NCBI GenBank assembly: GCA_030272585.1
Contig: BSYQ01000004.1
Coordinates: forward strand, 7,068,001-7,132,000
Reading direction: 5' to 3'
DNA: 64,000 bases
Source of the DNA: Bryopsis sp. KO-2023
Lineage: Eukaryota > Chlorophyta > Ulvophyceae > Bryopsidales > Bryopsidaceae
The position numbers and the translations under genes are program-made. A model generated the notes under the pieces. The model did not search any database. It was not told where the DNA came from and saw nothing but the letters and a program-made list of their open reading frames with translations. Of this stretch, positions 1 through 64,000 are shown in pieces (within the stretch, counting starts at the first letter, position 1; every line of letters begins with the position of its first letter).

Positions 1-440
1 CCATAAATCCACAACATCAACCACCCACCAAAAAAGCCCCAATCAACAAACAAACAAAACAAAAAAACGCTGCACACCCTGGTTTCCTTGTCTTTTTTTA
101 TCTTTATCTTTTTTTGTTCGTTGCTTTTTTCCCACTCAAAAGCCAAAATCACATGCTTGCAATTAAAAACAGCCAAGCAGCAAAATTTTTCTGAGGCGGC
201 AGGGGGGAATAAAAGCAAAAAAAACAAAGGGACTTTCAGCTCTCTTTTTTCTCTCTCTCTTTCTCTCACTCTTTTCTTTCGACGAGTATTGCTGCCCCTC
301 CTTTATATATATATACACATATATAGCAGTTTTAAAAAGCAACATCCAAACAACTTAGGCATTGACACGCATCAAAAAGGCGAAATGCCTTTCCATTAAC
401 CCCCCCAACTTCAAAGTCCCCTTTTTTTGGTTTTCGAGAG
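1..440. other. 3' flank of the CCCH gene, no gene seen
   Basis: Low-complexity C/A-rich and pyrimidine-rich sequence with a short TA run near 305-325. It lies beyond the stop codon of the minus-strand CCCH gene and probably contains its 3' UTR. No coding region is supported. Confidence 0.5.
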
Positions 441-3047
441 TCACTGCCCCTCCATTCCGAGAACCCCTGGGAAAATGCAAGAGCTTGCGGTGGGCAAAGG
501 GACCGCTCCCCAAGTGCTGCGCCCACCACCAAAATCAGCAGAAAACGAGCTATTCAATGGACCATCCCAAGCGTCAAGCTGGGGGACCTGAATTTGAGGC
601 TGAGCAATTTCCCAACACGGCGTCAACCGAGTCTGACCCACCATGTCGTACACCGAGGAACCGGTAACAAACGGTGAGCTCAAATTTTGCTGGTGTTGTT
701 GGTCTGCTCCGATGCCTCCATTATTGACGAACCCAGTCTGACTGAAGTCCGTATGAATGCCAAACGTGCTCGCAGGAACTCCAGTGATCTGCTGTGTGGC
801 CCCATCGAGGGGGTTCCTCGGCGAAAGGTGCGTTGAGCGAGCAGAGTTTAAGGCCCAATTGGGATGGGCTGGGGTGGACCCCCGGGACATCAACAGTCCT
901 TGAAGCATGGCAGCATCTCGTTCCTCGGCCAACCCCTGCGGTCCCAGACCGTTGTTCGAGCCAAGACACTGCAAAGCCTCGTAAGTCATTCCCACCACAG
1001 GGGCACTCTGCCGCCTAAAAAGGAATTCACTCATCTGAGCTGCATTATCTTTGGTGGCAATGCTGGACGTGGTGGCCGGTCCCCAGGCAACCCCACCCCC
1101 AGCAGAGTCCATCATTTCATCGGACATGCCCCCCATTGCACTGGCATGGGTGCTCGTAGGCGAGGCCGAACCATAGCTACGAATAGAAGGACAAGAAGCA
1201 CCTGGACCCTGCATCGATCCAGGGGAGCCTCGCCCCACAACTGACCCCGAACTCTGTAACTTCACAGCATTTGCCAGGAGGGTCTGAATTTGCATCGAGG
1301 CCAATTTCTCGTTGACGGGCATACGCGCCCTCATGGAGGAGCTTCTCAAATGTTCTCCGGGGGCGACTTGTCGAGGGGTCCCAGATGTCTGACTCGGGCT
1401 CGAGAAGGAGCTTGTGAAACTGTGAGACTTGGTGAAAGTGCGACTGCTGTTGAAACTGTTTGATTTGAACGAGTGCCGGGAAAGCAAGGAGCCCATCAAA
1501 CTGTCTACAGAGTCACCCTCGCCGTCACCATCGTCACTGTTTACGCCCTCATCCATCATGAGACAATGCATGTGGGGGTTATCCCCGCCCATTCCAACCT
1601 GCACACCATTCAAAATCAGCTCTTCTCGACGACAACACACAGCATGTGAGGCCCTGCTGTCAACCCCAGTTCGAATCAATCCAAAAATGAAAGCTCCAGT
1701 CTGAATCGGTCCAATCCAAACTGAAATCGGTCACAGGGGCATTTGCCTGGATGAATTATGGTTTAAAAGGAAAATCACATACCTTTTGTTGGACGGGGTG
1801 CTCGTGTGGATCCTCCATAGTGGTGGGCAACATTGGAGAGCCTTCTTTTTCAGTCTGGGAACTTGTGGTTCTTTGCTCCTCGGCCCCATGGTAAAAGAAG
1901 CACAGCGCTCGCCCACACTCTCCACTCTTGTTACAGGCCACGGTGCGATACCTATGCAACAAGGAAAATCACCCCATCCGTAAGAGAAAACAACAGCAGC
2001 AACAGCTGAGATCCAAAAGTACAGCTGTACTTTGGTCAGTGGGGAACCTGCTCAGAAGCCGACCTCTTCACAAAAGGTGGTTGGCAGAAACCAGGCATTA
2101 AAACTCGATTGCTGCAAAAACCTGGTCGTTCAGAAAGCCAAACAGAGCGAAACGTGTTGAAGTATTAGATGGTGCTGGTCCTGCACCTTGTTGGATGCAA
2201 CCAGTACTCGAAATCATGGTGGGAGTAAGGGCAACGGTCCCCCCTTGGGCACTTCTGGCCCTGTTTCATTTCTGGGCAAGGTACGGCACAGTGAGTGCGT
2301 GGATCCCTCCTCCTTGCAGTTTCGCCTGGGTGCGCGTATGGGCAACCTGACCAGGTGTGCCTTCGTCGACGGGTGCACAGGGCAACCTTTAAAACAAGAA
2401 AGAATAAGGGTTGGTAAGGTAATAATGATAATAATAGTAATAACAGCCTCTGTTGAATTCGAACTGGAAGAAGAAAAACATAGTAGAGTTGTCTTGGGGG
2501 TGGTGTGCCGAACGCCCTAGTCAAGATGAATGCGTGCACATCGAATTTTTTTTCGACAGAAAACCAGCATTCTCTTCTTTTTTTTTCACCTTGAAGGTGT
2601 ACATCATAAACTCCGCTTTGGAACTTGCGTCTTCAAATTTTGGAAGCTTCAAGGTGAAAGATGCTCGACCAGCCTGCTCCATTCCCAAAAAAAAAACCAA
2701 TCGATTGATCAAACAATCAAACAAAGCACCTCCAACAAGAAAACCCCCCACCTCCAACCAGAGACACTAAAATTCCCCTACAATAACATTACGCGATCCA
2801 GGCAATCGCGATTTCCCATAGTTTGGACGCTCTACAATTCATCTCGACATGATGCGGTGATCGACCGAGCGCAACCCCCGTGTCGAAGCCGCGGTCCGCC
2901 CCCCCCAAAGCGCACCTTCCCACCCTTCTTCCGTTTGGGCACTTTAGATCCTTCGGGCTTCGTTGAGTCGAGCGGATGTCCGAAACTGGACGCCAACGGG
3001 GAAACCATATCGATCTCCATGTCCATAGTTTCTCTGGAAGAAACCAA
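441..3047 (-). CDS. RR-TZF type CCCH zinc finger protein, 5 coding exons
   Basis: Predicted cytoplasmic/nuclear RNA-binding regulator of the plant arginine-rich tandem CCCH family. Coding exons read from splice sites and phase: 3047 or 3026-2916, 2673-2590, 2386-2187, 1951-1783, 1700-441; about 607-614 aa. Start is either ATG 3047 or the in-frame ATG 3026; a cag just upstream of the second may be a 5' UTR splice acceptor, so 3026 is possible. Exon 2 ends with the family signature EFMMYTFK. Exon 3 has C-x5-H-x4-C-x3-H followed by the Arg-rich linker, then C-x8-C-x5-C-x3-H. Exactly 16 residues later exon 4 supplies C-x5-C-x4-C-x3-H. This matches the canonical plant TZF spacing. The long last exon is Ser/Gly/Gln-rich and apparently disordered, as in plant homologues. 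Exon phases agree at all four junctions. No ankyrin repeats are visible. Confidence 0.9.
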
Positions 3048-5130
3048 ACCTCAAAGTATACAAGTGGGAAAACTCCTCAGCCCAACCGCCTTGGAAGTCA
3101 GCCGACGTCACACGACCGGATTCGAATCCGAACCACGTTGGAGCGTCTGCGTACAAAAGAATTTATCTCGAGCGCTTCGACGACCCCTTCCTTTTTCAAT
3201 CTCTCTCCCCCTCGGGACGGCAGGCCTTCAGAAAAATTGCTGACCAACTTTTTTTTCTCCTTTTTTTTCCCTACTCACGTAGACGCTCGAATATTATCGA
3301 ACGCAACGCTTTCCAGCAAAAAAAAAAAATTGGGCGTCAAAAAAAAAACCGAGTGTGCTGCAAGCCTCTCGCTTTCTTGCTTCGTCCTTCCAAAAGGTGT
3401 ACAAAAGACTTCACAGCAAGCACAGTGGACTTGCTCGGAAAGAAATCCCGGAACGCAAAATAACAGAAACGATCCGTGCTTTGGGCCCGCAGCGGGAGAC
3501 CGAGGCTGCGCAGAAACTCAAGTTTTTTTTTCTGATTTTTTTCCAATGGGGAAGGTTTCCCTAATTCGTTGGGGTTGAATTGGGTCGTAATCCGCTTGTG
3601 TATCCGGCGCAAGATACACAAGTCGGGCATGGATGTGGGTAGCCCCCAATGCTCTCCAACGATTTCGGCATTCAGCAGTAGAGGTTCGCTACCAATTACG
3701 AGCGATCGCTCGACACCCTGGCGGCTTGATGCTGGCCTCAAGAGAGCGCCGAACCCTTGTCGGAGCGAGGTAGACTGACGTCTATTGGCGACGTTTCCCG
3801 AGGTTCGCCGCCACGATTGTTGATGATGTGGAGCAGCAACTTGGCCTGCTGGACGCTGTGCACTTGGGTTGAGCGTCGCAGTTCTTTTTTCGAATGCACT
3901 GAACCATTGGGGATATTTGATTGATTGACACTCCGTGGTCGTGAAAAGTTTCCCACTTGCAGCTGTGTTTTCTGCTAAAGGAACTTTCCTCCTGACCACA
4001 ACGCAGATTCACATTCGCCGTTCCCTGTCCCGTTGTCGCAATCAGGAAATTGTGTTACAGACTCTTCTCCCATCCAACCGATTGCATGCAGGGTGGCGTT
4101 GGAGTTCTCCCAGGAATTCATTGCGATAATCGAGTTCTGGCTCCCTTTGTTCTCGTGCCGCACTTGCCTAGCGTTGCTACTGGAAAGACACGCGCACGTG
4201 AGGCGTGTGGAAGTCCAAATGGATTCCGCCAGCAAGAAAACAACTTTCAAGGCACACACTAGCACACATCACAGTCGCACCATAAAAACCGAATCTCAGC
4301 GGAGCTGGGCACACGCTGAAGATTTGTATTTTTCAACGTGGTGATTCTATTCAACTCCACAACCCTACCCCAACAAACATATCCCAAAGCGAAGTTTGTA
4401 ACGCCGACACGATTCGAACTGTCGTCGTTCGAATCCACCCAGCCGGTGTCAGTGCAAAACGCAGAAATACAGCGGCGACAGAATGACGGCCTCGTCCTCT
4501 TTGCAGAGCAGCGAGGTGGAGAGGGTCAGACATTGCTTCAGGTGCTCAAGGAGCAGGTTGCTCTCGCGGCTTGGAGGGGATCAGTGGTGGTTCCCATGAC
4601 CATCAGAATCGACCGTCTCATCCTGTACTACACGCGCCCCCAATAAGTATAATTGCTGCCCCAAGCTCGTCCTGCCTGCCAAAAGGAAAAGGGAAGCAGG
4701 AGAGAGGTGCCGTGTGGATCCTGACCCAAGCAGGTAACGCTCTACTGGTTGCTTTGTGTCTGTACGCGCAACGGCAGCCACGTGCGCCCCTTGGCTGGAC
4801 GTGGATGTTTTACTTTCCTTGAGAAACACGAATAAGCATGCACGTTTTCCCGGAAACAACAGGGCAAGGCCCACCGGTGTTGCGCAGGGTGCAGCTTACC
4901 TTTCCTAGTTCTAAAGAGAAACAGTCTCGGTGAATATCAAGTAGTCTTGCTAAAATAACCCCCCTGTGGAAGTTAGGGTGCCCCAGGCCACAACCAAACT
5001 AACCACCAAGGAACTCACGAACTACCCCAAGTACAAAATGTGCAAGCCGGACTCTGCCCTCAAGATATCTTATTGTTGATATTCGTTTGCAGGTGTCATA
5101 TTTTCGACTGTCTGAGACGTAACAGAGAAA
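3048..5130. other. Intergenic: divergent promoter region
   Basis: Separates the minus-strand CCCH gene from the plus-strand GH17-like gene, so it should hold both promoters and probably a non-coding 5' exon of the CCCH gene. Several 60-220 codon open frames occur on both strands, but none has a recognisable motif, consistent splice phase or protein-like composition. Confidence 0.5.
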
Positions 5131-6445
5131 ATGGCGAGGTCAGTTCTTGCTGTCGCGCTAGTTGCCCTGCTGGCAGGATGCGCCAGCGCCAAACTCCATG
5201 GTGTTACCTATAATCCTTTCTCCAAGAGCTCTAAGCAGCAATGCCTGGGTGAGAGTCGCGCTTGTGTTTTCCGACCAATTGCTCTTCAGAACCCAACCTC
5301 CAGGCCGTACGCGTTTCTGTGGATCCTGTTTAACCCGTTTCGTTTCTGTGGGCAGAGTCCAAAGAGTTGGATAGTCACTTGAAAGGTATCGCTAAAACCG
5401 CGGAGAACATTCGTCTGTACTCCTTGACGATTTGTCCCGACAACACACGGGCCATCATGAAGTTCGCTGCCAAGAACGATTTGGGCGTTATGGTTGGGAT
5501 GCATCTGACCAAGAGCACCATGAACAACAACAAGGAGTTCAAGATGTTGGAAATGCTGGTCAAGAAATATGCTGACAACATCGTTTCCATTGTTGTTGGT
5601 AATGAATTGGTGTACATCAGCAAGGTACATGCCAGTTAAATTCATGCCTCTCATTCCACAGTGCCTCGTTTTTGGAATTTCCAGGTTTTGAGTGGTGTTT
5701 GGAAAGCAGTCGCTGAGTTGTGTTTTCCCCTCCTCCAGATGAAGACCGCCAAGGTTGTTGGATACATCTTGAAGGCTAAGGCTATTGTCAAGAAGGCCAA
5801 GGCTGACATCATGGTTTCCACCGCCGAGTCCTGGCCGTACCTCGAGTTCAACAAGTCCGCCAAGAAGATCACTGCTGCGGCCGACTTTGTCTGCATGAAC
5901 ATGCAGCCCTACTGGGAAGGCATCGCTGCCGACTCCGAACCAGGTGTCATGGTAAACTCCAAGGCTGATGTTCTTGAGAACATCCACAAGAAGGAGGTTG
6001 CCATTTGCGGAGCTGGTTGGCCCACTATGGGAGAGAAGTGCTGCAATGGCAGGCCAAGGACCCTTGACGGTCGCATGGTACGGCCAGAACAACACCACAT
6101 CCATTCAGTATGAAGCAAGCGCCTGTATTGTTTGTTGAGACTGGCCGTCTTTTCCCGTGTTGATAGTTTTGCTTTCTGTGTGTGCAGTCTGTTCCCGGCG
6201 AGAAAGCCCAGTCGAATTTCCTTGCGGACCTCGACAAGGCTGCCACCAAGAGCGATAGAATGTACTTTGTGACTGAAGCCATCGATGGAGAGTGGAGGAG
6301 GACCTGGGCTCCTTGTGATGACTGTGTCGGTTTGACCAAAGACTTTGGTTGCAAAAATAAAAAAAAGCCAGAGTGCGAAGTTGAATACCACTTTGGTTTC
6401 ATGACTTACTCTGGCAAGACCAAGCCAGGCATCAAGATCCCTTAG
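5131..6445 (+). CDS. Secreted GH17-like (beta-1,3-glucanase family) protein with nucleophile substitution
   Basis: Exons 5131-5248, 5356-5624, 5739-6077, 6188-6445, giving about 327 aa; all junctions are GT-AG and phases agree. An alternative donor near 6109 would lengthen exon 3 by 10 codons. A signal peptide (about residues 1-20, ending CASAK) is followed by HGVTYNPFS, the typical first beta strand of glycoside hydrolase family 17. IRLYS and the acid/base motif VVGNE (end of exon 2) are present, as is the WP motif AGWPT in exon 3. In active GH17 enzymes the residue two before GWP is the nucleophile Glu (usually ETGWP or ESGWP); here it reads GAGWP, so the nucleophile is Gly. A GGA versus GAA codon is a single base change. 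Cys pairs near the C-terminus suggest an extracellular fold. It may be a glucan-binding pseudoenzyme rather than a hydrolase. Confidence 0.82.
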
Positions 6446-7078
6446 GTTTCCTAGACAGTGTTTGTTGTTTGATATTATTTCTTTTCCCTGTGCGATTCAT
6501 ATTATTTCGAGATTCTTCGGACGGGGATGCATTCGTGATTGCTATGCTGTGATAAGAATGCTTTGAAGAAAGAAAGGAGTGGGCATTTGTTTTGGGTGGG
6601 AGGGAGGGAGGGGCCTTAAATTTGAAAAAATAATGGTCTTTCAACAGGAGTGTAACGACTGTTTGTTCACTTGTCTGTGAAACTATTTTTTTTATATGAG
6701 GTTGCAAAGGAGACAGTCTGGACAGGAAGATGTGTTGATCATCCCTGATTCTCTCCACCATTCACGGTTTGCTTTTTTGGTTATCATGAAAAGTTGGCAT
6801 AGTGCCTCCCTGTTCTGCACCCAACACAAAACACAACCCAATAAGCAACCCCTCCGCCACAGATCGTGGTGGCAAACGCCAAGAGGCGAAGTCATGCCCC
6901 CAACATGCGTTGGATTTCCCTAACATTTCCACAAATGAAATAAATGCTGACGAAATTCGCTGGGTCGACTTTATCGTTTGAATTGGAGAATCGGAGTCCA
7001 GTTTCGCCTCGCGCTTACATATATATCTAAAGAGGTAACTGAAAGCGGTTTCAAGAGTCGACCAAGCGAGCAAGCAAC
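6446..7078. promoter_or_regulatory. GH17 3' UTR and ACBP promoter
   Basis: The 633 bases hold the 3' UTR of the GH17-like gene and the upstream region of the acyl-CoA-binding protein gene. A TA-rich stretch (acatatatatct) at about 7017-7028 lies about 50-60 bases before the ATG and could be the TATA element. No other feature is seen. Confidence 0.4.
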
Positions 7079-8574
7079 ATGGGTGTTCAGGTAACTTTTT
7101 CACCAACACCTCTCCTTCGCTACTCCAGTCGCCCTGCCTTGCGTGCGTTGCATCTAGTTATGCGCTGGATGGAACTGCCGCGCTGCATTGTCGCTGAGCT
7201 GAGATCTTGTTACTCTGAGCGAAACCCGGGGTTCATTTCCTAGACAGGGCTATGCTAGGAACCCCCCCCTCCAAACTATAAGAGAAGGGCCAGTCCGTCA
7301 GGCAAACTGGAAAACTAAAAAATATCAGCTGGAGAAGAAAAAAACACCAGGAACTTTTTTTTTTTTGATATATCTGTTTTAATTCTATAAGTTTGCTTCA
7401 AAAAATCATGCAGGAAGATTTTGAAAAAGCAGCTGAAGAAGCATCCAATGTGATCCCCAGCAATATTACTAATGATGAAAAGCTGGCACTGTATGGTCTT
7501 TTCAAGCAGGCAAAATTTGGGGACAACACCGCAGGTGTGGTTCTAAAGAATTTGAAAAAAAAACTGAACTTCAAAACGGGGAAAACGAGTGGTGCTGATT
7601 AGCCATTTCAAAAATCAGACATAAGCAAACTGTGTGTATCAGAGGATGAAGAGAATAGAGTGCTCCCTGTTTATCAAGTCACAATGGGTTTTTTAGATTG
7701 GAAAAGACTTGTGGGACCCATTTACTGAATTGAAACCAAAAAGAATTAAGAGAAAGAATGAAAGAAATGAAAAATTTCTGACCTCCACCCTGGTAGTTCT
7801 CTACTGTCGAAAGTGCATTCTGCCTACCTCCAGTCCATGGATTAATTGAAAGAATAAGTCTGACCCTTGAGCTTTTACTGGTGGACAACACAAAAGCCCT
7901 GAGAAACAAAAAAACACCTTCCCAAAAGAATTATTTGTAAATGCTTATTCAGAACAGCCCCTCCTGAAGTTTCAAGCTGATCCCAGAGTTAATGATGGCT
8001 GCGCTGTTTTGGCTCGACTGTGGTGGATTGTTCATCAATCTTTCTGGTTAAACTCCATTTTGTGTTTACTTTAGCCAAGCCTGGAATCCTGGACATTCAA
8101 GGTCGAAAGAAATGGTTCGCTTGGGAAGAGCACAAGGGGAAAGATTCCGAAACTGCTATGAAGGAGTACATTGCGTGAGTTTGCATAATTTTTTCCAGTC
8201 GACATTTCAGCAACTTTGAGTCTGGGAGTCTTTGCTTGACCCAAATGTTGTTTTTTTCATTCAAATTCATTGCATTTATTTTTTAATCTTGTTTCGGGGT
8301 TAAGCATCTCTTAAAGGGGGGGGGGGGCGGGGTTCTAAAAGAGCTCAAGCTTAATTTTGGCAGAATTAGCCATTTTTGAACAACATCGGGAGTTCTACCA
8401 GACATCCCATTTCGTCCTAGGCTCAGTTTTTCAAGTGTGCAGCATGTTTTTGGTTGAACAGAAATATGACTAAAATTTTATTTGAGTGTTGGGTTTTGCG
8501 GAAGTTAAGAGTCAAATTTTCTGTGTCGACTTTGCAGTAAAGTTGAGGAGCTGAAAGCAATATACTGCACTTGA
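7079..8574 (+). CDS. ACBP: Acyl-CoA-binding protein, small single-domain type
   Basis: Cytosolic carrier of long-chain acyl-CoA esters. Four exons: 7079-7090 (only MGVQ), 7414-7534, 8075-8174, 8538-8574; total 89 aa, the usual size of the single-domain class (about 86-92 aa). All introns are GT-AG and phases (0, 1, 2) join without a break. Visible family features are DFEKAAEEA in helix 1, LALYGLFKQA in helix 2 with the conserved Tyr and Lys, KWFAWEEHKG (the family KWxAWxxLKG signature, with His in place of Leu), AMKEYIAKVEELK in helix 4. The 12-base first exon fixes the start; the exon 2 ATG at 7408 is inside the intron sequence just before the acceptor and should not be used. Intron 2 contains a C-free poly-T and G-run tract near 8319-8333 downstream. 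Confidence 0.95.
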
Positions 8575-9289
8575 TTTCCGATTTTCTCAGGAATACAGGG
8601 GAAGAAGTAAAACCAGTTGCCTGCTCCACGAAACACAATCAATGTTGTGGATTCTTGTTTTCTGAAATTCCGCCCCGTTAAGAAGTCACATAGAACACAT
8701 GGCTTGTCTTGTTTTGGCAAGACTTGAAAAAAGGAAAGAAAAATTGTGAATTGTGGGGCTAATTTTGTTTGTTGTTCCAGCAGTTTTTTTTCTTTTCTTT
8801 TTTTTTTTGTTCTTTTGGGGGAAATGGGGCAGGGAGGATTCTCTGCTTCAATTTCTGGAGGTGAGGTTTCATTTTTCTGACCCACGTTTCTTGGTTTTAG
8901 ATATATTGATGCCCAGTTTCTGTTTTGTTATTTTTCTTTAAAAAGACAGGAGTGTGTTTTTTATGGCCATTTGTTGGATGATTGGTGTTTGGCTGTGCTA
9001 CTTTCCAGCCTGTGAAATTATGCGGGATGGGGGAAAAATCCCCAATCCATCAACGCATTTCACTTGGACGTTGCCTCAAAATTCGCATCTGTCAATAATC
9101 CAATAATCCATTCAGTGTTTCGCCCTTAAAAAGGAGAATGAAAAATAAAAGATCGTCACCAATCAATCATATTGTGTTTTTGAAAGGAAAGTATTTTGAG
9201 ACATCGTCAAGTATGTGGTACTGAAGAGAAACCACATAGAAAACAGGTGGCACAGACAAAAGCAAATCATTGCATGAGATATGCTGTAC
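8575..9289. other. ACBP 3' region, no further gene
   Basis: T-rich sequence downstream of the ACBP stop codon. Open frames on both strands here are rich in Phe and Lys from homopolymer runs and carry no motif. Probably 3' UTR and spacer. Confidence 0.45.
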
Positions 9290-9379
9290 CTGATCAGGTG
9301 TAAAGACTGGTTTGCCACTCGCAAATTCTACACACAGCATCAAACACAATCCAACTACAAAAAGGGGGGGAGCCATCAT
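9167..9379 (-). CDS. Short ORF with possible signal peptide, unrecognised
   Basis: A 70-codon minus-strand frame begins with two Met codons and a strongly hydrophobic stretch (PPLFVVGLCLMLCVEF) ending ASGK, as a secretory signal would. A possible splice donor (cag|gtacag) follows at about 9289, so only the first 30 codons might be coding, with later exons not identified. It lies just downstream of the Pro/Ala-rich secreted gene on the same strand, and could be a relic of a related first exon. I do not recognise a family. Confidence 0.28.
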   Translation of the reverse strand: MMAPPLFVVGLCLMLCVEFASGKPVFTPDQVQHISCNDLLLSVPPVFYVVSLQYHILDDVSKYFPFKNTI

Positions 9380-9746
9380 TTAAAAAAAAAAAAAAAAAAG
9401 GGCATCAATTATTAAAAAAGACGCCACTCCCTTTTCTACAGGCTCAGGACAGTAAACCAGCAACCAACCAATTTCTTGACTGAGAGACATCAACTACACA
9501 TGTTTCCACGCATTCTTACGCATTCTATTTTTTTATTACCTTCCCACATGAGAAAAACTTGGAAGGCTTCATTATCACATTCATTTTCTTTATTCTATAA
9601 GTAAACATATTCCATCTTCTTCTGATTCTGTCCCCAAAACATCCATTCCATCCCAATACACCTACCAAGAAAAGAAGCAGCTTTATTCACTGATACAAGA
9701 GCAAAAAAATAATTAACTATCCACACCGCCTTCTAAAAATACAGCT

Positions 9747-10649
9747 TCAATCCGACAGTCCTGACTGACGATTGTGCACCCCCGCCATTGAAATTCCGGC
9801 GGTTTGAGCGACTCCACCAGTGATGCCAGCGTGTTTTGTCTGTCTTTCCACCGTGATCCCAATATCCACAGTTTGATGCTGAAAAGGATTTGCCACAGCA
9901 ACAGAGTCTCCATTGGCTCCCTGGGAAAGGCCAGCCGCCACAGGTCCTACAGCATTCAGAGGAAGAGATGCCTGTGCAGGTGGAGGTGAGGGAACTGATG
10001 CAGGTACCGGTAAAGGGGCAGGAAGGGGTGCAGGAAGGGGTGCAGGTGCAGGTATAGGTGCCGGTACATGTGCCGGTACGGGTATTGATGGAGGTGGTAT
10101 TGTTGGTGCTGGCACATATGATTCAGCCGGCAGTGTGGTAGGGAATTCTGCAAAACATCACAGCCGGAATGAATGGCTTGTCCATAGTATGACTCAGCGT
10201 ATCACTTGGTAATGTGCACAGGGGGGTGATCAGGGTGATCACCCCATATATTATGGGATTACCTGAGATGCCCAGGGTGTTGGTACTCAACGGTGAAACC
10301 CCAATGTGTTGTGGGCTAGGCACAGGATCTGGTGGGTCTGGTTTGTCTGGGTGGACAAGGCCAGTAGCTTCTCTGACAGCTCGGCTTACTGCCAACTCAA
10401 CAACGTTGCTGACAGGCTTTTTATCCATGTCTTTGTTGGCTTCGTTGTTGCTACCATTCTCTGTGCATCAAAAGCAGCAATTTCATTTTCTATTTGAACA
10501 TGGGAAAATCTTCATTCGTTCAAAGGCTTCACCCAGCACTGAATCCCACAGATACACCAAGAGCCCACAGGAAGAGTATTCCTTTAATCATGGTAAATGG
10601 CTGGTCACTCTTTTGACCTAAAGGAGGGGGTTCCTGAGATTTCGTGTGC
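9747..10649 (-). pseudogene. 3' part of secreted Pro/Ala-rich protein gene, split by the KDZ element
   Basis: Minus-strand exons: 10649 to about 10558 (or 10533), 10460-10263, and 10147-9747. The last two are well supported: acceptor ttttgcag at 10148, donor at 10262, phase 1 between them. The last exon is a Pro/Ala/Val repeat rich in PAP, PLPAP and VPAP motifs, then a Gly/Ala/Val tail ending GLSD. Such composition resembles cell-wall Pro-rich proteins, but no named family can be assigned. An ATG at 10591 opens a hydrophobic stretch (MIKGILFLWALG) that could act as a new signal peptide. However the same frame is continuous across the transposon target site with the signal-peptide ORF at 28312-28484, so the original start was probably there. 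The donor of the first exon is ambiguous. Whether the gene still works (by splicing out the transposon or by starting at 10591) cannot be told. Confidence 0.6.
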
Positions 10650-10657
10650 TGTGTTGG
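10650..10657. repeat. 8-bp target-site duplication, left copy
   Basis: TGTGTTGG at 10650-10657 is repeated at 28312-28319, directly outside the two ends of the inverted-repeat element. Eight bases is the length known for Zisupton-type (KDZ) transposons. Confidence 0.8.
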
Positions 10658-11334
10658 AGGACCCCGAGGTAACCTGCGCATGGTATCATGGTACCCCCGT
10701 GTTACCCCATGATACCCCGTGATACCTCCATGATACCCATGATACCCATGATACCCAATTATACCCACTGATACCCACGATATCGTCGATGCCCGCCGAT
10801 ACCAGCGACAAACGCAGAAACGCCTCGAAGGACCGAGCCCGTCGAGGAGACGTCGCACGAAGAGAGAGCGCACACCCCGACCACTTCGGAAAATCGGTGG
10901 TGTGCCAGTGCTGATATATTCACTTATTGTGGGTTGTTTTCAGATCGAGGGCCCAGAGTTTTATTCAAATAAAAAAAAAATAGATACGATTTCCAGGTCT
11001 TTTGTCTTGGATATTTGTAGGCTTCGGATAAGATTGTTGGCATTGGGGGGGGGGGGGGGCAGAAGCAGCAGTAGCAGGACCAATGACCAATGTCTGGTGT
11101 AGGGTGCCCAGAGTTTCCATATGTGAGGAAGCCAAAAAAATCAGCGTGCAATCAGATCCTGGGGGAAATGGGGACGTCTTTGGGGGGGCTCGGGGGAGAG
11201 TCAGGAGCTCAGGGAAATCCGCAGCAAGGGATTTCACGAAAGCTGTGTGACCTTGGCTAGAGAGAAGGTGAGAAGTCCATTTTAATGGCTCCTGGCGAGT
11301 TATCATGGCAAACTGTAGGAAGAAAAACGGGCTT
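10658..11334 (+). repeat. Left terminal inverted repeat of the KDZ-type element
   Basis: Inverted copy of 27629-28311. The outer ~130 bases are dense in GATACCC-like units, followed by a segment shared with the right end that includes a 17-base G run (11045-11061, C run on the right) and the inward ATG-containing string ATGGCAAACTGTAG. Divergence between the arms is obvious by eye (substitutions and small indels), so the element is not brand new. Confidence 0.85.
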
Positions 11335-11901
11335 TTGACTTCGATCAGCGGAGTGGTGAAGGGTTATACAAATCGACTTCACAGGTTAGGATCGACACGA
11401 GGGAATTTAGTTTCGAGTTTCCAGTTTTTTGTTTTAAAACGTTTTAATACAATTCATATGTAATGTTACACATCGAATTACCCTCACACGCCCATTTCTT
11501 CAAAAAAAAATTTCAAAGGTCAAAACAGCTATCTCTTTGAACGCTGAGAATGTGATAGTGTGTTAGAGTTGAAAGCAAAACGCTGTAGAGTGATTGTGTC
11601 TGCAGTACACTCTGTTGTTGTTCACGTTTTCTGGAAACTGAGTTGTGAAATGGCTGCTAGGCAAATGTGGCAACTGTGTCAGTATATTTTAGCATCGTTC
11701 GCCACAGTTTTCTCCGAGATAAAACCCATTTCATGGATGCCATGAAATCACGTTCATGAAATATCACCCTTGGGTTGTGGAAAGATGCACAGTTTTCGTA
11801 AATCGTCTGCGCGTGGACCGATCATATTATATGTTTCGGAATTCGTTTTTGGTTGTTTCACTTTTTTGGAGTGGCTGTGCACTTTCTTGGGTTTTATTCA
11901 G
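11335..11901. other. Element interior, no gene seen
   Basis: AT-rich sequence between the left terminal repeat and the Ala-rich exon. Short open frames only; a possible promoter or upstream exon of the following gene could be here but no signal is clear. Confidence 0.4.
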
Positions 11902-12999
11902 ACGATTGTCAAAGTCAACGATGCTGTAGTGGAGGCGATTTCTCAGTCTGCCTCCACCGTGTCCGACGGGGGGGATGGACAGGCACAAGCTGAAGTGGCA
12001 GCCACAGCTATCGGGAAGGCTGTGGCAAAAGCCCTTGCAGGAGCGGGTGTGGATTTAGAAGTCATCGGTCAAGGCTCCGCTAAAGGCATAGCATCAACCC
12101 AGGCTCCAGCTATAGCTAAAGCCACAGCCAAAGCAGTCGCCAAGGCGATTGCTGAAGTGACACAGGGATTCTGCCGAAGCCGAAACGACAGGAGGAAGAG
12201 CTGTGTCTGAGCAAAGAACCGTGGCGACCGCTGTTGCCAGGCCTGTTGCCAGGCCTGTTGCCAAAGTCTTGATTTTTGCTTTTGCTTATGTCGGCGATGG
12301 TATTATTGGCTGGATATCCTCATGCCTACTTCTGAGAAGAATGATGTAAAAGAAGCGCGGCTATAAATATGTGTCAGATAAATAGCATGATCCTTATCCT
12401 TATAATTTTGGTGTTTTGTTTTCGGTCCAGGGGAGGTGGTGCCGGAAGCCTCTGGAGAAATCTCCTCTGAGGTCAAGGATGAATCGACTGCATCAGTGGA
12501 CAGCAGGAGCGAAGCCACTGGGGAGGGGAGAGCCGAAGGCAGTGCGATAGGAGATGCTACAGCAAAACAAGTGGTTCCAGGGCAACCGTCAGAAGCCAAA
12601 CCCACTGAAACAAAACCAATGACTGACTGACTGACAGAGTCGGACCCTGGCACAGCAAGCAGCGGCAATGAAAAGGTGGAAACCGGGCCGGAAGCGACTG
12701 GGGAGTCGGAGGAGAGTTCTTCTGGAATGACCTGGAATGGAGGTGGTGGAGGAGGTCAGGGCTCTGTCAAGCTCGTTACGGAGATTGGGAGCGGTGGTGA
12801 TGAGTTGAGTGGGGAGGTGGGGATAGTCATGCTTCCAGGGGGGTCAGTCAGAGCCAGGACAAAGGGAAAGAGAAAGAAACCTAAGAAAGACAAGAAATCT
12901 AGAAGAGAAAGGAGACGCAATCGGAAGAACAGAGGCAATGATGATGACTATAAACACATGAGGATGTTCCAAGGTTGCTTGCTTGTATATGAGGGTTGA
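11902..12999 (+). pseudogene. Ala-rich / acidic / basic-tailed ORF, probably broken
   Basis: An exon-like frame starts after ttttattcag at 11901 and encodes an amphipathic Ala/Lys/Val-rich repeat (for example AIAKATAKAVAKAIAE) to a stop at 12210. A second exon-like frame starts after ggtccag at 12430 with acidic, Ser/Glu/Ala-rich sequence. It meets a TGA at 12628 inside a (GACT) tetranucleotide run, then stays open in the same frame to 12999, ending in a Lys/Arg-rich segment (GKRKKPKKDKKSRRERRR). Composition is continuous across the TGA, suggesting one former protein with a premature stop or slippage. The exact intron between the first two parts is unclear. No family recognised. It lies within the outer transposon but outside the second inverted-repeat pair. 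Confidence 0.4.
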
Positions 13000-13405
13000 T
13001 TCGATTTTTCAAAGGAAATCAAACCTCTCTGGTGTTATGATTTTGCTTCGCATGAGATAAAATGTTTTGTTTCTCCTGTTCTTTTTTACTGATGAATTTC
13101 AGTGTTCAGTTTGCTCTGTGTTGAGCCAGTTCAAGTTGTTTTAGGTGGGGCTATGCTTCCAGAGATAATGGGGACAAGTATTCTATGACAGAGGGAAGAA
13201 GGTTGATTTGTTCGTTTGTATGTATGGGAACACGTAGTTGATAAGACGAACAAGGCTTTTAAGGGTTTTTTGACAGAGGAGTATAATGGATTTTAGCAAG
13301 GCTTACCAGAATCCATAAACCAGAAAATTGAGCTGGGCACGCGCACATGGAACCCACAAGTGCTTTTCTCACCTCTTTCGCTGGAGCCAGCATCCTCGAG
13401 CCCGT
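13000..13405. other. Spacer inside the KDZ-type element
   Basis: No open frame or motif that I can support; lies between the basic-tailed ORF and the second inverted-repeat block. Confidence 0.4.
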
Positions 13406-14045
13406 TTGTCTTGCGTATCACAACCCTCCCTCAATTCGCGCGCTTCCCTTCTACCAGACACTCACACTCACAGTTCGCGCTTCCCTTCCATTCTACCAGA
13501 CACTCACACTCACAGTTCGCGCTTCCCTTCTAGACACACACTGAAACGGCTCCTGGCTATCACACCAAGAACTCGCTCACACTCACACTAAAACGGCTTC
13601 GCCGAACGGGCGAACGATCCCAAGCTCTAGAGCGAGTTGTAGCGCTTCCCTTCCAGACACTCACACTCACACTAAAACGGCTTCGCCGAACGGGCGAACG
13701 AACCCGAGCTCCAGAGCGACTTCATGGTGTGATAGCCAAAAGTCGTTTCGGTGTGAGTGTGAGTGTCTGGAAGGGAAGCGCGAACTGGGAGACAAGAAGG
13801 AAATATATAAGCGACGTCCTGTGAGTTATTCGACAAGAATAGTGCGTGTGTTGTGGGTTTTTCGACAAGACTTGGAACGAGAAAGAGTGAGCCTTGAGTT
13901 CTATCCAGAGCGTTTCAAGTGAGGTACGTGAACACTTCTCGTTCGTTCGTTTGTGTGCGAGCGTGAAACTGGCAGTTTTGGGAGTTTTGTGCGTTTCTTG
14001 ATGTGACAGGCGAAAAAGTTCGCTTCCGCCTTTTTTTTCTTCTTC
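13406..14045 (+). repeat. Second inverted-repeat block, left arm (subterminal repeats plus promoter)
   Basis: Inverted counterpart of about 25990-26700. Built from repeats of cgcttcccttcc-agacactcacactcaca, ACGGCTTCGCCGAACGGGCG (two copies here, three on the right) and internal foldbacks: 13480-13590 pairs with 13735-13790. After the repeats comes a TATA box, a conserved leader with tcgacaaga motifs, and a probable 5' UTR splice donor (gag|gtacgtgaac at about 13924), all mirrored on the right arm. It may be the end of a nested element; I could not find a clean target duplication at its outer edges. Confidence 0.75.
13803..13812 (+). promoter_or_regulatory. TATA box driving the chromodomain gene
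   Basis: aaggaaatatataagc, mirrored by aaggaaatataaaagc on the other arm (26295-26302, minus). Both face inward, at the same distance from conserved leader sequence. About 580 bases upstream of the chromodomain ATG, consistent with an intron in the 5' UTR. Confidence 0.55.
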
Positions 14046-14386
14046 TTCTTTTTTTTTTCCTTTCCTTTTCTCTTTTCTTTCCCTTTTTCGCCTTTTGTCG
14101 TGGGGTTCAGTTAATTGAAACGGTCTTCCGCAACCCGTTTCCTAAGCAATCAATTGAGATTTTTTTCTTGTGATCTTCTTGTGTTTCGGAATATCAAAGG
14201 GTTTTTTTTTATCAATCTAATCTCTATAGGGAGACGGTTTACTTGGAAAAAGTGGTTAGAATCAGACTATGGATTTTTTGGGGAAGATTTGATCGTTGTA
14301 AGAAGAGAGCGGCATTTCCTTCATAATGTAATTTGACGTTTGTTTGTTTGTGTGCATGAAGAAATAATTGGCCGAACTTTTGAATC

Positions 14387-14995
14387 ATGGATTGTGGTCA
14401 CGTAAAAATGATTGAAGAGCTTGAGGGAAATCTTCGATATATGAAAGATCGTATCAAGACATTGGAAGCCAAATGCCACGAGGCGGAGCAAGCCCGACGT
14501 GAGGCGGAGCAGGCCCGATGTGAGGCGGAGCAGGCTAACGCAATTGCTCAACAAGAAAAGAACGATGCTAAGCAAGCGCATGATGAGGCTGAGACACGAA
14601 GCGACATTTGGGAGTCGTTATTTCGTGAGGTCCGCGCTATGTTACCGCCGACGCGTTTTTCTCAACCTCCATTGCAGATAGAAGATTCTGCAATGGAGGT
14701 TGAGGAAGAAGCGTCGGCGGTGACTTTTGGTTCGGAGGAGCACTTGGAGTCGGAGGAGCACTTGGATTCGGGGGAGCACTTGGAGTCGGAGGACCATTCG
14801 GAGGACCATTTGGAGGAGGAGGAATTCGAGGTGGAAAATATCGTTGGTGAGTCCCAGTGTGGGGATCAAGTGTGGTATGAAATTCAATGGACCGGGTTTA
14901 GTATTCGGACTTGGGAACCCGTCGAGAACCTTACAAATTGTTCGGAGGCGTTGGCAGATTGGCAAACTCGTCGTGAATTCTTTTGGGATGGTTAG
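14387..14995 (+). CDS. Small coiled-coil chromodomain protein carried by the transposon
   Basis: 202 aa. Residues about 8-75 form a coiled coil with tandem AEQARREAEQARCEAEQA heptads. Residues about 105-145 are a Glu/His/Leu/Ser acidic repeat (EEHLES units). The C-terminal ~55 residues are a chromodomain: FEVENIVG for the first strand, YEIQWTGF and TWEPVENL as the core signature, with aromatic residues where methyl-lysine cage residues normally sit. Start chosen at the first ATG after the leader; it directly precedes the coiled coil. It is not part of a gag-pol frame, and lies just inside the left promoter-bearing inverted repeat. Chromodomains in transposons are known mainly at the end of Ty3/gypsy integrases; a stand-alone version beside a KDZ transposase could direct or silence the element. 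Role is inferred. Confidence 0.75.
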   Translation: MDCGHVKMIEELEGNLRYMKDRIKTLEAKCHEAEQARREAEQARCEAEQANAIAQQEKNDAKQAHDEAETRSDIWESLFREVRAMLPPTRFSQPPLQIEDSAMEVEEEASAVTFGSEEHLESEEHLDSGEHLESEDHSEDHLEEEEFEVENIVGESQCGDQVWYEIQWTGFSIRTWEPVENLTNCSEALADWQTRREFFWDG

Positions 14996-16727
14996 TGACA
15001 GCTTTTAGTGTTAGTGACAGCTTTTAGTGTTGATTGTGGCGATGGGGTGATCCCGAGATAGTCATGGGACCCTAGGGTTAAGTGGGTGTTAGGTTTGGGG
15101 GACCTCGGGGTTTGAGGTATAAACATTTTAGTTTTTTATTTTTGTAATCATCTTTTCTAGTACTCGCTCTGTTGTGCGTGTGTGTCAGTATGTCGGTATC
15201 TTTCTTACATGTCGTTGTTTTGACTGTTGTATATCATACCCATTGATTGTGTCCTCTGTATATGAATCCAAGCCCAAAGTCCGTACAACTGTTCACTCTC
15301 TAATTATGCGCCAACTGGCAATACTCCTCTACCCCAATTCGAACCCTAGACCTATCGACCTTCCACTCCTAACTTCAGGCACTTTAACCGTCTTTCCTAG
15401 GACGTGTGTGTGTGTGTGGTTGGTGAAGGTTCCCCGTCTAAACTCCAACACAGTTAATGCAAACACAAAGGAATGATATTATCACTGATGTAGGCTTTTA
15501 ACTAGAACTTTTAAGGCGTGCGAGTGAGACTAGCGATACGATTGTACCATAGGTCAGCTCAATCGTCACATCGATGTGATACGCGAGTGTAGTGAATCCG
15601 CCTGCAGACCGCTACTGTGGGCTGCTGGCTGTGAGCTGCAAGCCTAGAACGACTTGAAAGGAACAATAGACGACTTGGAAGCGAGACAAATGGGAGTTCA
15701 ATCCCAAAGTAAGGTTACAAGAACGTTCCAGCCCCAAGAACTTATAGAATACCCTAGCAGCCTTGATCCCAACCGATCAAAGGTTATAACATCAGTCTGC
15801 ATCAATGCCGCAAGGCATCAAACCTTGCAGTCCTTTCAATCAGAGCCCAGCTCAGCCCCACGGCTATTCCTATGGTGCTGAGCGACCTTCTAGAACATTC
15901 TAGATGCTAGCTCAGTAAAACCGTACCAAAGCGCTACCAGCTCACCTGGAACTAACTATTCACTACCACCTGGCTGTTAGTCTCCTGTATCGAGTAAGCC
16001 TGAATCGTTACAGCGAGGCGCATGTCACTCACTCCGTAGTTGAATGATCTTTCTCAAAGCGTGCTCCGCCATATTGATTATTCTATTTCGCTTCGTTGTT
16101 CCAGCCTTGCATCACAACATGATTGCTTTAAAAAAAGAGTTGATAGGTCCTCATTAATACGAGGCTACGTAGGAATCTGAGAGAGTGGTGGAGATGTCCA
16201 GACCGGATCCACACTTGTCCCATACAGGTATAAATTTGTTGAGTACCAGTTGTCGATTGATACCAGCATGGGTCCCTGTGACATCAAGGACGTCTGACGT
16301 ACGCGTGAATGTACACCGTGTACGAGTGTGACACTCGAGGTAACCACCAGTATTGCCGCCGTCACTGGTTAGAACTAAAAGGTCAACGAGCAAGAGAAAG
16401 AGAGAGAAGGAGAGTCAAGGAGCAGAGGTTCAAGCTCTAGAGACAGTTGCGTTCGCAGGAGTTGTTGTATCAATTGACAGTGAATGGGGAGTGAGTCAGT
16501 GGGATCATAACGAGGAAAAACCTCGGGTTCTCGAATTTTAAAAGGAGTGAAGTGAGGGGACGTTGTAACTGTTCTTATGGCTATTTTGTGTGCGAACTGT
16601 GTGCGTGTGTCAGCGTGTGACCCCATGAGGCAAACTCGATAAGGGAAGTCGTCGACGAGGACGTCACAGTTTTCGTCAAGCGATATCATCGATCCTTTCT
16701 AGTCCGGTCAACTGCGGGACACATCTC
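14996..16727. other. Element interior, no gene seen
   Basis: Begins with a short direct repeat (two copies of gtgacagcttttagtgtt at 14995-15031). The rest has only short open frames in all frames, stop-rich and without motifs. Likely non-coding, perhaps remains of other insertions. Confidence 0.45.
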
Positions 16728-17150
16728 TTATGGCCAGACATGGGCTGAGACCCCTGTGCACAGGACAGGACAGAACAGACTGTCTGTTCTGTGCACAGGG
16801 TCGGACCTGTGCTGCACAGGTGCACAGACCTGTACAGCACAGCACAGACAGGGTCTGTGCAAAGTCTGTGCAGGTCTGTGCACAGTCTGTGCAGTTCCTG
16901 TGCAGAGTCTGTGCAGTTCCTGTGCAGAGTCTGTGCAGAGTCTGTGCACAGTCTGTGCAGATTCTGTGCAGTTCTGTGCTGTGCTGTGCAGTCTGTGCAC
17001 CTGTGCAGCACAGGTCCGACCCTGTGCACAGAACAGACAGTCTGTTCTGTTCTAGCCTGTGGAATTTCGAAAAACAGGACAGGACAGCACAGGGTGCACA
17101 GAACCCGCACAGAACCCTGTCCTGTGCAGCCCATGACTGCTTATGGCCAC
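16728..17150. repeat. Long imperfect hairpin built from CTGTGCA units
   Basis: Outer arms contain cttatggcca-catgggctg at 16728-16746 and its inverted counterpart at 17131-17150. Within them, a pair of larger inverted segments (ACAGACTGTCTGTTCTGTGC near 16777 and near 17030) encloses about 200 bases of tandem tctgtgcag-type units. The repeat lacks stop codons in several frames and so produces long false ORFs on both strands. It could be a foldback element or a hairpin RNA source. Confidence 0.75.
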
Positions 17151-17376
17151 CTTGCAGATGCAAGTCCGATCATACCGCGTGGTTCTGGCTAGTACCGGGA
17201 GAATTGCGGTACCGGTTTTGGCGCACACCCAAAGTTGGATTGGTTATTGCATTAACATCGACGTAACCCAATGTTACAGCAGTCGGCCGCAACACCCAAC
17301 TAGTCATGTTTATTTTGGGGAGAGTGAAAGTCGTGCAACTCGACAAAGGCACACGGCACACAAATTGAGTAATCAC

Positions 17377-17654
17377 TGTTACATTGCTCGAAGGATGCGC
17401 TGTGCAAAGGGCTGCTTGGTTGGGCTTTTGGGGTTCGATCGCACAAGATACTGGAAGGGGAAAGGTCTTACAACATGAATTGAGTGTTCAACCTAGATAC
17501 AACGCCTATAAATACTCGTAACATACTCACATCTGTGGTACAATCGTACGCTAATGTGACCTAGTCGTTTCCCCTGATCTAGATCCAGATCATCGTACCC
17601 CAAAAGCCCAACCAACAGACCCGTTGCATAGTGCATCTACCCAACACTGCAACA
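17377..17654. mobile_element. Short inverted-repeat element, TTGGTTGGGCTTTTGGG termini
   Basis: Arms 17377-17444 and 17595-17654 are inverted copies (about 60 bases, diverged), each with TGTT(A/G)CA at the outer edge and ttggttgggcttttgggg inside. A third copy of the arm lies at 21272-21334, beyond the KDZ transposase, in the same orientation as the right arm. Thus either this is a 278-bp MITE, or 17377-21334 was a ~3.9-kb element around the transposase. No target duplication was evident. Confidence 0.55.
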
Positions 17655-18108
17655 CCGAGTCAGATTGTACTGCGAACCTGCAGAGCCGCTATAACGGGTG
17701 AGATTGAGCATTGGTGGAGCAACAAAAGGAGTAAAAGTGATGGTGTCTCTTGCTCACACAAGTGACACAAGAGGCACACTTAGATTAGTTCTAAGAGACT
17801 GTGGTGGCTAACTTATACTCTTTTGATTGATAGAAAGTGGCGAGTGGGTTCAGGTTGGTACAATGAGATAGTTGCCTTAGCGAGAATGAAATTCACTAAG
17901 GTGTGGATGAGGTGAGCCTATTGTAATGATAGGAACTTTCAAACAACGGAGAGTAAACCAATAGTCGACCCGAAGCAATAACTCACGCAAATCAGTATCT
18001 TTACAAGGAAAGTCTCTGTTTCTCGCCTCTGAAGAGAGGGCGTCTTATTATTAAAACGACTTGTAAAGAACGTCGTATTGCTTGTGTAATAGTTTTAGGT
18101 CACCACGT
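17655..18108. other. Element interior, no gene seen
   Basis: Unique-looking AT-rich sequence between two small inverted-repeat elements; no supported feature. Confidence 0.4.
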
Positions 18109-18116
18109 GGTCCTTG
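18109..18116. repeat. Target duplication of the telomere-repeat MITE, left copy
   Basis: GGTCCTTG here and CGTCCTTG at 18471-18478: seven of eight bases match, directly outside the two element ends. Confidence 0.6.
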
Positions 18117-18470
18117 CACGGCTCCAAGGTAACCTGCGCATGGTATCATGATACCCGTGATACCCACGATACCCATGATACCCAGTCTGTCAAGGTGTGG
18201 GTTGTACAAATCACGTGACCATTTCGAAAAGAAAATGTTTGGGATGGTTTTAGGGTTTAGGGTTTAGGGTTTAGGGTTTAGGGTTTAGGGTTGCGCGACC
18301 GGCGCGGTCGCCGCGACCGCGAGGTAGACCGGCGCGATGATCATCCGAAATTCGAAATGGTCACGTGATTTGTACGACCCACACCTTGACGGACTGGGTA
18401 TCATGGGTATCATGGGTATCGTGGGTATCACGGGTATCATGATACCATGCGCAGGTTACCTCGGGGTCCT
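18117..18470 (-). mobile_element. 354-bp non-autonomous element sharing termini with the 17.65-kb transposon
   Basis: Left end CACGGCTCCAAGGTAACC matches the right-end type of the large element (CAGGGCTCCGAGGTAACC); its right end, read inward, AGGACCCCGAGGTAACC, is identical to the large element's left end. So it is the same family in opposite orientation. Arms of about 115 bases (GATACCC units then tgtcaaggtgtgggt) surround a centre with six TTTAGGG repeats and a GC-rich block of cggcgcggtcgcc type. A 7/8 target duplication flanks it. It has no ORF and would depend on a transposase supplied in trans. Confidence 0.85.
18249..18290 (+). repeat. Six tandem TTTAGGG plant telomere repeats
   Basis: Perfect (TTTAGGG)x6, followed by tt and a GC-rich segment. 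Its position in the middle of a 354-bp inverted-repeat element shows it is interstitial and carried by the element. Confidence 0.95.
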
Positions 18471-18702
18471 CGTCCTTGAGTGTCGTGTGTGATAGGTTCC
18501 AAGTAGCTACCTTAGGTAAGCTTAGGTTCATTGAGGTAATCCTTGGTCAGAGTAGGTCATGTGGTGTCAACTAGCCGAAGTTCCAGGTAGGAACAAGAAG
18601 TTCCAGGTAAGAACAGGAAGTTCCTATGAATGAACTACTGGCTAGCTTCTCTTCACAATGATGTGCAATGGGGTGATGCCTCTTGTGAGGCACGACCCCA
18701 AG

Positions 18703-18710
18703 TATATAAG
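18703..18710 (+). promoter_or_regulatory. TATA box of the KDZ transposase gene
   Basis: TATATAAG about 115 bases upstream of the ATG at 18825. It follows the right end of the inserted MITE by about 230 bases. Confidence 0.5.
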
Positions 18711-18824
18711 GGACATCATTTTCCAGTTCCTTGTCCAAAACAGTTCTTGGCTAGTGGATTCAAATAGCCTCGATTTAACGTCTCTCTCCTCCTCGTCTTG
18801 TGCCCCGGCGGAGAAACTACTAGT

Positions 18825-20960
18825 ATGGAGGAGGTCGTCGCTTATATAGTTGTCATCTATACGTTCTATTTAACCTGGAGAGCGTGTGGTCTTACCCCTT
18901 TTGCACCTATACCTAAAGAGGGGGATACTTTGCGAAGGAGGTATGATTGTGGTGCACACTCAATCTCACTCAGATGTTGTTGTGTTTTGTTGCTTGGTTG
19001 AGGGCGAAAAGTGCAATACTAATTGTTGTTTTTGTCATTGTTCCAAAGGCTGGTGGATACCTTAGCGCCGTTGTTTCCCATCTGGACACGAGATCAATTT
19101 TGGGAGGTCTTTTGTCGCATCCATCGTAATCCGATGACGTGGAAGATTTATGAAATGCTTGATGCGGCAAGAGAACAAGTGTTTCCTCTTATGAACGACA
19201 TGGCGAACTCAAGAGGTGCACGTTCTATTTTGCTCCAAGATCAAGCTGTCGAATGCGATCGTTGCCATGTTAAGCTGAGAGGACGGGAGACGAGCACCGT
19301 CCGTGTTCTCACGATGAATGGCATGCGATTGGGAACTAACCGGGTGAAAAGGTGCCCTCGGTGCCGAACAGCATACCACTTGAACTTTCGTGTCGAAGAA
19401 CCGACCCCGCCACTTGTAGGACGTCAGGTTATGTGGCGAACACAATCACCGGGAGCACCTTTTCGTTTCATTGGAATTAGGAACAATTTGTTCGCGGAGT
19501 CCTTATTCCTGGAAAATCTTTGTGCCGATATTTTGTTCCTCAGAGCATCGTTTCATGGTTTGGCCCAAAAATGGAACGCATTTAATGCTAAATTTTTGTC
19601 TATTCTTAGACGTTTCACTCGGATTGGTGGGGATGATCTTGTTTTAGCATTCAAGTGGTACAAGTTAGTGCAATTACGTTGTGGGGCAAACGTGCCCAAC
19701 CAAAGACGGTTGCGATATCGCAAAGGAACACACGTTGACGAAATAGTGAAGGAGGAGGTGCAGTGGTTTCGAACAGGAGGCTTGCCGCATCGAAGACATG
19801 CTTGCGACACATTGGGTTGTGATGGAATTGATCCGGATCATGGGGAGGTGTTTGACATGGTTGTGGTGGATGGCGTTGAAACGTTCTATGGGCGTCGATG
19901 TGCAGTGCACCATTGCACAAACGATCCAACTACGAGAACAGCGAGGTTTTGCACACAACATCAATACTTGGAACATCAATGTGCAGCTTGTTTAAATCAC
20001 CGAACACGGACTTTTTGCACCAATGTTGTTGTGGCCGGTAGTCAATGTTGTGCGCTGCATGCTCGTGTTGAGCGCGACTACGGTGGGGAGCTCAGCCGCA
20101 AAAGAATCCGACCAAGGAGACTCGGGGAATCGCAAACGGCGTGGCGTTCAAGCTACTTGCAGTGGTATAGGATCCGTCGAACCCATCGCTTTGCGGCTTC
20201 AAGGATTCATGGCTTCTATGTTGCGATGCGTGTGTGTGGAACGGTCATTGGGGTAGCGCCAATGTTCACCTTGGAATCGCCGGAAGAAATGACATCATGG
20301 CTTGACAATCAAATTTTTATGCCCAATGTGGGGCAAGCGTTGCCGAGGCCGACTTACTTGGTATACGACCGAGCATGCCAAGTGCTACGATGCTTTTTCG
20401 CTGGGAATTCTTTGGCACATTTGGCAGCACGTTGGCTGATGGGAAGCACTCGTTGGATTGTCGATAGGTTCCACTATTTTGGTCACTCAAGGAGTGATAA
20501 CGTGTGTGCAGCATATTGTTCACCGATGAGGATGGAAAACAAAGGAATGGTGAGAGTTTTGCATAGACGCCAGGTGAACGGGGGTGGGGATCCAGATCTT
20601 CAAACAGATTTTGGACGCCGACTACCGGCATGGGTGGCACCAAACGGCACTACCTTTAGAAGCGTGAGACTTCTTCGTCGGATTGATGGAGGAGGCCAAT
20701 GGTTTGAGTTCGTCGTTCTGGACATTCTCAACACTCAAGTCTGTGAACAATTTTTCTCGCAGTTGAATAGTTATTCTCGCATGATTCGGCCCATGTCATC
20801 CTTCTTTGCCGAGTTCTTTATGAATCATATCACTTTGATGCACAACGAACAAATTCAACAAGAGCTGCGGAGGAAGGGCATGAATCCTAATCAACCAGAT
20901 ATGACCATGATTTTGGTTGAACTTGAAATGCCACGAGACGTATTCCCTTTGAGTCGTTAG
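18825..20960 (+). CDS. KDZ superfamily transposase with CxC zinc clusters, 2 exons
   Basis: Exons 18825-18940 and 19049-20960 (donor gag|gtatga, acceptor ccaaag, phase 2), 675 aa; the split Arg codon joins cleanly and removes the spurious upstream Met. Around residues 108-145 two C-x2-C pairs (CDRCH, CPRCR) form a CxC5-like cluster. Residues about 323-373 are a classic CxC6-like cluster with repeated C..H..C..C groups (CAVHHC, FCTQH, QCAAC, CCALHA). The C-terminal RNase H-like core shows LVYDRAC (about 475), DRFHYFGHS with a following Cys pair (about 510), and the catalytic-Glu segment NTQVCEQFFSQLNS (about 601). This order and the FH..H..C signature are those of Kyakuja/Dileera/Zisupton transposases. 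No frameshift or stop is present, so it may be active. Its owner could be the 17.65-kb element or a nested one. Confidence 0.85.
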
Positions 20961-21935
20961 TTTTTGGAAAGGCTTTTTGGCTTGGGTGAGTTTCGTTTGG
21001 GAGTGATTTGTTTGGTTGCAACGGTGTGTTGTGTAACGGTTTGGTAAAGGAAGGAGTGGAGAAGGATTGTGGTAGGTGGAGTGTGGGATTAGGAGGAATA
21101 ATAATGTGGGGGTTGATCGAGTTGATTAATTTGATTGATTTATGGGTCTATCATTTGGGGTATATATTCTTGTACACAAATCTTGTAAGATTCTTGTCGA
21201 AGTGAAATAAACGAGGCAGGAGTCGTGTCTCCTACGAACCACCTCTCACATGGTGTGTGTGTGTGTGTGTGTGATCAAACCCAAAAGCCCGACCAACAAT
21301 TGTTGCAACAATGCATGCACCGAACACTGCAACATTAAGACACTTACATCATAGCTCAAGTTAATCATCAGATTACATTATTACTTTTATCCCTCGATCA
21401 CTCCAACCATATTCCAAGTGTTGGGAATTGGATTTCAGAGTAGCCTTAATTTCTGTAGATGTGAATTAAATTAGTTGATGAGAGAGGAGATCTTGAGGTA
21501 TAAGTTTGGAAAGTAAGATTGTGTCCGGGAACAATTTTCTGTAAGAAAAACACTTGTTCGAAACAAGGCTAAGGATTGCGATATTAACACAAGTAAAATC
21601 AATTCAACCTACTCGCGGTGATACGGGCACGAAATAACGAGACAAAACAAGACAATAAAAGACATTTGATTACATCGGGTAGCCTCTTAAATAGGCTCTA
21701 GATTCACAACAGAGTTCCACCTAGTCACCGGAATTCCAAGGGAATTCCGTCCGACACTATCCCACACCCTTCCACCTCAACCTAGTCAGCTCCACCCCAC
21801 TCCCACTCACCCAAAACAAGGTTTGAACCCGTGACCTCCCCGACTGGATACATCATCCAAAGCACTAAGCCAACTCACTGGCCTGAGGGTTCACGATCTA
21901 ATACGAGACCTTTCGTATTACACGGGCAACTCTAT
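20961..21935. other. Spacer between convergent genes
   Basis: Holds the 3' UTR of the transposase (gaaataaacg near 21204 could be its poly(A) signal), a (GT)n run at 21253-21272, and an inverted-repeat arm at 21272-21334 related to 17595-17654. On the minus strand near 21833-21905 there is a tRNA-like stretch with A- and B-box resemblance but poor stems. No gene. Confidence 0.5.
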
Positions 21936-24900
21936 TTACATAAACTCAATTTCTTTTTCTTTCAACTCTTCAACCAGCCTCCCATCCAAATTCCCCTCCC
22001 CGAGCCTTTCTCTCATGCGTTGAATGATACACTCCACTTTTGTCTTTTTCCCTTTCTTCGTCCCGATAGTTTTCATTCCCACAAGGCTGGCCTCGACACT
22101 CATCTCTTCGAACAAATACGCATAAGCGATTGCTCGCATAACGCGAAGATGATTCCTACTGAATGTGTGAGAATGAGTATATATAGCATGAATGCTTACA
22201 TCTTCTTTCTGCGAAAAATCAATGATTTTTACGTAATATATCAACAATTCTCGAACACACCGGAAGGAACTCCACACATAATCCTTGAGCAGATTATCGA
22301 TAGGCCCGTCTCTTACGGCTGTTGGTTGGCTGGGTATTCCACCGGCAGCTGAAAGATCAACAACTCCTTGCGGTTCCCCGGCCGCAGAAACATCTACAGC
22401 CGGGGAACCGCAAGGAGTTGCCGAAACATCCGCCGAAGTCCTAGAGGGTGGAGCTCCAAAAAAAAACAAATTTGCGTCGGATTGAAGGGCACGCTCCAGT
22501 TCTTCCCGCTTGATGATTACCATATCTTTACCGTCGATGAAAGCCGCGCCCATGGTATGGTAGATCTCATTTCTATGAATAAGAGGATCATCATGTGGAT
22601 GAAAATCATGCTCCTCCTCATCCCCCCCCTGAACATCCCCCTCATCGTGGAAAGGTGTTACGGCCGTCGGAGCAGCAAAATCCCCCAATCGTATATCTCC
22701 ACAAGCTTCTCCAATCCTTGGTTGTTTAGGCGGAACACCATCTGCGGATTCTACAAAAATTAAACAATCAAAATATAAAGTTAAAGCAGCGTTATATATA
22801 ATCAAATAAATATTTTCAGACCTAACTCAACTTTGGTGGTTTCGCGTAAACTTTTTCATAAGAAGACATGGCCACATCGAATCTCTGTCCTTATGGCTTT
22901 TGTATACAAACAAAAGACTTCATCAAGTCTACATCCCGCGCACTTTTTAATTATAAAAACTGCTTGAATCCATTTTTAACCTATTTTGCAGTACTTCAAA
23001 AAAAAAGGTACACTTCATATTTTCGTTACCAACCACTCTCATACCTCTTCTTCTTTCTTTACCCACTGGCAAGAGTACACTTCCCGGCAGATGTGGTGGT
23101 GTTACAGTGGCCGTAACAGCCGTAAGGGGTGGAACAGAAAATGGTGAGATCGAGGATAGACCTGAATCAAACAATAAATACACTTAACCTGTTGAAAACC
23201 TGGATTCTTGTCGGATGTTTGAGAAAAAAAAAGTCTGGGGGATCGGCATGGGCCAGCGACTCAGAGGTGGGACTTTTGTTGTTAATTTTTCCTGTATCTC
23301 ACCGCCGCTGAACGCCTCCCCACTCGTGCCTCTCCGGAGTCCCCCTCCCGGCGGCACGGAGGCTGGTGAGATCGGCAAAAGACCTGAATCGAACCATAGA
23401 TGCACACAACCTGTTGAAAACCTGGATTCTTGCTGTATTTTGAAAGAAAAAGAAAATCTGGGGGATCGGCATGGGCCAGCAACTTAGAGGTGGGACTTTT
23501 GTTGTTGTTTCTTCGTGTATCTCACCACCACTGAACGCCTCCCCACTCGTGCCTCTCCCGAGTCTGAAGGTTGGTGAGATCGGCAAAAGACCTGAATTGA
23601 ACCATAGATGCACACAACCCGTTGAAAACCTGGATTTTTGCTGTATTTTGAAAGAAAAAGAAAATCTGGGGGATCGGCATGGGCCAGCAACTTAGAGGTG
23701 GGACTTTTGTTGTTGTTTCTTCGTGTATCTCACCACCACTGAACGCCTCCCCACTCGTGCCTCTCCCGAGTCTGAAGGTTGGTGAGATCGGCAAAAGACC
23801 TGAATTGAACCATAGATGCACACAACCTGTTGAAAACCTGGATTCTTGCTGTATTTTGAAAGAAAAAGAAAATTTGGGGGATCGGCATGGGCCAGAAGAT
23901 CAGAGGTGGGACTTTTGTTGTTGTTTTTTCATGTATCTCACCACCGCTGAACGCCTCCCCACTCGTGCCTCTCCCGAGTCCCCCTCCCAGCGGCACGAAG
24001 GTTGGTGAGATCGAGGAAGGACCTGAATCGAACAGTAAATACACACAACCTGTTGATAACCTGAATTCTTGCTATATTTTTAAAGAAAAAAAAATCTGGG
24101 GGATCGGCATGGGCCAGCAACTCAGAGGTGGGACTTTTGTTGTTGTTTTTTCATGTATCTCACCACCACTGAACGCCTCCCCACTCCTGCCTCTCCCGAA
24201 TCTGAAGGTTGGTGAGATCGGCAAAAGACCTGAATCGAACCGTAAATGCACACAACCTGTTGAAAACCTGGATTCTTGCTGTATTTTGAAAGAAAAAGAA
24301 ATCTGGGGGATCGGCATGGGCCAGAAGCTCAGAGGTGGGACTTTTGTTGTTAATTTTCCTGTATCTCACCACCGCTGAACGCCTCCCCACTCGTGCCTCT
24401 CCCGAGTCCCCCTCCCAGCGGCACGAAGGTTGGTGAGATCGAGGAAGGATCTGAATCGAACCGTAAATACACACAACCTGTTGATAATTCTTGATATATT
24501 TTGAAAAAAAATAAAAATCTGGGGGATCGGCGTGGGCCAGCAACTCAGAGGCGGGACTTTTGTTGTTGTTTTTTCATGTATCTCACCACCGCTGAACGCC
24601 TCCCCACTCGTGCCTCTCCCGAATCCGAAGGTTGGTGAGATCGGCAAAAGACCTGAATCGAACCATAGATGCACACAACCTGTTGAAAACCTGGATTTTT
24701 GTCGGATGTTTGAGATAAAGAAAATCTGGGGGATCGGCATGGGCCAGAAGCTCAGAGGTGGGACTTTTGTTGTTAATTTTCCTGTATCTCACCACCGCTG
24801 AACGCCTCCCCACTCGTGCCTCTCCCGAATCCCCCTCCCGGCGGCACGGAGGTTGGTGAGATCGGCAAAAGACCTGAATCGAACCGTAAATGCACACAAC

Positions 24901-25581
24901 GTGTTGAAAACCTGGTTTTTTGTCGGATGTTTGAAAAAAAAAAATCTGGGGGATCGGCATGGGCCAGAAGCTCAGAGGTGGGACTTTTGTTGTTAATTTT
25001 CCTGTATCTCACCACCGCTGAACGCCTCCCCACTCGTGCCTCTCCCGAATCCCCCTCCCGGCGGCACGGAGGTTGGTGAGATCGGCAAAAGACCTGAATC
25101 GAACCGTAAATGCACACAACGTGTTGAAAACCTGGTTTTTTGTCGGATGTTTGAAAAAAAAAAATCTGGGGGATCGGCATGGGTCAGCAACTCAGAGGTG
25201 GGTTTTTGTTGTTGTTTTTTCTGTGTCTCACCACGGCGGAATACTCCTGTCGATGCCCCTTTCCCAACTCCCCTCCTGGGCGGCACGGAGGTTGGCGAGA
25301 TCGGCAAAAGACCTGAAGGGTAATTGCACATCAACATTTGTGAACACCTGGATTCTTGCTGTATTTTGAAAAAAAAATAAAATCTGGTGGGATCGGCATG
25401 GGCCTGAAACTCAGAGGAGGGACTTTTGACTTGTGTTCATCTGTGTCTTACCACGGCTGAATGCTCCTCTTGGTGCAATGATATCACTTGTCCCTTGCAG
25501 GCTTGTAGGAACTGCGTTAGAGTGGCTATCTTTGTTACCAACTGGCTTTGGTGGGAAAGATGGCTTATCCCCTTGAGACAT
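21936..25581 (-). CDS. Exon-array gene: Pro/Gly-rich tandem-exon repeats plus acidic linker and helical C-terminal domain
   Basis: Minus strand. First coding exon 25581-25452 (ATG at 25581, ends phase 1); ten repeat exons at 25312-25232, 25093-25013, 24873-24793, 24652-24587, 24450-24370, 24229-24164, 24022-23942, 23799-23734, 23591-23526, 23383-23303; a diverged relative at 23161-23063; last exon 22750-21936. Every repeat exon is 81 or 66 bases, symmetric phase 1, with gtgag donor and cag acceptor, and stays open in the joined frame; total about 597 aa. The repeats encode units such as GLLPISPTSVPPGGG plus GTSGEAFSG. The last exon is acidic (GDEEEHDFHPHDD), has a short Ala/Gly/Val repeat, then a ~125-residue helical, Lys-rich domain that I cannot assign; a BEN-like fold is only a guess. 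Promoter and non-coding exon 1 (ending about 25860) lie in the right promoter-bearing inverted repeat. Convergent with the transposase. Confidence 0.68.
23140..25400. repeat. Tandem array, about ten units of 208-220 bp, each holding one exon
   Basis: Anchored by ctgggggatcggcatgggcc, which recurs at about 23230, 23455, 23665, 23873, 24092, 24303, 24517, 24727, 24946, 25166 and a weaker copy at 25385. Units differ by a 15-base in-frame insertion in the exon part (81 versus 66) and by A-run length in the intron part. The two units around 24720-25160 are almost identical, suggesting recent duplication. Confidence 0.92.
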
Positions 25582-25989
25582 ATTATGTATCTGAAACAAA
25601 AAAAGCAAGTTTGTGAAGTTCTGCAGTTGAATCATCAAAAACGAACCAGTGTTTTAAAATACATCTATACACAGCTCGCGCTGACGCAATGACAAGACCA
25701 ACAAAAAGCAGTGAAGCCTCTCCCTCGAATCAGCAACGCGAACCTGCGAACAGATCGTCTGTTACTTCGAAACGAAGGACAAACCATGTTCGAACAAAAA
25801 GGGGTGATACTGACGTCTGCAAGGAAGCGTTGTGGGCGGACAACGTCTTCCGAACTCACGACGATCAGTTTCTGTTTTTTCTTAACGTTCTGTTCTGACA
25901 GAGGTCGTCGAGTGCTAGACCGCCAACATGAAAATAATGCCAAACCAGGCAAGAAAGTAATTAAGACTGTGTGGACGATGTGGAGTCAA

Positions 25990-26700
25990 AAAAAAGGTGG
26001 AGGCGAAGTCTTTCGACTGTCACATCAAGAAACGCACAAAAAGCCCAAAACTGCTATTTTCACGGTAACACACAAACGAGCGAACGAGACGTGTTCACAT
26101 ACTTCACTCGAAACGCTCTGGGTAGAAGTGAATGCTCACTCTTCCTCCTTCCACGATTTTTGCAACGTCCGTCGAACACTGACAAGTTGAAACACCGGCT
26201 GTAACACAAGTCTTATCGAAAAACGTTCGCACTATTATCGTCGAATACTGTCGTCGTAACTTAAAAGTCTTGTCGAATAAATCACAGAACGTGGCTTTTA
26301 TATTTCCTTCTTATCCCCCAGTTCGCGCTTCCCTTCCAGACACCCACACTCACACCGAAACGGCTTTTGGCAATCACACCAAGAACTCTCTCTAGAGCTT
26401 ATGTTTGTTCGCCCGTTCGGCGAAGTCGTTTAAGTGTGAGTGTGAGCGACGCTGTGGAGCTTGTGTTTGTTCGCCCGTTCGGCGAAGTCGTTTAAGTGTG
26501 AGTGTGAGCGACGCTGTGGAGCTTGTGTTTGTTCGCCCGTTCGGCGAAGCCGTTTAAGTGTGAGTGTGAGCGAGTTCTGTGTGTGATAGCCAAAAGCCAT
26601 TTCAGTGTGAGTGTGGGTGTCTGGAAGGGAAGCGCGAACTGTGAGCGTGAGTGTCTGGTGGAAGGGAAGCGTAAACTGAGGGAGGGTCGTGGTAGACAAG
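25990..26700 (-). repeat. Second inverted-repeat block, right arm
   Basis: Inverted counterpart of 13406-14045. Contains three copies of the cgcccgttcggcgaagtcgt unit with period about 60 (26410-26560), terminal cacactcac-rich units, and the mirrored TATA box and leader. Read on the minus strand it drives the exon-array gene. Confidence 0.75.
26295..26302 (-). promoter_or_regulatory. TATA box for the exon-array gene
   Basis: Minus strand aaggaaatataaaagcc, the mirror of aaggaaatatataagcg at 13797-13813. The transcript start should lie about 30 bases further left. Confidence 0.5.
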
Positions 26701-27109
26701 AGTGGCCGACGACGCCGTCGTCGTCGTTGTTGGTTCGTCGTTGCCGGCGCCGACGTTTCGTCGTTGATGATTGATTGACTGATTGATTCCCTTTCTTTCG
26801 TCAGGGCTGCCAGGACTCGAACCAGGCTGTAGCCCTTCAACCCTGAAAATACTTTGCAGCTCTTTTTTGCAAGTGTTGAACTATACTTCTTCGAATTTGA
26901 ACCAATCTGGTCCAAAAGTTTGATAAAACAAATGTCAACTTAAAAAATAATGCACTGTCTCCACCGCCACATCAATCTTGTAACAAATCCAGTCAACCTG
27001 ACAGAAAAGTGAATCACCATTCATTCCAACAGAAACATTCCTGACCGCTCACACGTCTGACCAGACCATCTCAACTGTAAAAAAAAACTGGGCCCGACAA
27101 CACTAGGTT
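26701..27109. other. Spacer inside the KDZ-type element
   Basis: Starts with a cgtcgtcg-rich stretch, then unique sequence. No supported gene. Confidence 0.4.
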
Positions 27110-27660
27110 TTAACTCGGTAGCTTGTCTAGCTTACTGGTTTTTTTTCTTCGTTGTCCCGCACTGGGTCTCTTGGGAAATGAAACATCACATTTTTTTCCT
27201 TTTCTGGGGGGCTGAATCTTAAGATACATTTCCCATCCGTCGACCTGCACCCCAGCAATACTGCCAAGGGCATCAGGCTCGCTCCACTGATCCATATATC
27301 CAAATATCAACCCCCCCCCCACCCCCACCCCCGGGAAAAATTGAAGATTTGATATGAAAACCAGAATGCGATTTGTGCGATCCATTTTACTTTGATCAAG
27401 CTCCAGTGTCAGGGTATCTGTTCGAAACATCCCAATCTTCCACACGGTGCAAACATATCAAGTTGGAATATTTGATACGTAGGAAATTTGGTCACAGCAT
27501 TCCACTGCAACATTTTCTGAGTAGCAACTAAATGTGAATCTGGCGAGCTGTCAAAGCTTATATTCGTTAGGAATGGGTCCAGTTCCAGAAAAAACACTAA
27601 GATCTTATTTTCCACGGCTGCTTTGTGCAAAAATCTCGTTTTCTTTCTACAGTTTGCCAT
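27110..27660 (-). pseudogene. Unrecognised ORF pair starting in the right terminal repeat, possibly frameshifted
   Basis: A minus-strand frame starts ATG 27660 (MANCRKK, inside the terminal repeat) and runs to 27409; an overlapping second frame is open from 27445 to 27110 and ends in a basic Lys/Arg segment. The two have protein-like composition and overlap by about 37 bases, as expected for one gene with a frameshift or a missed intron. The left terminal repeat has the same inward ATGGCAAACTG start but soon stops. I do not recognise either part. Confidence 0.3.
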
Positions 27661-28311
27661 GATAACTCGCCAGAAGCCATTAAAATGGACTTCTCACCTT
27701 CTCTCTAGCCAAGGTCACACAGCTTTCGTGAAATCCCATGCTGTGGATTTCCCTGAGCTCTTAACTCTCCCCCGAGCCCCCCCCCCAGACGTCCCCATTT
27801 CTCCCAGGATCTGACGAGCACGCTGAATGTTTTGGCTTGCTCACATATGGAAACTCTGGGCACCCTACACCAGACATTGGACATTAAACAAGGGTCCTGC
27901 TACTGTTGCTTCTGCTGCCCCTCCCCCCCCCCAAATGCCAACAATCTTATCCAAAGCCTACAAATATCCAAGACAAAAGACCAGGAAATCGTTATGGGTA
28001 TCTATACTTGTTTTCGGAATAAAACTCTGGGCCCTCGATCTGGAAACAACCCACAATATTTGTATCAGCACTGGCACACCACCGATTTTTCGAAGTGCTC
28101 GGGGTGCGTGCTCTCTCTCGTGGCGACGTCTCCGCGACGGGCTCGGTCGTTCAAGGCGTTCCTGCGTTTGTCGCTGGTATCGCGGGGTATCGGCAAGCGT
28201 TGACGATATCGTGGGTATCAGTGGGGTATCATTGGGTATCATGGGTATCATGGGTATCATGGGGTATCATGGGGGTAACGATACCCAGGCGCAGGTTACC
28301 TCGGAGCCCTG
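27629..28311 (-). repeat. Right terminal inverted repeat of the KDZ-type element
   Basis: Inverted copy of 10658-11334, ending in GATACCC-like (here GGGTATC) units and ggcgcaggttacctcggagccctg. The 8-bp target copy follows. Confidence 0.85.
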
Positions 28312-28319
28312 TGTGTTGG
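28312..28319. repeat. 8-bp target-site duplication, right copy
   Basis: TGTGTTGG, identical to 10650-10657. Confidence 0.8.
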
Positions 28320-28484
28320 GAGATTAAACAGATAGTACATGTACATTTTCGTAAGCAAATCTGCGATCAACGTTTGTGGTGGGGCAAAGATAACACGAGC
28401 CGTACCTCCATCCCCATGCACTCCAAAACCAGAAAGCACGAACACCGAACATATGAAGAGTATCGCTGGAAAACACGCGCCCAT
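28312..28484 (-). pseudogene. 5' part of the split secreted-protein gene (signal peptide)
   Basis: ATG at 28484 on the minus strand opens a signal peptide (MGACFPAILFICSVFVLSG, then FGVHGDGG). The frame runs into the transposon at 28312. Skipping the element and one target copy, it continues in frame from 10649 through to 10529, giving a 97-codon frame at the empty site. This supports a single original gene with the Pro/Ala-rich exons at 9747-10460. Where its first intron began is not clear, so the insertion may be exonic or intronic. Confidence 0.5.
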
Positions 28485-28625
28485 TGGTTCTTATATTGTC
28501 GGGTGCAGTTTACAAGTTGCGACTGGCGAAGGTGTTGGGTTTGGGATATGAATGGACGTAGCTGTTCGTCCAGCTGTGAGGGCGTTCACAAGGGACTCTT
28601 TAACCCCCTTTTGAACAGTTAATGA
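28485..28625. other. Host upstream sequence between the two transposon blocks
   Basis: Short stretch of presumed host DNA upstream of the signal-peptide ATG; retroelement family A starts at 28626. No target duplication for family A can be tested because its other end is rearranged. Confidence 0.4.
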
Positions 28626-30004
28626 TGTGACGGAGCTAGAAAGAACATGGCAGATGTACTGCCACCAGATGTAATGATTATTCCGATGATAATTCGGAAG
28701 AATGGAATTACCAACTCACACTGATAAACAGTCGTATTTTACGCTGCTCTATGTGAGACCTGGTGGTTCGTACGTCGGGTTCAATTCCTGACGAGGTCGA
28801 TGACGTAGGAAAAGTTGTATATTGATACGCTGGAAGATATTGAATAGCTGGCACGCCAACCCATGGCTAGCGCAGAGTACTAGGAGTCTTACTGCCGGCA
28901 CTGTCGTTTTATGACATCCGAGGTATGACTTCTACGAAACGTGCGGCTGGGAACACAAGGAGCCAGCGAAAACACTATGGATTCCAGCGAAACGGATACA
29001 ACTCCCTACGAAAAACGATCCCTTAGGCGATACGCACGACTGGCAGTCGGGTCGCTAGTCGACCCCTGTCGTGACGCCGAACTCGCGGCCAGCACACATG
29101 CGCTAGCGCTAGAACCGGCCGCGAGTATAAATATCCCACAGAATTCTGGTTAAAGACAGACAGAACTCGGTGAATACCTCGTTTACTTCTTACTTCGGAC
29201 ATCTATCTATAGGAGGACTCTCTTATCGTGACGGACTTAAGGAAAGCTTCGCGACTTACCTTAAACGGGAATCCCGACCGGACGAGGTACTTCTGGCCAA
29301 AGATAGCATCATCCAAGGTTTTCTGAAGTACACTTCTGAAATGGGATACACCATCCCTTCTCTTTCTGTAAAAATATTCTCTTGCTATTATTCTTGTGTC
29401 TCTGAAGTGTCTTTATTCAAAATAAGATTGTTTCTGATCAAACTTTGATTCTAGAGGAAATAGGAGTGGAGTCAGGATAGTAAGAGAAGGTGCTGCCCTT
29501 CTCTTAGGAGGTTTTTCTCCACTCAGAGGAGCCGACCTCTCCTCTGAGTGTCTCCTTTCGTTTTTGGTGTTTGCTTTTTGTGTTTCTCTCTTTCTCCAGC
29601 TCAGTTTCCAGAGTCCCCTTTGGCCATGGTCTCTTAGCGACCATCCTCCAGGGGACTCCACTTTCTGTCTCACTCTCGGGAGCAAGGCCCTCTTAGCGGG
29701 TGTCTCCGTCGACTTTGACTCGTGTTGCGTTCAGATGCCTGGTCTTAGGCTTTTCGTTGTTATGGGGAATCGAGATTGTGACTCTCGGATGGTGATGATT
29801 GTTAGCGCGACTGGTCTTAGCCGACTTCTTAGGTGACGATAGTTTCAGTGCGTCGCAGTTTAGAAACCAAGTTTTTGGATAAGACATTCAACGTCGGCGT
29901 AGTCCGACTCCGTTGCCGTAGACAGACTCTGCGGTAGTTCAGTACGACTCTATCTTCAGTCGCGGCGCGAATGAAGAATTAGTAGTTGTGCCGAATGCGT
30001 TTTC
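28626..30004 (+). repeat. Family A 5' LTR (about 1.38 kb)
   Basis: Left edge TGTGACGG is set by comparison with the 3' copy at 39439. The right edge is inferred from the primer-binding site at 30005. It includes TATAAATA (29126), and aataag near 29423 as possible poly(A) signal. The exact right edge is uncertain by some bases because the only other full copy (minus, 52811-54189) is also followed by internal sequence. Confidence 0.7.
29092..29133 (+). promoter_or_regulatory. LTR core promoter: 9-bp inverted repeat next to TATA
   Basis: CTCGCGGCC at 29092-29100 and GGCCGCGAG at 29117-29125 form a perfect inverted repeat. TATAAATA follows immediately at 29126-29133. The same arrangement is kept in the other LTR copies. 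Confidence 0.6.
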
Positions 30005-30016
30005 TGGTTTCGGAGC
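30005..30016 (+). promoter_or_regulatory. Primer-binding site, family A
   Basis: TGGTTTCGGAGC, identical to the family B site at 40101-40112. Expected to pair with a tRNA ending GCTCCGAAACCA; I cannot name the tRNA. Confidence 0.6.
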
Positions 30017-30160
30017 GTTGCGAGCTTCGGACATGTTAGGAATATGGGCCCACTAACATTGCAACAAAGTTCTGTGCAACACTGTTTACTCTGGTGATCA
30101 CCTCTCGTAAAAGAGAAAGCGCTCCAGAAATTAACACAAGTGTAAAACATTGTAGGAACA

Positions 30161-32080
30161 ATGGTTGGAGCAACCTCTGCCGATAAGTATCGTGCCCCTA
30201 AGCTCGAAAAGTTTGACGGAAAGAAACCTCCAGCAGCGGAATGGTTCAAGACCGTGGAAGCAACAGCTACGGCTCAGAACTGGCCTGCTCGTTCTAAAGT
30301 GAGCAGAGCGAAGGCGAACCTCACTCACGGTGCAGCCCTCTGGGCGGCTGCTCTCCCAGAAGATATGACCTGGGAGAACTTTAAAAAGAAGTTTATGAAA
30401 AGGTGGCTGGGGGCCACCGATGATTTGATGAGCGAGCTAACAAGGCGTCGCCAACGGTCTACGGAGACGGTCGAAGATTTCGCGGACGCTCTTCGTGGCT
30501 TAGCTGAGGATATCACTGATATTCAGACCGCGACACGTACTGACGGCACCACTCCGATTGCCTTGAACGACGAATTTCTCCGTCACATTTTTCAGGCTGG
30601 AATACCATCGAAGATAAGGGATGCTATAGCCCCTCTCCAGCATCAGAACTTTGAGGAAGTGGTGACGGCTGCAAAGGCAGTTGAGGGAATAGGGCTGAGT
30701 AAGAAAAGGAAAGCTCCAGACAGTACTGATTCAGATTCAGACACAGAGAAGAACACTGGACAGACTACAGACTCAAGGGAAGAAAAGCTTCTGAATAAAG
30801 TGATGAACAAGGTTCAGAAAGTTATGGAGGGACATATGCACAAGATCTATACAGCCCTCCCAGCTCCAGAGGAAAGGCTGCTGGAATGGCGACAGAAAGT
30901 CAATGGGGGAGCTTCAGGAAAGAAGGGCGGAAGGAATCAAACTTATGAAGGCCAAAGACCCAGGGGTTATTATAGTCCTTTACTGAACAAGGATCTGAAC
31001 CTAGGAGAATGTTGGCACTGTGGGGTACCAGGTCATAGATGGGGAAGATGTCTTAAGAGAAAAACAGGAGTAACCTACAGCCTTCAATACAGAGCAGGCA
31101 ATACCCCTTTGGTGGTACAGGCCAACCCAGACCAAGGGAACTCCAAGTCTCAGGGTCCCCAAATGAATATGGTAGAGGGGAAGACCTCTGGAGGGGAGAA
31201 CAAATATAGGATGGGGAATAAACATGCCTTGATAGATGCTCAGGCATTCCTGGACAGGACAGAGTTACCTGTCCCTCTTAAAACATTCATGTTTTATTCC
31301 CCTGAACTCAGGGAGGCCATCAGGAGGGAGGCAGACCTGATGACTTCAGTGGATGCTGGGGTAACCCAACCCCTCCACTTTGAACCGGAAACCTCTGGCC
31401 AGGAGGAGGAAGACAAGGAGGTGGGCATGCTGGAGGTGGACACACTTCAGAGAGAAGCGGCCTCCAGGAACACCCCAGCAAAATGCACCATCAAAATAAA
31501 GGGGGAGGCATTGGAGGCAGTGGTGGACACGGGGGCCAGCCACAGCTGCATCTCCAGAGCCACAGTGGAGAAGCTTGGCCTGGTGGGCCAGGTCCAACCC
31601 TCCGAATGGGTTTTTAGGACAACCAGTGGGGAGATAGCCACCTCTCTTGGGTATCTCCCAAAAATATTTGTCAGCATAGGAGGAACAGGCTCCCACAACT
31701 CTTTCATGGTGACAGACACAGACACCTGCTGTGTCCTGCTGGGGATAGACTTTCTTAAGTCAATCAGGGCCATGATAATGCTGGGGCCACAGCAGATATT
31801 CTATCACAAGGGCAATGGGAAGATGGGGGCCATCTCTCTTAGGACAGAGGAGAAGCAAAGCCCAGGGACGGAGGAGGAAGTCCAGACTGCAGCCGGGAAG
31901 AAGAGGAAAGGAGAAAACTTGACCCCGGAGAAGAAGGTCAGATTCAACCCCACCACCGAGACCATTCCAAAAGAAGCACCACACAGTCCTCTACCATCAG
32001 GATTCGGACAAAGGAGTACTCCAGCTACAGGGGTACAGAAAGATGGAGGGAGAGAGGGGCCCTCCCAGGATTTTCATTAG
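30161..32080 (+). CDS. gag-pr: Gag-protease, family A
   Basis: 639 aa. N-terminal ~180 residues are a helical retrotransposon Gag (capsid-like) region; residues about 285-300 hold a zinc knuckle CWHCGVPGHRWGRC (C-x2-C-x4-H-x4-C). The C-terminal third is a retropepsin with the active-site string VVDTGASHS at about residue 450 and LLGIDFL downstream. Unlike many Ty3/gypsy elements the protease ends the Gag frame rather than starting Pol. The stop is at 32078-32080, with a likely -1 slip site two codons upstream. ATG context acaATGG. Functions: particle assembly and polyprotein cleavage. Confidence 0.88.
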   Translation: MVGATSADKYRAPKLEKFDGKKPPAAEWFKTVEATATAQNWPARSKVSRAKANLTHGAALWAAALPEDMTWENFKKKFMKRWLGATDDLMSELTRRRQRSTETVEDFADALRGLAEDITDIQTATRTDGTTPIALNDEFLRHIFQAGIPSKIRDAIAPLQHQNFEEVVTAAKAVEGIGLSKKRKAPDSTDSDSDTEKNTGQTTDSREEKLLNKVMNKVQKVMEGHMHKIYTALPAPEERLLEWRQKVNGGASGKKGGRNQTYEGQRPRGYYSPLLNKDLNLGECWHCGVPGHRWGRCLKRKTGVTYSLQYRAGNTPLVVQANPDQGNSKSQGPQMNMVEGKTSGGENKYRMGNKHALIDAQAFLDRTELPVPLKTFMFYSPELREAIRREADLMTSVDAGVTQPLHFEPETSGQEEEDKEVGMLEVDTLQREAASRNTPAKCTIKIKGEALEAVVDTGASHSCISRATVEKLGLVGQVQPSEWVFRTTSGEIATSLGYLPKIFVSIGGTGSHNSFMVTDTDTCCVLLGIDFLKSIRAMIMLGPQQIFYHKGNGKMGAISLRTEEKQSPGTEEEVQTAAGKKRKGENLTPEKKVRFNPTTETIPKEAPHSPLPSGFGQRSTPATGVQKDGGREGPSQDFH

Positions 32081-32106
32081 GGTCAGAGGTCAGGCCTGGT
32101 GATCTC
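32068..32106 (+). promoter_or_regulatory. Probable -1 ribosomal frameshift signal, family A
   Basis: In the Gag frame the end reads CAG GAT TTT CAT TAG. G GAT TTT (32068-32074) has the same form as known G GAU UUA-type slip sites. A -1 slip enters the RT frame, which is already open. Eleven bases on, GAGGTCA (32086-32092) can pair with TGATCTC (32100-32106), giving a 7-bp stem with one G-T pair. Inferred, not proven. Confidence 0.5.
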
Positions 32107-33687
32107 AGGGGTGTGGCCACAGGGCTGCACAGGTTTACCACTAGAGGGGTGACACCTCCAGAATCCATCCTGGTGTCACAAGAGGAGAAAGGAAAAACCT
32201 TTGCTGACTTAAATATAGGGGATAGTTTGACAAGAGATGAAAGGAGGGCAGTGGAAAAGCTTTGCAAGTCTAGGAGGGAGGCCTGGTCTCTAAGTGAATA
32301 CGAGATAGGCTCCTTTAGAAATCATAGTTACAAGATTGAAACTGGTACAGCTAGGCCTGTGGCAAAGAGGCAATATAGGGTTAGTGAATTCCAGAAGGGA
32401 GAGATAGAGAGGCAACTAGAAGGGTTATTAAAAGTAGGGGTAGTTAGACCCAGCCCAGGGTCACCTTGGTCTTCACCCACTCTCCTAGTCCCTAAGAAGG
32501 CACCAGGAAAATGGAGGTGGTGTGTAGACTTTAGAGATTTGAATGATTTAGTGGAGGCAGATCAGTACCCTCTGCCATTGATAGATGAATTGCTAGATGG
32601 GCTGGGAGGTAGGAAGTTTTATTCTAGTTTGGACCTTAGGTCAGGGTATTGGCAGTTGCCCTTAGCTGAGGAGGATAAGGGGAAAACAGCTTTTAGGACC
32701 TCCTCAGGGTTATATGAATGGGTTAAGTGTCCTCAGGGACTCAAGACTATGCCAGAGGCCTTTCAGAGAGTTATGGACTCTTTGTTTGGCCACCTGGAAG
32801 GGGTCCAGGTCTACCTGGATGACATAGTCATCTTTAGCCACACCTTCCAAGAGCATTTGGAAACTCTGAAGAAGGTGTTGGATATTCTGGAGAGGGAGGG
32901 GGCTAAGCTGTCCATAGAAAAGTGCTTTCTATTCCAGGAGGAGATAGAATACTTAGGGCACCACATCACTAAGGCTGGATTTAGCCCTCAGGAGGACAAA
33001 ATGGCCTCCATAGCAAAGCTGAAGACTCCTACTACAGTCACCCAAGTCAGGTCTTTCTTGGGGCTTACTGGATACTACAGGAGGCATGCCCCAGACTATG
33101 CAAGAAGAGCAGGAGCTCTCACAGAGCTCACTAAGGAAGGAGTCCCTTTTCTCTGGACCTGGAGATGTGAATATTCATGGAGACTGCTGAAGAAGATGCT
33201 GACTACAGCTCCAGTGGTGACAACTCTCAGAAGGGAAGGGGAGGTGTTCGTGTGCACCGATTGGAGTCAGTATGCTATAGCTGGAATACTGGGCCAGGTT
33301 CAGGAAGGACAGGAGAAGGTAATAGCTTATTTCTCCAAAAAGAATAGTCAATCAGAAGCTAGGTATGCCCCTAGCCAGGGGGAGGCCATGGCTGTGATTA
33401 AAACTATCAGGAAATTTAGTTATTATCTGACAGGAAGGGAGTTTACTGTCTTTACTGACTGTGGAGCCTTGTTTTGGCTGATGGGTTCTAGACACCTGAG
33501 CAATATGATGGCCAGGTGGGTCATAGAGTTACAGGGGTATAAAATTAAGGTGGTCCATAGACCTGGGAAGTTTCATGTCAATGCAGATGCATTGTCTAGA
33601 CTAGTAATGAATAGAGAAAAGAAAAAGGAGACACAAGGTCTGCCTACAGTGTCAGATCATCTGCCTTTAGGGAGGAAGCTGAGTTAG
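32074..33687 (+). CDS. pol (RT-RH): Reverse transcriptase-RNase H, family A
   Basis: Frame is -1 to Gag-PR and has its first ATG at 32113; translation probably enters by frameshifting at 32074. RT: WSSPTLLVPKK, WRWCVDFRDLN, SSLDLRSGYWQ, catalytic VYLDDIVIFS (YLDD), YLGHHIT. RNase H: CTDWSQYA, the Glu in GEAMAV, and FTDCGALF. Ends with NADALSRL then stop. The frame stops right after RNase H: integrase is not fused but encoded 1.6 kb downstream. All catalytic residues are present. Confidence 0.92.
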   Translation, partial: SLGSEVRPGDLRGVATGLHRFTTRGVTPPESILVSQEEKGKTFADLNIGDSLTRDERRAVEKLCKSRREAWSLSEYEIGSFRNHSYKIETGTARPVAKRQYRVSEFQKGEIERQLEGLLKVGVVRPSPGSPWSSPTLLVPKKAPGKWRWCVDFRDLNDLVEADQYPLPLIDELLDGLGGRKFYSSLDLRSGYWQLPLAEEDKGKTAFRTSSGLYEWVKCPQGLKTMPEAFQRVMDSLFGHLEGVQVYLDDIVIFSHTFQEHLETLKKVLDILEREGAKLSIEKCFLFQEEIEYLGHHITKAGFSPQEDKMASIAKLKTPTTVTQVRSFLGLTGYYRRHAPDYARRAGALTELTKEGVPFLWTWRCEYSWRLLKKMLTTAPVVTTLRREGEVFVCTDWSQYAIAGILGQVQEGQEKVIAYFSKKNSQSEARYAPSQGEAMAVIKTIRKFSYYLTGREFTVFTDCGALFWLMGSRHLSNMMARWVIELQGYKIKVVHRPGKFHVNADALSRLVMNREKKKETQGLPTVSDHLPLGRKLS

Positions 33688-33992
33688 TAGGGTCTAGGAA
33701 TAAGAGAAAGACTAGTCTAGGGGAGGACTAGTGGATGGCAAGGTTTAGTGAAATTTCTGGGACAGAGTCGATCAGGAGGCACAAGACGGGGATTAGAAAA
33801 GATAGAGGTTAAATCCAAGCAACCTCCTGTAGAGGAAAGAACCTCTGGGAGGAAACAAGTCCTGCTTAGGATTCTTAAGGGAGAAGCAGGCAGGGAAGAA
33901 GTAGATCGAGCTAAGTTTCTCAGGGACAGAACCAAGCTTAGTGAAAGAGATTCCGGAAGTTCGAAGTTTGAAAGGAAAAACACGGGAAAAGA
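33688..33992 (+). other. Spacer between RT-RH and ORF3
   Basis: About 300 purine-rich bases. A partly overlapping open frame (33748-34116) has a Lys/Arg/Glu-rich translation but no motif; it looks incidental. The sequence just before the next ATG is gggaaaagaATGG. Confidence 0.4.
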
Positions 33993-34502
33993 ATGGATGC
34001 AACACAAGCCGCCGCCCTTGCGCACATCATCGCTGTTCTGCTGGAGCTACTGGTGGACATGGAGGAATATGAGGAGGAACTTCGGCAACGGCTGCTCTTG
34101 GGAGAGTTCCGAATGAACACCAGGGCGGGCCGAGAAGCCCGAATGAACGTCGCTAAACTCGCTCAGTACACGGAGACATTGATAACTGTGCGAGGACTAC
34201 TAGACGAGTTTCGAGCGGGAGCTCCAGTTGGTCCGGGTCCTCTTAGGCCCACTAGGCAGCAGATAACGGCGATGTTGGCCCAGCCTATCGGAAACGCTGG
34301 AGGACAGGGAGGTGGAGGGGGTCCATCTAATAACCCTGCTGGTTTGCCGCGCTTTTACCCAGTGGCACGGGTGGAGGCAAGGTTCGAGGAGAACGGTGAT
34401 GGCGATATGCAGGAGGTGCCTCCGGAGGAGCCGATAGTGGTGTACTCCTCAGGGGAAGAGGAGAACACTAGAGATGTGGGGGCACCAGGCCCCAGTAGTT
34501 AA
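33993..34502 (+). CDS. ORF3 of family A: 169-aa helical/Gly-rich protein
   Basis: Residues 1-75 are helical with a leucine-rich start (IIAVLLELLVDMEEYEEEL), the middle is Gly/Pro-rich, and the end acidic (VVYSSGEEENTRD). No known domain. The frame is open and the protein is identical in the right copy, on a different strand 25 kb away, but the copies are too young for this to prove selection. Located between RT-RNase H and integrase, where no ORF is expected. The start sits in aaaagaATGG like the other accessory ORFs. Confidence 0.6.
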   Translation: MDATQAAALAHIIAVLLELLVDMEEYEEELRQRLLLGEFRMNTRAGREARMNVAKLAQYTETLITVRGLLDEFRAGAPVGPGPLRPTRQQITAMLAQPIGNAGGQGGGGGPSNNPAGLPRFYPVARVEARFEENGDGDMQEVPPEEPIVVYSSGEEENTRDVGAPGPSS

Positions 34503-35290
34503 GGGATGTTTTTAGTGGCAGTTTAAATATGTGGATGTTAGCCTGGTATGCAGGAGGGAAAGTTGAAGTCATGTCGGGGTTGAGAAGTGGTTCTGTAAGC
34601 AGGATTCTGCCTTTTTCTTAAAGTGATATAAGTTATCTCAGAAATAGTTAAGACTCCTGGAACAAATGAGTTCCACCTCTTAACAGAACACCAGTCTGAG
34701 TTTCTTTCAATCCACACTGAAAAACAGAAAACCACTCTGCTCACAGCCGGTCAATCTCTAAGATAATTAAAGGAAGGTCTGAGGATTAGAAGTAATCCCA
34801 GACAAACGTTCAGATTCTGCAGAGATCAGGTATCCTGAAAGAGGGGACTCTCAGAATGGAGGACTACAGTCTCGGGTAAGACTGTACACACTTTGATTTA
34901 TTATAAATCAATCCCTGTGAGGACCTCATACACTAAGTCGAAAATGGTGTGGTGTTTGATCCAACCTAGAAGTTAAGGTCACTTAAGAGGAAAAGTGCTC
35001 TTTCCCATAAACAGGACTGATAGTTCAAACTCTGGGATTAAACAACTGCATGTTAACTGGACTAAGAGATGACCTCTAAAGCTTACAGCTTTCAGTCAGC
35101 CCACAAGCCAACTGTCACAGCTGTTTCCACCTGGAGGATTTTGTATTTAAGTGGAAACCCTTATTAACTAGAGGAGAGGGCAAACTTTGCTTTATCTACC
35201 CAGGATAAGCAACTTAAAGCAAAAGGATACCGGAGCTAAGAGGCTCTAAGTACAGACGTAAGGCATTTAAGTCGAGAAGGAAGTATACAG
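34503..35290 (+). other. 790-base non-coding gap before integrase
   Basis: No long frame on either strand. Has several short self-complementary stretches (ttgatttattataaatcaa at about 34893). It might hold a splice acceptor or internal promoter for integrase expression, but I cannot point to one with confidence. Confidence 0.45.
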
Positions 35291-36712
35291 ATGCGGAAGT
35301 ATGACATCTGGAGGGACCCTTGCACCCTAAGTCTTTTGCAGAAAGACTTTGAGAAGTTTGCTGGATATTCCAGCCAAGAGAAGGCAGCAGCTAGGAAAAA
35401 GGAGGCTAGGTACATATGGGATTCGGAAACAGAACGAATGTTTCTGCAGGACGCGGGAGGAGATAAAAGGAGGGAAGTGCCAGTGGAGGCTAGGAGACAG
35501 GAGCTAATTATGGAGGCACACATAGCAGTGGGACATGTGTCGGTGAAAGGAACTTTGGAGAAGCTCAGGGAGCACTACTTTTGGTATGGGATGGAAAAAC
35601 AAACCAAAGAAACTTTGGGGAAGTGTGAAACCTGCCAGGAGATCAGGCCAAAGTTTCTGATACAGCCTAGACTGCTCCAGACCCCAGCTGGCCTTCCGTT
35701 TTATCAGTGGGGGATGGATACATTTTCCATTAGGATGCCTGACACACAGGCTCTAGTGCATATTTTAGTAGTGGTGGACTATTTTACAAAATGGGCTGAG
35801 ACTGGAATAGTGGATGCAAAGAGTCCAATTTTTATAGCTCAGTTTCTATTCCAGAACATCATCTGTAGGTTTGGGGTTCCTAGATTCTTCCTATGTGATA
35901 ATGGGACAGAGTTTAAGGGTTTAGTGTTAGATTTATGCAAGCAAGAGGGGATAGAGATTAAGAACACTAGTCCGAACCATCCCAGAACGAATGGGCTGGC
36001 GGAGAGATTAAATCAGACCCTGAAACAGGGAATAGTGGGTAGGCTAAAAGAAAAGCAGGCAGAAGAGACACCCACCACAGGTGCACTCTTATTTTCAGTA
36101 AAGGATTTACAGGGGGCTTTATTAGACAGTCTTAGAGACTATAATAGCAGGGTAAAAGAAACGACAGGGTACAGCCCTTTTGAATTAGTATATATTAGGA
36201 GGCAGGTGAACAAAAGAGACTGGGCAGCCTATCAGTTAGGACAACAACTAGAGGAGTCTCAGACAGATTTAGGAGAAGGATCCCAACCTCAGGGAGGAGG
36301 CTCTGGATCCCAGACTTTAGCTGAGAAAAGGAAAGAGGCAATTTTATTAGATCCTGTGGTCCAGGAACTGCCAGTTTTGATCTCAGATAGGGAGTTAGCA
36401 GAGCTGAGTGAATTAAGAAAAAGGATGGAAGAAAGAGCTAAGGAATCAATAGGAACAGCTCAGTATAGGCAGCAGAGGAACTATGGTGAAAAACTGAAAG
36501 AAAAAGAAAGGATAGAAGCTCTTAAGATAGGAGATTCGGTTTTAGTTAGAATTAAGACTTCTAAGAAGCTAGTGATTAAAGCTCAGGCAGGATTTCGAAT
36601 AGAGGAAATAGATAGAACAGGAGTTAGAGTCAAGGTCTCTAGGGGTACTCGACAGAGCCGGTGGGTAGCTCTAGAGGATGTCGCTGTACCCGGAGGAGAG
36701 CCTAGTACTTAG
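35291..36712 (+). CDS. pol (IN): Integrase, family A, as a separate ORF
   Basis: 473 aa. N-terminal zinc site: AHIAVGH (His pair) and CETCQEI (Cys pair). Catalytic core: first Asp in QWGMDTFS, second in FFLCDNGTEF, Glu in PRTNGLAERLNQTL, with DDE spacing. After the core comes a ~120-residue Lys/Glu/Arg-rich stretch and an SH3-like end (IGDSVLVRIK, ending VAVPGGE). No chromodomain is visible, unlike family B. Begins with its own ATG; there is no overlap with RT, so it must be made from a spliced, internal or otherwise separate start. Confidence 0.9.
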   Translation: MRKYDIWRDPCTLSLLQKDFEKFAGYSSQEKAAARKKEARYIWDSETERMFLQDAGGDKRREVPVEARRQELIMEAHIAVGHVSVKGTLEKLREHYFWYGMEKQTKETLGKCETCQEIRPKFLIQPRLLQTPAGLPFYQWGMDTFSIRMPDTQALVHILVVVDYFTKWAETGIVDAKSPIFIAQFLFQNIICRFGVPRFFLCDNGTEFKGLVLDLCKQEGIEIKNTSPNHPRTNGLAERLNQTLKQGIVGRLKEKQAEETPTTGALLFSVKDLQGALLDSLRDYNSRVKETTGYSPFELVYIRRQVNKRDWAAYQLGQQLEESQTDLGEGSQPQGGGSGSQTLAEKRKEAILLDPVVQELPVLISDRELAELSELRKRMEERAKESIGTAQYRQQRNYGEKLKEKERIEALKIGDSVLVRIKTSKKLVIKAQAGFRIEEIDRTGVRVKVSRGTRQSRWVALEDVAVPGGEPST

Positions 36713-36884
36713 GAGAGTACTTTAGGAGAAGTTTACGGAGAACCTTGGACCGAACTACTAGCGATATGCCCAAGGATAGGGAGTAGCAGCAAGGGATACA
36801 GGCTTAAAGGGGTGTCTTCGGGAGGTCATGGTTTAAGTTCTAAAAAAATATATTTCGGTAACGACAAAGACTTCGAAGAAAAGA

Positions 36885-37346
36885 ATGGCAGGAACGATGT
36901 CCACCCAGCAGCTGAACGAGTGCGTGGCAGCCGAAGTGCTGCACCTTCGGACGGAGTTAGAAAAGCAAAAGGGGGAGGTCACTAGGCGGCTCAAGCGGGC
37001 TTTTACGAACGAAACCGCAGCTGGGAGGACTGCGAGGGATTTACTCAGGCGACAGAAAATCGCCTTACTGAGTAATTTAGAGAGTTTGGGAAGGATAGAG
37101 GACTTTCAAAGTCGCCTGCGGAAAACTCAAGGGGAAGAGGAAATTCCGGAGAAGCGGCTGCAGGAGGTGGTTCGCGAGAGGTCTAGGACTTCTGGGTGGC
37201 GACGACAAGATTCCAATCAAAAACGACGACTGGAAGTCGTGGGTGACCTGCACGAGCAGGAGGTTAAGCGAGCGAGAGGGGAGGAGAGCGAGAGCGATGG
37301 GTTTGAAGTCACCGATAGTGAGAGCGAAGGAGAGAAGGGAGGTTGA
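36885..37346 (+). CDS. ORF5 of family A: 153-aa basic coiled-coil protein
   Basis: Predicted coiled coil over about residues 5-115 (heptads such as LHLRTELEKQKGEV and Arg/Lys-rich helices), then a KRAR basic patch and an acidic Ser/Glu tail (ESESDGFEVTDSESEGE). Starts in gaagaaaagaATGG. No database family recognised. Identical in the right copy. Confidence 0.6.
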   Translation: MAGTMSTQQLNECVAAEVLHLRTELEKQKGEVTRRLKRAFTNETAAGRTARDLLRRQKIALLSNLESLGRIEDFQSRLRKTQGEEEIPEKRLQEVVRERSRTSGWRRQDSNQKRRLEVVGDLHEQEVKRARGEESESDGFEVTDSESEGEKGG

Positions 37347-37567
37347 GACATCGGCAGGAGAGCTCTGGAGGATGTAGAACTTTGATTGAGTGAGGGAGAA
37401 TATTGGGAGACCCAACGCATAGATATGGAGTCAGCTTGAGAGGACATAGAGAAGTGTTTTAAACCCCAAGCCTCGAGGCATCGAATTCTTTCGACGGAGA
37501 AAAAGAAAACCAACGGAGCGGGAGGTTTTGCCTTTTTGTTTAAAAAAAAAAAAAAAGAGAAAAGAGA

Positions 37568-38887
37568 ATGGTTGAGTGGCGTCAAAGGGTGGAGGAAGCG
37601 ATCGAGAGGATCGAGGCAGGGGCGGTGCAGTCAAGAGAGGGGGCAAAAGCGCTGGAGGATTTATTTAGGGGAGAAGAGTCGTTGGCGGAGGAATATACTC
37701 GAAACCAGTTGAAATGGCAGGAGGAGCGACAAAAGCTCATCCAGGAAAACTCCGCCCTTCGACAGGCTGCAAGTGAGGGAGATGCGGGCTCTTCGAGTTC
37801 TGCTGCTCAGGTGATACTCCTGCAGCATGAACGAGATCAGCTGCTCTTACGAGTGGTTGAACTGGAGGAGTCGCTCCAGGCGGCTCAAGCCAGCATTGCG
37901 ACGGAGGACTTGGAAACTGTGAGGTTGCGACAGGAAGTCGTGGATCTGAAGGAGCAGCTGAAGCAGACGGATGCAGGAAAACAGAAGTTGGAGGATCGGA
38001 GAACCGCGGAGGGATTCAGTATCGATGAAAGCGATGACGATCACAACAGCGACGGGGATGGAGAAGAGCATGGAGGAAACAGAGGAGATGGGGATGACAT
38101 CGATCATGGTGGAGACAGAGAAGGAGGAGGATCTGGCAGAGTGGGAAACAGTGGAGGTGTTGCTGGAGAGGAAAGGAACGAAGGAGTGGAGGACCAGGAC
38201 AGGATTGATCCCACGGGAGGACGAGAGGGAGGTAGTCAAGGTGGCAGCGGAATCAGAGAGAGGGTGGATCGCACTGATGGAGATGGAGGAACAGGTGCAA
38301 GGATCGAACAAGCACGGATCAAAGAGGAGGAGGACAATCCCGGCGGGGACTGGGTCGATGGGAACTGCTTTTTCTGCAGATCCCGAAATGCAGTGAAACC
38401 CATCGGCGGAGCATGTTCTCGGCACCAAGCCTGTCACAAGGTTGGTTGTCGGGATCGTGCCTGGTTGGCGGGGAGCTTGGAGCTGGACATGGATGAAGGG
38501 GGCATGGGGACCTTTCGCAGGATATACGCTCCCGAGGCATCGATCGCACCGCCGGCAAACTTCTCCGATCAGACATGTTCTCTATGTCGATTGATCGGAG
38601 GAGCAAACCATTTCCGCTCCATCTACCCGGCGACCTCTCGACCCCGTTTGGAACTCAATCGTGCCATGCATCGAGCTCGGAGTAATGTGCGAGCGGAGCA
38701 GCTCCCGGGAGCGTGGGTTGGTAATGAGCAGCAGAGCCATCCAGTGGAGACCCTACTGGATGAGAGATTGATCGAAATCCATGGGGCTACCAATCCTCCA
38801 CTCTCCCGAAAGAGGACCGCTCGAAAAGGAGCAACATCAGCAGCTGCAGCATCCAGCAAACGACAAAGGGGACCCAGTGGCAGCTAG
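37568..38887 (+). CDS. ORF6 of family A: coiled coil, acidic linker, RING-like zinc domain
   Basis: 439 aa. Residues about 1-145 coiled coil; 150-245 Asp/Glu/Gly-rich; residues about 267-343 contain C-x2-C-x12-C-x2-H-x2-C-x4-C-x42-C-x2-C (CFFC, CSRHQAC, CSLC). That order and spacing are close to a C3HC4 RING, except x4 instead of x2 before the sixth ligand. The tail is basic (RKRTARKG, SKRQRG). It occupies the position where env sits in retroviruses but has no signal peptide or membrane segment. Family B carries an ORF of the same layout in the same place. Function unknown; a RING would suggest a ubiquitin ligase, which is inference. Confidence 0.68.
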   Translation: MVEWRQRVEEAIERIEAGAVQSREGAKALEDLFRGEESLAEEYTRNQLKWQEERQKLIQENSALRQAASEGDAGSSSSAAQVILLQHERDQLLLRVVELEESLQAAQASIATEDLETVRLRQEVVDLKEQLKQTDAGKQKLEDRRTAEGFSIDESDDDHNSDGDGEEHGGNRGDGDDIDHGGDREGGGSGRVGNSGGVAGEERNEGVEDQDRIDPTGGREGGSQGGSGIRERVDRTDGDGGTGARIEQARIKEEEDNPGGDWVDGNCFFCRSRNAVKPIGGACSRHQACHKVGCRDRAWLAGSLELDMDEGGMGTFRRIYAPEASIAPPANFSDQTCSLCRLIGGANHFRSIYPATSRPRLELNRAMHRARSNVRAEQLPGAWVGNEQQSHPVETLLDERLIEIHGATNPPLSRKRTARKGATSAAAASSKRQRGPSGS

Positions 38888-39438
38888 AGAGAGGGTAAAT
38901 CTCTGGGAGAGTAGAAATTAAAAAAAAAAAAAAAATATAAAAAAAAAAAAAAAATATTAGAAGAGGGGGATTCCCTTTATGAAAGGGTGTTATATTGGGT
39001 TATCAAAGGGGTGTGGATTTTTGCCAAAATTTTATAAGGTTTTCTTTTTCATATCATTTTCTTGACTTGAGAACATAAGAGTGGATTTTTCTGGTAAAAA
39101 AAAAAAAAAAGGGGGACAGACAAATCCTGTGGATTTTTCTGGTAGACAAAAAGGGAGAGACAAATCCTGTGGATTTTTCTGGTAGACAATAAGGGAGAGA
39201 CATATTTTGTGGATTTTCTGGTAGAATAAGGGAGGACTTAGCAGTGTTGAATACACTTAATAGGGGGTTTGATGTGGGTGTTGAATACACTCAAGGGAGT
39301 TTTGATGTGGGTGCAAGAGATGAAATGAACAGTATGGTTGAAAGGAAGAAAGACTGCATGAGATGCAGTGGGTTTTTGATTAGGTTTTGGGTACGCATAG
39401 AGTGATTTCTATGCGGGTGTAAGGGGGAGCGTCACAGC
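38888..39438 (+). repeat. A-rich tract and tandem purine-tract repeats before the 3' LTR
   Basis: Two A runs (38920-38955) are followed at 39081-39235 by four tandem units beginning gtggatttttctggta (spacing 48, 40, 40) each holding a purine tract such as aaaaagggagagac. Then two copies of a 35-base unit (ttgaatacact... gatgtgggtg, 39246-39312). The last purine tract, gtaagggggagcg (39420-39431), lies next to the LTR and is the best polypurine-tract candidate. Confidence 0.65.
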
Positions 39439-39673
39439 TGTGACGGAGCTAGAAAGAACATGGCAGATGTACTGCCACCAGATGTAATGATTATTCCGAT
39501 GATAATTCGGAAGAATGGAATTACCAACTCACACTGATAAACAGTCGTATTTTACGCTGCTCTATGTGAGACCTGGTGGTTCGTACGTCGGGTTCAATTC
39601 CTGACGAGGTCGATGACGTAGGAAAAGTTGTATATTGATACGCTGGAAGATATTGAATAGCTGGCACGCCAAC
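39439..39673 (+). repeat. Family A 3' LTR, first part (split by family B)
   Basis: Matches 28626-28860 almost base for base and stops at CCAAC, where family B begins. Resumes at 49781. Confidence 0.9.
39669..39673. repeat. 5-bp target duplication of family B, left copy
   Basis: CCAAC here and at 49776-49780. Removing family B plus one copy restores the LTR sequence found intact at 28856-28868 and on the minus strand near 53950. Confidence 0.95.
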
Positions 39674-40098
39674 TGTTAGTCTTTTAGCGCTATACGAGGT
39701 AGTTTGGGATAGAGCCGAGGGTGGCTGACGCATGTGGGTTCACGAGTAAGACAGATTAGACCCAGAGTTTGGGGCATGCGTCAGCGTACTACACTTAGGG
39801 GTACTTAAGAGGCCCACTCGTTGTTTTGACATTCTTATTCACTTTACTTTGTAAGAACTCGGGATTCGTGGGATTGGTGTGTTCCCGCTTGTGTGTGTGT
39901 TTGTGTGTGTGTGTCTAAGTGTTTGCCTGACGCAATCACTTATCCAACCAAGTGCTCTAGTAGCGTTCACAACCGCGCTAGCTAGAGAGTTGTCTAAACC
40001 AACAAACCCCACAAGTATACTTGCGTTAGCCAGCAAGTTATCACGAATCCAACCAACACAGCCGACCACTATTGCGTCACCCACAAGCTTCACTATCA
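39674..40098 (+). repeat. Family B 5' LTR
   Basis: 425 bases, starts TGTTAGTC and ends ACTATCA. Contains an inverted pair gctgacgcatg / gcatgcgtcagc (39726 and 39777) in the presumed U3, and a (TG)-rich tract at about 39889-39912. Confidence 0.97.
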
Positions 40099-40100
40099 AT

Positions 40101-40112
40101 TGGTTTCGGAGC
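40101..40112 (+). promoter_or_regulatory. Primer-binding site, family B
   Basis: TGGTTTCGGAGC, two bases after the LTR end. Same 12 bases as family A. Confidence 0.7.
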
Positions 40113-40243
40113 AGGGCAAGAACTTTAAGTTCTTGAGATCGAAACTTGTGAACGTGGCGCAACAAACGTTTTTGTTTGTTTGTTTGGTAGAGAGAAACTC
40201 CAACCGTGGTTGTTGAGTACTCCCAAATAGTGGCTGAGAGATC

Positions 40244-42895
40244 ATGGCTGACCGTGAACACGCATTGGCAGTGCGCGAGCCTCAAGTTGAAGAGCCAGGG
40301 ATTGAACCTGAGTTCGATGAGGAATTGCCTGACGCACCCAATGTTGTGTATCAACAAATAAACGTCCAGAACATCCACAATGTCCAGCAAGCAGCTGTCG
40401 ACATAGACATGGGAGCTGATGCGGAAGCCTTAAGAGAGGATGTGGATGCGGTCCATGACCGTGTGGACGATTTAGCCCACGGGCTAAGGGGTCACCTGCA
40501 GCAAGTTGACCAGACACTGGGGCAGAGGCTAGCCCATGCTGAGGCCTCTGTGTCGAATCAACTGGCTGGCGCATCAGAGGTGATCGGGCAGGCGCTGGAA
40601 ACACAGCACCAGCATGCGCAACAGGTTGAGGCCACACAGCATGCGGTGGTGTCGCAACAGCAGAAGCTGGATTCAGTAGCGGCTCAACATAGTCGATACG
40701 AGCAGAGGCTATTACGCCAAGATATCGACCATAGAAAAGAAAGAGCCGAGATCAAAGCTTCTGTGGACGCAATAACGAGGAGAATGGATGCCGCAGACAT
40801 TCTAGCGGACTCTCGTTTTGCTGACCTAAAAGAAGCAACTGAAGCATCAGCACTTCAGTTAAAACAACTCTCCGAGTTATCCCTTGTTCAAGGGCGGAGA
40901 ATTGAAGGCTTATTAGGAACTGTTGCGGATTCCAACGAAAAAGTCGAACGGACTCTAGAATTGTTTCGGGAGTCCCTGCATAAGCAAGGTGCTGAGGTGA
41001 AGCGTTTGCAGAGCTCAAGAGTAGCAATTCAAAAAGATTTGATTGCCTTGGAGAAAAAGGCATCCAAGACCTGGGATCAGCAGCAAGATGCAGCTGATGT
41101 GGTTGCCTTAAGATTATCTGGCCTGGAACGAAGCATGGAGGATGTGAGTGGCGGAAGTCAGAGTGCCCAAAGTGGAAGTGATGCTCGAGCAGTATCACCA
41201 GAGCGTGAAGAATCAACTTCTCCTGAGCCTGAGGACTCAGCCTTTGGAATGCCGCTGCCGAAGAAATCAGTAAAGCAGTTGGCTGCATCATGGCCGCCAC
41301 TAGACCAGAGCTTCGCGGTAGGAATGGTTGGGGCAGGAACCTCAACAATACCGGCTCCTCCAGCAGTACAGGTCGAGGAGGGTGAAATTGTTGCTGCAGA
41401 AGCACCACCATGCACTGCAGTGGACAGCGCACCAGACGCTGATTTCACATTCCCTCAATTGATACCTCCAAGTACAAGAGCTCAGCCTGGAGTACGCATC
41501 TCAGAACCCGACTCTGCCGAAGGATCACGTAGACCCACACGAACTAACCCAAGAGTTCTCTCCTCAGCAGAAGTGTTATATCAAATTGACCTTGAGCGTG
41601 CTAAGGCACAGGTCAGAGAAGAGAAAGGAAAAGAACCCATGCAGATCCCCACACGTACCGGAAGATTGGGACTTGGGTTAAGTGCTTTGGGAGCAAGGGT
41701 AGAAAATAATCCCTTTGCCGCACTTGGTTCATATGAGTCTACTGGTGGACCCAGTCGAGTTCCTCGCATGCGAGGTAACTTTGGAGACCCTGGTGATGAC
41801 GACCCAGATGATGATGGCGGTGATGATTACCGCGACAGACGAAACCGCCCACCTTCCCGCATTCCAGGTGCGCCTGATGGCGGAGGAGGTGGTGGCGGCG
41901 GTGGAGATGGTGGAGGCGGTGGACCTCCCGGTGGACCTCCTGGTGGAGGTGGAGGTGGAGGTGGCGCTGGACCAGCAGGCCCAGGACCTCCTAGGCAAGG
42001 ACAGTGGTTGCCTAGCACCGTCAAGTTGCAAATGCCTCGCGCATTTAACGGAAGTGGAGAACCAAAAGCCCGTAAATGGCAAGTGCTCATGACGCGGTAC
42101 TTGAGAACCTGCGGAGTGCATGAAGCACAGTGGCAATCGATTATGGCCACTAACCTTTATGGGGCTGCCTCGGATTGGTTAACGATGCAAGAGTTGAAAA
42201 TTCACCGAGGTGAAAGACCACCCTTCCGTGACTGGATGGACTTCATGGATGGCTTAGCTACAGCTTTCGAATTCTCTAGTGATCGAGATGAAGCGTGGCG
42301 TGACCTCCATAAACTCAAGCAGACTGGAACCGTGAAACAGTTCGTCAAAGAGTTTCAGCGGTTAGTCTTGAGGATTCCAGACCTCGAAGAGGATCACCAG
42401 TATTTGCTCTTCGTGGATGGACTTAAGAGTGAAGTTCAGAAGTTAGTCGCTGCAACGGTACCTCGAGATGTCGAGGCTGCCATCATATCCGCCGAACGAT
42501 TGGAAGCCCTTGGAGTTGGAACACAAGGCCAAGGAGGGCAAACCAATCAGAAAAAGAAAGGAGTCTGGCGTGGTGGAAGAAAGAAGAAAGGCCAGAATCA
42601 GGGTCAGCAGCAGCAGAACCCTACACCACCAGCCCAAGCACCACCACAAGCTGCCGCAGGAGTGCAACAGCAGCAGCAACAGCAACAAGGACGAGGAGGA
42701 GGACGTGGTGGTGGTGGACGTGGACGCGGTGGTGGTAACCGTGGAAGAGGACAAGCCAATCAGGGAAGACAGAACCCCCAGGGGGGAGGGGGATATAATT
42801 GTTATCTTTGTGGAAAGAAGGGTCACCCTGTGAGGCAATGTCCTAGATTGGAGGAGGTGAAAAACCTCCCCGATGTAAAAAAAATGTTAAACTGA
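40244..42895 (+). CDS. gag: Gag, family B
   Basis: 883 aa, long for a Gag. Residues 1-290: acidic start then an extended coiled coil. 300-540: disordered, Pro/Ser/Glu-rich. About 545-585: Gly/Pro-rich run from a repeated ggtgga tract. About 590-765: retrotransposon Gag (capsid) domain with WQVLMTRYLRTCG, ASDWLTMQEL and LRIPDLEEDHQYLLFVDGL. Then Gln/Gly/Arg-rich nucleocapsid-like sequence, and a zinc knuckle CYLCGKKGHPVRQC near the end. Start ATG has context atcATGG about 130 bases after the PBS. Ends at TGA 42893, just after a -1 slip site. Confidence 0.9.
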   Translation: MADREHALAVREPQVEEPGIEPEFDEELPDAPNVVYQQINVQNIHNVQQAAVDIDMGADAEALREDVDAVHDRVDDLAHGLRGHLQQVDQTLGQRLAHAEASVSNQLAGASEVIGQALETQHQHAQQVEATQHAVVSQQQKLDSVAAQHSRYEQRLLRQDIDHRKERAEIKASVDAITRRMDAADILADSRFADLKEATEASALQLKQLSELSLVQGRRIEGLLGTVADSNEKVERTLELFRESLHKQGAEVKRLQSSRVAIQKDLIALEKKASKTWDQQQDAADVVALRLSGLERSMEDVSGGSQSAQSGSDARAVSPEREESTSPEPEDSAFGMPLPKKSVKQLAASWPPLDQSFAVGMVGAGTSTIPAPPAVQVEEGEIVAAEAPPCTAVDSAPDADFTFPQLIPPSTRAQPGVRISEPDSAEGSRRPTRTNPRVLSSAEVLYQIDLERAKAQVREEKGKEPMQIPTRTGRLGLGLSALGARVENNPFAALGSYESTGGPSRVPRMRGNFGDPGDDDPDDDGGDDYRDRRNRPPSRIPGAPDGGGGGGGGGDGGGGGPPGGPPGGGGGGGGAGPAGPGPPRQGQWLPSTVKLQMPRAFNGSGEPKARKWQVLMTRYLRTCGVHEAQWQSIMATNLYGAASDWLTMQELKIHRGERPPFRDWMDFMDGLATAFEFSSDRDEAWRDLHKLKQTGTVKQFVKEFQRLVLRIPDLEEDHQYLLFVDGLKSEVQKLVAATVPRDVEAAIISAERLEALGVGTQGQGGQTNQKKKGVWRGGRKKKGQNQGQQQQNPTPPAQAPPQAAAGVQQQQQQQQGRGGGRGGGGRGRGGGNRGRGQANQGRQNPQGGGGYNCYLCGKKGHPVRQCPRLEEVKNLPDVKKMLN

Positions 42896-42930
42896 CCGCC
42901 AGGCAGGAAACTGCTTCGTCTGAGCCTGGC
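42877..42930 (+). promoter_or_regulatory. -1 ribosomal frameshift signal between Gag and Pol, family B
   Basis: In the Gag frame GTA AAA AAA ATG TTA AAC TGA contains the heptamer A AAA AAA (42877-42883). Slipping back one base there leads directly into the Pol frame, which is open. Fourteen bases downstream GCCAGGC (42898-42904) pairs perfectly with GCCTGGC (42924-42930), with a nested CAG-GAAA-CTG hairpin. This is the standard layout of slip site, spacer and stem. Confidence 0.8.
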
Positions 42931-45900
42931 CGACGTAAACGTCGTAAGCGAAACAGAGTTCGTAGGCGGCGTAGGAAGCTAAGATCAAAAGTAGGTGCCT
43001 CGAAAAAGGTTTGTACTCACAGCGGAAAACCTGGGGCGCGGACTAGTACACCGCGTGAAGAGAGAACAGAGACACTCTCCACATCTACCCAATCGGCACA
43101 TGACAACTGCGATTGGAAAAATGAACAGAAGGAAAGCACACCGGATGAGATGGACGCGCCTCATGCGTCATCTGCATCTCTTCCCTCTGTTAGTGAATCT
43201 GTGGGCTCATTGGAGTCGCAGAGTAGTCTACAGGAGTCCCTGCCTGCAGACGTAGATGATAGTGGGTCAGAAACAACCCAGCGGTCTACCACAGAGCGAG
43301 TTAATGTGTCAGAAGTTCGATCAACTTCGTCAACCAAGGGTGACACATGCCCTCTGTTAAAAATTCAAGAAGTGCCTGTGAGAGGGTACGAAGTAAAAGC
43401 ACGGATCAAGACCACGGACCTTTATGCATTCATTGATTGTGGAAGTACAGCAAACTATATCAATGATAAGGTAGCGCGTGATCTCGGGTTGTCGATTACA
43501 CCAAGCTCTAAGAGAGCAATGTTGGCAAACGGAGATATTAAAGAACTGGCTGGCAGCTGTAACAACCTCCGAGTAAAGATAGGAGGGCTGAAGTGCAAAA
43601 TGAAAGCGGATCTGTTCCCAGACCTTGGTTATGACCTAATATTGGGCATGCCTTGGTTGCAGAAAGAAAACCCCCGCATAGACTTTCAGCAAAATGAGAT
43701 TTCAGTTTGCAAAAACAGCCAAGTGTTTCATCTTCCGTTGCGTCATCCAACCCAAGAGAGTATTGAACCTGAACGAAAAGTACAGTCGATACTGCAAGAA
43801 GTGCCAGTGACTGAGTGTTCAGCTAAACGAATGATGCGTCATCTCAAAACAGAGACAGCATTCATGGTTGTAGTGCAAGAGTCTGAAGAGAAAGCTTTAG
43901 GCCAACATGAATTGCCTGACGCAATAGAGCGAACACAGCCATTCAACACTGAGGATGAGATTGGCAAACTTATTCGTTCAGACACCCCTGCCGAAATTAA
44001 AAAGGTGGTAGAAACACACCGTGGTGTGTTTCCTCGTGATTTACCCCCAGGGATCCCTCCGAAGAGAAAAGGTCATGAGTTTAAGATAGACCTGGAGGAT
44101 CCAACACCTATCCATCGTCCAATATACAAGCTTTCACCAGCAGAGCTGGATGAAGTGAAAGCACAAGTGGACTACCTTCTGGAACAGAAGAAAATCAAAC
44201 CATCCGAGTCCCCTTGGGGCGCGCCAATCCTATTTGTACCGAAAAAGGATGGAGGCTTAAGGATGTGTGTGGATTACAGGTGGATCAATAAGGTGACGGT
44301 GAAAAACCGGTATCCTTTACCCCTGCCAGAAGAATTGATGGATAGAGTGTTCAAAGCCAAAGTGTTCTCAAAGTTAGATCTGCGATCAGGCTACTGGCAA
44401 TTTCCAGTAAGGCCATCTGATACAGATAAAACAGCGTTCCGCACGAGATACGGTCACTTTGAGTTTTTGGTAGCGCCTTTTGGGCTAACCAATTGCCCAG
44501 CGCAATTCCAAACTCTAGTGCAAGACCTACTCGCAGAGTTTTTAGATGATTTTGTTGTTGTCTTTATCGATGACATACTCATCTTCTCTGAAAACATGGA
44601 ACAGCATGCCGAACACTTAGAGAAAGTCCTGTCGCGACTAGCAGAATATCAGCTTTTTGCTAAGGCAAGTAAAAGTGAGCTGGCTGTCGCAACAGTAGAC
44701 TATCTTGGCTACCGCATTAGCGGAAGTGGGTTAAAGCCACAGGAACAAAAAGTGAAGGCAGTGAAGGAGTGGAAGGAACTACAGAGTGTTAGCGATGTAC
44801 GTAGTTTCCTTGGAATGGTTTCATACTACAGGAAATTCATTCCCCAGTTTGCACATATTGCTGGACCACTCCATGACTTAGTGAAAAAAGACCATCCCTG
44901 GAGATGGGGACAGGTTGAGCGTGGCGCATTCAATGAATTGAAAAAGCGTCTAAGTCAAGCTCCCGTCCTTATTTTTCCAGATGCGTCACTGCCTTACACT
45001 GTGATCACTGATGCGTCGAATGAGGCCATCGGTGCCGTGTTAACACAGGATCACGGAGAGGGGCTACAGCCAATAGCTTACCTCTCACGTAGATTCAAGC
45101 CTGCCGAGCTTAACTATGCACCATACGACAAAGAGTTGTGTGCAATATGTTATGCGATGGTGCAGTGGAGACATTATCTAGAAGGTTGTGCGGGTGGAGT
45201 AACAGTGTTCACTGACCACCAACCTCTGACGCATATTCTGTCGCAGAGGAACCTTTCTAGAACCCAAGCAAGATGGCTTGAGGCGGGGTACCTGACTTCG
45301 ATCAACCCCAAGATCTCCTATATCAAAGGCAAGGCTAATGTGTTAGCAGATGCTCTCTCCCGCAGTGTTCCTAAGCCCGTGGAAACTGCGATGAACATTT
45401 CCACTTGGCAAGTGCATCAAGCAAGCCAAGACGAGTGGAAACAAGCCCTCCAAGCTGATAACTCCTTGGTGAAGATATTGCGGAAGCTTGAGAGTGGCGA
45501 GGAAGTTGAGGGATATTTCCTCAGAGAGGGAATACTCTGGACGGTCCCAAAGAGAGGATTAGTCGAGAAAGTGGTGGTTCCTAAAGGCCAGCGCAATAAG
45601 ATCATGAAGGAGTGCCATGAGACACCTTCAGCAGGCCATACAGGACCAGCGCGAACAGGAGAAATCCTAGCGCGGCGATATTGGTGGAAGGGGTGGATGA
45701 ATGAGTTGAAGGCATTTGTTCGCGAATGCCCTGTGTGCCAACAAATAAAGGCTGACACACAGAAGCCTATGGGCTTACTTCAACCCCTGCCAATACCTGA
45801 GCGGAAGTGGGAGCAGATTACCACTGACTTGGTGACAGATCTACCAGCATCCAATGGGTTTAGTGCTGTAGCTGTCTTTGTCGATAGACTTACCAAGTTT

Positions 45901-46890
45901 GTGCATTTCGCCCCATGTACTAAAGAGATTACCGCTGCAGGATACGCCCAACTTTTTATCGAACATGTTTACCGCAACCATGGCCTACCTAAAGTGATTG
46001 TGTCTGATAGAGACCCTCGCTTTACCAGCAAGTTCTGGCAGACGCTTTTTAAAGCTCTGGGTACAGAGATTCGTATGAGTACAGCTTACCACCCTCAGAC
46101 GGATGGGCAGAGTGAGGTTACCATACGTACTCTGGAAAATTTTCTAAGGCCATATGCTGAGAGGTATCCCCATAAGTGGGTTGAGTATTTACCTACAGCA
46201 GAGTTTGCAGCAAACAATGCAGTGAATGCGAGTACAGGGTTCGCACCTGCATACTTGATGTATGGGTACCATCCAGAAACACCAAACATTGGTGGGACGG
46301 CAACGCAATTTCAAGTGGAAGCAGTTAAGACTATGGTAGCACGGATGGCACAGGACTTAGATACCGCAAAAGCATATTACTCTAGAGCACAACACAGAAT
46401 GTGTGTGAGTGCAAACAAGAAGAGGAAAGATATTGCTTTTGAGAAAGGGGATAAAGTCCTGATAAAAAGCCGTTTTATTCCGTTGGCTGCTTTGAACAAA
46501 GTGAGTCCCAAACTGCGCCGTCGATTTGTGGGTCCCTTTGAAATTGTGGAGAAAATATCAAAGGTGGCTTACAGAGTTCAACTTCCGGAAACATGGCTCA
46601 TTCACCCAGTGTTTCATGTTTCTAAGTTCAAGCGTTATCACGCCTCGAGTGATAACAGCAGGCAGATACAACCTCCAGAAGGAGAGTTGATTGGTAGCGA
46701 AGTAGAGTATGAGGTCGAAAATATCCTAAGGGCTAGAGGTAAACGCAATCGTGAATACCTAGTGCTGTGGAAAGGATACGATCTACTTGACGCTACTTGG
46801 GAACCTGAAGCTAATCTGGTTAACGCACCAGATATACTTCGCGCATTTAAAGAGAAAGAAAGAAAAGAGTTGCAGAAAGGAAGAGAATAG
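42883..46890 (+). CDS. pol: Pol, family B: protease, RT, RNase H, integrase, chromodomain
   Basis: About 1336 codons from the slip site; first ATG in frame at 43150 (1246 aa). The segment before 43150 is very basic. Residues below count from 43150. Protease: FIDCGSTANYI (Asp 96; DCGS instead of the usual DTG/DSG). RT: WGAPILFVPKKDGGLRMCVD, FSKLDLRSGYW, catalytic VFIDDILIFS (FIDD, 472-475). RNase H: ITDAS (621), DKELCAI, FTDHQPL. Integrase: zinc residues in CHETPSAGHTG and CPVCQQIK; catalytic Asp in ITTDLVTDLP (893), SDRDPRF, Glu in HPQTDGQSE. C-terminal chromodomain about 1186-1240: EYEVENILRARG, YLVLWKGYD, ATWEPEANL. All catalytic residues are kept except the unusual protease and FIDD variants, both seen in other chromoviruses or easily tolerated. 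Confidence 0.96.
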   Translation, partial: NVKLTARQETASSEPGRRKRRKRNRVRRRRRKLRSKVGASKKVCTHSGKPGARTSTPREERTETLSTSTQSAHDNCDWKNEQKESTPDEMDAPHASSASLPSVSESVGSLESQSSLQESLPADVDDSGSETTQRSTTERVNVSEVRSTSSTKGDTCPLLKIQEVPVRGYEVKARIKTTDLYAFIDCGSTANYINDKVARDLGLSITPSSKRAMLANGDIKELAGSCNNLRVKIGGLKCKMKADLFPDLGYDLILGMPWLQKENPRIDFQQNEISVCKNSQVFHLPLRHPTQESIEPERKVQSILQEVPVTECSAKRMMRHLKTETAFMVVVQESEEKALGQHELPDAIERTQPFNTEDEIGKLIRSDTPAEIKKVVETHRGVFPRDLPPGIPPKRKGHEFKIDLEDPTPIHRPIYKLSPAELDEVKAQVDYLLEQKKIKPSESPWGAPILFVPKKDGGLRMCVDYRWINKVTVKNRYPLPLPEELMDRVFKAKVFSKLDLRSGYWQFPVRPSDTDKTAFRTRYGHFEFLVAPFGLTNCPAQFQTLVQDLLAEFLDDFVVVFIDDILIFSENMEQHAEHLEKVLSRLAEYQLFAKASKSELAVATVDYLGYRISGSGLKPQEQKVKAVKEWKELQSVSDVRSFLGMVSYYRKFIPQFAHIAGPLHDLVKKDHPWRWGQVERGAFNELKKRLSQAPVLIFPDASLPYTVITDASNEAIGAVLTQDHGEGLQPIAYLSRRFKPAELNYAPYDKELCAICYAMVQWRHYLEGCAGGVTVFTDHQPLTHILSQRNLSRTQARWLEAGYLTSINPKISYIKGKANVLADALSRSVPKPVETAMNISTWQVHQASQDEWKQALQADNSLVKILRKLESGEEVEGYFLREGILWTVPKRGLVEKVVVPKGQRNKIMKECHETPSAGHTGPARTGEILARRYWWKGWMNELKAFVRECPVCQQIKADTQKPMGLLQPLPIPERKWEQITTDLVTDLPASNGFSAVAVFVDRLTKFVHFAPCTKEITAAGYAQLFIEHVYRNHGLPKVIVSDRDPRFTSKFWQTLFKALGTEIRMSTAYHPQTDGQSEVTIRTLENFLRPYAERYPHKWVEYLPTAEFAANNAVNASTGFAPAYLMYGYHPETPNIGGTATQFQVEAVKTMVARMAQDLDTAKAYYSRAQHRMCVSANKKRKDIAFEKGDKVLIKSRFIPLAALNKVSPKLRRRFVGPFEIVEKISKVAYRVQLPETWLIHPVFHVSKFKRYHASSDNSRQIQPPEGELIGSEVEYEVENILRARGKRNREYLVLWKGYDLLDATWEPEANLVNAPDILRAFKEKERKELQKGRE

Positions 46891-47340
46891 GGAAACAGAG
46901 TGTTTGATGGCTAAGGTGGAACTCCTTATTGCAAGGGGGCGCGAAAAAGGATACCTTAGAAAAACTCTGTCGACTTCCAAACCAACTCTTTAACTTTAAT
47001 GCGTTAGGTGCCTAAGTTATTTGGCTGGCGCAGTAAGTGTAGCTTCAGTAGTACTTTAGAAACCGGGCAAACGATGTCACATTCGAGATAGTGTGGTTGT
47101 TCCGAGAAAACCCCTATCAAGTGACGTGTTGAGGTGGTCTTGACGAGACTCCAACCGAGCGAAACGTTGGTGTCTCACCCCAATAACTCAACGAGGAAAG
47201 TGTACGAGTCACCCAGCCTTATAAGCGCAGCCCTCGAACCATTTTGCCCTAGTGTTTGTGTAAACGGAGCGAGCTCCTGAGTGAAAAAGAGTCTAAAGAC
47301 GCACAAACCGTTGTTTATATCTTTCTTTCCGACAAACATA
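46891..47340 (+). other. Spacer between Pol and the extra ORF, family B
   Basis: 450 bases without a coding frame. It could contain a splice acceptor or promoter for the downstream ORF; aaccccta/ccttataagcgcag near 47216-47230 has a TATA-like cttataag. Not demonstrable here. Confidence 0.4.
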
Positions 47341-49155
47341 ATGGCTGCCGACACACCCGCCGCAATTATTGCGAGGTTGGAAGCGGAGGTAGCTCAAAAA
47401 GAAGAGGAGCTGCAGCACTTTGTTACGACCGCAGAGGAGGTGCTGCAGAACAATGAGGCCTTAACCCGGCAGCTCGCAGAGTTGAGTGACCGGACGAAAG
47501 CAGCTGAGGCTGCGAAGGAGGCAGCGGAAAAAGCCAAGGATAAGGCGGAGGCGGAAAAGAAAGAAGCGGAGGACAAGACTAAGGTCTTGGAAGAAAAATT
47601 GGAAGCCATGAAGCTGAAAAAGCAAAGGTTCCAATCTCACATGATGGCTAACCATCGTGAGAATGACCTCCGTAAACAAGCTCTCGGGGGAATAGTGGAT
47701 CGATTTACCGCGGTAGAGGAAACGCTGCAGCGAGCTGTAGCAACCGCGTGGAGTGCAGCAGCCAACAACCTTAAGAAGGAATTGGCAGAACAAGAGCTGC
47801 AGATCGATTTGCTGGGAGAGTCCCTCAGAGACGGCTCTGAAAAACTTCAAGTGCAGAGCGAAACAACGGACAAGATGCTGCGTTTGAACCCGGCGGTACC
47901 AGCACCACGGGTACGTGAAGAACTGGATCGCCAAGTCCAAGTTCTGTTGTCAAACGCAACACTTGATCTGGAACCGTCCAAGGACGATGATGCGGGAGGC
48001 TCAAGCAAGGGCAAGGGGAAAGGGAAAAACAAACGCCCAAGCTCGCCGTGTAGGGATGAAGATCCACACGGAAAGAGAAGGCGAGAGGACGGTGACGATG
48101 AAGGTGGTGAGCCACCGAGGGATCGTATGCCTGGAGATGCAGCAAGAGCCAACTTGTTACTCAAGTTAAAGGCTGCCGCATTAAAGACTCCAGCACCCTC
48201 ACAACCAGCACCAACAGTTCAGACACCCGGGGATGAGGCTACCGCAATAGCACCGGGGGAGGACCTCTTCGACATGAGAGAGGAGGAGCTTTTGGACTTG
48301 GATTTTAACGAAGAAATTGACTTCGGCAGTCCACCTCCTAGGCTCGAAGGTCCTAGTTCTGAACTGGAGGACGGGGAAATAAGGAATGATGAAGGGCCAA
48401 GCCAGGTGACAGAGGTTCAGCGTGCGGTCCATCCACCGTTGGAGTTAGCTCCAACAGAAGCAGCACTTCGGGCTTTCCGAGAAAAGGTTAAGCTCAGAAG
48501 ACTAAAGGCAGCTGCTCAGGACAAAGTGGATGCTGCACCCAGCGAAGTGAACCTGTCACGGGAGGATATCGAGGAGGCTTGCAACCCCATCACTGCGTCA
48601 GAGAAATGGCCGAAGGTCCAATATACTAACCCCAGGGACCGAGCCTTGCAAAATTACCGCGGCAACCGGCACTTTCACGAGTTGCCCATGTGCATTTGGT
48701 GCGGGAGAAGCCCAATGCAAGCAAGTGCTCAGCGGCTGACGCAGAAAAAGTATTCCGTCCTTCCTTGTGGGTATCACCTCGTGTGTGATGCTCATTGGTT
48801 GGCATACTCGATGCTGGGGCGCATCGTCACGGCGGTCCAAAAAGTCGCGGAAGTGGACAACAAGTCCATCGCCACCGTCTCCCCATTCTCTCTACCTGCC
48901 CATATGTTGAAGCTGACACGCTCGACGTTCGAAGAAATCCCTCCGTTCCCGGCTGAGCACGAGAAGTTGCCACACTGCAACATGTGTGTAAAGCGGCAGC
49001 TCAAGGTGTCCGGCATCACAAGGGATCTGCCATTCCTTAAGTCCAAGAGGGTGGCTGCCGCGTTTGATCCCTGTGTCCGGTATCGTGCAGTACAGCAAGC
49101 GCATGCGCAGGAGCAGCGTGCTATTCAGCAAGCGCAAGCGCAGGAACAGCGTTAA
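47341..49155 (+). CDS. Extra ORF of family B: coiled coil plus RING-like zinc domain
   Basis: 604 aa from ATG 47341 (ataATGG). Residues about 5-190 are a long Ala/Glu/Lys coiled coil (KAAEAAKEAAEKAKDKAEAE). 215-270 is a Lys/Gly and Asp/Glu mixed linker with KRRRED; 290-400 is acidic and Pro-rich. Residues about 451-550 hold C-x2-C-x21-C-x2-H-x2-C-x2-H-x60-C-x2-C (CIWC, CGYHLVCDAH, CNMC), a RING-like ligand order with His as the sixth ligand. The end is two copies of an 11-residue QQAHAQEQRAI-type repeat. No signal peptide or membrane segment, so not an env. Layout matches ORF6 of family A though sequence is different. Confidence 0.7.
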   Translation: MAADTPAAIIARLEAEVAQKEEELQHFVTTAEEVLQNNEALTRQLAELSDRTKAAEAAKEAAEKAKDKAEAEKKEAEDKTKVLEEKLEAMKLKKQRFQSHMMANHRENDLRKQALGGIVDRFTAVEETLQRAVATAWSAAANNLKKELAEQELQIDLLGESLRDGSEKLQVQSETTDKMLRLNPAVPAPRVREELDRQVQVLLSNATLDLEPSKDDDAGGSSKGKGKGKNKRPSSPCRDEDPHGKRRREDGDDEGGEPPRDRMPGDAARANLLLKLKAAALKTPAPSQPAPTVQTPGDEATAIAPGEDLFDMREEELLDLDFNEEIDFGSPPPRLEGPSSELEDGEIRNDEGPSQVTEVQRAVHPPLELAPTEAALRAFREKVKLRRLKAAAQDKVDAAPSEVNLSREDIEEACNPITASEKWPKVQYTNPRDRALQNYRGNRHFHELPMCIWCGRSPMQASAQRLTQKKYSVLPCGYHLVCDAHWLAYSMLGRIVTAVQKVAEVDNKSIATVSPFSLPAHMLKLTRSTFEEIPPFPAEHEKLPHCNMCVKRQLKVSGITRDLPFLKSKRVAAAFDPCVRYRAVQQAHAQEQRAIQQAQAQEQR

Positions 49156-49350
49156 GGAGGAGGGAAAAGGAGTTATCGTCGACCAAGTGTGTGCGTGCAG
49201 CAGCTGTCAGAGACGTCAGAGCAAGAGACAGGTCCAAGACAGTTGGGTGTGGGTATGGGAGTGGGTGAGTTTTGTGTTTGTGTTTTTGTGTTTTTGTTTT
49301 TCTTTGTGTTTTGGTGTGCGTGGGCGCCCACTTTTTGCGGGGGGGGCGTA
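49156..49350 (+). promoter_or_regulatory. 3' untranslated segment and polypurine tract, family B
   Basis: T/G-rich stretch (tgtttttgtg units) followed by gcggggggggcgta abutting the LTR; the G run is the likely polypurine tract, with a 3-4 base gap. Confidence 0.55.
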
Positions 49351-49775
49351 TGTTAGTCTTTTAGCGCTATACGAGGTAGTTTGGGATAGAGCCGAGGGTG
49401 GCTGACGCATGTGGGTTCACGAGTAAGACAGATTAGACCCAGAGTTTGGGGCATGCGTCAGCGTACTACACTTAGGGGTACTTAAGAGGCCCACTCGTTG
49501 TTTTGACATTCTTATTCACTTTACTTTGTAAGAACTCGGGATTCGTGGGATTGGTGTGTTCCCGCTTGTGTGTGTGTTTGTGTGTGTGTGTCTAAGTGTT
49601 TGCCTGACGCAATCACTTATCCAACCAAGTGCTCTAGTAGCGTTCACAACCGCGCTAGCTAGAGAGTTGTCTAAACCAACAAACCCCACAAGTATACTTG
49701 CGTTAGCCAGCAAGTTATCACGAATCCAACCAACACAGCCGACCACTATTGCGTCACCCACAAGCTTCACTATCA
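49351..49775 (+). repeat. Family B 3' LTR
   Basis: 425 bases, no difference seen against 39674-40098. Confidence 0.97.
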
Positions 49776-49780
49776 CCAAC
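49776..49780. repeat. 5-bp target duplication of family B, right copy
   Basis: CCAAC, as at 39669-39673. Confidence 0.95.
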
Positions 49781-50519
49781 CCATGGCTAGCGCAGAGTAC
49801 TAGGAGTCTTACTGCCGGCACTGTCGTTTTATGACATCCGAGGTATGACTTCTACGAAACGTGCGGCTGGGAACACAAGGAGCCAGCGAAAACACTATGG
49901 ATTCCAGCGAAACGGATACAACTCCCTACGAAAAACGATCCCTTAGGCGATACGCACGACTGGCAGTCGGGTCGCTAGTCGACCCCTGTCGTGACGCCGA
50001 ACTCGCGGCCAGCACACATGCGCTAGCGCTAGAACCGGCCGCGAGTATAAATATCCCACAGAATTCTGGTTAAAGACAGACAGAACTCGGTGAATACCTC
50101 GTTTACTTCTTACTTCGGACATCTATCTATAGGAGGACTCTCTTATCGTGACGGACTTAAGGAAAGCTTCGCGACTTACCTTAAACGGGAATCCCGACCG
50201 GACGAGGTACTTCTGGCCAAAGATAGCATCATCCAAGGTTTTCTGAAGTACACTTCTGAAATGGGATACACCATCCCTTCTCTTTCTGTAAAAATATTCT
50301 CTTGCTATTATTCTTGTGTCTCTGAAGTGTCTTTATTCAAAATAAGATTGTTTCTGATCAAACTTTGATTCTAGAGGAAATAGGAGTGGAGTCAGGATAG
50401 TAAGAGAAGGTGCTGCCCTTCTCTTAGGAGGTTTTTCTCCACTCAGAGGAGCCGACCTCTCCTCTGAGTGTCTCCTTTCGTTTTTGGTGTTTGCTTTTTG
50501 TGTTTCTCTCTTTCTCCAG
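49781..50519 (+). repeat. Family A 3' LTR, second part, truncated
   Basis: Matches 28861-29599. Ends abruptly after tttctccag; the next recognisable base pair series (from 50523) is family A pol in the opposite orientation. Confidence 0.9.
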
Positions 50520-50522
50520 TTC
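50520..50522. other. Inversion junction
   Basis: Three bases (ttc) not explained by either side join plus-strand LTR sequence to minus-strand RT sequence. No long homology at the join, so it looks like end joining. Confidence 0.7.
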
Positions 50523-50741
50523 TAGAGACCAGGCCTCCCTCCTAGACTTGCAAAGCTTTTCCACTGCCCTCCTTTCATCTCTTGTCAAACTATCCCCTAT
50601 ATTTAAGTCAGCAAAGGTTTTTCCTTTCTCCTCTTGTGACACCAGGATGGATTCTGGAGGTGTCACCCCTCTAGTGGTAAACCTGTGCAGCCCTGTGGCC
50701 ACACCCCTGAGATCACCAGGCCTGACCTCTGACCCTAATGA
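50523..50741 (-). pseudogene. Truncated RT-RNase H start, family A central copy
   Basis: Minus strand; equals the first ~73 codons of the RT frame (after the frameshift site) and is cut at the inversion junction before any catalytic motif. An open frame continues into LTR sequence to 50424 but is meaningless. Confidence 0.85.
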
Positions 50742-52654
50742 AAATCCTGGGAGGGCCCCTCTCTCCCTCCATCTTTCTGTACCCCTGTAGCTGGAGTACT
50801 CCTTTGTCCGAATCCTGATGGTAGAGGACTGTGTGGTGCTTCTTTTGGAATGGTCTCGGTGGTGGGGTTGAATCTGACCTTCTTCTCCGGGGTCAAGTTT
50901 TCTCCTTTCCTCTTCTTCCCGGCTGCAGTCTGGACTTCCTCCTCCGTCCCTGGGCTTTGCTTCTCCTCTGTCCTAAGAGAGATGGCCCCCATCTTCCCAT
51001 TGCCCTTGTGATAGAATATCTGCTGTGGCCCCAGCATTATCATGGCCCTGATTGACTTAAGAAAGTCTATCCCCAGCAGGACACAGCAGGTGTCTGTGTC
51101 TGTCACCATGAAAGAGTTGTGGGAGCCTGTTCCTCCTATGCTGACAAATATTTTTGGGAGATACCCAAGAGAGGTGGCTATCTCCCCACTGGCTGTCCTA
51201 AAAACCCATTCGGAGGGTTGGACCTGGCCCACCAGGCCAAGCTTCTCCACTGTGGCTCTGGAGATGCAGCTGTGGCTGGCCCCCGTGTCCACCACTGCCT
51301 CCAATGCCTCCCCCTTTATTTTGATGGTGCATTTTGCTGGGGTGTTCCTGGAGGCCGCTTCTCTCTGAAGTGTGTCCACCTCCAGCATGCCCACCTCCTT
51401 GTCTTCCTCCTCCTGGCCAGAGGTTTCCGGTTCAAAGTGGAGGGGTTGGGTTACCCCAGCATCCACTGAAGTCATCAGGTCTGCCTCCCTCCTGATGGCC
51501 TCCCTGAGTTCAGGGGAATAAAACATGAATGTTTTAAGAGGGACAGGTAACTCTGTCCTGTCCAGGAATGCCTGAGCATCTATCAAGGCATGTTTATTCC
51601 CCATCCTATATTTGTTCTCCCCTCCAGAGGTCTTCCCCTCTACCATATTCATTTGGGGACCCTGAGACTTGGAGTTCCCTTGGTCTGGGTTGGCCTGTAC
51701 CACCAAAGGGGTATTGCCTGCTCTGTATTGAAGGCTGTAGGTTACTCCTGTTTTTCTCTTAAGACATCTTCCCCATCTATGACCTGGTACCCCACAGTGC
51801 CAACATTCTCCTAGGTTCAGATCCTTGTTCAGTAAAGGACTATAATAACCCCTGGGTCTTTGGCCTTCATAAGTTTGATTCCTTCCGCCCTTCTTTCCTG
51901 AAGCTCCCCCATTGACTTTCTGTCGCCATTCCAGCAGCCTTTCCTCTGGAGCTGGGAGGGCTGTATAGATCTTGTGCATATGTCCCTCCATAACTTTCTG
52001 AACCTTGTTCATCACTTTATTCAGAAGCTTTTCTTCCCTTGAGTCTGTAGTCTGTCCAGTGTTCTTCTCTGTGTCTGAATCTGAATCAGTACTGTCTGGA
52101 GCTTTCCTTTTCTTACTCAGCCCTATTCCCTCAACTGCCTTTGCAGCCGTCACCACTTCCTCAAAGTTCTGATGCTGGAGAGGGGCTATAGCATCCCTTA
52201 TCTTCGATGGTATTCCAGCCTGAAAAATGTGACGGAGAAATTCGTCGTTCAAGGCAATCGGAGTGGTGCCGTCAGTACGTGTCGCGGTCTGAATATCAGT
52301 GATATCCTCAGCTAAGCCACGAAGAGCGTCCGCGAAATCTTCGACCGTCTCCGTAGACCGTTGGCGACGCCTTGTTAGCTCGCTCATCAAATCATCGGTG
52401 GCCCCCAGCCACCTTTTCATAAACTTCTTTTTAAAGTTCTCCCAGGTCATATCTTCTGGGAGAGCAGCCGCCCAGAGGGCTGCACCGTGAGTGAGGTTCG
52501 CCTTCGCTCTGCTCACTTTAGAACGAGCAGGCCAGTTCTGAGCCGTAGCTGTTGCTTCCACGGTCTTGAACCATTCCGCTGCTGGAGGTTTCTTTCCGTC
52601 AAACTTTTCGAGCTTAGGGGCACGATACTTATCGGCAGAGGTTGCTCCAACCAT
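50735..52654 (-). CDS. gag-pr: Gag-protease, family A central copy
   Basis: 639 aa, intact zinc knuckle and DTGAS protease. Differs from the left copy by Thr to Ala at about residue 488 (FRTASGE) and is identical to the rightmost copy there, so it is closer to the right copy. Its pol is truncated, so the element cannot be autonomous. Lies downstream, in element orientation, of an LTR shared with the right copy. Confidence 0.88.
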   Translation of the reverse strand: MVGATSADKYRAPKLEKFDGKKPPAAEWFKTVEATATAQNWPARSKVSRAKANLTHGAALWAAALPEDMTWENFKKKFMKRWLGATDDLMSELTRRRQRSTETVEDFADALRGLAEDITDIQTATRTDGTTPIALNDEFLRHIFQAGIPSKIRDAIAPLQHQNFEEVVTAAKAVEGIGLSKKRKAPDSTDSDSDTEKNTGQTTDSREEKLLNKVMNKVQKVMEGHMHKIYTALPAPEERLLEWRQKVNGGASGKKGGRNQTYEGQRPRGYYSPLLNKDLNLGECWHCGVPGHRWGRCLKRKTGVTYSLQYRAGNTPLVVQANPDQGNSKSQGPQMNMVEGKTSGGENKYRMGNKHALIDAQAFLDRTELPVPLKTFMFYSPELREAIRREADLMTSVDAGVTQPLHFEPETSGQEEEDKEVGMLEVDTLQREAASRNTPAKCTIKIKGEALEAVVDTGASHSCISRATVEKLGLVGQVQPSEWVFRTASGEIATSLGYLPKIFVSIGGTGSHNSFMVTDTDTCCVLLGIDFLKSIRAMIMLGPQQIFYHKGNGKMGAISLRTEEKQSPGTEEEVQTAAGKKRKGENLTPEKKVRFNPTTETIPKEAPHSPLPSGFGQRSTPATGVQKDGGREGPSQDFH

Positions 52655-52798
52655 TGTTCCTACAATGTTTTACACTTGTGTTAATTTCTGGAGCGCTTTC
52701 TCTTTTACGAGAGGTGATCACCAGAGTAAACAGTGTTGCACAGAACTTTGTTGCAATGTTAGTGGGCCCATATTCCTAACATGTCCGAAGCTCGCAAC

Positions 52799-54189
52799 GC
52801 TCCGAAACCAGAAAACGCATTCGGCACAACTACTAATTCTTCATTCGCGCCGCGACTGAAGATAGAGTCGTACTGAACTACCGCAGAGTCTGTCTACGGC
52901 AACGGAGTCGGACTACGCCGACGTTGAATGTCTTATCCAAAAACTTGGTTTCTAAACTGCGACGCACTGAAACTATCGTCACCTAAGAAGTCGGCTAAGA
53001 CCAGTCGCGCTAACAATCATCACCATCCGAGAGTCAAAATCTCGATTCCCCATAACAACGAAAAGCCTAAGACCAGGCATCTGAACGCAACACGAGTCAA
53101 AGTCGACGGAGACACCCGCTAAGAGGGCCTTGCTCCCGAGAGTGAGACAGAAAGTGGAGTCCCCTGGAGGATGGTCGCTAAGAGACCATGGCCAAAGGGG
53201 ACTCTGGAAACTGAGCTGGAGAAAGAGAGAAACACAAAAAGCAAACACCAAAAACGAAAGGAGACACTCAGAGGAGAGGTCGGCTCCTCTGAGTGGAGAA
53301 AAACCTCCTAAGAGAAGGGCAGCACCTTCTCTTACTATCCTGACTCCACTCCTATTTCCTCTAGAATCAAAGTTTGATCAGAAACAATCTTATTTTGAAT
53401 AAAGACACTTCAGAGACACAAGAATAATAGCAAGAGAATATTTTTACAGAAAGAGAAGGGATGGTGTATCCCATTTCAGAAGTGTACTTCAGAAAACCTT
53501 GGATGATGCTATCTTTGGCCAGAAGTACCTCGTCCGGTCGGGATTCCCGTTTAAGGTAAGTCGCGAAGCTTTCCTTAAGTCCGTCACGATAAGAGAGTCC
53601 TCCTATAGATAGATGTCCGAAGTAAGAAGTAAACGAGGTATTCACCGAGTTCTGTCTGTCTTTAACCAGAATTCTGTGGGATATTTATACTCGCGGCCGG
53701 TTCTAGCGCTAGCGCATGTGTGCTGGCCGCGAGTTCGGCGTCACGACAGGGGTCGACTAGCGACCCGACTGCCAGTCGTGCGTATCGCCTAAGGGATCGT
53801 TTTTCGTAGGGAGTTGTATCCGTTTCGCTGGAATCCATAGTGTTTTCGCTGGCTCCTTGTGTTCCCAGCCGCACGTTTCGTAGAAGTCATACCTCGGATG
53901 TCATAAAACGACAGTGCCGGCAGTAAGACTCCTAGTACTCTGCGCTAGCCATGGGTTGGCGTGCCAGCTATTCAATATCTTCCAGCGTATCAATATACAA
54001 CTTTTCCTACGTCATCGACCTCGTCAGGAATTGAACCCGACGTACGAACCACCAGGTCTCACATAGAGCAGCGTAAAATACGACTGTTTATCAGTGTGAG
54101 TTGGCAATTCCATTCTTCCGAATTATCATCGGAATAATCATTACATCTGGTGGCAGTACATCTGCCATGTTCTTTCTAGCTCCGTCACA
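52799..54189 (-). repeat. Family A LTR shared by right copy and central copy, with PBS
   Basis: Minus strand: LTR 54189-52811 and PBS 52810-52799. It is the 3' LTR of the element at 54.2-64 kb and at once the 5' LTR of the truncated central copy. The site where family B inserted in the left LTR is empty here (gccaacccatggc, about 53945-53957). Confidence 0.8.
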
Positions 54190-54737
54190 GCTGTGACGCT
54201 CCCCCTTACACCCGCATAGAAATCACTCTATGCGTACCCAAAACCTAATCAAAAACCCACTGCATCTCATGCAGTCTTTCTTCCTTTCAACCATACTGTT
54301 CATTTCATCTCTTGCACCCACATCAAAACTCCCTTGAGTGTATTCAACACCCACATCAAACCCCCTATTAAGTGTATTCAACACTGCTAAGTCCTCCCTT
54401 ATTCTACCAGAAAATCCACAAAATATGTCTCTCCCTTATTGTCTACCAGAAAAATCCACAGGATTTGTCTCTCCCTTTTTGTCTACCAGAAAAATCCACA
54501 GGATTTGTCTGTCCCCCTTTTTTTTTTTTTTTACCAGAAAAATCCACTCTTATTTTCTCAAGTCAAGAAAATGATATGAAAAAGAAAACCTTATAAAATT
54601 TTGGCAAAAATCCACACCCCTTTGATAACCCAATATAACACCCTTTCATAAAGGGAATCCCCCTCTTCTAATATTTTTTTTTTTTTTATATTTTTTTTTT
54701 TTTTTAATTTCTACTCTCCCAGAGATTTACCCTCTCT
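54190..54737 (-). repeat. Tandem purine-tract repeats and A/T tract, right copy
   Basis: Mirror of 38888-39438: four gtggatttttctggta units, the 35-base pair of repeats and A runs (here T runs at 54671-54706), with small length differences in the homopolymers. Confidence 0.65.
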
Positions 54738-56057
54738 CTAGCTGCCACTGGGTCCCCTTTGTCGTTTGCTGGATGCTGCAGCTGCTGATGTTGCTCCTTT
54801 TCGAGCGGTCCTCTTTCGGGAGAGTGGAGGATTGGTAGCCCCATGGATTTCGATCAATCTCTCATCCAGTAGGGTCTCCACTGGATGGCTCTGCTGCTCA
54901 TTATCAACCCACGCTCCCGGGAGCTGCTCCGCTCGCACATTACTCCGAGCTCGATGCATGGCACGATTGAGTTCCAAACGGGGTCGAGAGGTCGCCGGGT
55001 AGATGGAGCGGAAATGGTTTGCTCCTCCGATCAATCGACATAGAGAACATGTCTGATCGGAGAAGTTTGCCGGCGGTGCGATCGATGCCTCGGGAGCGTA
55101 TATCCTGCGAAAGGTCCCCATGCCCCCTTCATCCATGTCCAGCTCCAAGCTCCCCGCCAACCAGGCACGATCCCGACAACCAACCTTGTGACAGGCTTGG
55201 TGCCGAGAACATGCTCCGCCGATGGGTTTCACTGCATTTCGGGATCTGCAGAAAAAGCAGTTCCCATCGACCCAGTCCCCGCCGGGATTGTCCTCCTCCT
55301 CTTTGATCCGTGCTTGTTCGATCCTTGCACCTGTTCCTCCATCTCCATCAGTGCGATCCACCCTCTCTCTGATTCCGCTGCCACCTTGACTACCTCCCTC
55401 TCGTCCTCCCGTGGGATCAATCCTGTCCTGGTCCTCCACTCCTTCGTTCCTTTCCTCTCCAGCAACACCTCCACTGTTTCCCACTCTGCCAAATCCTCCT
55501 CCTTCTCTGTCTCCACCATGATCGATGTCATCCCCATCTCCTCTGTTTCCTCCATGCTCTTCTCCATCCCCGTCGCTGTTGTGATCGTCATCGCTTTCAT
55601 CGATACTGAATCCCTCCGCGGTTCTCCGATCCTCCAACTTCTGTTTTCCTGCATCCGTCTGCTTCAGCTGCTCCTTCAGATCCACGACTTCCTGTCGCAA
55701 CCTCACAGTTTCCAAGTCCTCCGTCGCAATGCTGGCTTGAGCCGCCTGGAGCGACTCCTCCAGTTCAACCACTCGTAAGAGCAGCTGATCTCGTTCATGC
55801 TGCAGGAGTATCACCTGAGCAGCAGAACTCGAAGAGCCCGCATCTCCCTCACTTGCAGCCTGTCGAAGGGCGGAGTTTTCCTGGATGAGCTTTTGTCGCT
55901 CCTCCTGCCATTTCAACTGGTTTCGAGTATATTCCTCCGCCAACGACTCTTCTCCCCTAAATAAATCCTCCAGCGCTTTTGCCCCCTCTCTTGACTGCAC
56001 CGCCCCTGCCTCGATCCTCTCGATCGCTTCCTCCACCCTTTGACGCCACTCAACCAT
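54738..56057 (-). CDS. ORF6 of family A, right copy (coiled coil and RING-like)
   Basis: 439 aa, same layout as the left copy with all eight Cys/His positions kept. Two amino-acid differences seen: Ser to Phe near residue 189 in the acidic linker and Gly to Asp near residue 385. Neither touches the zinc ligands. Confidence 0.68.
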   Translation of the reverse strand: MVEWRQRVEEAIERIEAGAVQSREGAKALEDLFRGEESLAEEYTRNQLKWQEERQKLIQENSALRQAASEGDAGSSSSAAQVILLQHERDQLLLRVVELEESLQAAQASIATEDLETVRLRQEVVDLKEQLKQTDAGKQKLEDRRTAEGFSIDESDDDHNSDGDGEEHGGNRGDGDDIDHGGDREGGGFGRVGNSGGVAGEERNEGVEDQDRIDPTGGREGGSQGGSGIRERVDRTDGDGGTGARIEQARIKEEEDNPGGDWVDGNCFFCRSRNAVKPIGGACSRHQACHKVGCRDRAWLAGSLELDMDEGGMGTFRRIYAPEASIAPPANFSDQTCSLCRLIGGANHFRSIYPATSRPRLELNRAMHRARSNVRAEQLPGAWVDNEQQSHPVETLLDERLIEIHGATNPPLSRKRTARKGATSAAAASSKRQRGPSGS

Positions 56058-56278
56058 TCTCTTTTCTCTTTTTTTTTTTTTTTAAACAAAAAGGCAAAAC
56101 CTCCCGCTCCGTTGGTTTTCTTTTTCTCCGTCGAAAGAATTCGATGCCTCGAGGCTTGGGGTTTAAAACACTTCTCTATGTCCTCTCAAGCTGACTCCAT
56201 ATCTATGCGTTGGGTCTCCCAATATTCTCCCTCACTCAATCAAAGTTCTACATCCTCCAGAGCTCTCCTGCCGATGTC

Positions 56279-56740
56279 TCAACCTCCCTTCTCTCCTTCG
56301 CTCTCACTATCGGTGACTTCAAACCCATCGCTCTCGCTCTCCTCCCCTCTCGCTCGCTTAACCTCCTGCTCGTGCAGGTCACCCACGACTTCCAGTCGTC
56401 GTTTTTGATTGGAATCTTGTCGTCGCCACCCAGAAGTCCTAGACCTCTCGCGAACCACCTCCTGCAGCCGCTTCTCCGGAATTTCCTCTTCCCCTTGAGT
56501 TTTCCGCAGGCGACTTTGAAAGTCCTCTATCCTTCCCAAACTCTCTAAATTACTCAGTAAGGCGATTTTCTGTCGCCTGAGTAAATCCCTCGCAGTCCTC
56601 CCAGCTGCGGTTTCGTTCGTAAAAGCCCGCTTGAGCCGCCTAGTGACCTCCCCCTTTTGCTTTTCTAACTCCGTCCGAAGGTGCAGCACTTCGGCTGCCA
56701 CGCACTCGTTCAGCTGCTGGGTGGACATCGTTCCTGCCAT
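56279..56740 (-). CDS. ORF5 of family A, right copy (153-aa coiled coil)
   Basis: Same protein as at 36885-37346 with no difference seen. Basic coiled coil with acidic tail; unknown function. Confidence 0.6.
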   Translation of the reverse strand: MAGTMSTQQLNECVAAEVLHLRTELEKQKGEVTRRLKRAFTNETAAGRTARDLLRRQKIALLSNLESLGRIEDFQSRLRKTQGEEEIPEKRLQEVVRERSRTSGWRRQDSNQKRRLEVVGDLHEQEVKRARGEESESDGFEVTDSESEGEKGG

Positions 56741-56912
56741 TCTTTTCTTCGAAGTCTTTGTCGTTACCGAAATATATTTTTTTAGAACTTAAACCATGAC
56801 CTCCCGAAGACACCCCTTTAAGCCTGTATCCCTTGCTGCTACTCCCTATCCTTGGGCATATCGCTAGTAGTTCGGTCCAAGGTTCTCCGTAAACTTCTCC
56901 TAAAGTACTCTC

Positions 56913-58334
56913 CTAAGTACTAGGCTCTCCTCCGGGTACAGCGACATCCTCTAGAGCTACCCACCGGCTCTGTCGAGTACCCCTAGAGACCTTGACTCTA
57001 ACTCCTGTTCTATCTATTTCCTCTATTCGAAATCCTGCCTGAGCTTTAATCACTAGCTTCTTAGAAGTCTTAATTCTAACTAAAACCGAATCTCCTATCT
57101 TAAGAGCTTCTATCCTTTCTTTTTCTTTCAGTTTTTCACCATAGTTCCTCTGCTGCCTATACTGAGCTGTTCCTATTGATTCCTTAGCTCTTTCTTCCAT
57201 CCTTTTTCTTAATTCACTCAGCTCTGCTAACTCCCTATCTGAGATCAAAACTGGCAGTTCCTGGACCACAGGATCTAATAAAATTGCCTCTTTCCTTTTC
57301 TCAGCTAAAGTCTGGGATCCAGAGCCTCCTCCCTGAGGTTGGGATCCTTCTCCTAAATCTGTCTGAGACTCCTCTAGTTGTTGTCCTAACTGATAGGCTG
57401 CCCAGTCTCTTTTGTTCACCTGCCTCCTAATATATACTAATTCAAAAGGGCTGTACCCTGTCGTTTCTTTTACCCTGCTATTATAGTCTCTAAGACTGTC
57501 TAATAAAGCCCCCTGTAAATCCTTTACTGAAAATAAGAGTGCACCTGTGGTGGGTGTCTCTTCTGCCTGCTTTTCTTTTAGCCTACCCACTATTCCCTGT
57601 TTCAGGGTCTGATTTAATCTCTCCGCCAGCCCATTCGTTCTGGGATGGTTCGGACTAGTGTTCTTAATCTCTATCCCCTCTTGCTTGCATAAATCTAACA
57701 CTAAACCCTTAAACTCTGTCCCATTATCACATAGGAAGAATCTAGGAACCCCAAACCTACAGATGATGTTCTGGAATAGAAACTGAGCTATAAAAATTGG
57801 ACTCTTTGCATCCACTATTCCAGTCTCAGCCCATTTTGTAAAATAGTCCACCACTACTAAAATATGCACTAGAGCCTGTGTGTCAGGCATCCTAATGGAA
57901 AATGTATCCATCCCCCACTGATAAAACGGAAGGCCAGCTGGGGTCTGGAGCAGTCTAGGCTGTATCAGAAACTTTGGCCTGATCTCCTGGCAGGTTTCAC
58001 ACTTCCCCAAAGTTTCTTTGGTTTGTTTTTCCATCCCATACCAAAAGTAGTGCTCCCTGAGCTTCTCCAAAGTTCCTTTCACCGACACATGTCCCACTGC
58101 TATGTGTGCCTCCATAATTAGCTCCTGTCTCCTAGCCTCCACTGGCACTTCCCTCCTTTTATCTCCTCCCGCGTCCTGCAGAAACATTCGTTCTGTTTCC
58201 GAATCCCATATGTACCTAGCCTCCTTTTTCCTAGCTGCTGCCTTCTCTTGGCTGGAATATCCAGCAAACTTCTCAAAGTCTTTCTGCAAAAGACTTAGGG
58301 TGCAAGGGTCCCTCCAGATGTCATACTTCCGCAT
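56913..58334 (-). CDS. pol (IN): Integrase, family A, right copy
   Basis: 473 aa, no difference seen from the left copy. Zinc-binding His/Cys pairs and the three catalytic acidic residues are intact. Again separated from RT-RNase H, which confirms that the split is a property of the family and not a local rearrangement. Confidence 0.9.
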   Translation of the reverse strand: MRKYDIWRDPCTLSLLQKDFEKFAGYSSQEKAAARKKEARYIWDSETERMFLQDAGGDKRREVPVEARRQELIMEAHIAVGHVSVKGTLEKLREHYFWYGMEKQTKETLGKCETCQEIRPKFLIQPRLLQTPAGLPFYQWGMDTFSIRMPDTQALVHILVVVDYFTKWAETGIVDAKSPIFIAQFLFQNIICRFGVPRFFLCDNGTEFKGLVLDLCKQEGIEIKNTSPNHPRTNGLAERLNQTLKQGIVGRLKEKQAEETPTTGALLFSVKDLQGALLDSLRDYNSRVKETTGYSPFELVYIRRQVNKRDWAAYQLGQQLEESQTDLGEGSQPQGGGSGSQTLAEKRKEAILLDPVVQELPVLISDRELAELSELRKRMEERAKESIGTAQYRQQRNYGEKLKEKERIEALKIGDSVLVRIKTSKKLVIKAQAGFRIEEIDRTGVRVKVSRGTRQSRWVALEDVAVPGGEPST

Positions 58335-59122
58335 CTGTATACTTCCTTCTCGACTTAAATGCCTTACGTCTGTACTTAGAGCCTCTTAGCTCCGGTATCC
58401 TTTTGCTTTAAGTTGCTTATCCTGGGTAGATAAAGCAAAGTTTGCCCTCTCCTCTAGTTAATAAGGGTTTCCACTTAAATACAAAATCCTCCAGGTGGAA
58501 ACAGCTGTGACAGTTGGCTTGTGGGCTGACTGAAAGCTGTAAGCTTTAGAGGTCATCTCTTAGTCCAGTTAACATGCAGTTGTTTAATCCCAGAGTTTGA
58601 ACTATCAGTCCTGTTTATGGGAAAGAGCACTTTTCCTCTTAAGTGACCTTAACTTCTAGGTTGGATCAAACACCACACCATTTTCGACTTAGTGTATGAG
58701 GTCCTCACAGGGATTGATTTATAATAAATCAAAGTGTGTACAGTCTTACCCGAGACTGTAGTCCTCCATTCTGAGAGTCCCCTCTTTCAGGATACCTGAT
58801 CTCTGCAGAATCTGAACGTTTGTCTGGGATTACTTCTAATCCTCAGACCTTCCTTTAATTATCTTAGAGATTGACCGGCTGTGAGCAGAGTGGTTTTCTG
58901 TTTTTCAGTGTGGATTGAAAGAAACTCAGACTGGTGTTCTGTTAAGAGGTGGAACTCATTTGTTCCAGGAGTCTTAACTATTCCTGAGATAACTTATATC
59001 ACTTTAAGAAAAAGGCAGAATCCTGCTTACAGAACCACTTCTCAACCCCGACATGACTTCAACTTTCCCTCCTGCATACCAGGCTAACATCCACATATTT
59101 AAACTGCCACTAAAAACATCCC
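58335..59122 (-). other. Non-coding gap before integrase, right copy
   Basis: Same as 34503-35290, with one base change seen (isoleucine codon region near 58982, irrelevant to coding). No ORF. Confidence 0.45.
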
Positions 59123-59632
59123 TTAACTACTGGGGCCTGGTGCCCCCACATCTCTAGTGTTCTCCTCTTCCCCTGAGGAGTACACCACTATCGGCTCCTC
59201 CGGAGGCACCTCCTGCATATCGCCATCACCGTTCTCCTCGAACCTTGCCTCCACCCGTGCCACTGGGTAAAAGCGCGGCAAACCAGCAGGGTTATTAGAT
59301 GGACCCCCTCCACCTCCCTGTCCTCCAGCGTTTCCGATAGGCTGGGCCAACATCGCCGTTATCTGCTGCCTAGTGGGCCTAAGAGGACCCGGACCAACTG
59401 GAGCTCCCGCTCGAAACTCGTCTAGTAGTCCTCGCACAGTTATCAATGTCTCCGTGTACTGAGCGAGTTTAGCGACGTTCATTCGGGCTTCTCGGCCCGC
59501 CCTGGTGTTCATTCGGAACTCTCCCAAGAGCAGCCGTTGCCGAAGTTCCTCCTCATATTCCTCCATGTCCACCAGTAGCTCCAGCAGAACAGCGATGATG
59601 TGCGCAAGGGCGGCGGCTTGTGTTGCATCCAT
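59123..59632 (-). CDS. ORF3 of family A, right copy (169 aa)
   Basis: Same protein as at 33993-34502; no difference seen. Lies between RT-RNase H and integrase. Confidence 0.6.
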   Translation of the reverse strand: MDATQAAALAHIIAVLLELLVDMEEYEEELRQRLLLGEFRMNTRAGREARMNVAKLAQYTETLITVRGLLDEFRAGAPVGPGPLRPTRQQITAMLAQPIGNAGGQGGGGGPSNNPAGLPRFYPVARVEARFEENGDGDMQEVPPEEPIVVYSSGEEENTRDVGAPGPSS

Positions 59633-59937
59633 TCTTTTCCCGTGTTTTTCCTTTCAAACTTCGAACTTCCGGAATCTCTTTCACTAAGCTTGGTTCTGTC
59701 CCTGAGAAACTTAGCTCGATCTACTTCTTCCCTGCCTGCTTCTCCCTTAAGAATCCTAAGCAGGACTTGTTTCCTCCCAGAGGTTCTTTCCTCTACAGGA
59801 GGTTGCTTGGATTTAACCTCTATCTTTTCTAATCCCCGTCTTGTGCCTCCTGATCGACTCTGTCCCAGAAATTTCACTAAACCTTGCCATCCACTAGTCC
59901 TCCCCTAGACTAGTCTTTCTCTTATTCCTAGACCCTA

Positions 59938-61551
59938 CTAACTCAGCTTCCTCCCTAAAGGCAGATGATCTGACACTGTAGGCAGACCTTGTGTCTCCTT
60001 TTTCTTTTCTCTATTCATTACTAGTCTAGACAATGCATCTGCATTGACATGAAACTTCCCAGGTCTATGGACCACCTTAATTTTATACCCCTGTAACTCT
60101 ATGACCCACCTGGCCATCATATTGCTCAGGTGTCTAGAACCCATCAGCCAAAACAAGGCTCCACAGTCAGTAAAGACAGTAAACTCCCTTCCTGTCAGAT
60201 AATAACTAAATTTCCTGATAGTTTTAATCACAGCCATGGCCTCCCCCTGGCTAGGGGCATACCTAGCTTCTGATTGACTATTCTTTTTGGAGAAATAAGC
60301 TATTACCTTCTCCTGTCCTTCCTGAACCTGGCCCAGTATTCCAGCTATAGCATACTGACTCCAATCGGTGCACACGAACACCTCCCCTTCCCTTCTGAGA
60401 GTTGTCACCACTGGAGCTGTAGTCAGCATCTTCTTCAGCAGTCTCCATGAATATTCACATCTCCAGGTCCAGAGAAAAGGGACTCCTTCCTTAGTGAGCT
60501 CTGTGAGAGCTCCTGCTCTTCTTGCATAGTCTGGGGCATGCCTCCTGTAGTATCCAGTAAGCCCCAAGAAAGACCTGACTTGGGTGACTGTAGTAGGAGT
60601 CTTCAGCTTTGCTATGGAGGCCATTTTGTCCTCCTGAGGGCTAAATCCAGCCTTAGTGATGTGGTGCCCTAAGTATTCTATCTCCTCCTGGAATAGAAAG
60701 CACTTTTCTATGGACAGCTTAGCCCCCTCCCTCTCCAGAATATCCAACACCTTCTTCAGAGTTTCCAAATGCTCTTGGAAGGTGTGGCTAAAGATGACTA
60801 TGTCATCCAGGTAGACCTGGACCCCTTCCAGGTGGCCAAACAAAGAGTCCATAACTCTCTGAAAGGCCTCTGGCATAGTCTTGAGTCCCTGAGGACACTT
60901 AACCCATTCATATAACCCTGAGGAGGTCCTAAAAGCTGTTTTCCCCTTATCCTCCTCAGCTAAGGGCAACTGCCAATACCCTGACCTAAGGTCCAAACTA
61001 GAATAAAACTTCCTACCTCCCAGCCCATCTAGCAATTCATCTATCAATGGCAGAGGGTACTGATCTGCCTCCACTAAATCATTCAAATCTCTAAAGTCTA
61101 CACACCACCTCCATTTTCCTGGTGCCTTCTTAGGGACTAGGAGAGTGGGTGAAGACCAAGGTGACCCTGGGCTGGGTCTAACTACCCCTACTTTTAATAA
61201 CCCTTCTAGTTGCCTCTCTATCTCTCCCTTCTGGAATTCACTAACCCTATATTGCCTCTTTGCCACAGGCCTAGCTGTACCAGTTTCAATCTTGTAACTA
61301 TGATTTCTAAAGGAGCCTATCTCGTATTCACTTAGAGACCAGGCCTCCCTCCTAGACTTGCAAAGCTTTTCCACTGCCCTCCTTTCATCTCTTGTCAAAC
61401 TATCCCCTATATTTAAGTCAGCAAAGGTTTTTCCTTTCTCCTCTTGTGACACCAGGATGGATTCTGGAGGTGTCACCCCTCTAGTGGTAAACCTGTGCAG
61501 CCCTGTGGCCACACCCCTGAGATCACCAGGCCTGACCTCTGACCCTAATGA
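59938..61551 (-). CDS. pol (RT-RH): Reverse transcriptase-RNase H, family A, right copy
   Basis: Identical in translation to the left copy where compared, with YLDD and RNase H residues present. Frame is -1 to Gag-PR; first ATG at 61512. The slip site and stem are conserved. Confidence 0.92.
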   Translation of the reverse strand, partial: SLGSEVRPGDLRGVATGLHRFTTRGVTPPESILVSQEEKGKTFADLNIGDSLTRDERRAVEKLCKSRREAWSLSEYEIGSFRNHSYKIETGTARPVAKRQYRVSEFQKGEIERQLEGLLKVGVVRPSPGSPWSSPTLLVPKKAPGKWRWCVDFRDLNDLVEADQYPLPLIDELLDGLGGRKFYSSLDLRSGYWQLPLAEEDKGKTAFRTSSGLYEWVKCPQGLKTMPEAFQRVMDSLFGHLEGVQVYLDDIVIFSHTFQEHLETLKKVLDILEREGAKLSIEKCFLFQEEIEYLGHHITKAGFSPQEDKMASIAKLKTPTTVTQVRSFLGLTGYYRRHAPDYARRAGALTELTKEGVPFLWTWRCEYSWRLLKKMLTTAPVVTTLRREGEVFVCTDWSQYAIAGILGQVQEGQEKVIAYFSKKNSQSEARYAPSQGEAMAVIKTIRKFSYYLTGREFTVFTDCGALFWLMGSRHLSNMMARWVIELQGYKIKVVHRPGKFHVNADALSRLVMNREKKKETQGLPTVSDHLPLGRKLS

Positions 61552-63464
61552 AAATCCTGGGAGGGCCCCTCTCTCCCTCCATCTTTCTGTACCCCTGTAG
61601 CTGGAGTACTCCTTTGTCCGAATCCTGATGGTAGAGGACTGTGTGGTGCTTCTTTTGGAATGGTCTCGGTGGTGGGGTTGAATCTGACCTTCTTCTCCGG
61701 GGTCAAGTTTTCTCCTTTCCTCTTCTTCCCGGCTGCAGTCTGGACTTCCTCCTCCGTCCCTGGGCTTTGCTTCTCCTCTGTCCTAAGAGAGATGGCCCCC
61801 ATCTTCCCATTGCCCTTGTGATAGAATATCTGCTGTGGCCCCAGCATTATCATGGCCCTGATTGACTTAAGAAAGTCTATCCCCAGCAGGACACAGCAGG
61901 TGTCTGTGTCTGTCACCATGAAAGAGTTGTGGGAGCCTGTTCCTCCTATGCTGACAAATATTTTTGGGAGATACCCAAGAGAGGTGGCTATCTCCCCACT
62001 GGCTGTCCTAAAAACCCATTCGGAGGGTTGGACCTGGCCCACCAGGCCAAGCTTCTCCACTGTGGCTCTGGAGATGCAGCTGTGGCTGGCCCCCGTGTCC
62101 ACCACTGCCTCCAATGCCTCCCCCTTTATTTTGATGGTGCATTTTGCTGGGGTGTTCCTGGAGGCCGCTTCTCTCTGAAGTGTGTCCACCTCCAGCATGC
62201 CCACCTCCTTGTCTTCCTCCTCCTGGCCAGAGGTTTCCGGTTCAAAGTGGAGGGGTTGGGTTACCCCAGCATCCACTGAAGTCATCAGGTCTGCCTCCCT
62301 CCTGATGGCCTCCCTGAGTTCAGGGGAATAAAACATGAATGTTTTAAGAGGGACAGGTAACTCTGTCCTGTCCAGGAATGCCTGAGCATCTATCAAGGCA
62401 TGTTTATTCCCCATCCTATATTTGTTCTCCCCTCCAGAGGTCTTCCCCTCTACCATATTCATTTGGGGACCCTGAGACTTGGAGTTCCCTTGGTCTGGGT
62501 TGGCCTGTACCACCAAAGGGGTATTGCCTGCTCTGTATTGAAGGCTGTAGGTTACTCCTGTTTTTCTCTTAAGACATCTTCCCCATCTATGACCTGGTAC
62601 CCCACAGTGCCAACATTCTCCTAGGTTCAGATCCTTGTTCAGTAAAGGACTATAATAACCCCTGGGTCTTTGGCCTTCATAAGTTTGATTCCTTCCGCCC
62701 TTCTTTCCTGAAGCTCCCCCATTGACTTTCTGTCGCCATTCCAGCAGCCTTTCCTCTGGAGCTGGGAGGGCTGTATAGATCTTGTGCATATGTCCCTCCA
62801 TAACTTTCTGAACCTTGTTCATCACTTTATTCAGAAGCTTTTCTTCCCTTGAGTCTGTAGTCTGTCCAGTGTTCTTCTCTGTGTCTGAATCTGAATCAGT
62901 ACTGTCTGGAGCTTTCCTTTTCTTACTCAGCCCTATTCCCTCAACTGCCTTTGCAGCCGTCACCACTTCCTCAAAGTTCTGATGCTGGAGAGGGGCTATA
63001 GCATCCCTTATCTTCGATGGTATTCCAGCCTGAAAAATGTGACGGAGAAATTCGTCGTTCAAGGCAATCGGAGTGGTGCCGTCAGTACGTGTCGCGGTCT
63101 GAATATCAGTGATATCCTCAGCTAAGCCACGAAGAGCGTCCGCGAAATCTTCGACCGTCTCCGTAGACCGTTGGCGACGCCTTGTTAGCTCGCTCATCAA
63201 ATCATCGGTGGCCCCCAGCCACCTTTTCATAAACTTCTTTTTAAAGTTCTCCCAGGTCATATCTTCTGGGAGAGCAGCCGCCCAGAGGGCTGCACCGTGA
63301 GTGAGGTTCGCCTTCGCTCTGCTCACTTTAGAACGAGCAGGCCAGTTCTGAGCCGTAGCTGTTGCTTCCACGGTCTTGAACCATTCCGCTGCTGGAGGTT
63401 TCTTTCCGTCAAACTTTTCGAGCTTAGGGGCACGATACTTATCGGCAGAGGTTGCTCCAACCAT
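61545..63464 (-). CDS. gag-pr: Gag-protease, family A, right copy
   Basis: 639 aa, same as the central copy (Ala at about residue 488). Zinc knuckle CWHC..H....C and protease DTGAS intact. Confidence 0.88.
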   Translation of the reverse strand: MVGATSADKYRAPKLEKFDGKKPPAAEWFKTVEATATAQNWPARSKVSRAKANLTHGAALWAAALPEDMTWENFKKKFMKRWLGATDDLMSELTRRRQRSTETVEDFADALRGLAEDITDIQTATRTDGTTPIALNDEFLRHIFQAGIPSKIRDAIAPLQHQNFEEVVTAAKAVEGIGLSKKRKAPDSTDSDSDTEKNTGQTTDSREEKLLNKVMNKVQKVMEGHMHKIYTALPAPEERLLEWRQKVNGGASGKKGGRNQTYEGQRPRGYYSPLLNKDLNLGECWHCGVPGHRWGRCLKRKTGVTYSLQYRAGNTPLVVQANPDQGNSKSQGPQMNMVEGKTSGGENKYRMGNKHALIDAQAFLDRTELPVPLKTFMFYSPELREAIRREADLMTSVDAGVTQPLHFEPETSGQEEEDKEVGMLEVDTLQREAASRNTPAKCTIKIKGEALEAVVDTGASHSCISRATVEKLGLVGQVQPSEWVFRTASGEIATSLGYLPKIFVSIGGTGSHNSFMVTDTDTCCVLLGIDFLKSIRAMIMLGPQQIFYHKGNGKMGAISLRTEEKQSPGTEEEVQTAAGKKRKGENLTPEKKVRFNPTTETIPKEAPHSPLPSGFGQRSTPATGVQKDGGREGPSQDFH

Positions 63465-63608
63465 TGTTCCTACAATGTTTTACACTTGTGTTAATTTCTG
63501 GAGCGCTTTCTCTTTTACGAGAGGTGATCACCAGAGTAAACAGTGTTGCACAGAACTTTGTTGCAATGTTAGTGGGCCCATATTCCTAACATGTCCGAAG
63601 CTCGCAAC

Positions 63609-64000
63609 GCTCCGAAACCAGAAAACGCATTCGGCACAACTACTAATTCTTCATTCGCGCCGCGACTGAAGATAGAGTCGTACTGAACTACCGCAGAGTC
63701 TGTCTACGGCAACGGAGTCGGACTACGCCGACGTTGAATGTCTTATCCAAAAACTTGGTTTCTAAACTGCGACGCACTGAAACTATCGTCACCTAAGAAG
63801 TCGGCTAAGACCAGTCGCGCTAACAATCATCACCATCCGAGAGTCAAAATCTCGATTCCCCATAACAACGAAAAGCCTAAGACCAGGCATCTGAACGCAA
63901 CACGAGTCAAAGTCGACGGAGACACCCGCTAAGAGGGCCTTGCTCCCGAGAGTGAGACAGAAAGTGGAGTCCCCTGGAGGATGGTCGCTAAGAGACCATG
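63609..64000 (-). repeat. PBS and partial 5' LTR of the right family A copy
   Basis: PBS TGGTTTCGGAGC on the minus strand at 63620-63609; LTR from 63621 to the window edge. About 1 kb of this LTR lies outside the window. Confidence 0.8.

Follow-up and report, generated by a model that had tools for sequence, protein, structure and literature searches.

Plant LTR retrotransposons carry additional, conserved open reading frames (ORFs), called aORF-3S, in sense orientation in the interval from pol to the 3' LTR (PMC7264820). In the accessible text of that paper these sense ORFs are env-like, and none combines a coiled coil with a Cys/His cluster or is common to Helitrons. In orchids, a Ty3/gypsy ORF encodes an AlkB m6A demethylase, an extra protein thought to face host surveillance; according to the accessible text, it is an enzyme with known plant homologues from a single lineage (PMC9289625). 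The VANC anti-silencing proteins of Arabidopsis VANDAL elements are likewise accessory proteins that are encoded by transposable elements and evolve between related ones, and their targets are often tandem repeats (PMC5735166, accessible text). TET/JBP genes provide a case of one accessory gene found across several groups of heterogeneous fungal DNA transposons, there as a known enzyme (PMC12730594, accessible text). Finally, the CxC clusters (Pfam PF18721 and PF18718) are cysteine clusters that accompany KDZ elements.

Here we analyzed two Ty3/gypsy families, A and B, in a stretch of 64,000 nucleotides (the window), whose host, we infer, is probably an ulvophyte, the green alga Bryopsis, and not a charophyte, as an earlier sequence-only reading had assumed. 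Each family carries an extra conserved sense ORF at the same site as aORF-3S. Family A, like the VANC targets, has tandem repeats beside its ORF (ORF6), but in mechanism any likeness to VANC would be analogy alone. We considered these ORFs within a set of 14 accessory proteins, picked by the order of eight ligands (C,C,C,H,C,[CH],C,C) or by homology, and this order holds in 14 of 14. The 13 of these that were scanned had 0 CxC matches; a CxC cluster of the KDZ-associated type also lies in the window, at 19023-20960. We estimate a probability of about 0.5 that these proteins represent a pool of trans-acting, host-facing accessory cassettes in unrelated transposable elements of one alga.

Results

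The post-pol ORFs of families A and B were both present, both Cys/His patterns were exact, and the coordinates place both ORFs between pol and the 3' LTR (Table 1). When all six reading-frame translations of the window were shuffled 100 times, neither pattern appeared even in relaxed form; the patterns are not due to chance. ORF6 runs from a helical N-terminus through an acidic linker and the A-type cluster to a basic tail. Overlapping matches to the tandem repeats near ORF6 recur in family A copy L031. The family B LTRs are 425 bp long, with no difference between the two, and are flanked by a 5-bp target duplication (CCAAC). The family B accessory ORF had been listed earlier from a GTG at 47281, and its first in-frame ATG is at 47341.

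Table 1. Features of the family A and family B elements in the window.
Feature	Position	Strand	Basis or detail
Family A Ty3/gypsy element	28626..50522	+	LTRs ~0.98 kb
Family A gag and aspartic protease ORF	30161..32080	+	Pfam
Family A reverse transcriptase/RNase H ORF	32113..33687	+	Pfam
Family A integrase ORF	35291..36712	+	Pfam; without chromodomain match
Family A ORF5	36885..37346	+	153 aa; retained in 3 copies without ORF6
Family A ORF6, accessory protein	37568..38887	+	439 aa; ATG start
A-type cluster of ORF6	38366..38587	+	C-x2-C-x12-C-x2-H-x2-C-x4-C-x42-C-x2-C
Tandem repeats	39113..39313	+	40 bp x2.8, 33 bp x2.1; in the interval from ORF6 to 3' LTR
Family A 3' LTR	39439-39673 and 49776-50522	+	interrupted by family B
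Family B Ty3/gypsy chromovirus	39674..49775	+	inserted in family A 3' LTR
Family B gag ORF	40244..42895	+	Pfam
Family B pol ORF with chromodomain	43150..46890	+	Pfam
Family B accessory ORF	47341..49155	+	604 aa; from first in-frame ATG
Family B cluster	48691..48987	+	C-x2-C-x21-C-x2-H-x2-C-x2-H-x60-C-x2-C
ORF6 of second family A copy	54738..56057	-	

In the loci covered, neither ORF is missing from most intact copies. The frame was open in 26 of the 27 near-full-length ORF6 copies listed (96 of 167 candidates scored); for the family B ORF, 71 copies were scored and 70 had an open frame. Among 33 full-length reverse transcriptase (RT) places of family A, a listed ORF6 match (again from 96 scored of 167 candidates) lay at the usual distance of 3.5-5 kb in 21 and at 12-67 kb in 4; 25 had one within 80 kb and 8 did not. 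The end of family B pol was directly upstream of the ORF in all 8 loci read, of 71 listed. A-tracts lie on both sides of ORF6, and in the ORF6-less copy L031 the join falls between them, so an intron was abandoned as the explanation for this copy. Two other ORF6-less copies, L030 and L033, have unalignable sequence at the ORF6 place.

ORF6 is under purifying selection. Comparison with 7 other copies, of 26 listed, gave dN/dS values of 0.20-0.29 over the whole ORF and 0.16-0.33 over the cluster region; against the 72%-identical L013 copy the values were 0.22 and 0.165, respectively, at a dS of 0.8-1.0. The acidic linker reached 1.06 in one comparison. The low dN/dS of ORF6 is equally compatible with a role in replication.

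The sequence-only reading had suggested that A and B might represent an undescribed class of retroelement accessory protein. The shared layout of helix, linker and cluster, the selection and the occurrence in more than two families agree with such a class, but its restriction to retroelements does not stand, and homology between A and B is unsupported: a common origin of the two was rejected (BLASTP E 2.0; hhalign probability of A-type vs B 1.5%). Homologues of the A-type cluster were found in chromovirus C, which belongs to a Ty3/gypsy lineage distant from A, in H beside a KDZ-like transposase, and in I1 and I2, twice beside a Helitron replicase. Searching with A gave E 3.6e-15 for C and 1.2e-7 for I1, and searching with I1 gave 8.3e-8 for A, 8.4e-6 for H and 8.1e-4 for C; hhalign probabilities of A/C were 97.1% vs H and 95.8% vs I. 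A D-type cluster, C-x2-C-x14-16-C-x2-3-H-x2-C-x2-H-x47-53-C-P-x-C with an invariant Pro, occurred in six further chromovirus groups and in E, beside the same KDZ-like transposase as H (search with D: 2.2e-16 for E). The chromodomain exceeded the Pfam cut-off in C, D, D2, D3, D4, F and G (7/7), and also in B. Between A-type and D-type the hhalign probability was 0.3% (subgroups at most 3.0%), and therefore shared cysteines by themselves do not score. The family B cluster forms a third type, without a reliable sequence link to either. Its hhalign probability against the D-type was 19.5% for all seven members, 49.1% for D3, D4 and F, 21.1% for E and G, and 1.6% for D and D2; since B vs H gave 44.2% over a segment with non-corresponding ligands, these scores are within noise, and kinship of B with the D-type was rejected. 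Because these accessory proteins served as queries in the searches that yielded families C to I, the counts are not a prevalence among all elements; no cluster of these types was seen in one Ty3 family picked by its RT.

The KDZ-like ORF, E and H were found together in 6/6 copies. The KDZ assignment is under the Pfam cut-off (21.2 vs 26.6 bits), as is the chromodomain of this element (20.6 vs 25.1 bits); a genome scan for KDZ with Pfam gave two sub-threshold places only, and the KDZ-like copies were found by protein search. I1, RepHel and I2 were found together in 5/5 copies, one of them broken, and the domain and structure-chain matches make the identification of a Helitron replicase firm (Helitron_like_N 1.6e-42; PIF1 1.6e-51; Helraiser chain 7lcc E 2.6e-136). 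Copies of both elements are near-identical, so that the ORFs beside the KDZ-like transposase and the Helitron replicase may conceivably be carried along as part of some larger duplication.

As far as the spacer that follows pol, the DNA of chromoviruses D and D2 is ~91% identical; across the greater part of the ORF, identity falls to ~40-57%. An alignment of 1,732 columns at 90.9% identity stops 86 bases short of the ORF, and the sole match beyond it spans 140 bases at 76% and covers a portion of the cluster. The pol dS is 0.35, whereas the ORF dS is saturated (pS 0.77). This abrupt shift in ancestry from pol to the ORF is best read as an exchange of the ORF as a cassette, resolved at its 5' edge. 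Towards the end of pol, DNA identity has already fallen to 0.83-0.87, and thus some history differs there too. In the 14 other D-group pairs the ORF is 30-38% identical and pol 70-87%, a fast divergence that may be mere tolerance.

These results bear on whether the ORFs encode a replication cofactor, i.e., a nucleic-acid-binding or chaperone protein (a second nucleocapsid-like protein or a nuclear import factor) for each element's own copying. Such a role would suit the Cys/His cluster and basic tail of most of the proteins, the strong constraint on ORF6, the post-pol position and the many copies of the families that hold the ORF. However, homologues adjoin proteins of elements that have no replication machinery in common with Ty3 (a Helitron replicase, a KDZ-like transposase), the ORF was apparently swapped in D/D2 while pol stayed nearly unchanged, and ORF6 is absent from some family A copies, so that we regard a replication cofactor as a tentative alternative, on the doubtful side.

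RING domains have eight ligands with the spacing C-x2-C-x9-39-C-x1-3-H-x2-3-C-x2-C-x4-48-C-x2-C, and C-x2-3-H-x2-C-x2-H and the CPxC proline are among their features. The strict C3HC4 spacing was found in 0/14 accessory proteins, and the spacing with His permitted at ligand 6 in 1/14 (D4). Among RING-named Pfam families, the sole match in the 13 of 14 proteins scanned was Prok-RING_4, for D3 (E 0.9). The A-type and D-type profiles had no PDB sequence match even with the E-value limit set at 10. TRIM proteins carry a RING, a B-box and a coiled coil, in that order; the accessory ORFs resemble them in having a RING-like cluster and a coiled coil, but their order is the opposite, helix first and cluster last, as the sequence-only reading had noted, and Pfam shows neither a B-box nor another domain. 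By sequence, the N-terminus before the cluster is mostly helical. The heptad signal of the proposed coiled coil was weak in A and B, its score being equalled by 12/100 (A) and 17/100 (B) shuffles; in 11/14 accessory proteins it was equalled by at most 5/100.

A RING-type E3 ligase, the role that the sequence-only reading had proposed, in which a cross-brace RING variant would recruit a host E2 and mark a defence protein for destruction, would be consistent with the common ligand order of this selected set, with the C-x2-3-H-x2-C-x2-H of the D-type (the cluster type nearest to RING spacing) and its invariant proline, and with the very weak D3 match. We consider it unlikely, given the near-absence of RING spacing, the C-x4-C at ligands 5-6 of the A-type, the lack of the CPxC proline in A-type and B, and the empty PDB searches.

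Relatives of A and B at E 0.01 were absent from a search of 5.8 billion proteins, which scores only proteins with exact words in common (171 candidates for B, 98 for A). The D-type alignment, run against the same proteins (8,000 candidates scored), gave one match, P0001, 93% to D and located on a 1,153-base contig labelled Parasphingorhabdus, which is probable algal contamination. In viral contigs, pattern scans for relatives of A, of B and of D3 gave none, genome contigs searched for D relatives gave none, and a Pfam scan of 13/14 accessory proteins found no related family. A literature search, with subscription papers and preprints outside its scope, found neither this protein nor such a cassette.

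We also considered that the ORF might be a piece of a host gene that was captured and has no function in the element. Gene transduction by LTR elements is known (PMC7264820, accessible text), and the A-tracts flanking ORF6 would fit it. Against this, dN/dS over ORF6 is not near 1, the frames are open in nearly all copies listed, the ORF is held by several families and not by single copies, and the searches brought up no host gene containing the domain, although they would easily miss one split by introns; thus, we judge a passive fragment very improbable. An env-like or movement protein, for which the site between pol and the 3' LTR would argue, is scarcely credible, since homologues also occur next to a Helitron replicase and next to a KDZ-like transposase, and a membrane-like stretch by 19-residue hydropathy occurred in 0/14 proteins (top value 1.42; maxima 0.72 in A and 1.01 in B, in agreement with the sequence-only reading of these two).

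Discussion

We favor the reading in which these proteins are trans-acting, host-facing cassettes. The Cys/His cluster would bind zinc, the helix would let the accessory protein self-associate, and the basic tail would carry it into the nucleus; through the cluster, it might bind to or mark a host factor that all these elements share, and thereby relieve host silencing or defence. One route to this might be a ubiquitin or SUMO ligase step of the RING type. The protein may act in trans, so that copies that lost ORF6 could survive. The fast ORF divergence, the use beside unrelated transposition machinery and the persistence of ORF6-less copies suggest a host-facing role. Because A-type, D-type and B are unlinked by sequence, the one pool may instead be two or three independent inventions with similar layout.

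By analogy with phages, which exchange anti-defence genes, the retrotransposons, rolling-circle Helitrons and KDZ-like DNA transposons of this alga might share swappable, RING-like, trans-acting counter-defence genes, an extension that we hold only tentatively and think rather improbable. A module that is common to elements with unrelated transposition machinery, and that was apparently swapped between two of them, argues for action on the host side and not in transposition chemistry. If true, this would offer a handle for identifying the host silencing step that is attacked in the alga, and a case in which to test whether counter-defence genes form a common pool among transposons as they do among phages.

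Accessory ORFs of families A and B

We found that two Ty3/gypsy elements, family A and the chromovirus family B, each carry an accessory ORF (ORF6 and the B ORF, respectively), and that the 3' LTR of family A is interrupted by the family B insertion. The sequence-only reading had assigned a Cys/His pattern to each ORF; a pattern check reproduced both exactly, and relaxed versions were absent from every one of 100 shuffled translations of the window.

Coordinates of features in the window (G000:C4:7068001-7132000)
Feature	Position	Remarks
Probable KDZ transposon	10787-28192	Long inverted arms
ORF within it	14387-14995	Chromodomain
ORF within it	19023-20960	CxC6 above Pfam cut-off; CxC5, KDZ below
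Repeats within it	23142-25464	About ten copies, ~207-223 bp
Family A Ty3/gypsy element	28626-50522	
Small family A ORF	33993-34502	Position maintained in L013 copy; no Pfam match near cut-off
ORF5, small family A ORF	36885-37346	Position maintained in L013 copy; no Pfam match near cut-off
A-tract, one side of ORF6	37542-37556	
ORF6	37568-38887	3' of family A pol
A-tract, other side of ORF6	38920-38957	
Short tandem repeats	39113-39313	Between ORF6 and 3' LTR
Family B chromovirus	39674-49775	Identical 425-bp LTRs; duplication CCAAC
B ORF	47341 (first ATG)-49155	3' of family B pol
Family A copy, minus strand	50523-64000	Its 3' LTR doubles as 5' LTR of a further copy, which is truncated
Truncated family A copy	50523-54189	Head-to-tail array, end at 50522/50523

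Copies and selection

The genome (91.09 Mb in 28 contigs) was searched with ORF6, and the best 96 of 167 candidates were listed. Among these matches were 27 near-full-length copies (72-100% identity; 26 stop-free), 5 fragments, 4 matches to the helical part only, the Helitron protein I1, and 59 matches to the cluster region (34-41% identity), mostly covering residues 265-388, with a few shorter or longer. Four of these 59 were inspected: L009 and L016 adjoin pol (family C), and L011 and L015 are broken. Copies of the B ORF were stop-free in 70 of the best 71 of 262 candidates scored, and for its cluster region alone the best 150 of 275 candidates scored were all 98-100% identical, marking a very recent burst. 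Pairwise comparison of ORF6 with seven other copies gave dN/dS values of 0.20-0.29 for the whole ORF, 0.16-0.33 for the cluster region and 0.18 to 1.06 for the acidic linker; for L013, the most distant copy, the values were 0.218 (whole), 0.165 (cluster region) and 0.077 (integrase). We take ORF6 to encode a genuine protein under purifying selection.

We compared 33 full-length RT loci of family A with the ORF6 matches listed: 21 had a match 3.5-5 kb downstream of RT and four had one 12-67 kb from RT, possibly as a result of nested insertions, while eight had none within 80 kb. Inspection of four of these eight showed integrase and ORF5 present and ORF6 absent at L030, L031 and L033, and no family A match across the 4.5 kb inspected at L032. 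At L031, the loss brings together the A-tracts found on either side of ORF6; matches to the 40-bp repeat are more numerous there than in the window. Copies lacking ORF6 would be compatible with a product supplied in trans. The short tandem repeats downstream of ORF6, with their more numerous matches at L031, may be an array of binding sites or may have no significance.

Two cluster types with a similar layout

All 14 accessory proteins scanned had a similar layout: an N-terminus with a heptad signal, a linker, the cluster and a tail. The heptad score was equalled by at most 5 of 100 shuffles in 11 proteins (exceptions: A, 12; D2, 12; B, 17), the linker was net acidic in 11 (exceptions: H, I1, I2), and the tail was net basic in 10 (exceptions: D4, H, I1, I2). 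Two main cluster types were distinguished. The A-type (A, C, H, I1, I2) reads C-x2-C-x12-20-C-x2-H-x2-C-x4-C-x-D-x2-W, ligand 6 being separated from ligand 7 by 38-42 residues, and closes with C-x2-C; the D-type (D, D2, D3, D4, F, G, E) reads C-x2-C-x14-16-C-x2-3-H-x2-C-x2-H, followed by 47-53 residues, C-P-x-C, a Lys two further on, and W-x-G. Homology inside each type is firm, with hhalign values of 95.8-97.1% within the A-type (A/C, I, H) and 99.3-99.9% among D-type subgroups; A-type versus D-type gave 0.3%. The B cluster has the D-type ligands and lacks CPxC, and its hhalign link to the other types was no better than noise. Outside the genome, one D-type relative (P0001) lies on a short contig labelled Parasphingorhabdus; two Parasphingorhabdus genomes derive from Bryopsis sp. 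KO-2023 cultures (host assembly GCA_030272585.1), according to PMC12509668. The host is accordingly most likely Bryopsis, an ulvophyte.

Carrier elements

In C, D, D2, D3, D4, F and G, the accessory ORF lies 3' of a Ty3/gypsy pol bearing a chromodomain, which scored above the Pfam cut-off in 7 of 7. D and D2, nearly alike in pol, could be called one family. RT identity was 36-38% for A versus all others, 48-51% for C versus B and the D group, and 57-59% for B versus the D group. E and H adjoin an ORF matching KDZ (E 2.7e-4) and chromodomain (E 4.3e-4), both below the Pfam threshold; this KDZ-like ORF, E and H co-occur in 6 of 6 places, and a seventh H copy lacks it. Judged by gene adjacency, both cluster types appear to reside in one KDZ-like unit. 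I1 and I2 flank a Helitron replicase-helicase (1,386 aa) in 5 of 5 copies, in constant order, one copy being broken. The presence of the A-type in all three neighbourhoods suggests that it travels with three element classes, accompanying Ty3/gypsy and, from adjacency, Helitron and KDZ-like genes.

The families were collected through searches with these proteins, and the sample is thus not a census of all elements. In a Ty3 family picked by RT alone, no such cluster was found in the copy traced beyond integrase (L036, L039), where RT is ~39% identical to that of A and the integrase frame continues as a long extension; the flank of a second copy (L038) had no cluster, but integrase was absent as well.

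Probable cassette exchange

A and C are 36% identical in the cluster region and 21% in integrase. In the D group (14 pairs, excluding D/D2), by contrast, the ORF evolves faster than pol (30-38% versus 70-87% identity). D and D2 are 95% identical over the pol region compared (dS 0.35) and 49% in the accessory ORF, where dS is saturated. Their 90.9% match extends beyond the pol stop codon and breaks off within the spacer, 86 bases short of the ORF start; windowed identity over the ORF is 0.38-0.57, save for one value of 0.74 at the first part of the cluster. We interpret this abrupt end before a divergent ORF as a probable en bloc exchange of the ORF, in which the 5' boundary of the exchanged segment falls within the spacer, making D/D2 the clearest candidate for a moving cassette.

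Possible function

A serious rival to an anti-silencing role is that the accessory protein acts as a replication cofactor. Relief of silencing or defence by a RING-type ligase is possible: D-type features are reminiscent of RING domains, although the strict RING pattern occurred in 0 of 14 proteins, and profile searches (Pfam, 13 of 14 proteins; PDB, A-type and D-type) yielded only one match, at E 0.9. Our leading reading, by analogy with the anti-silencing protein VANC (PMC5735166), is that the accessory protein may relieve host silencing or defence. A host-side target shared by these elements would best account for a domain that is of use beside unrelated transposition machinery.
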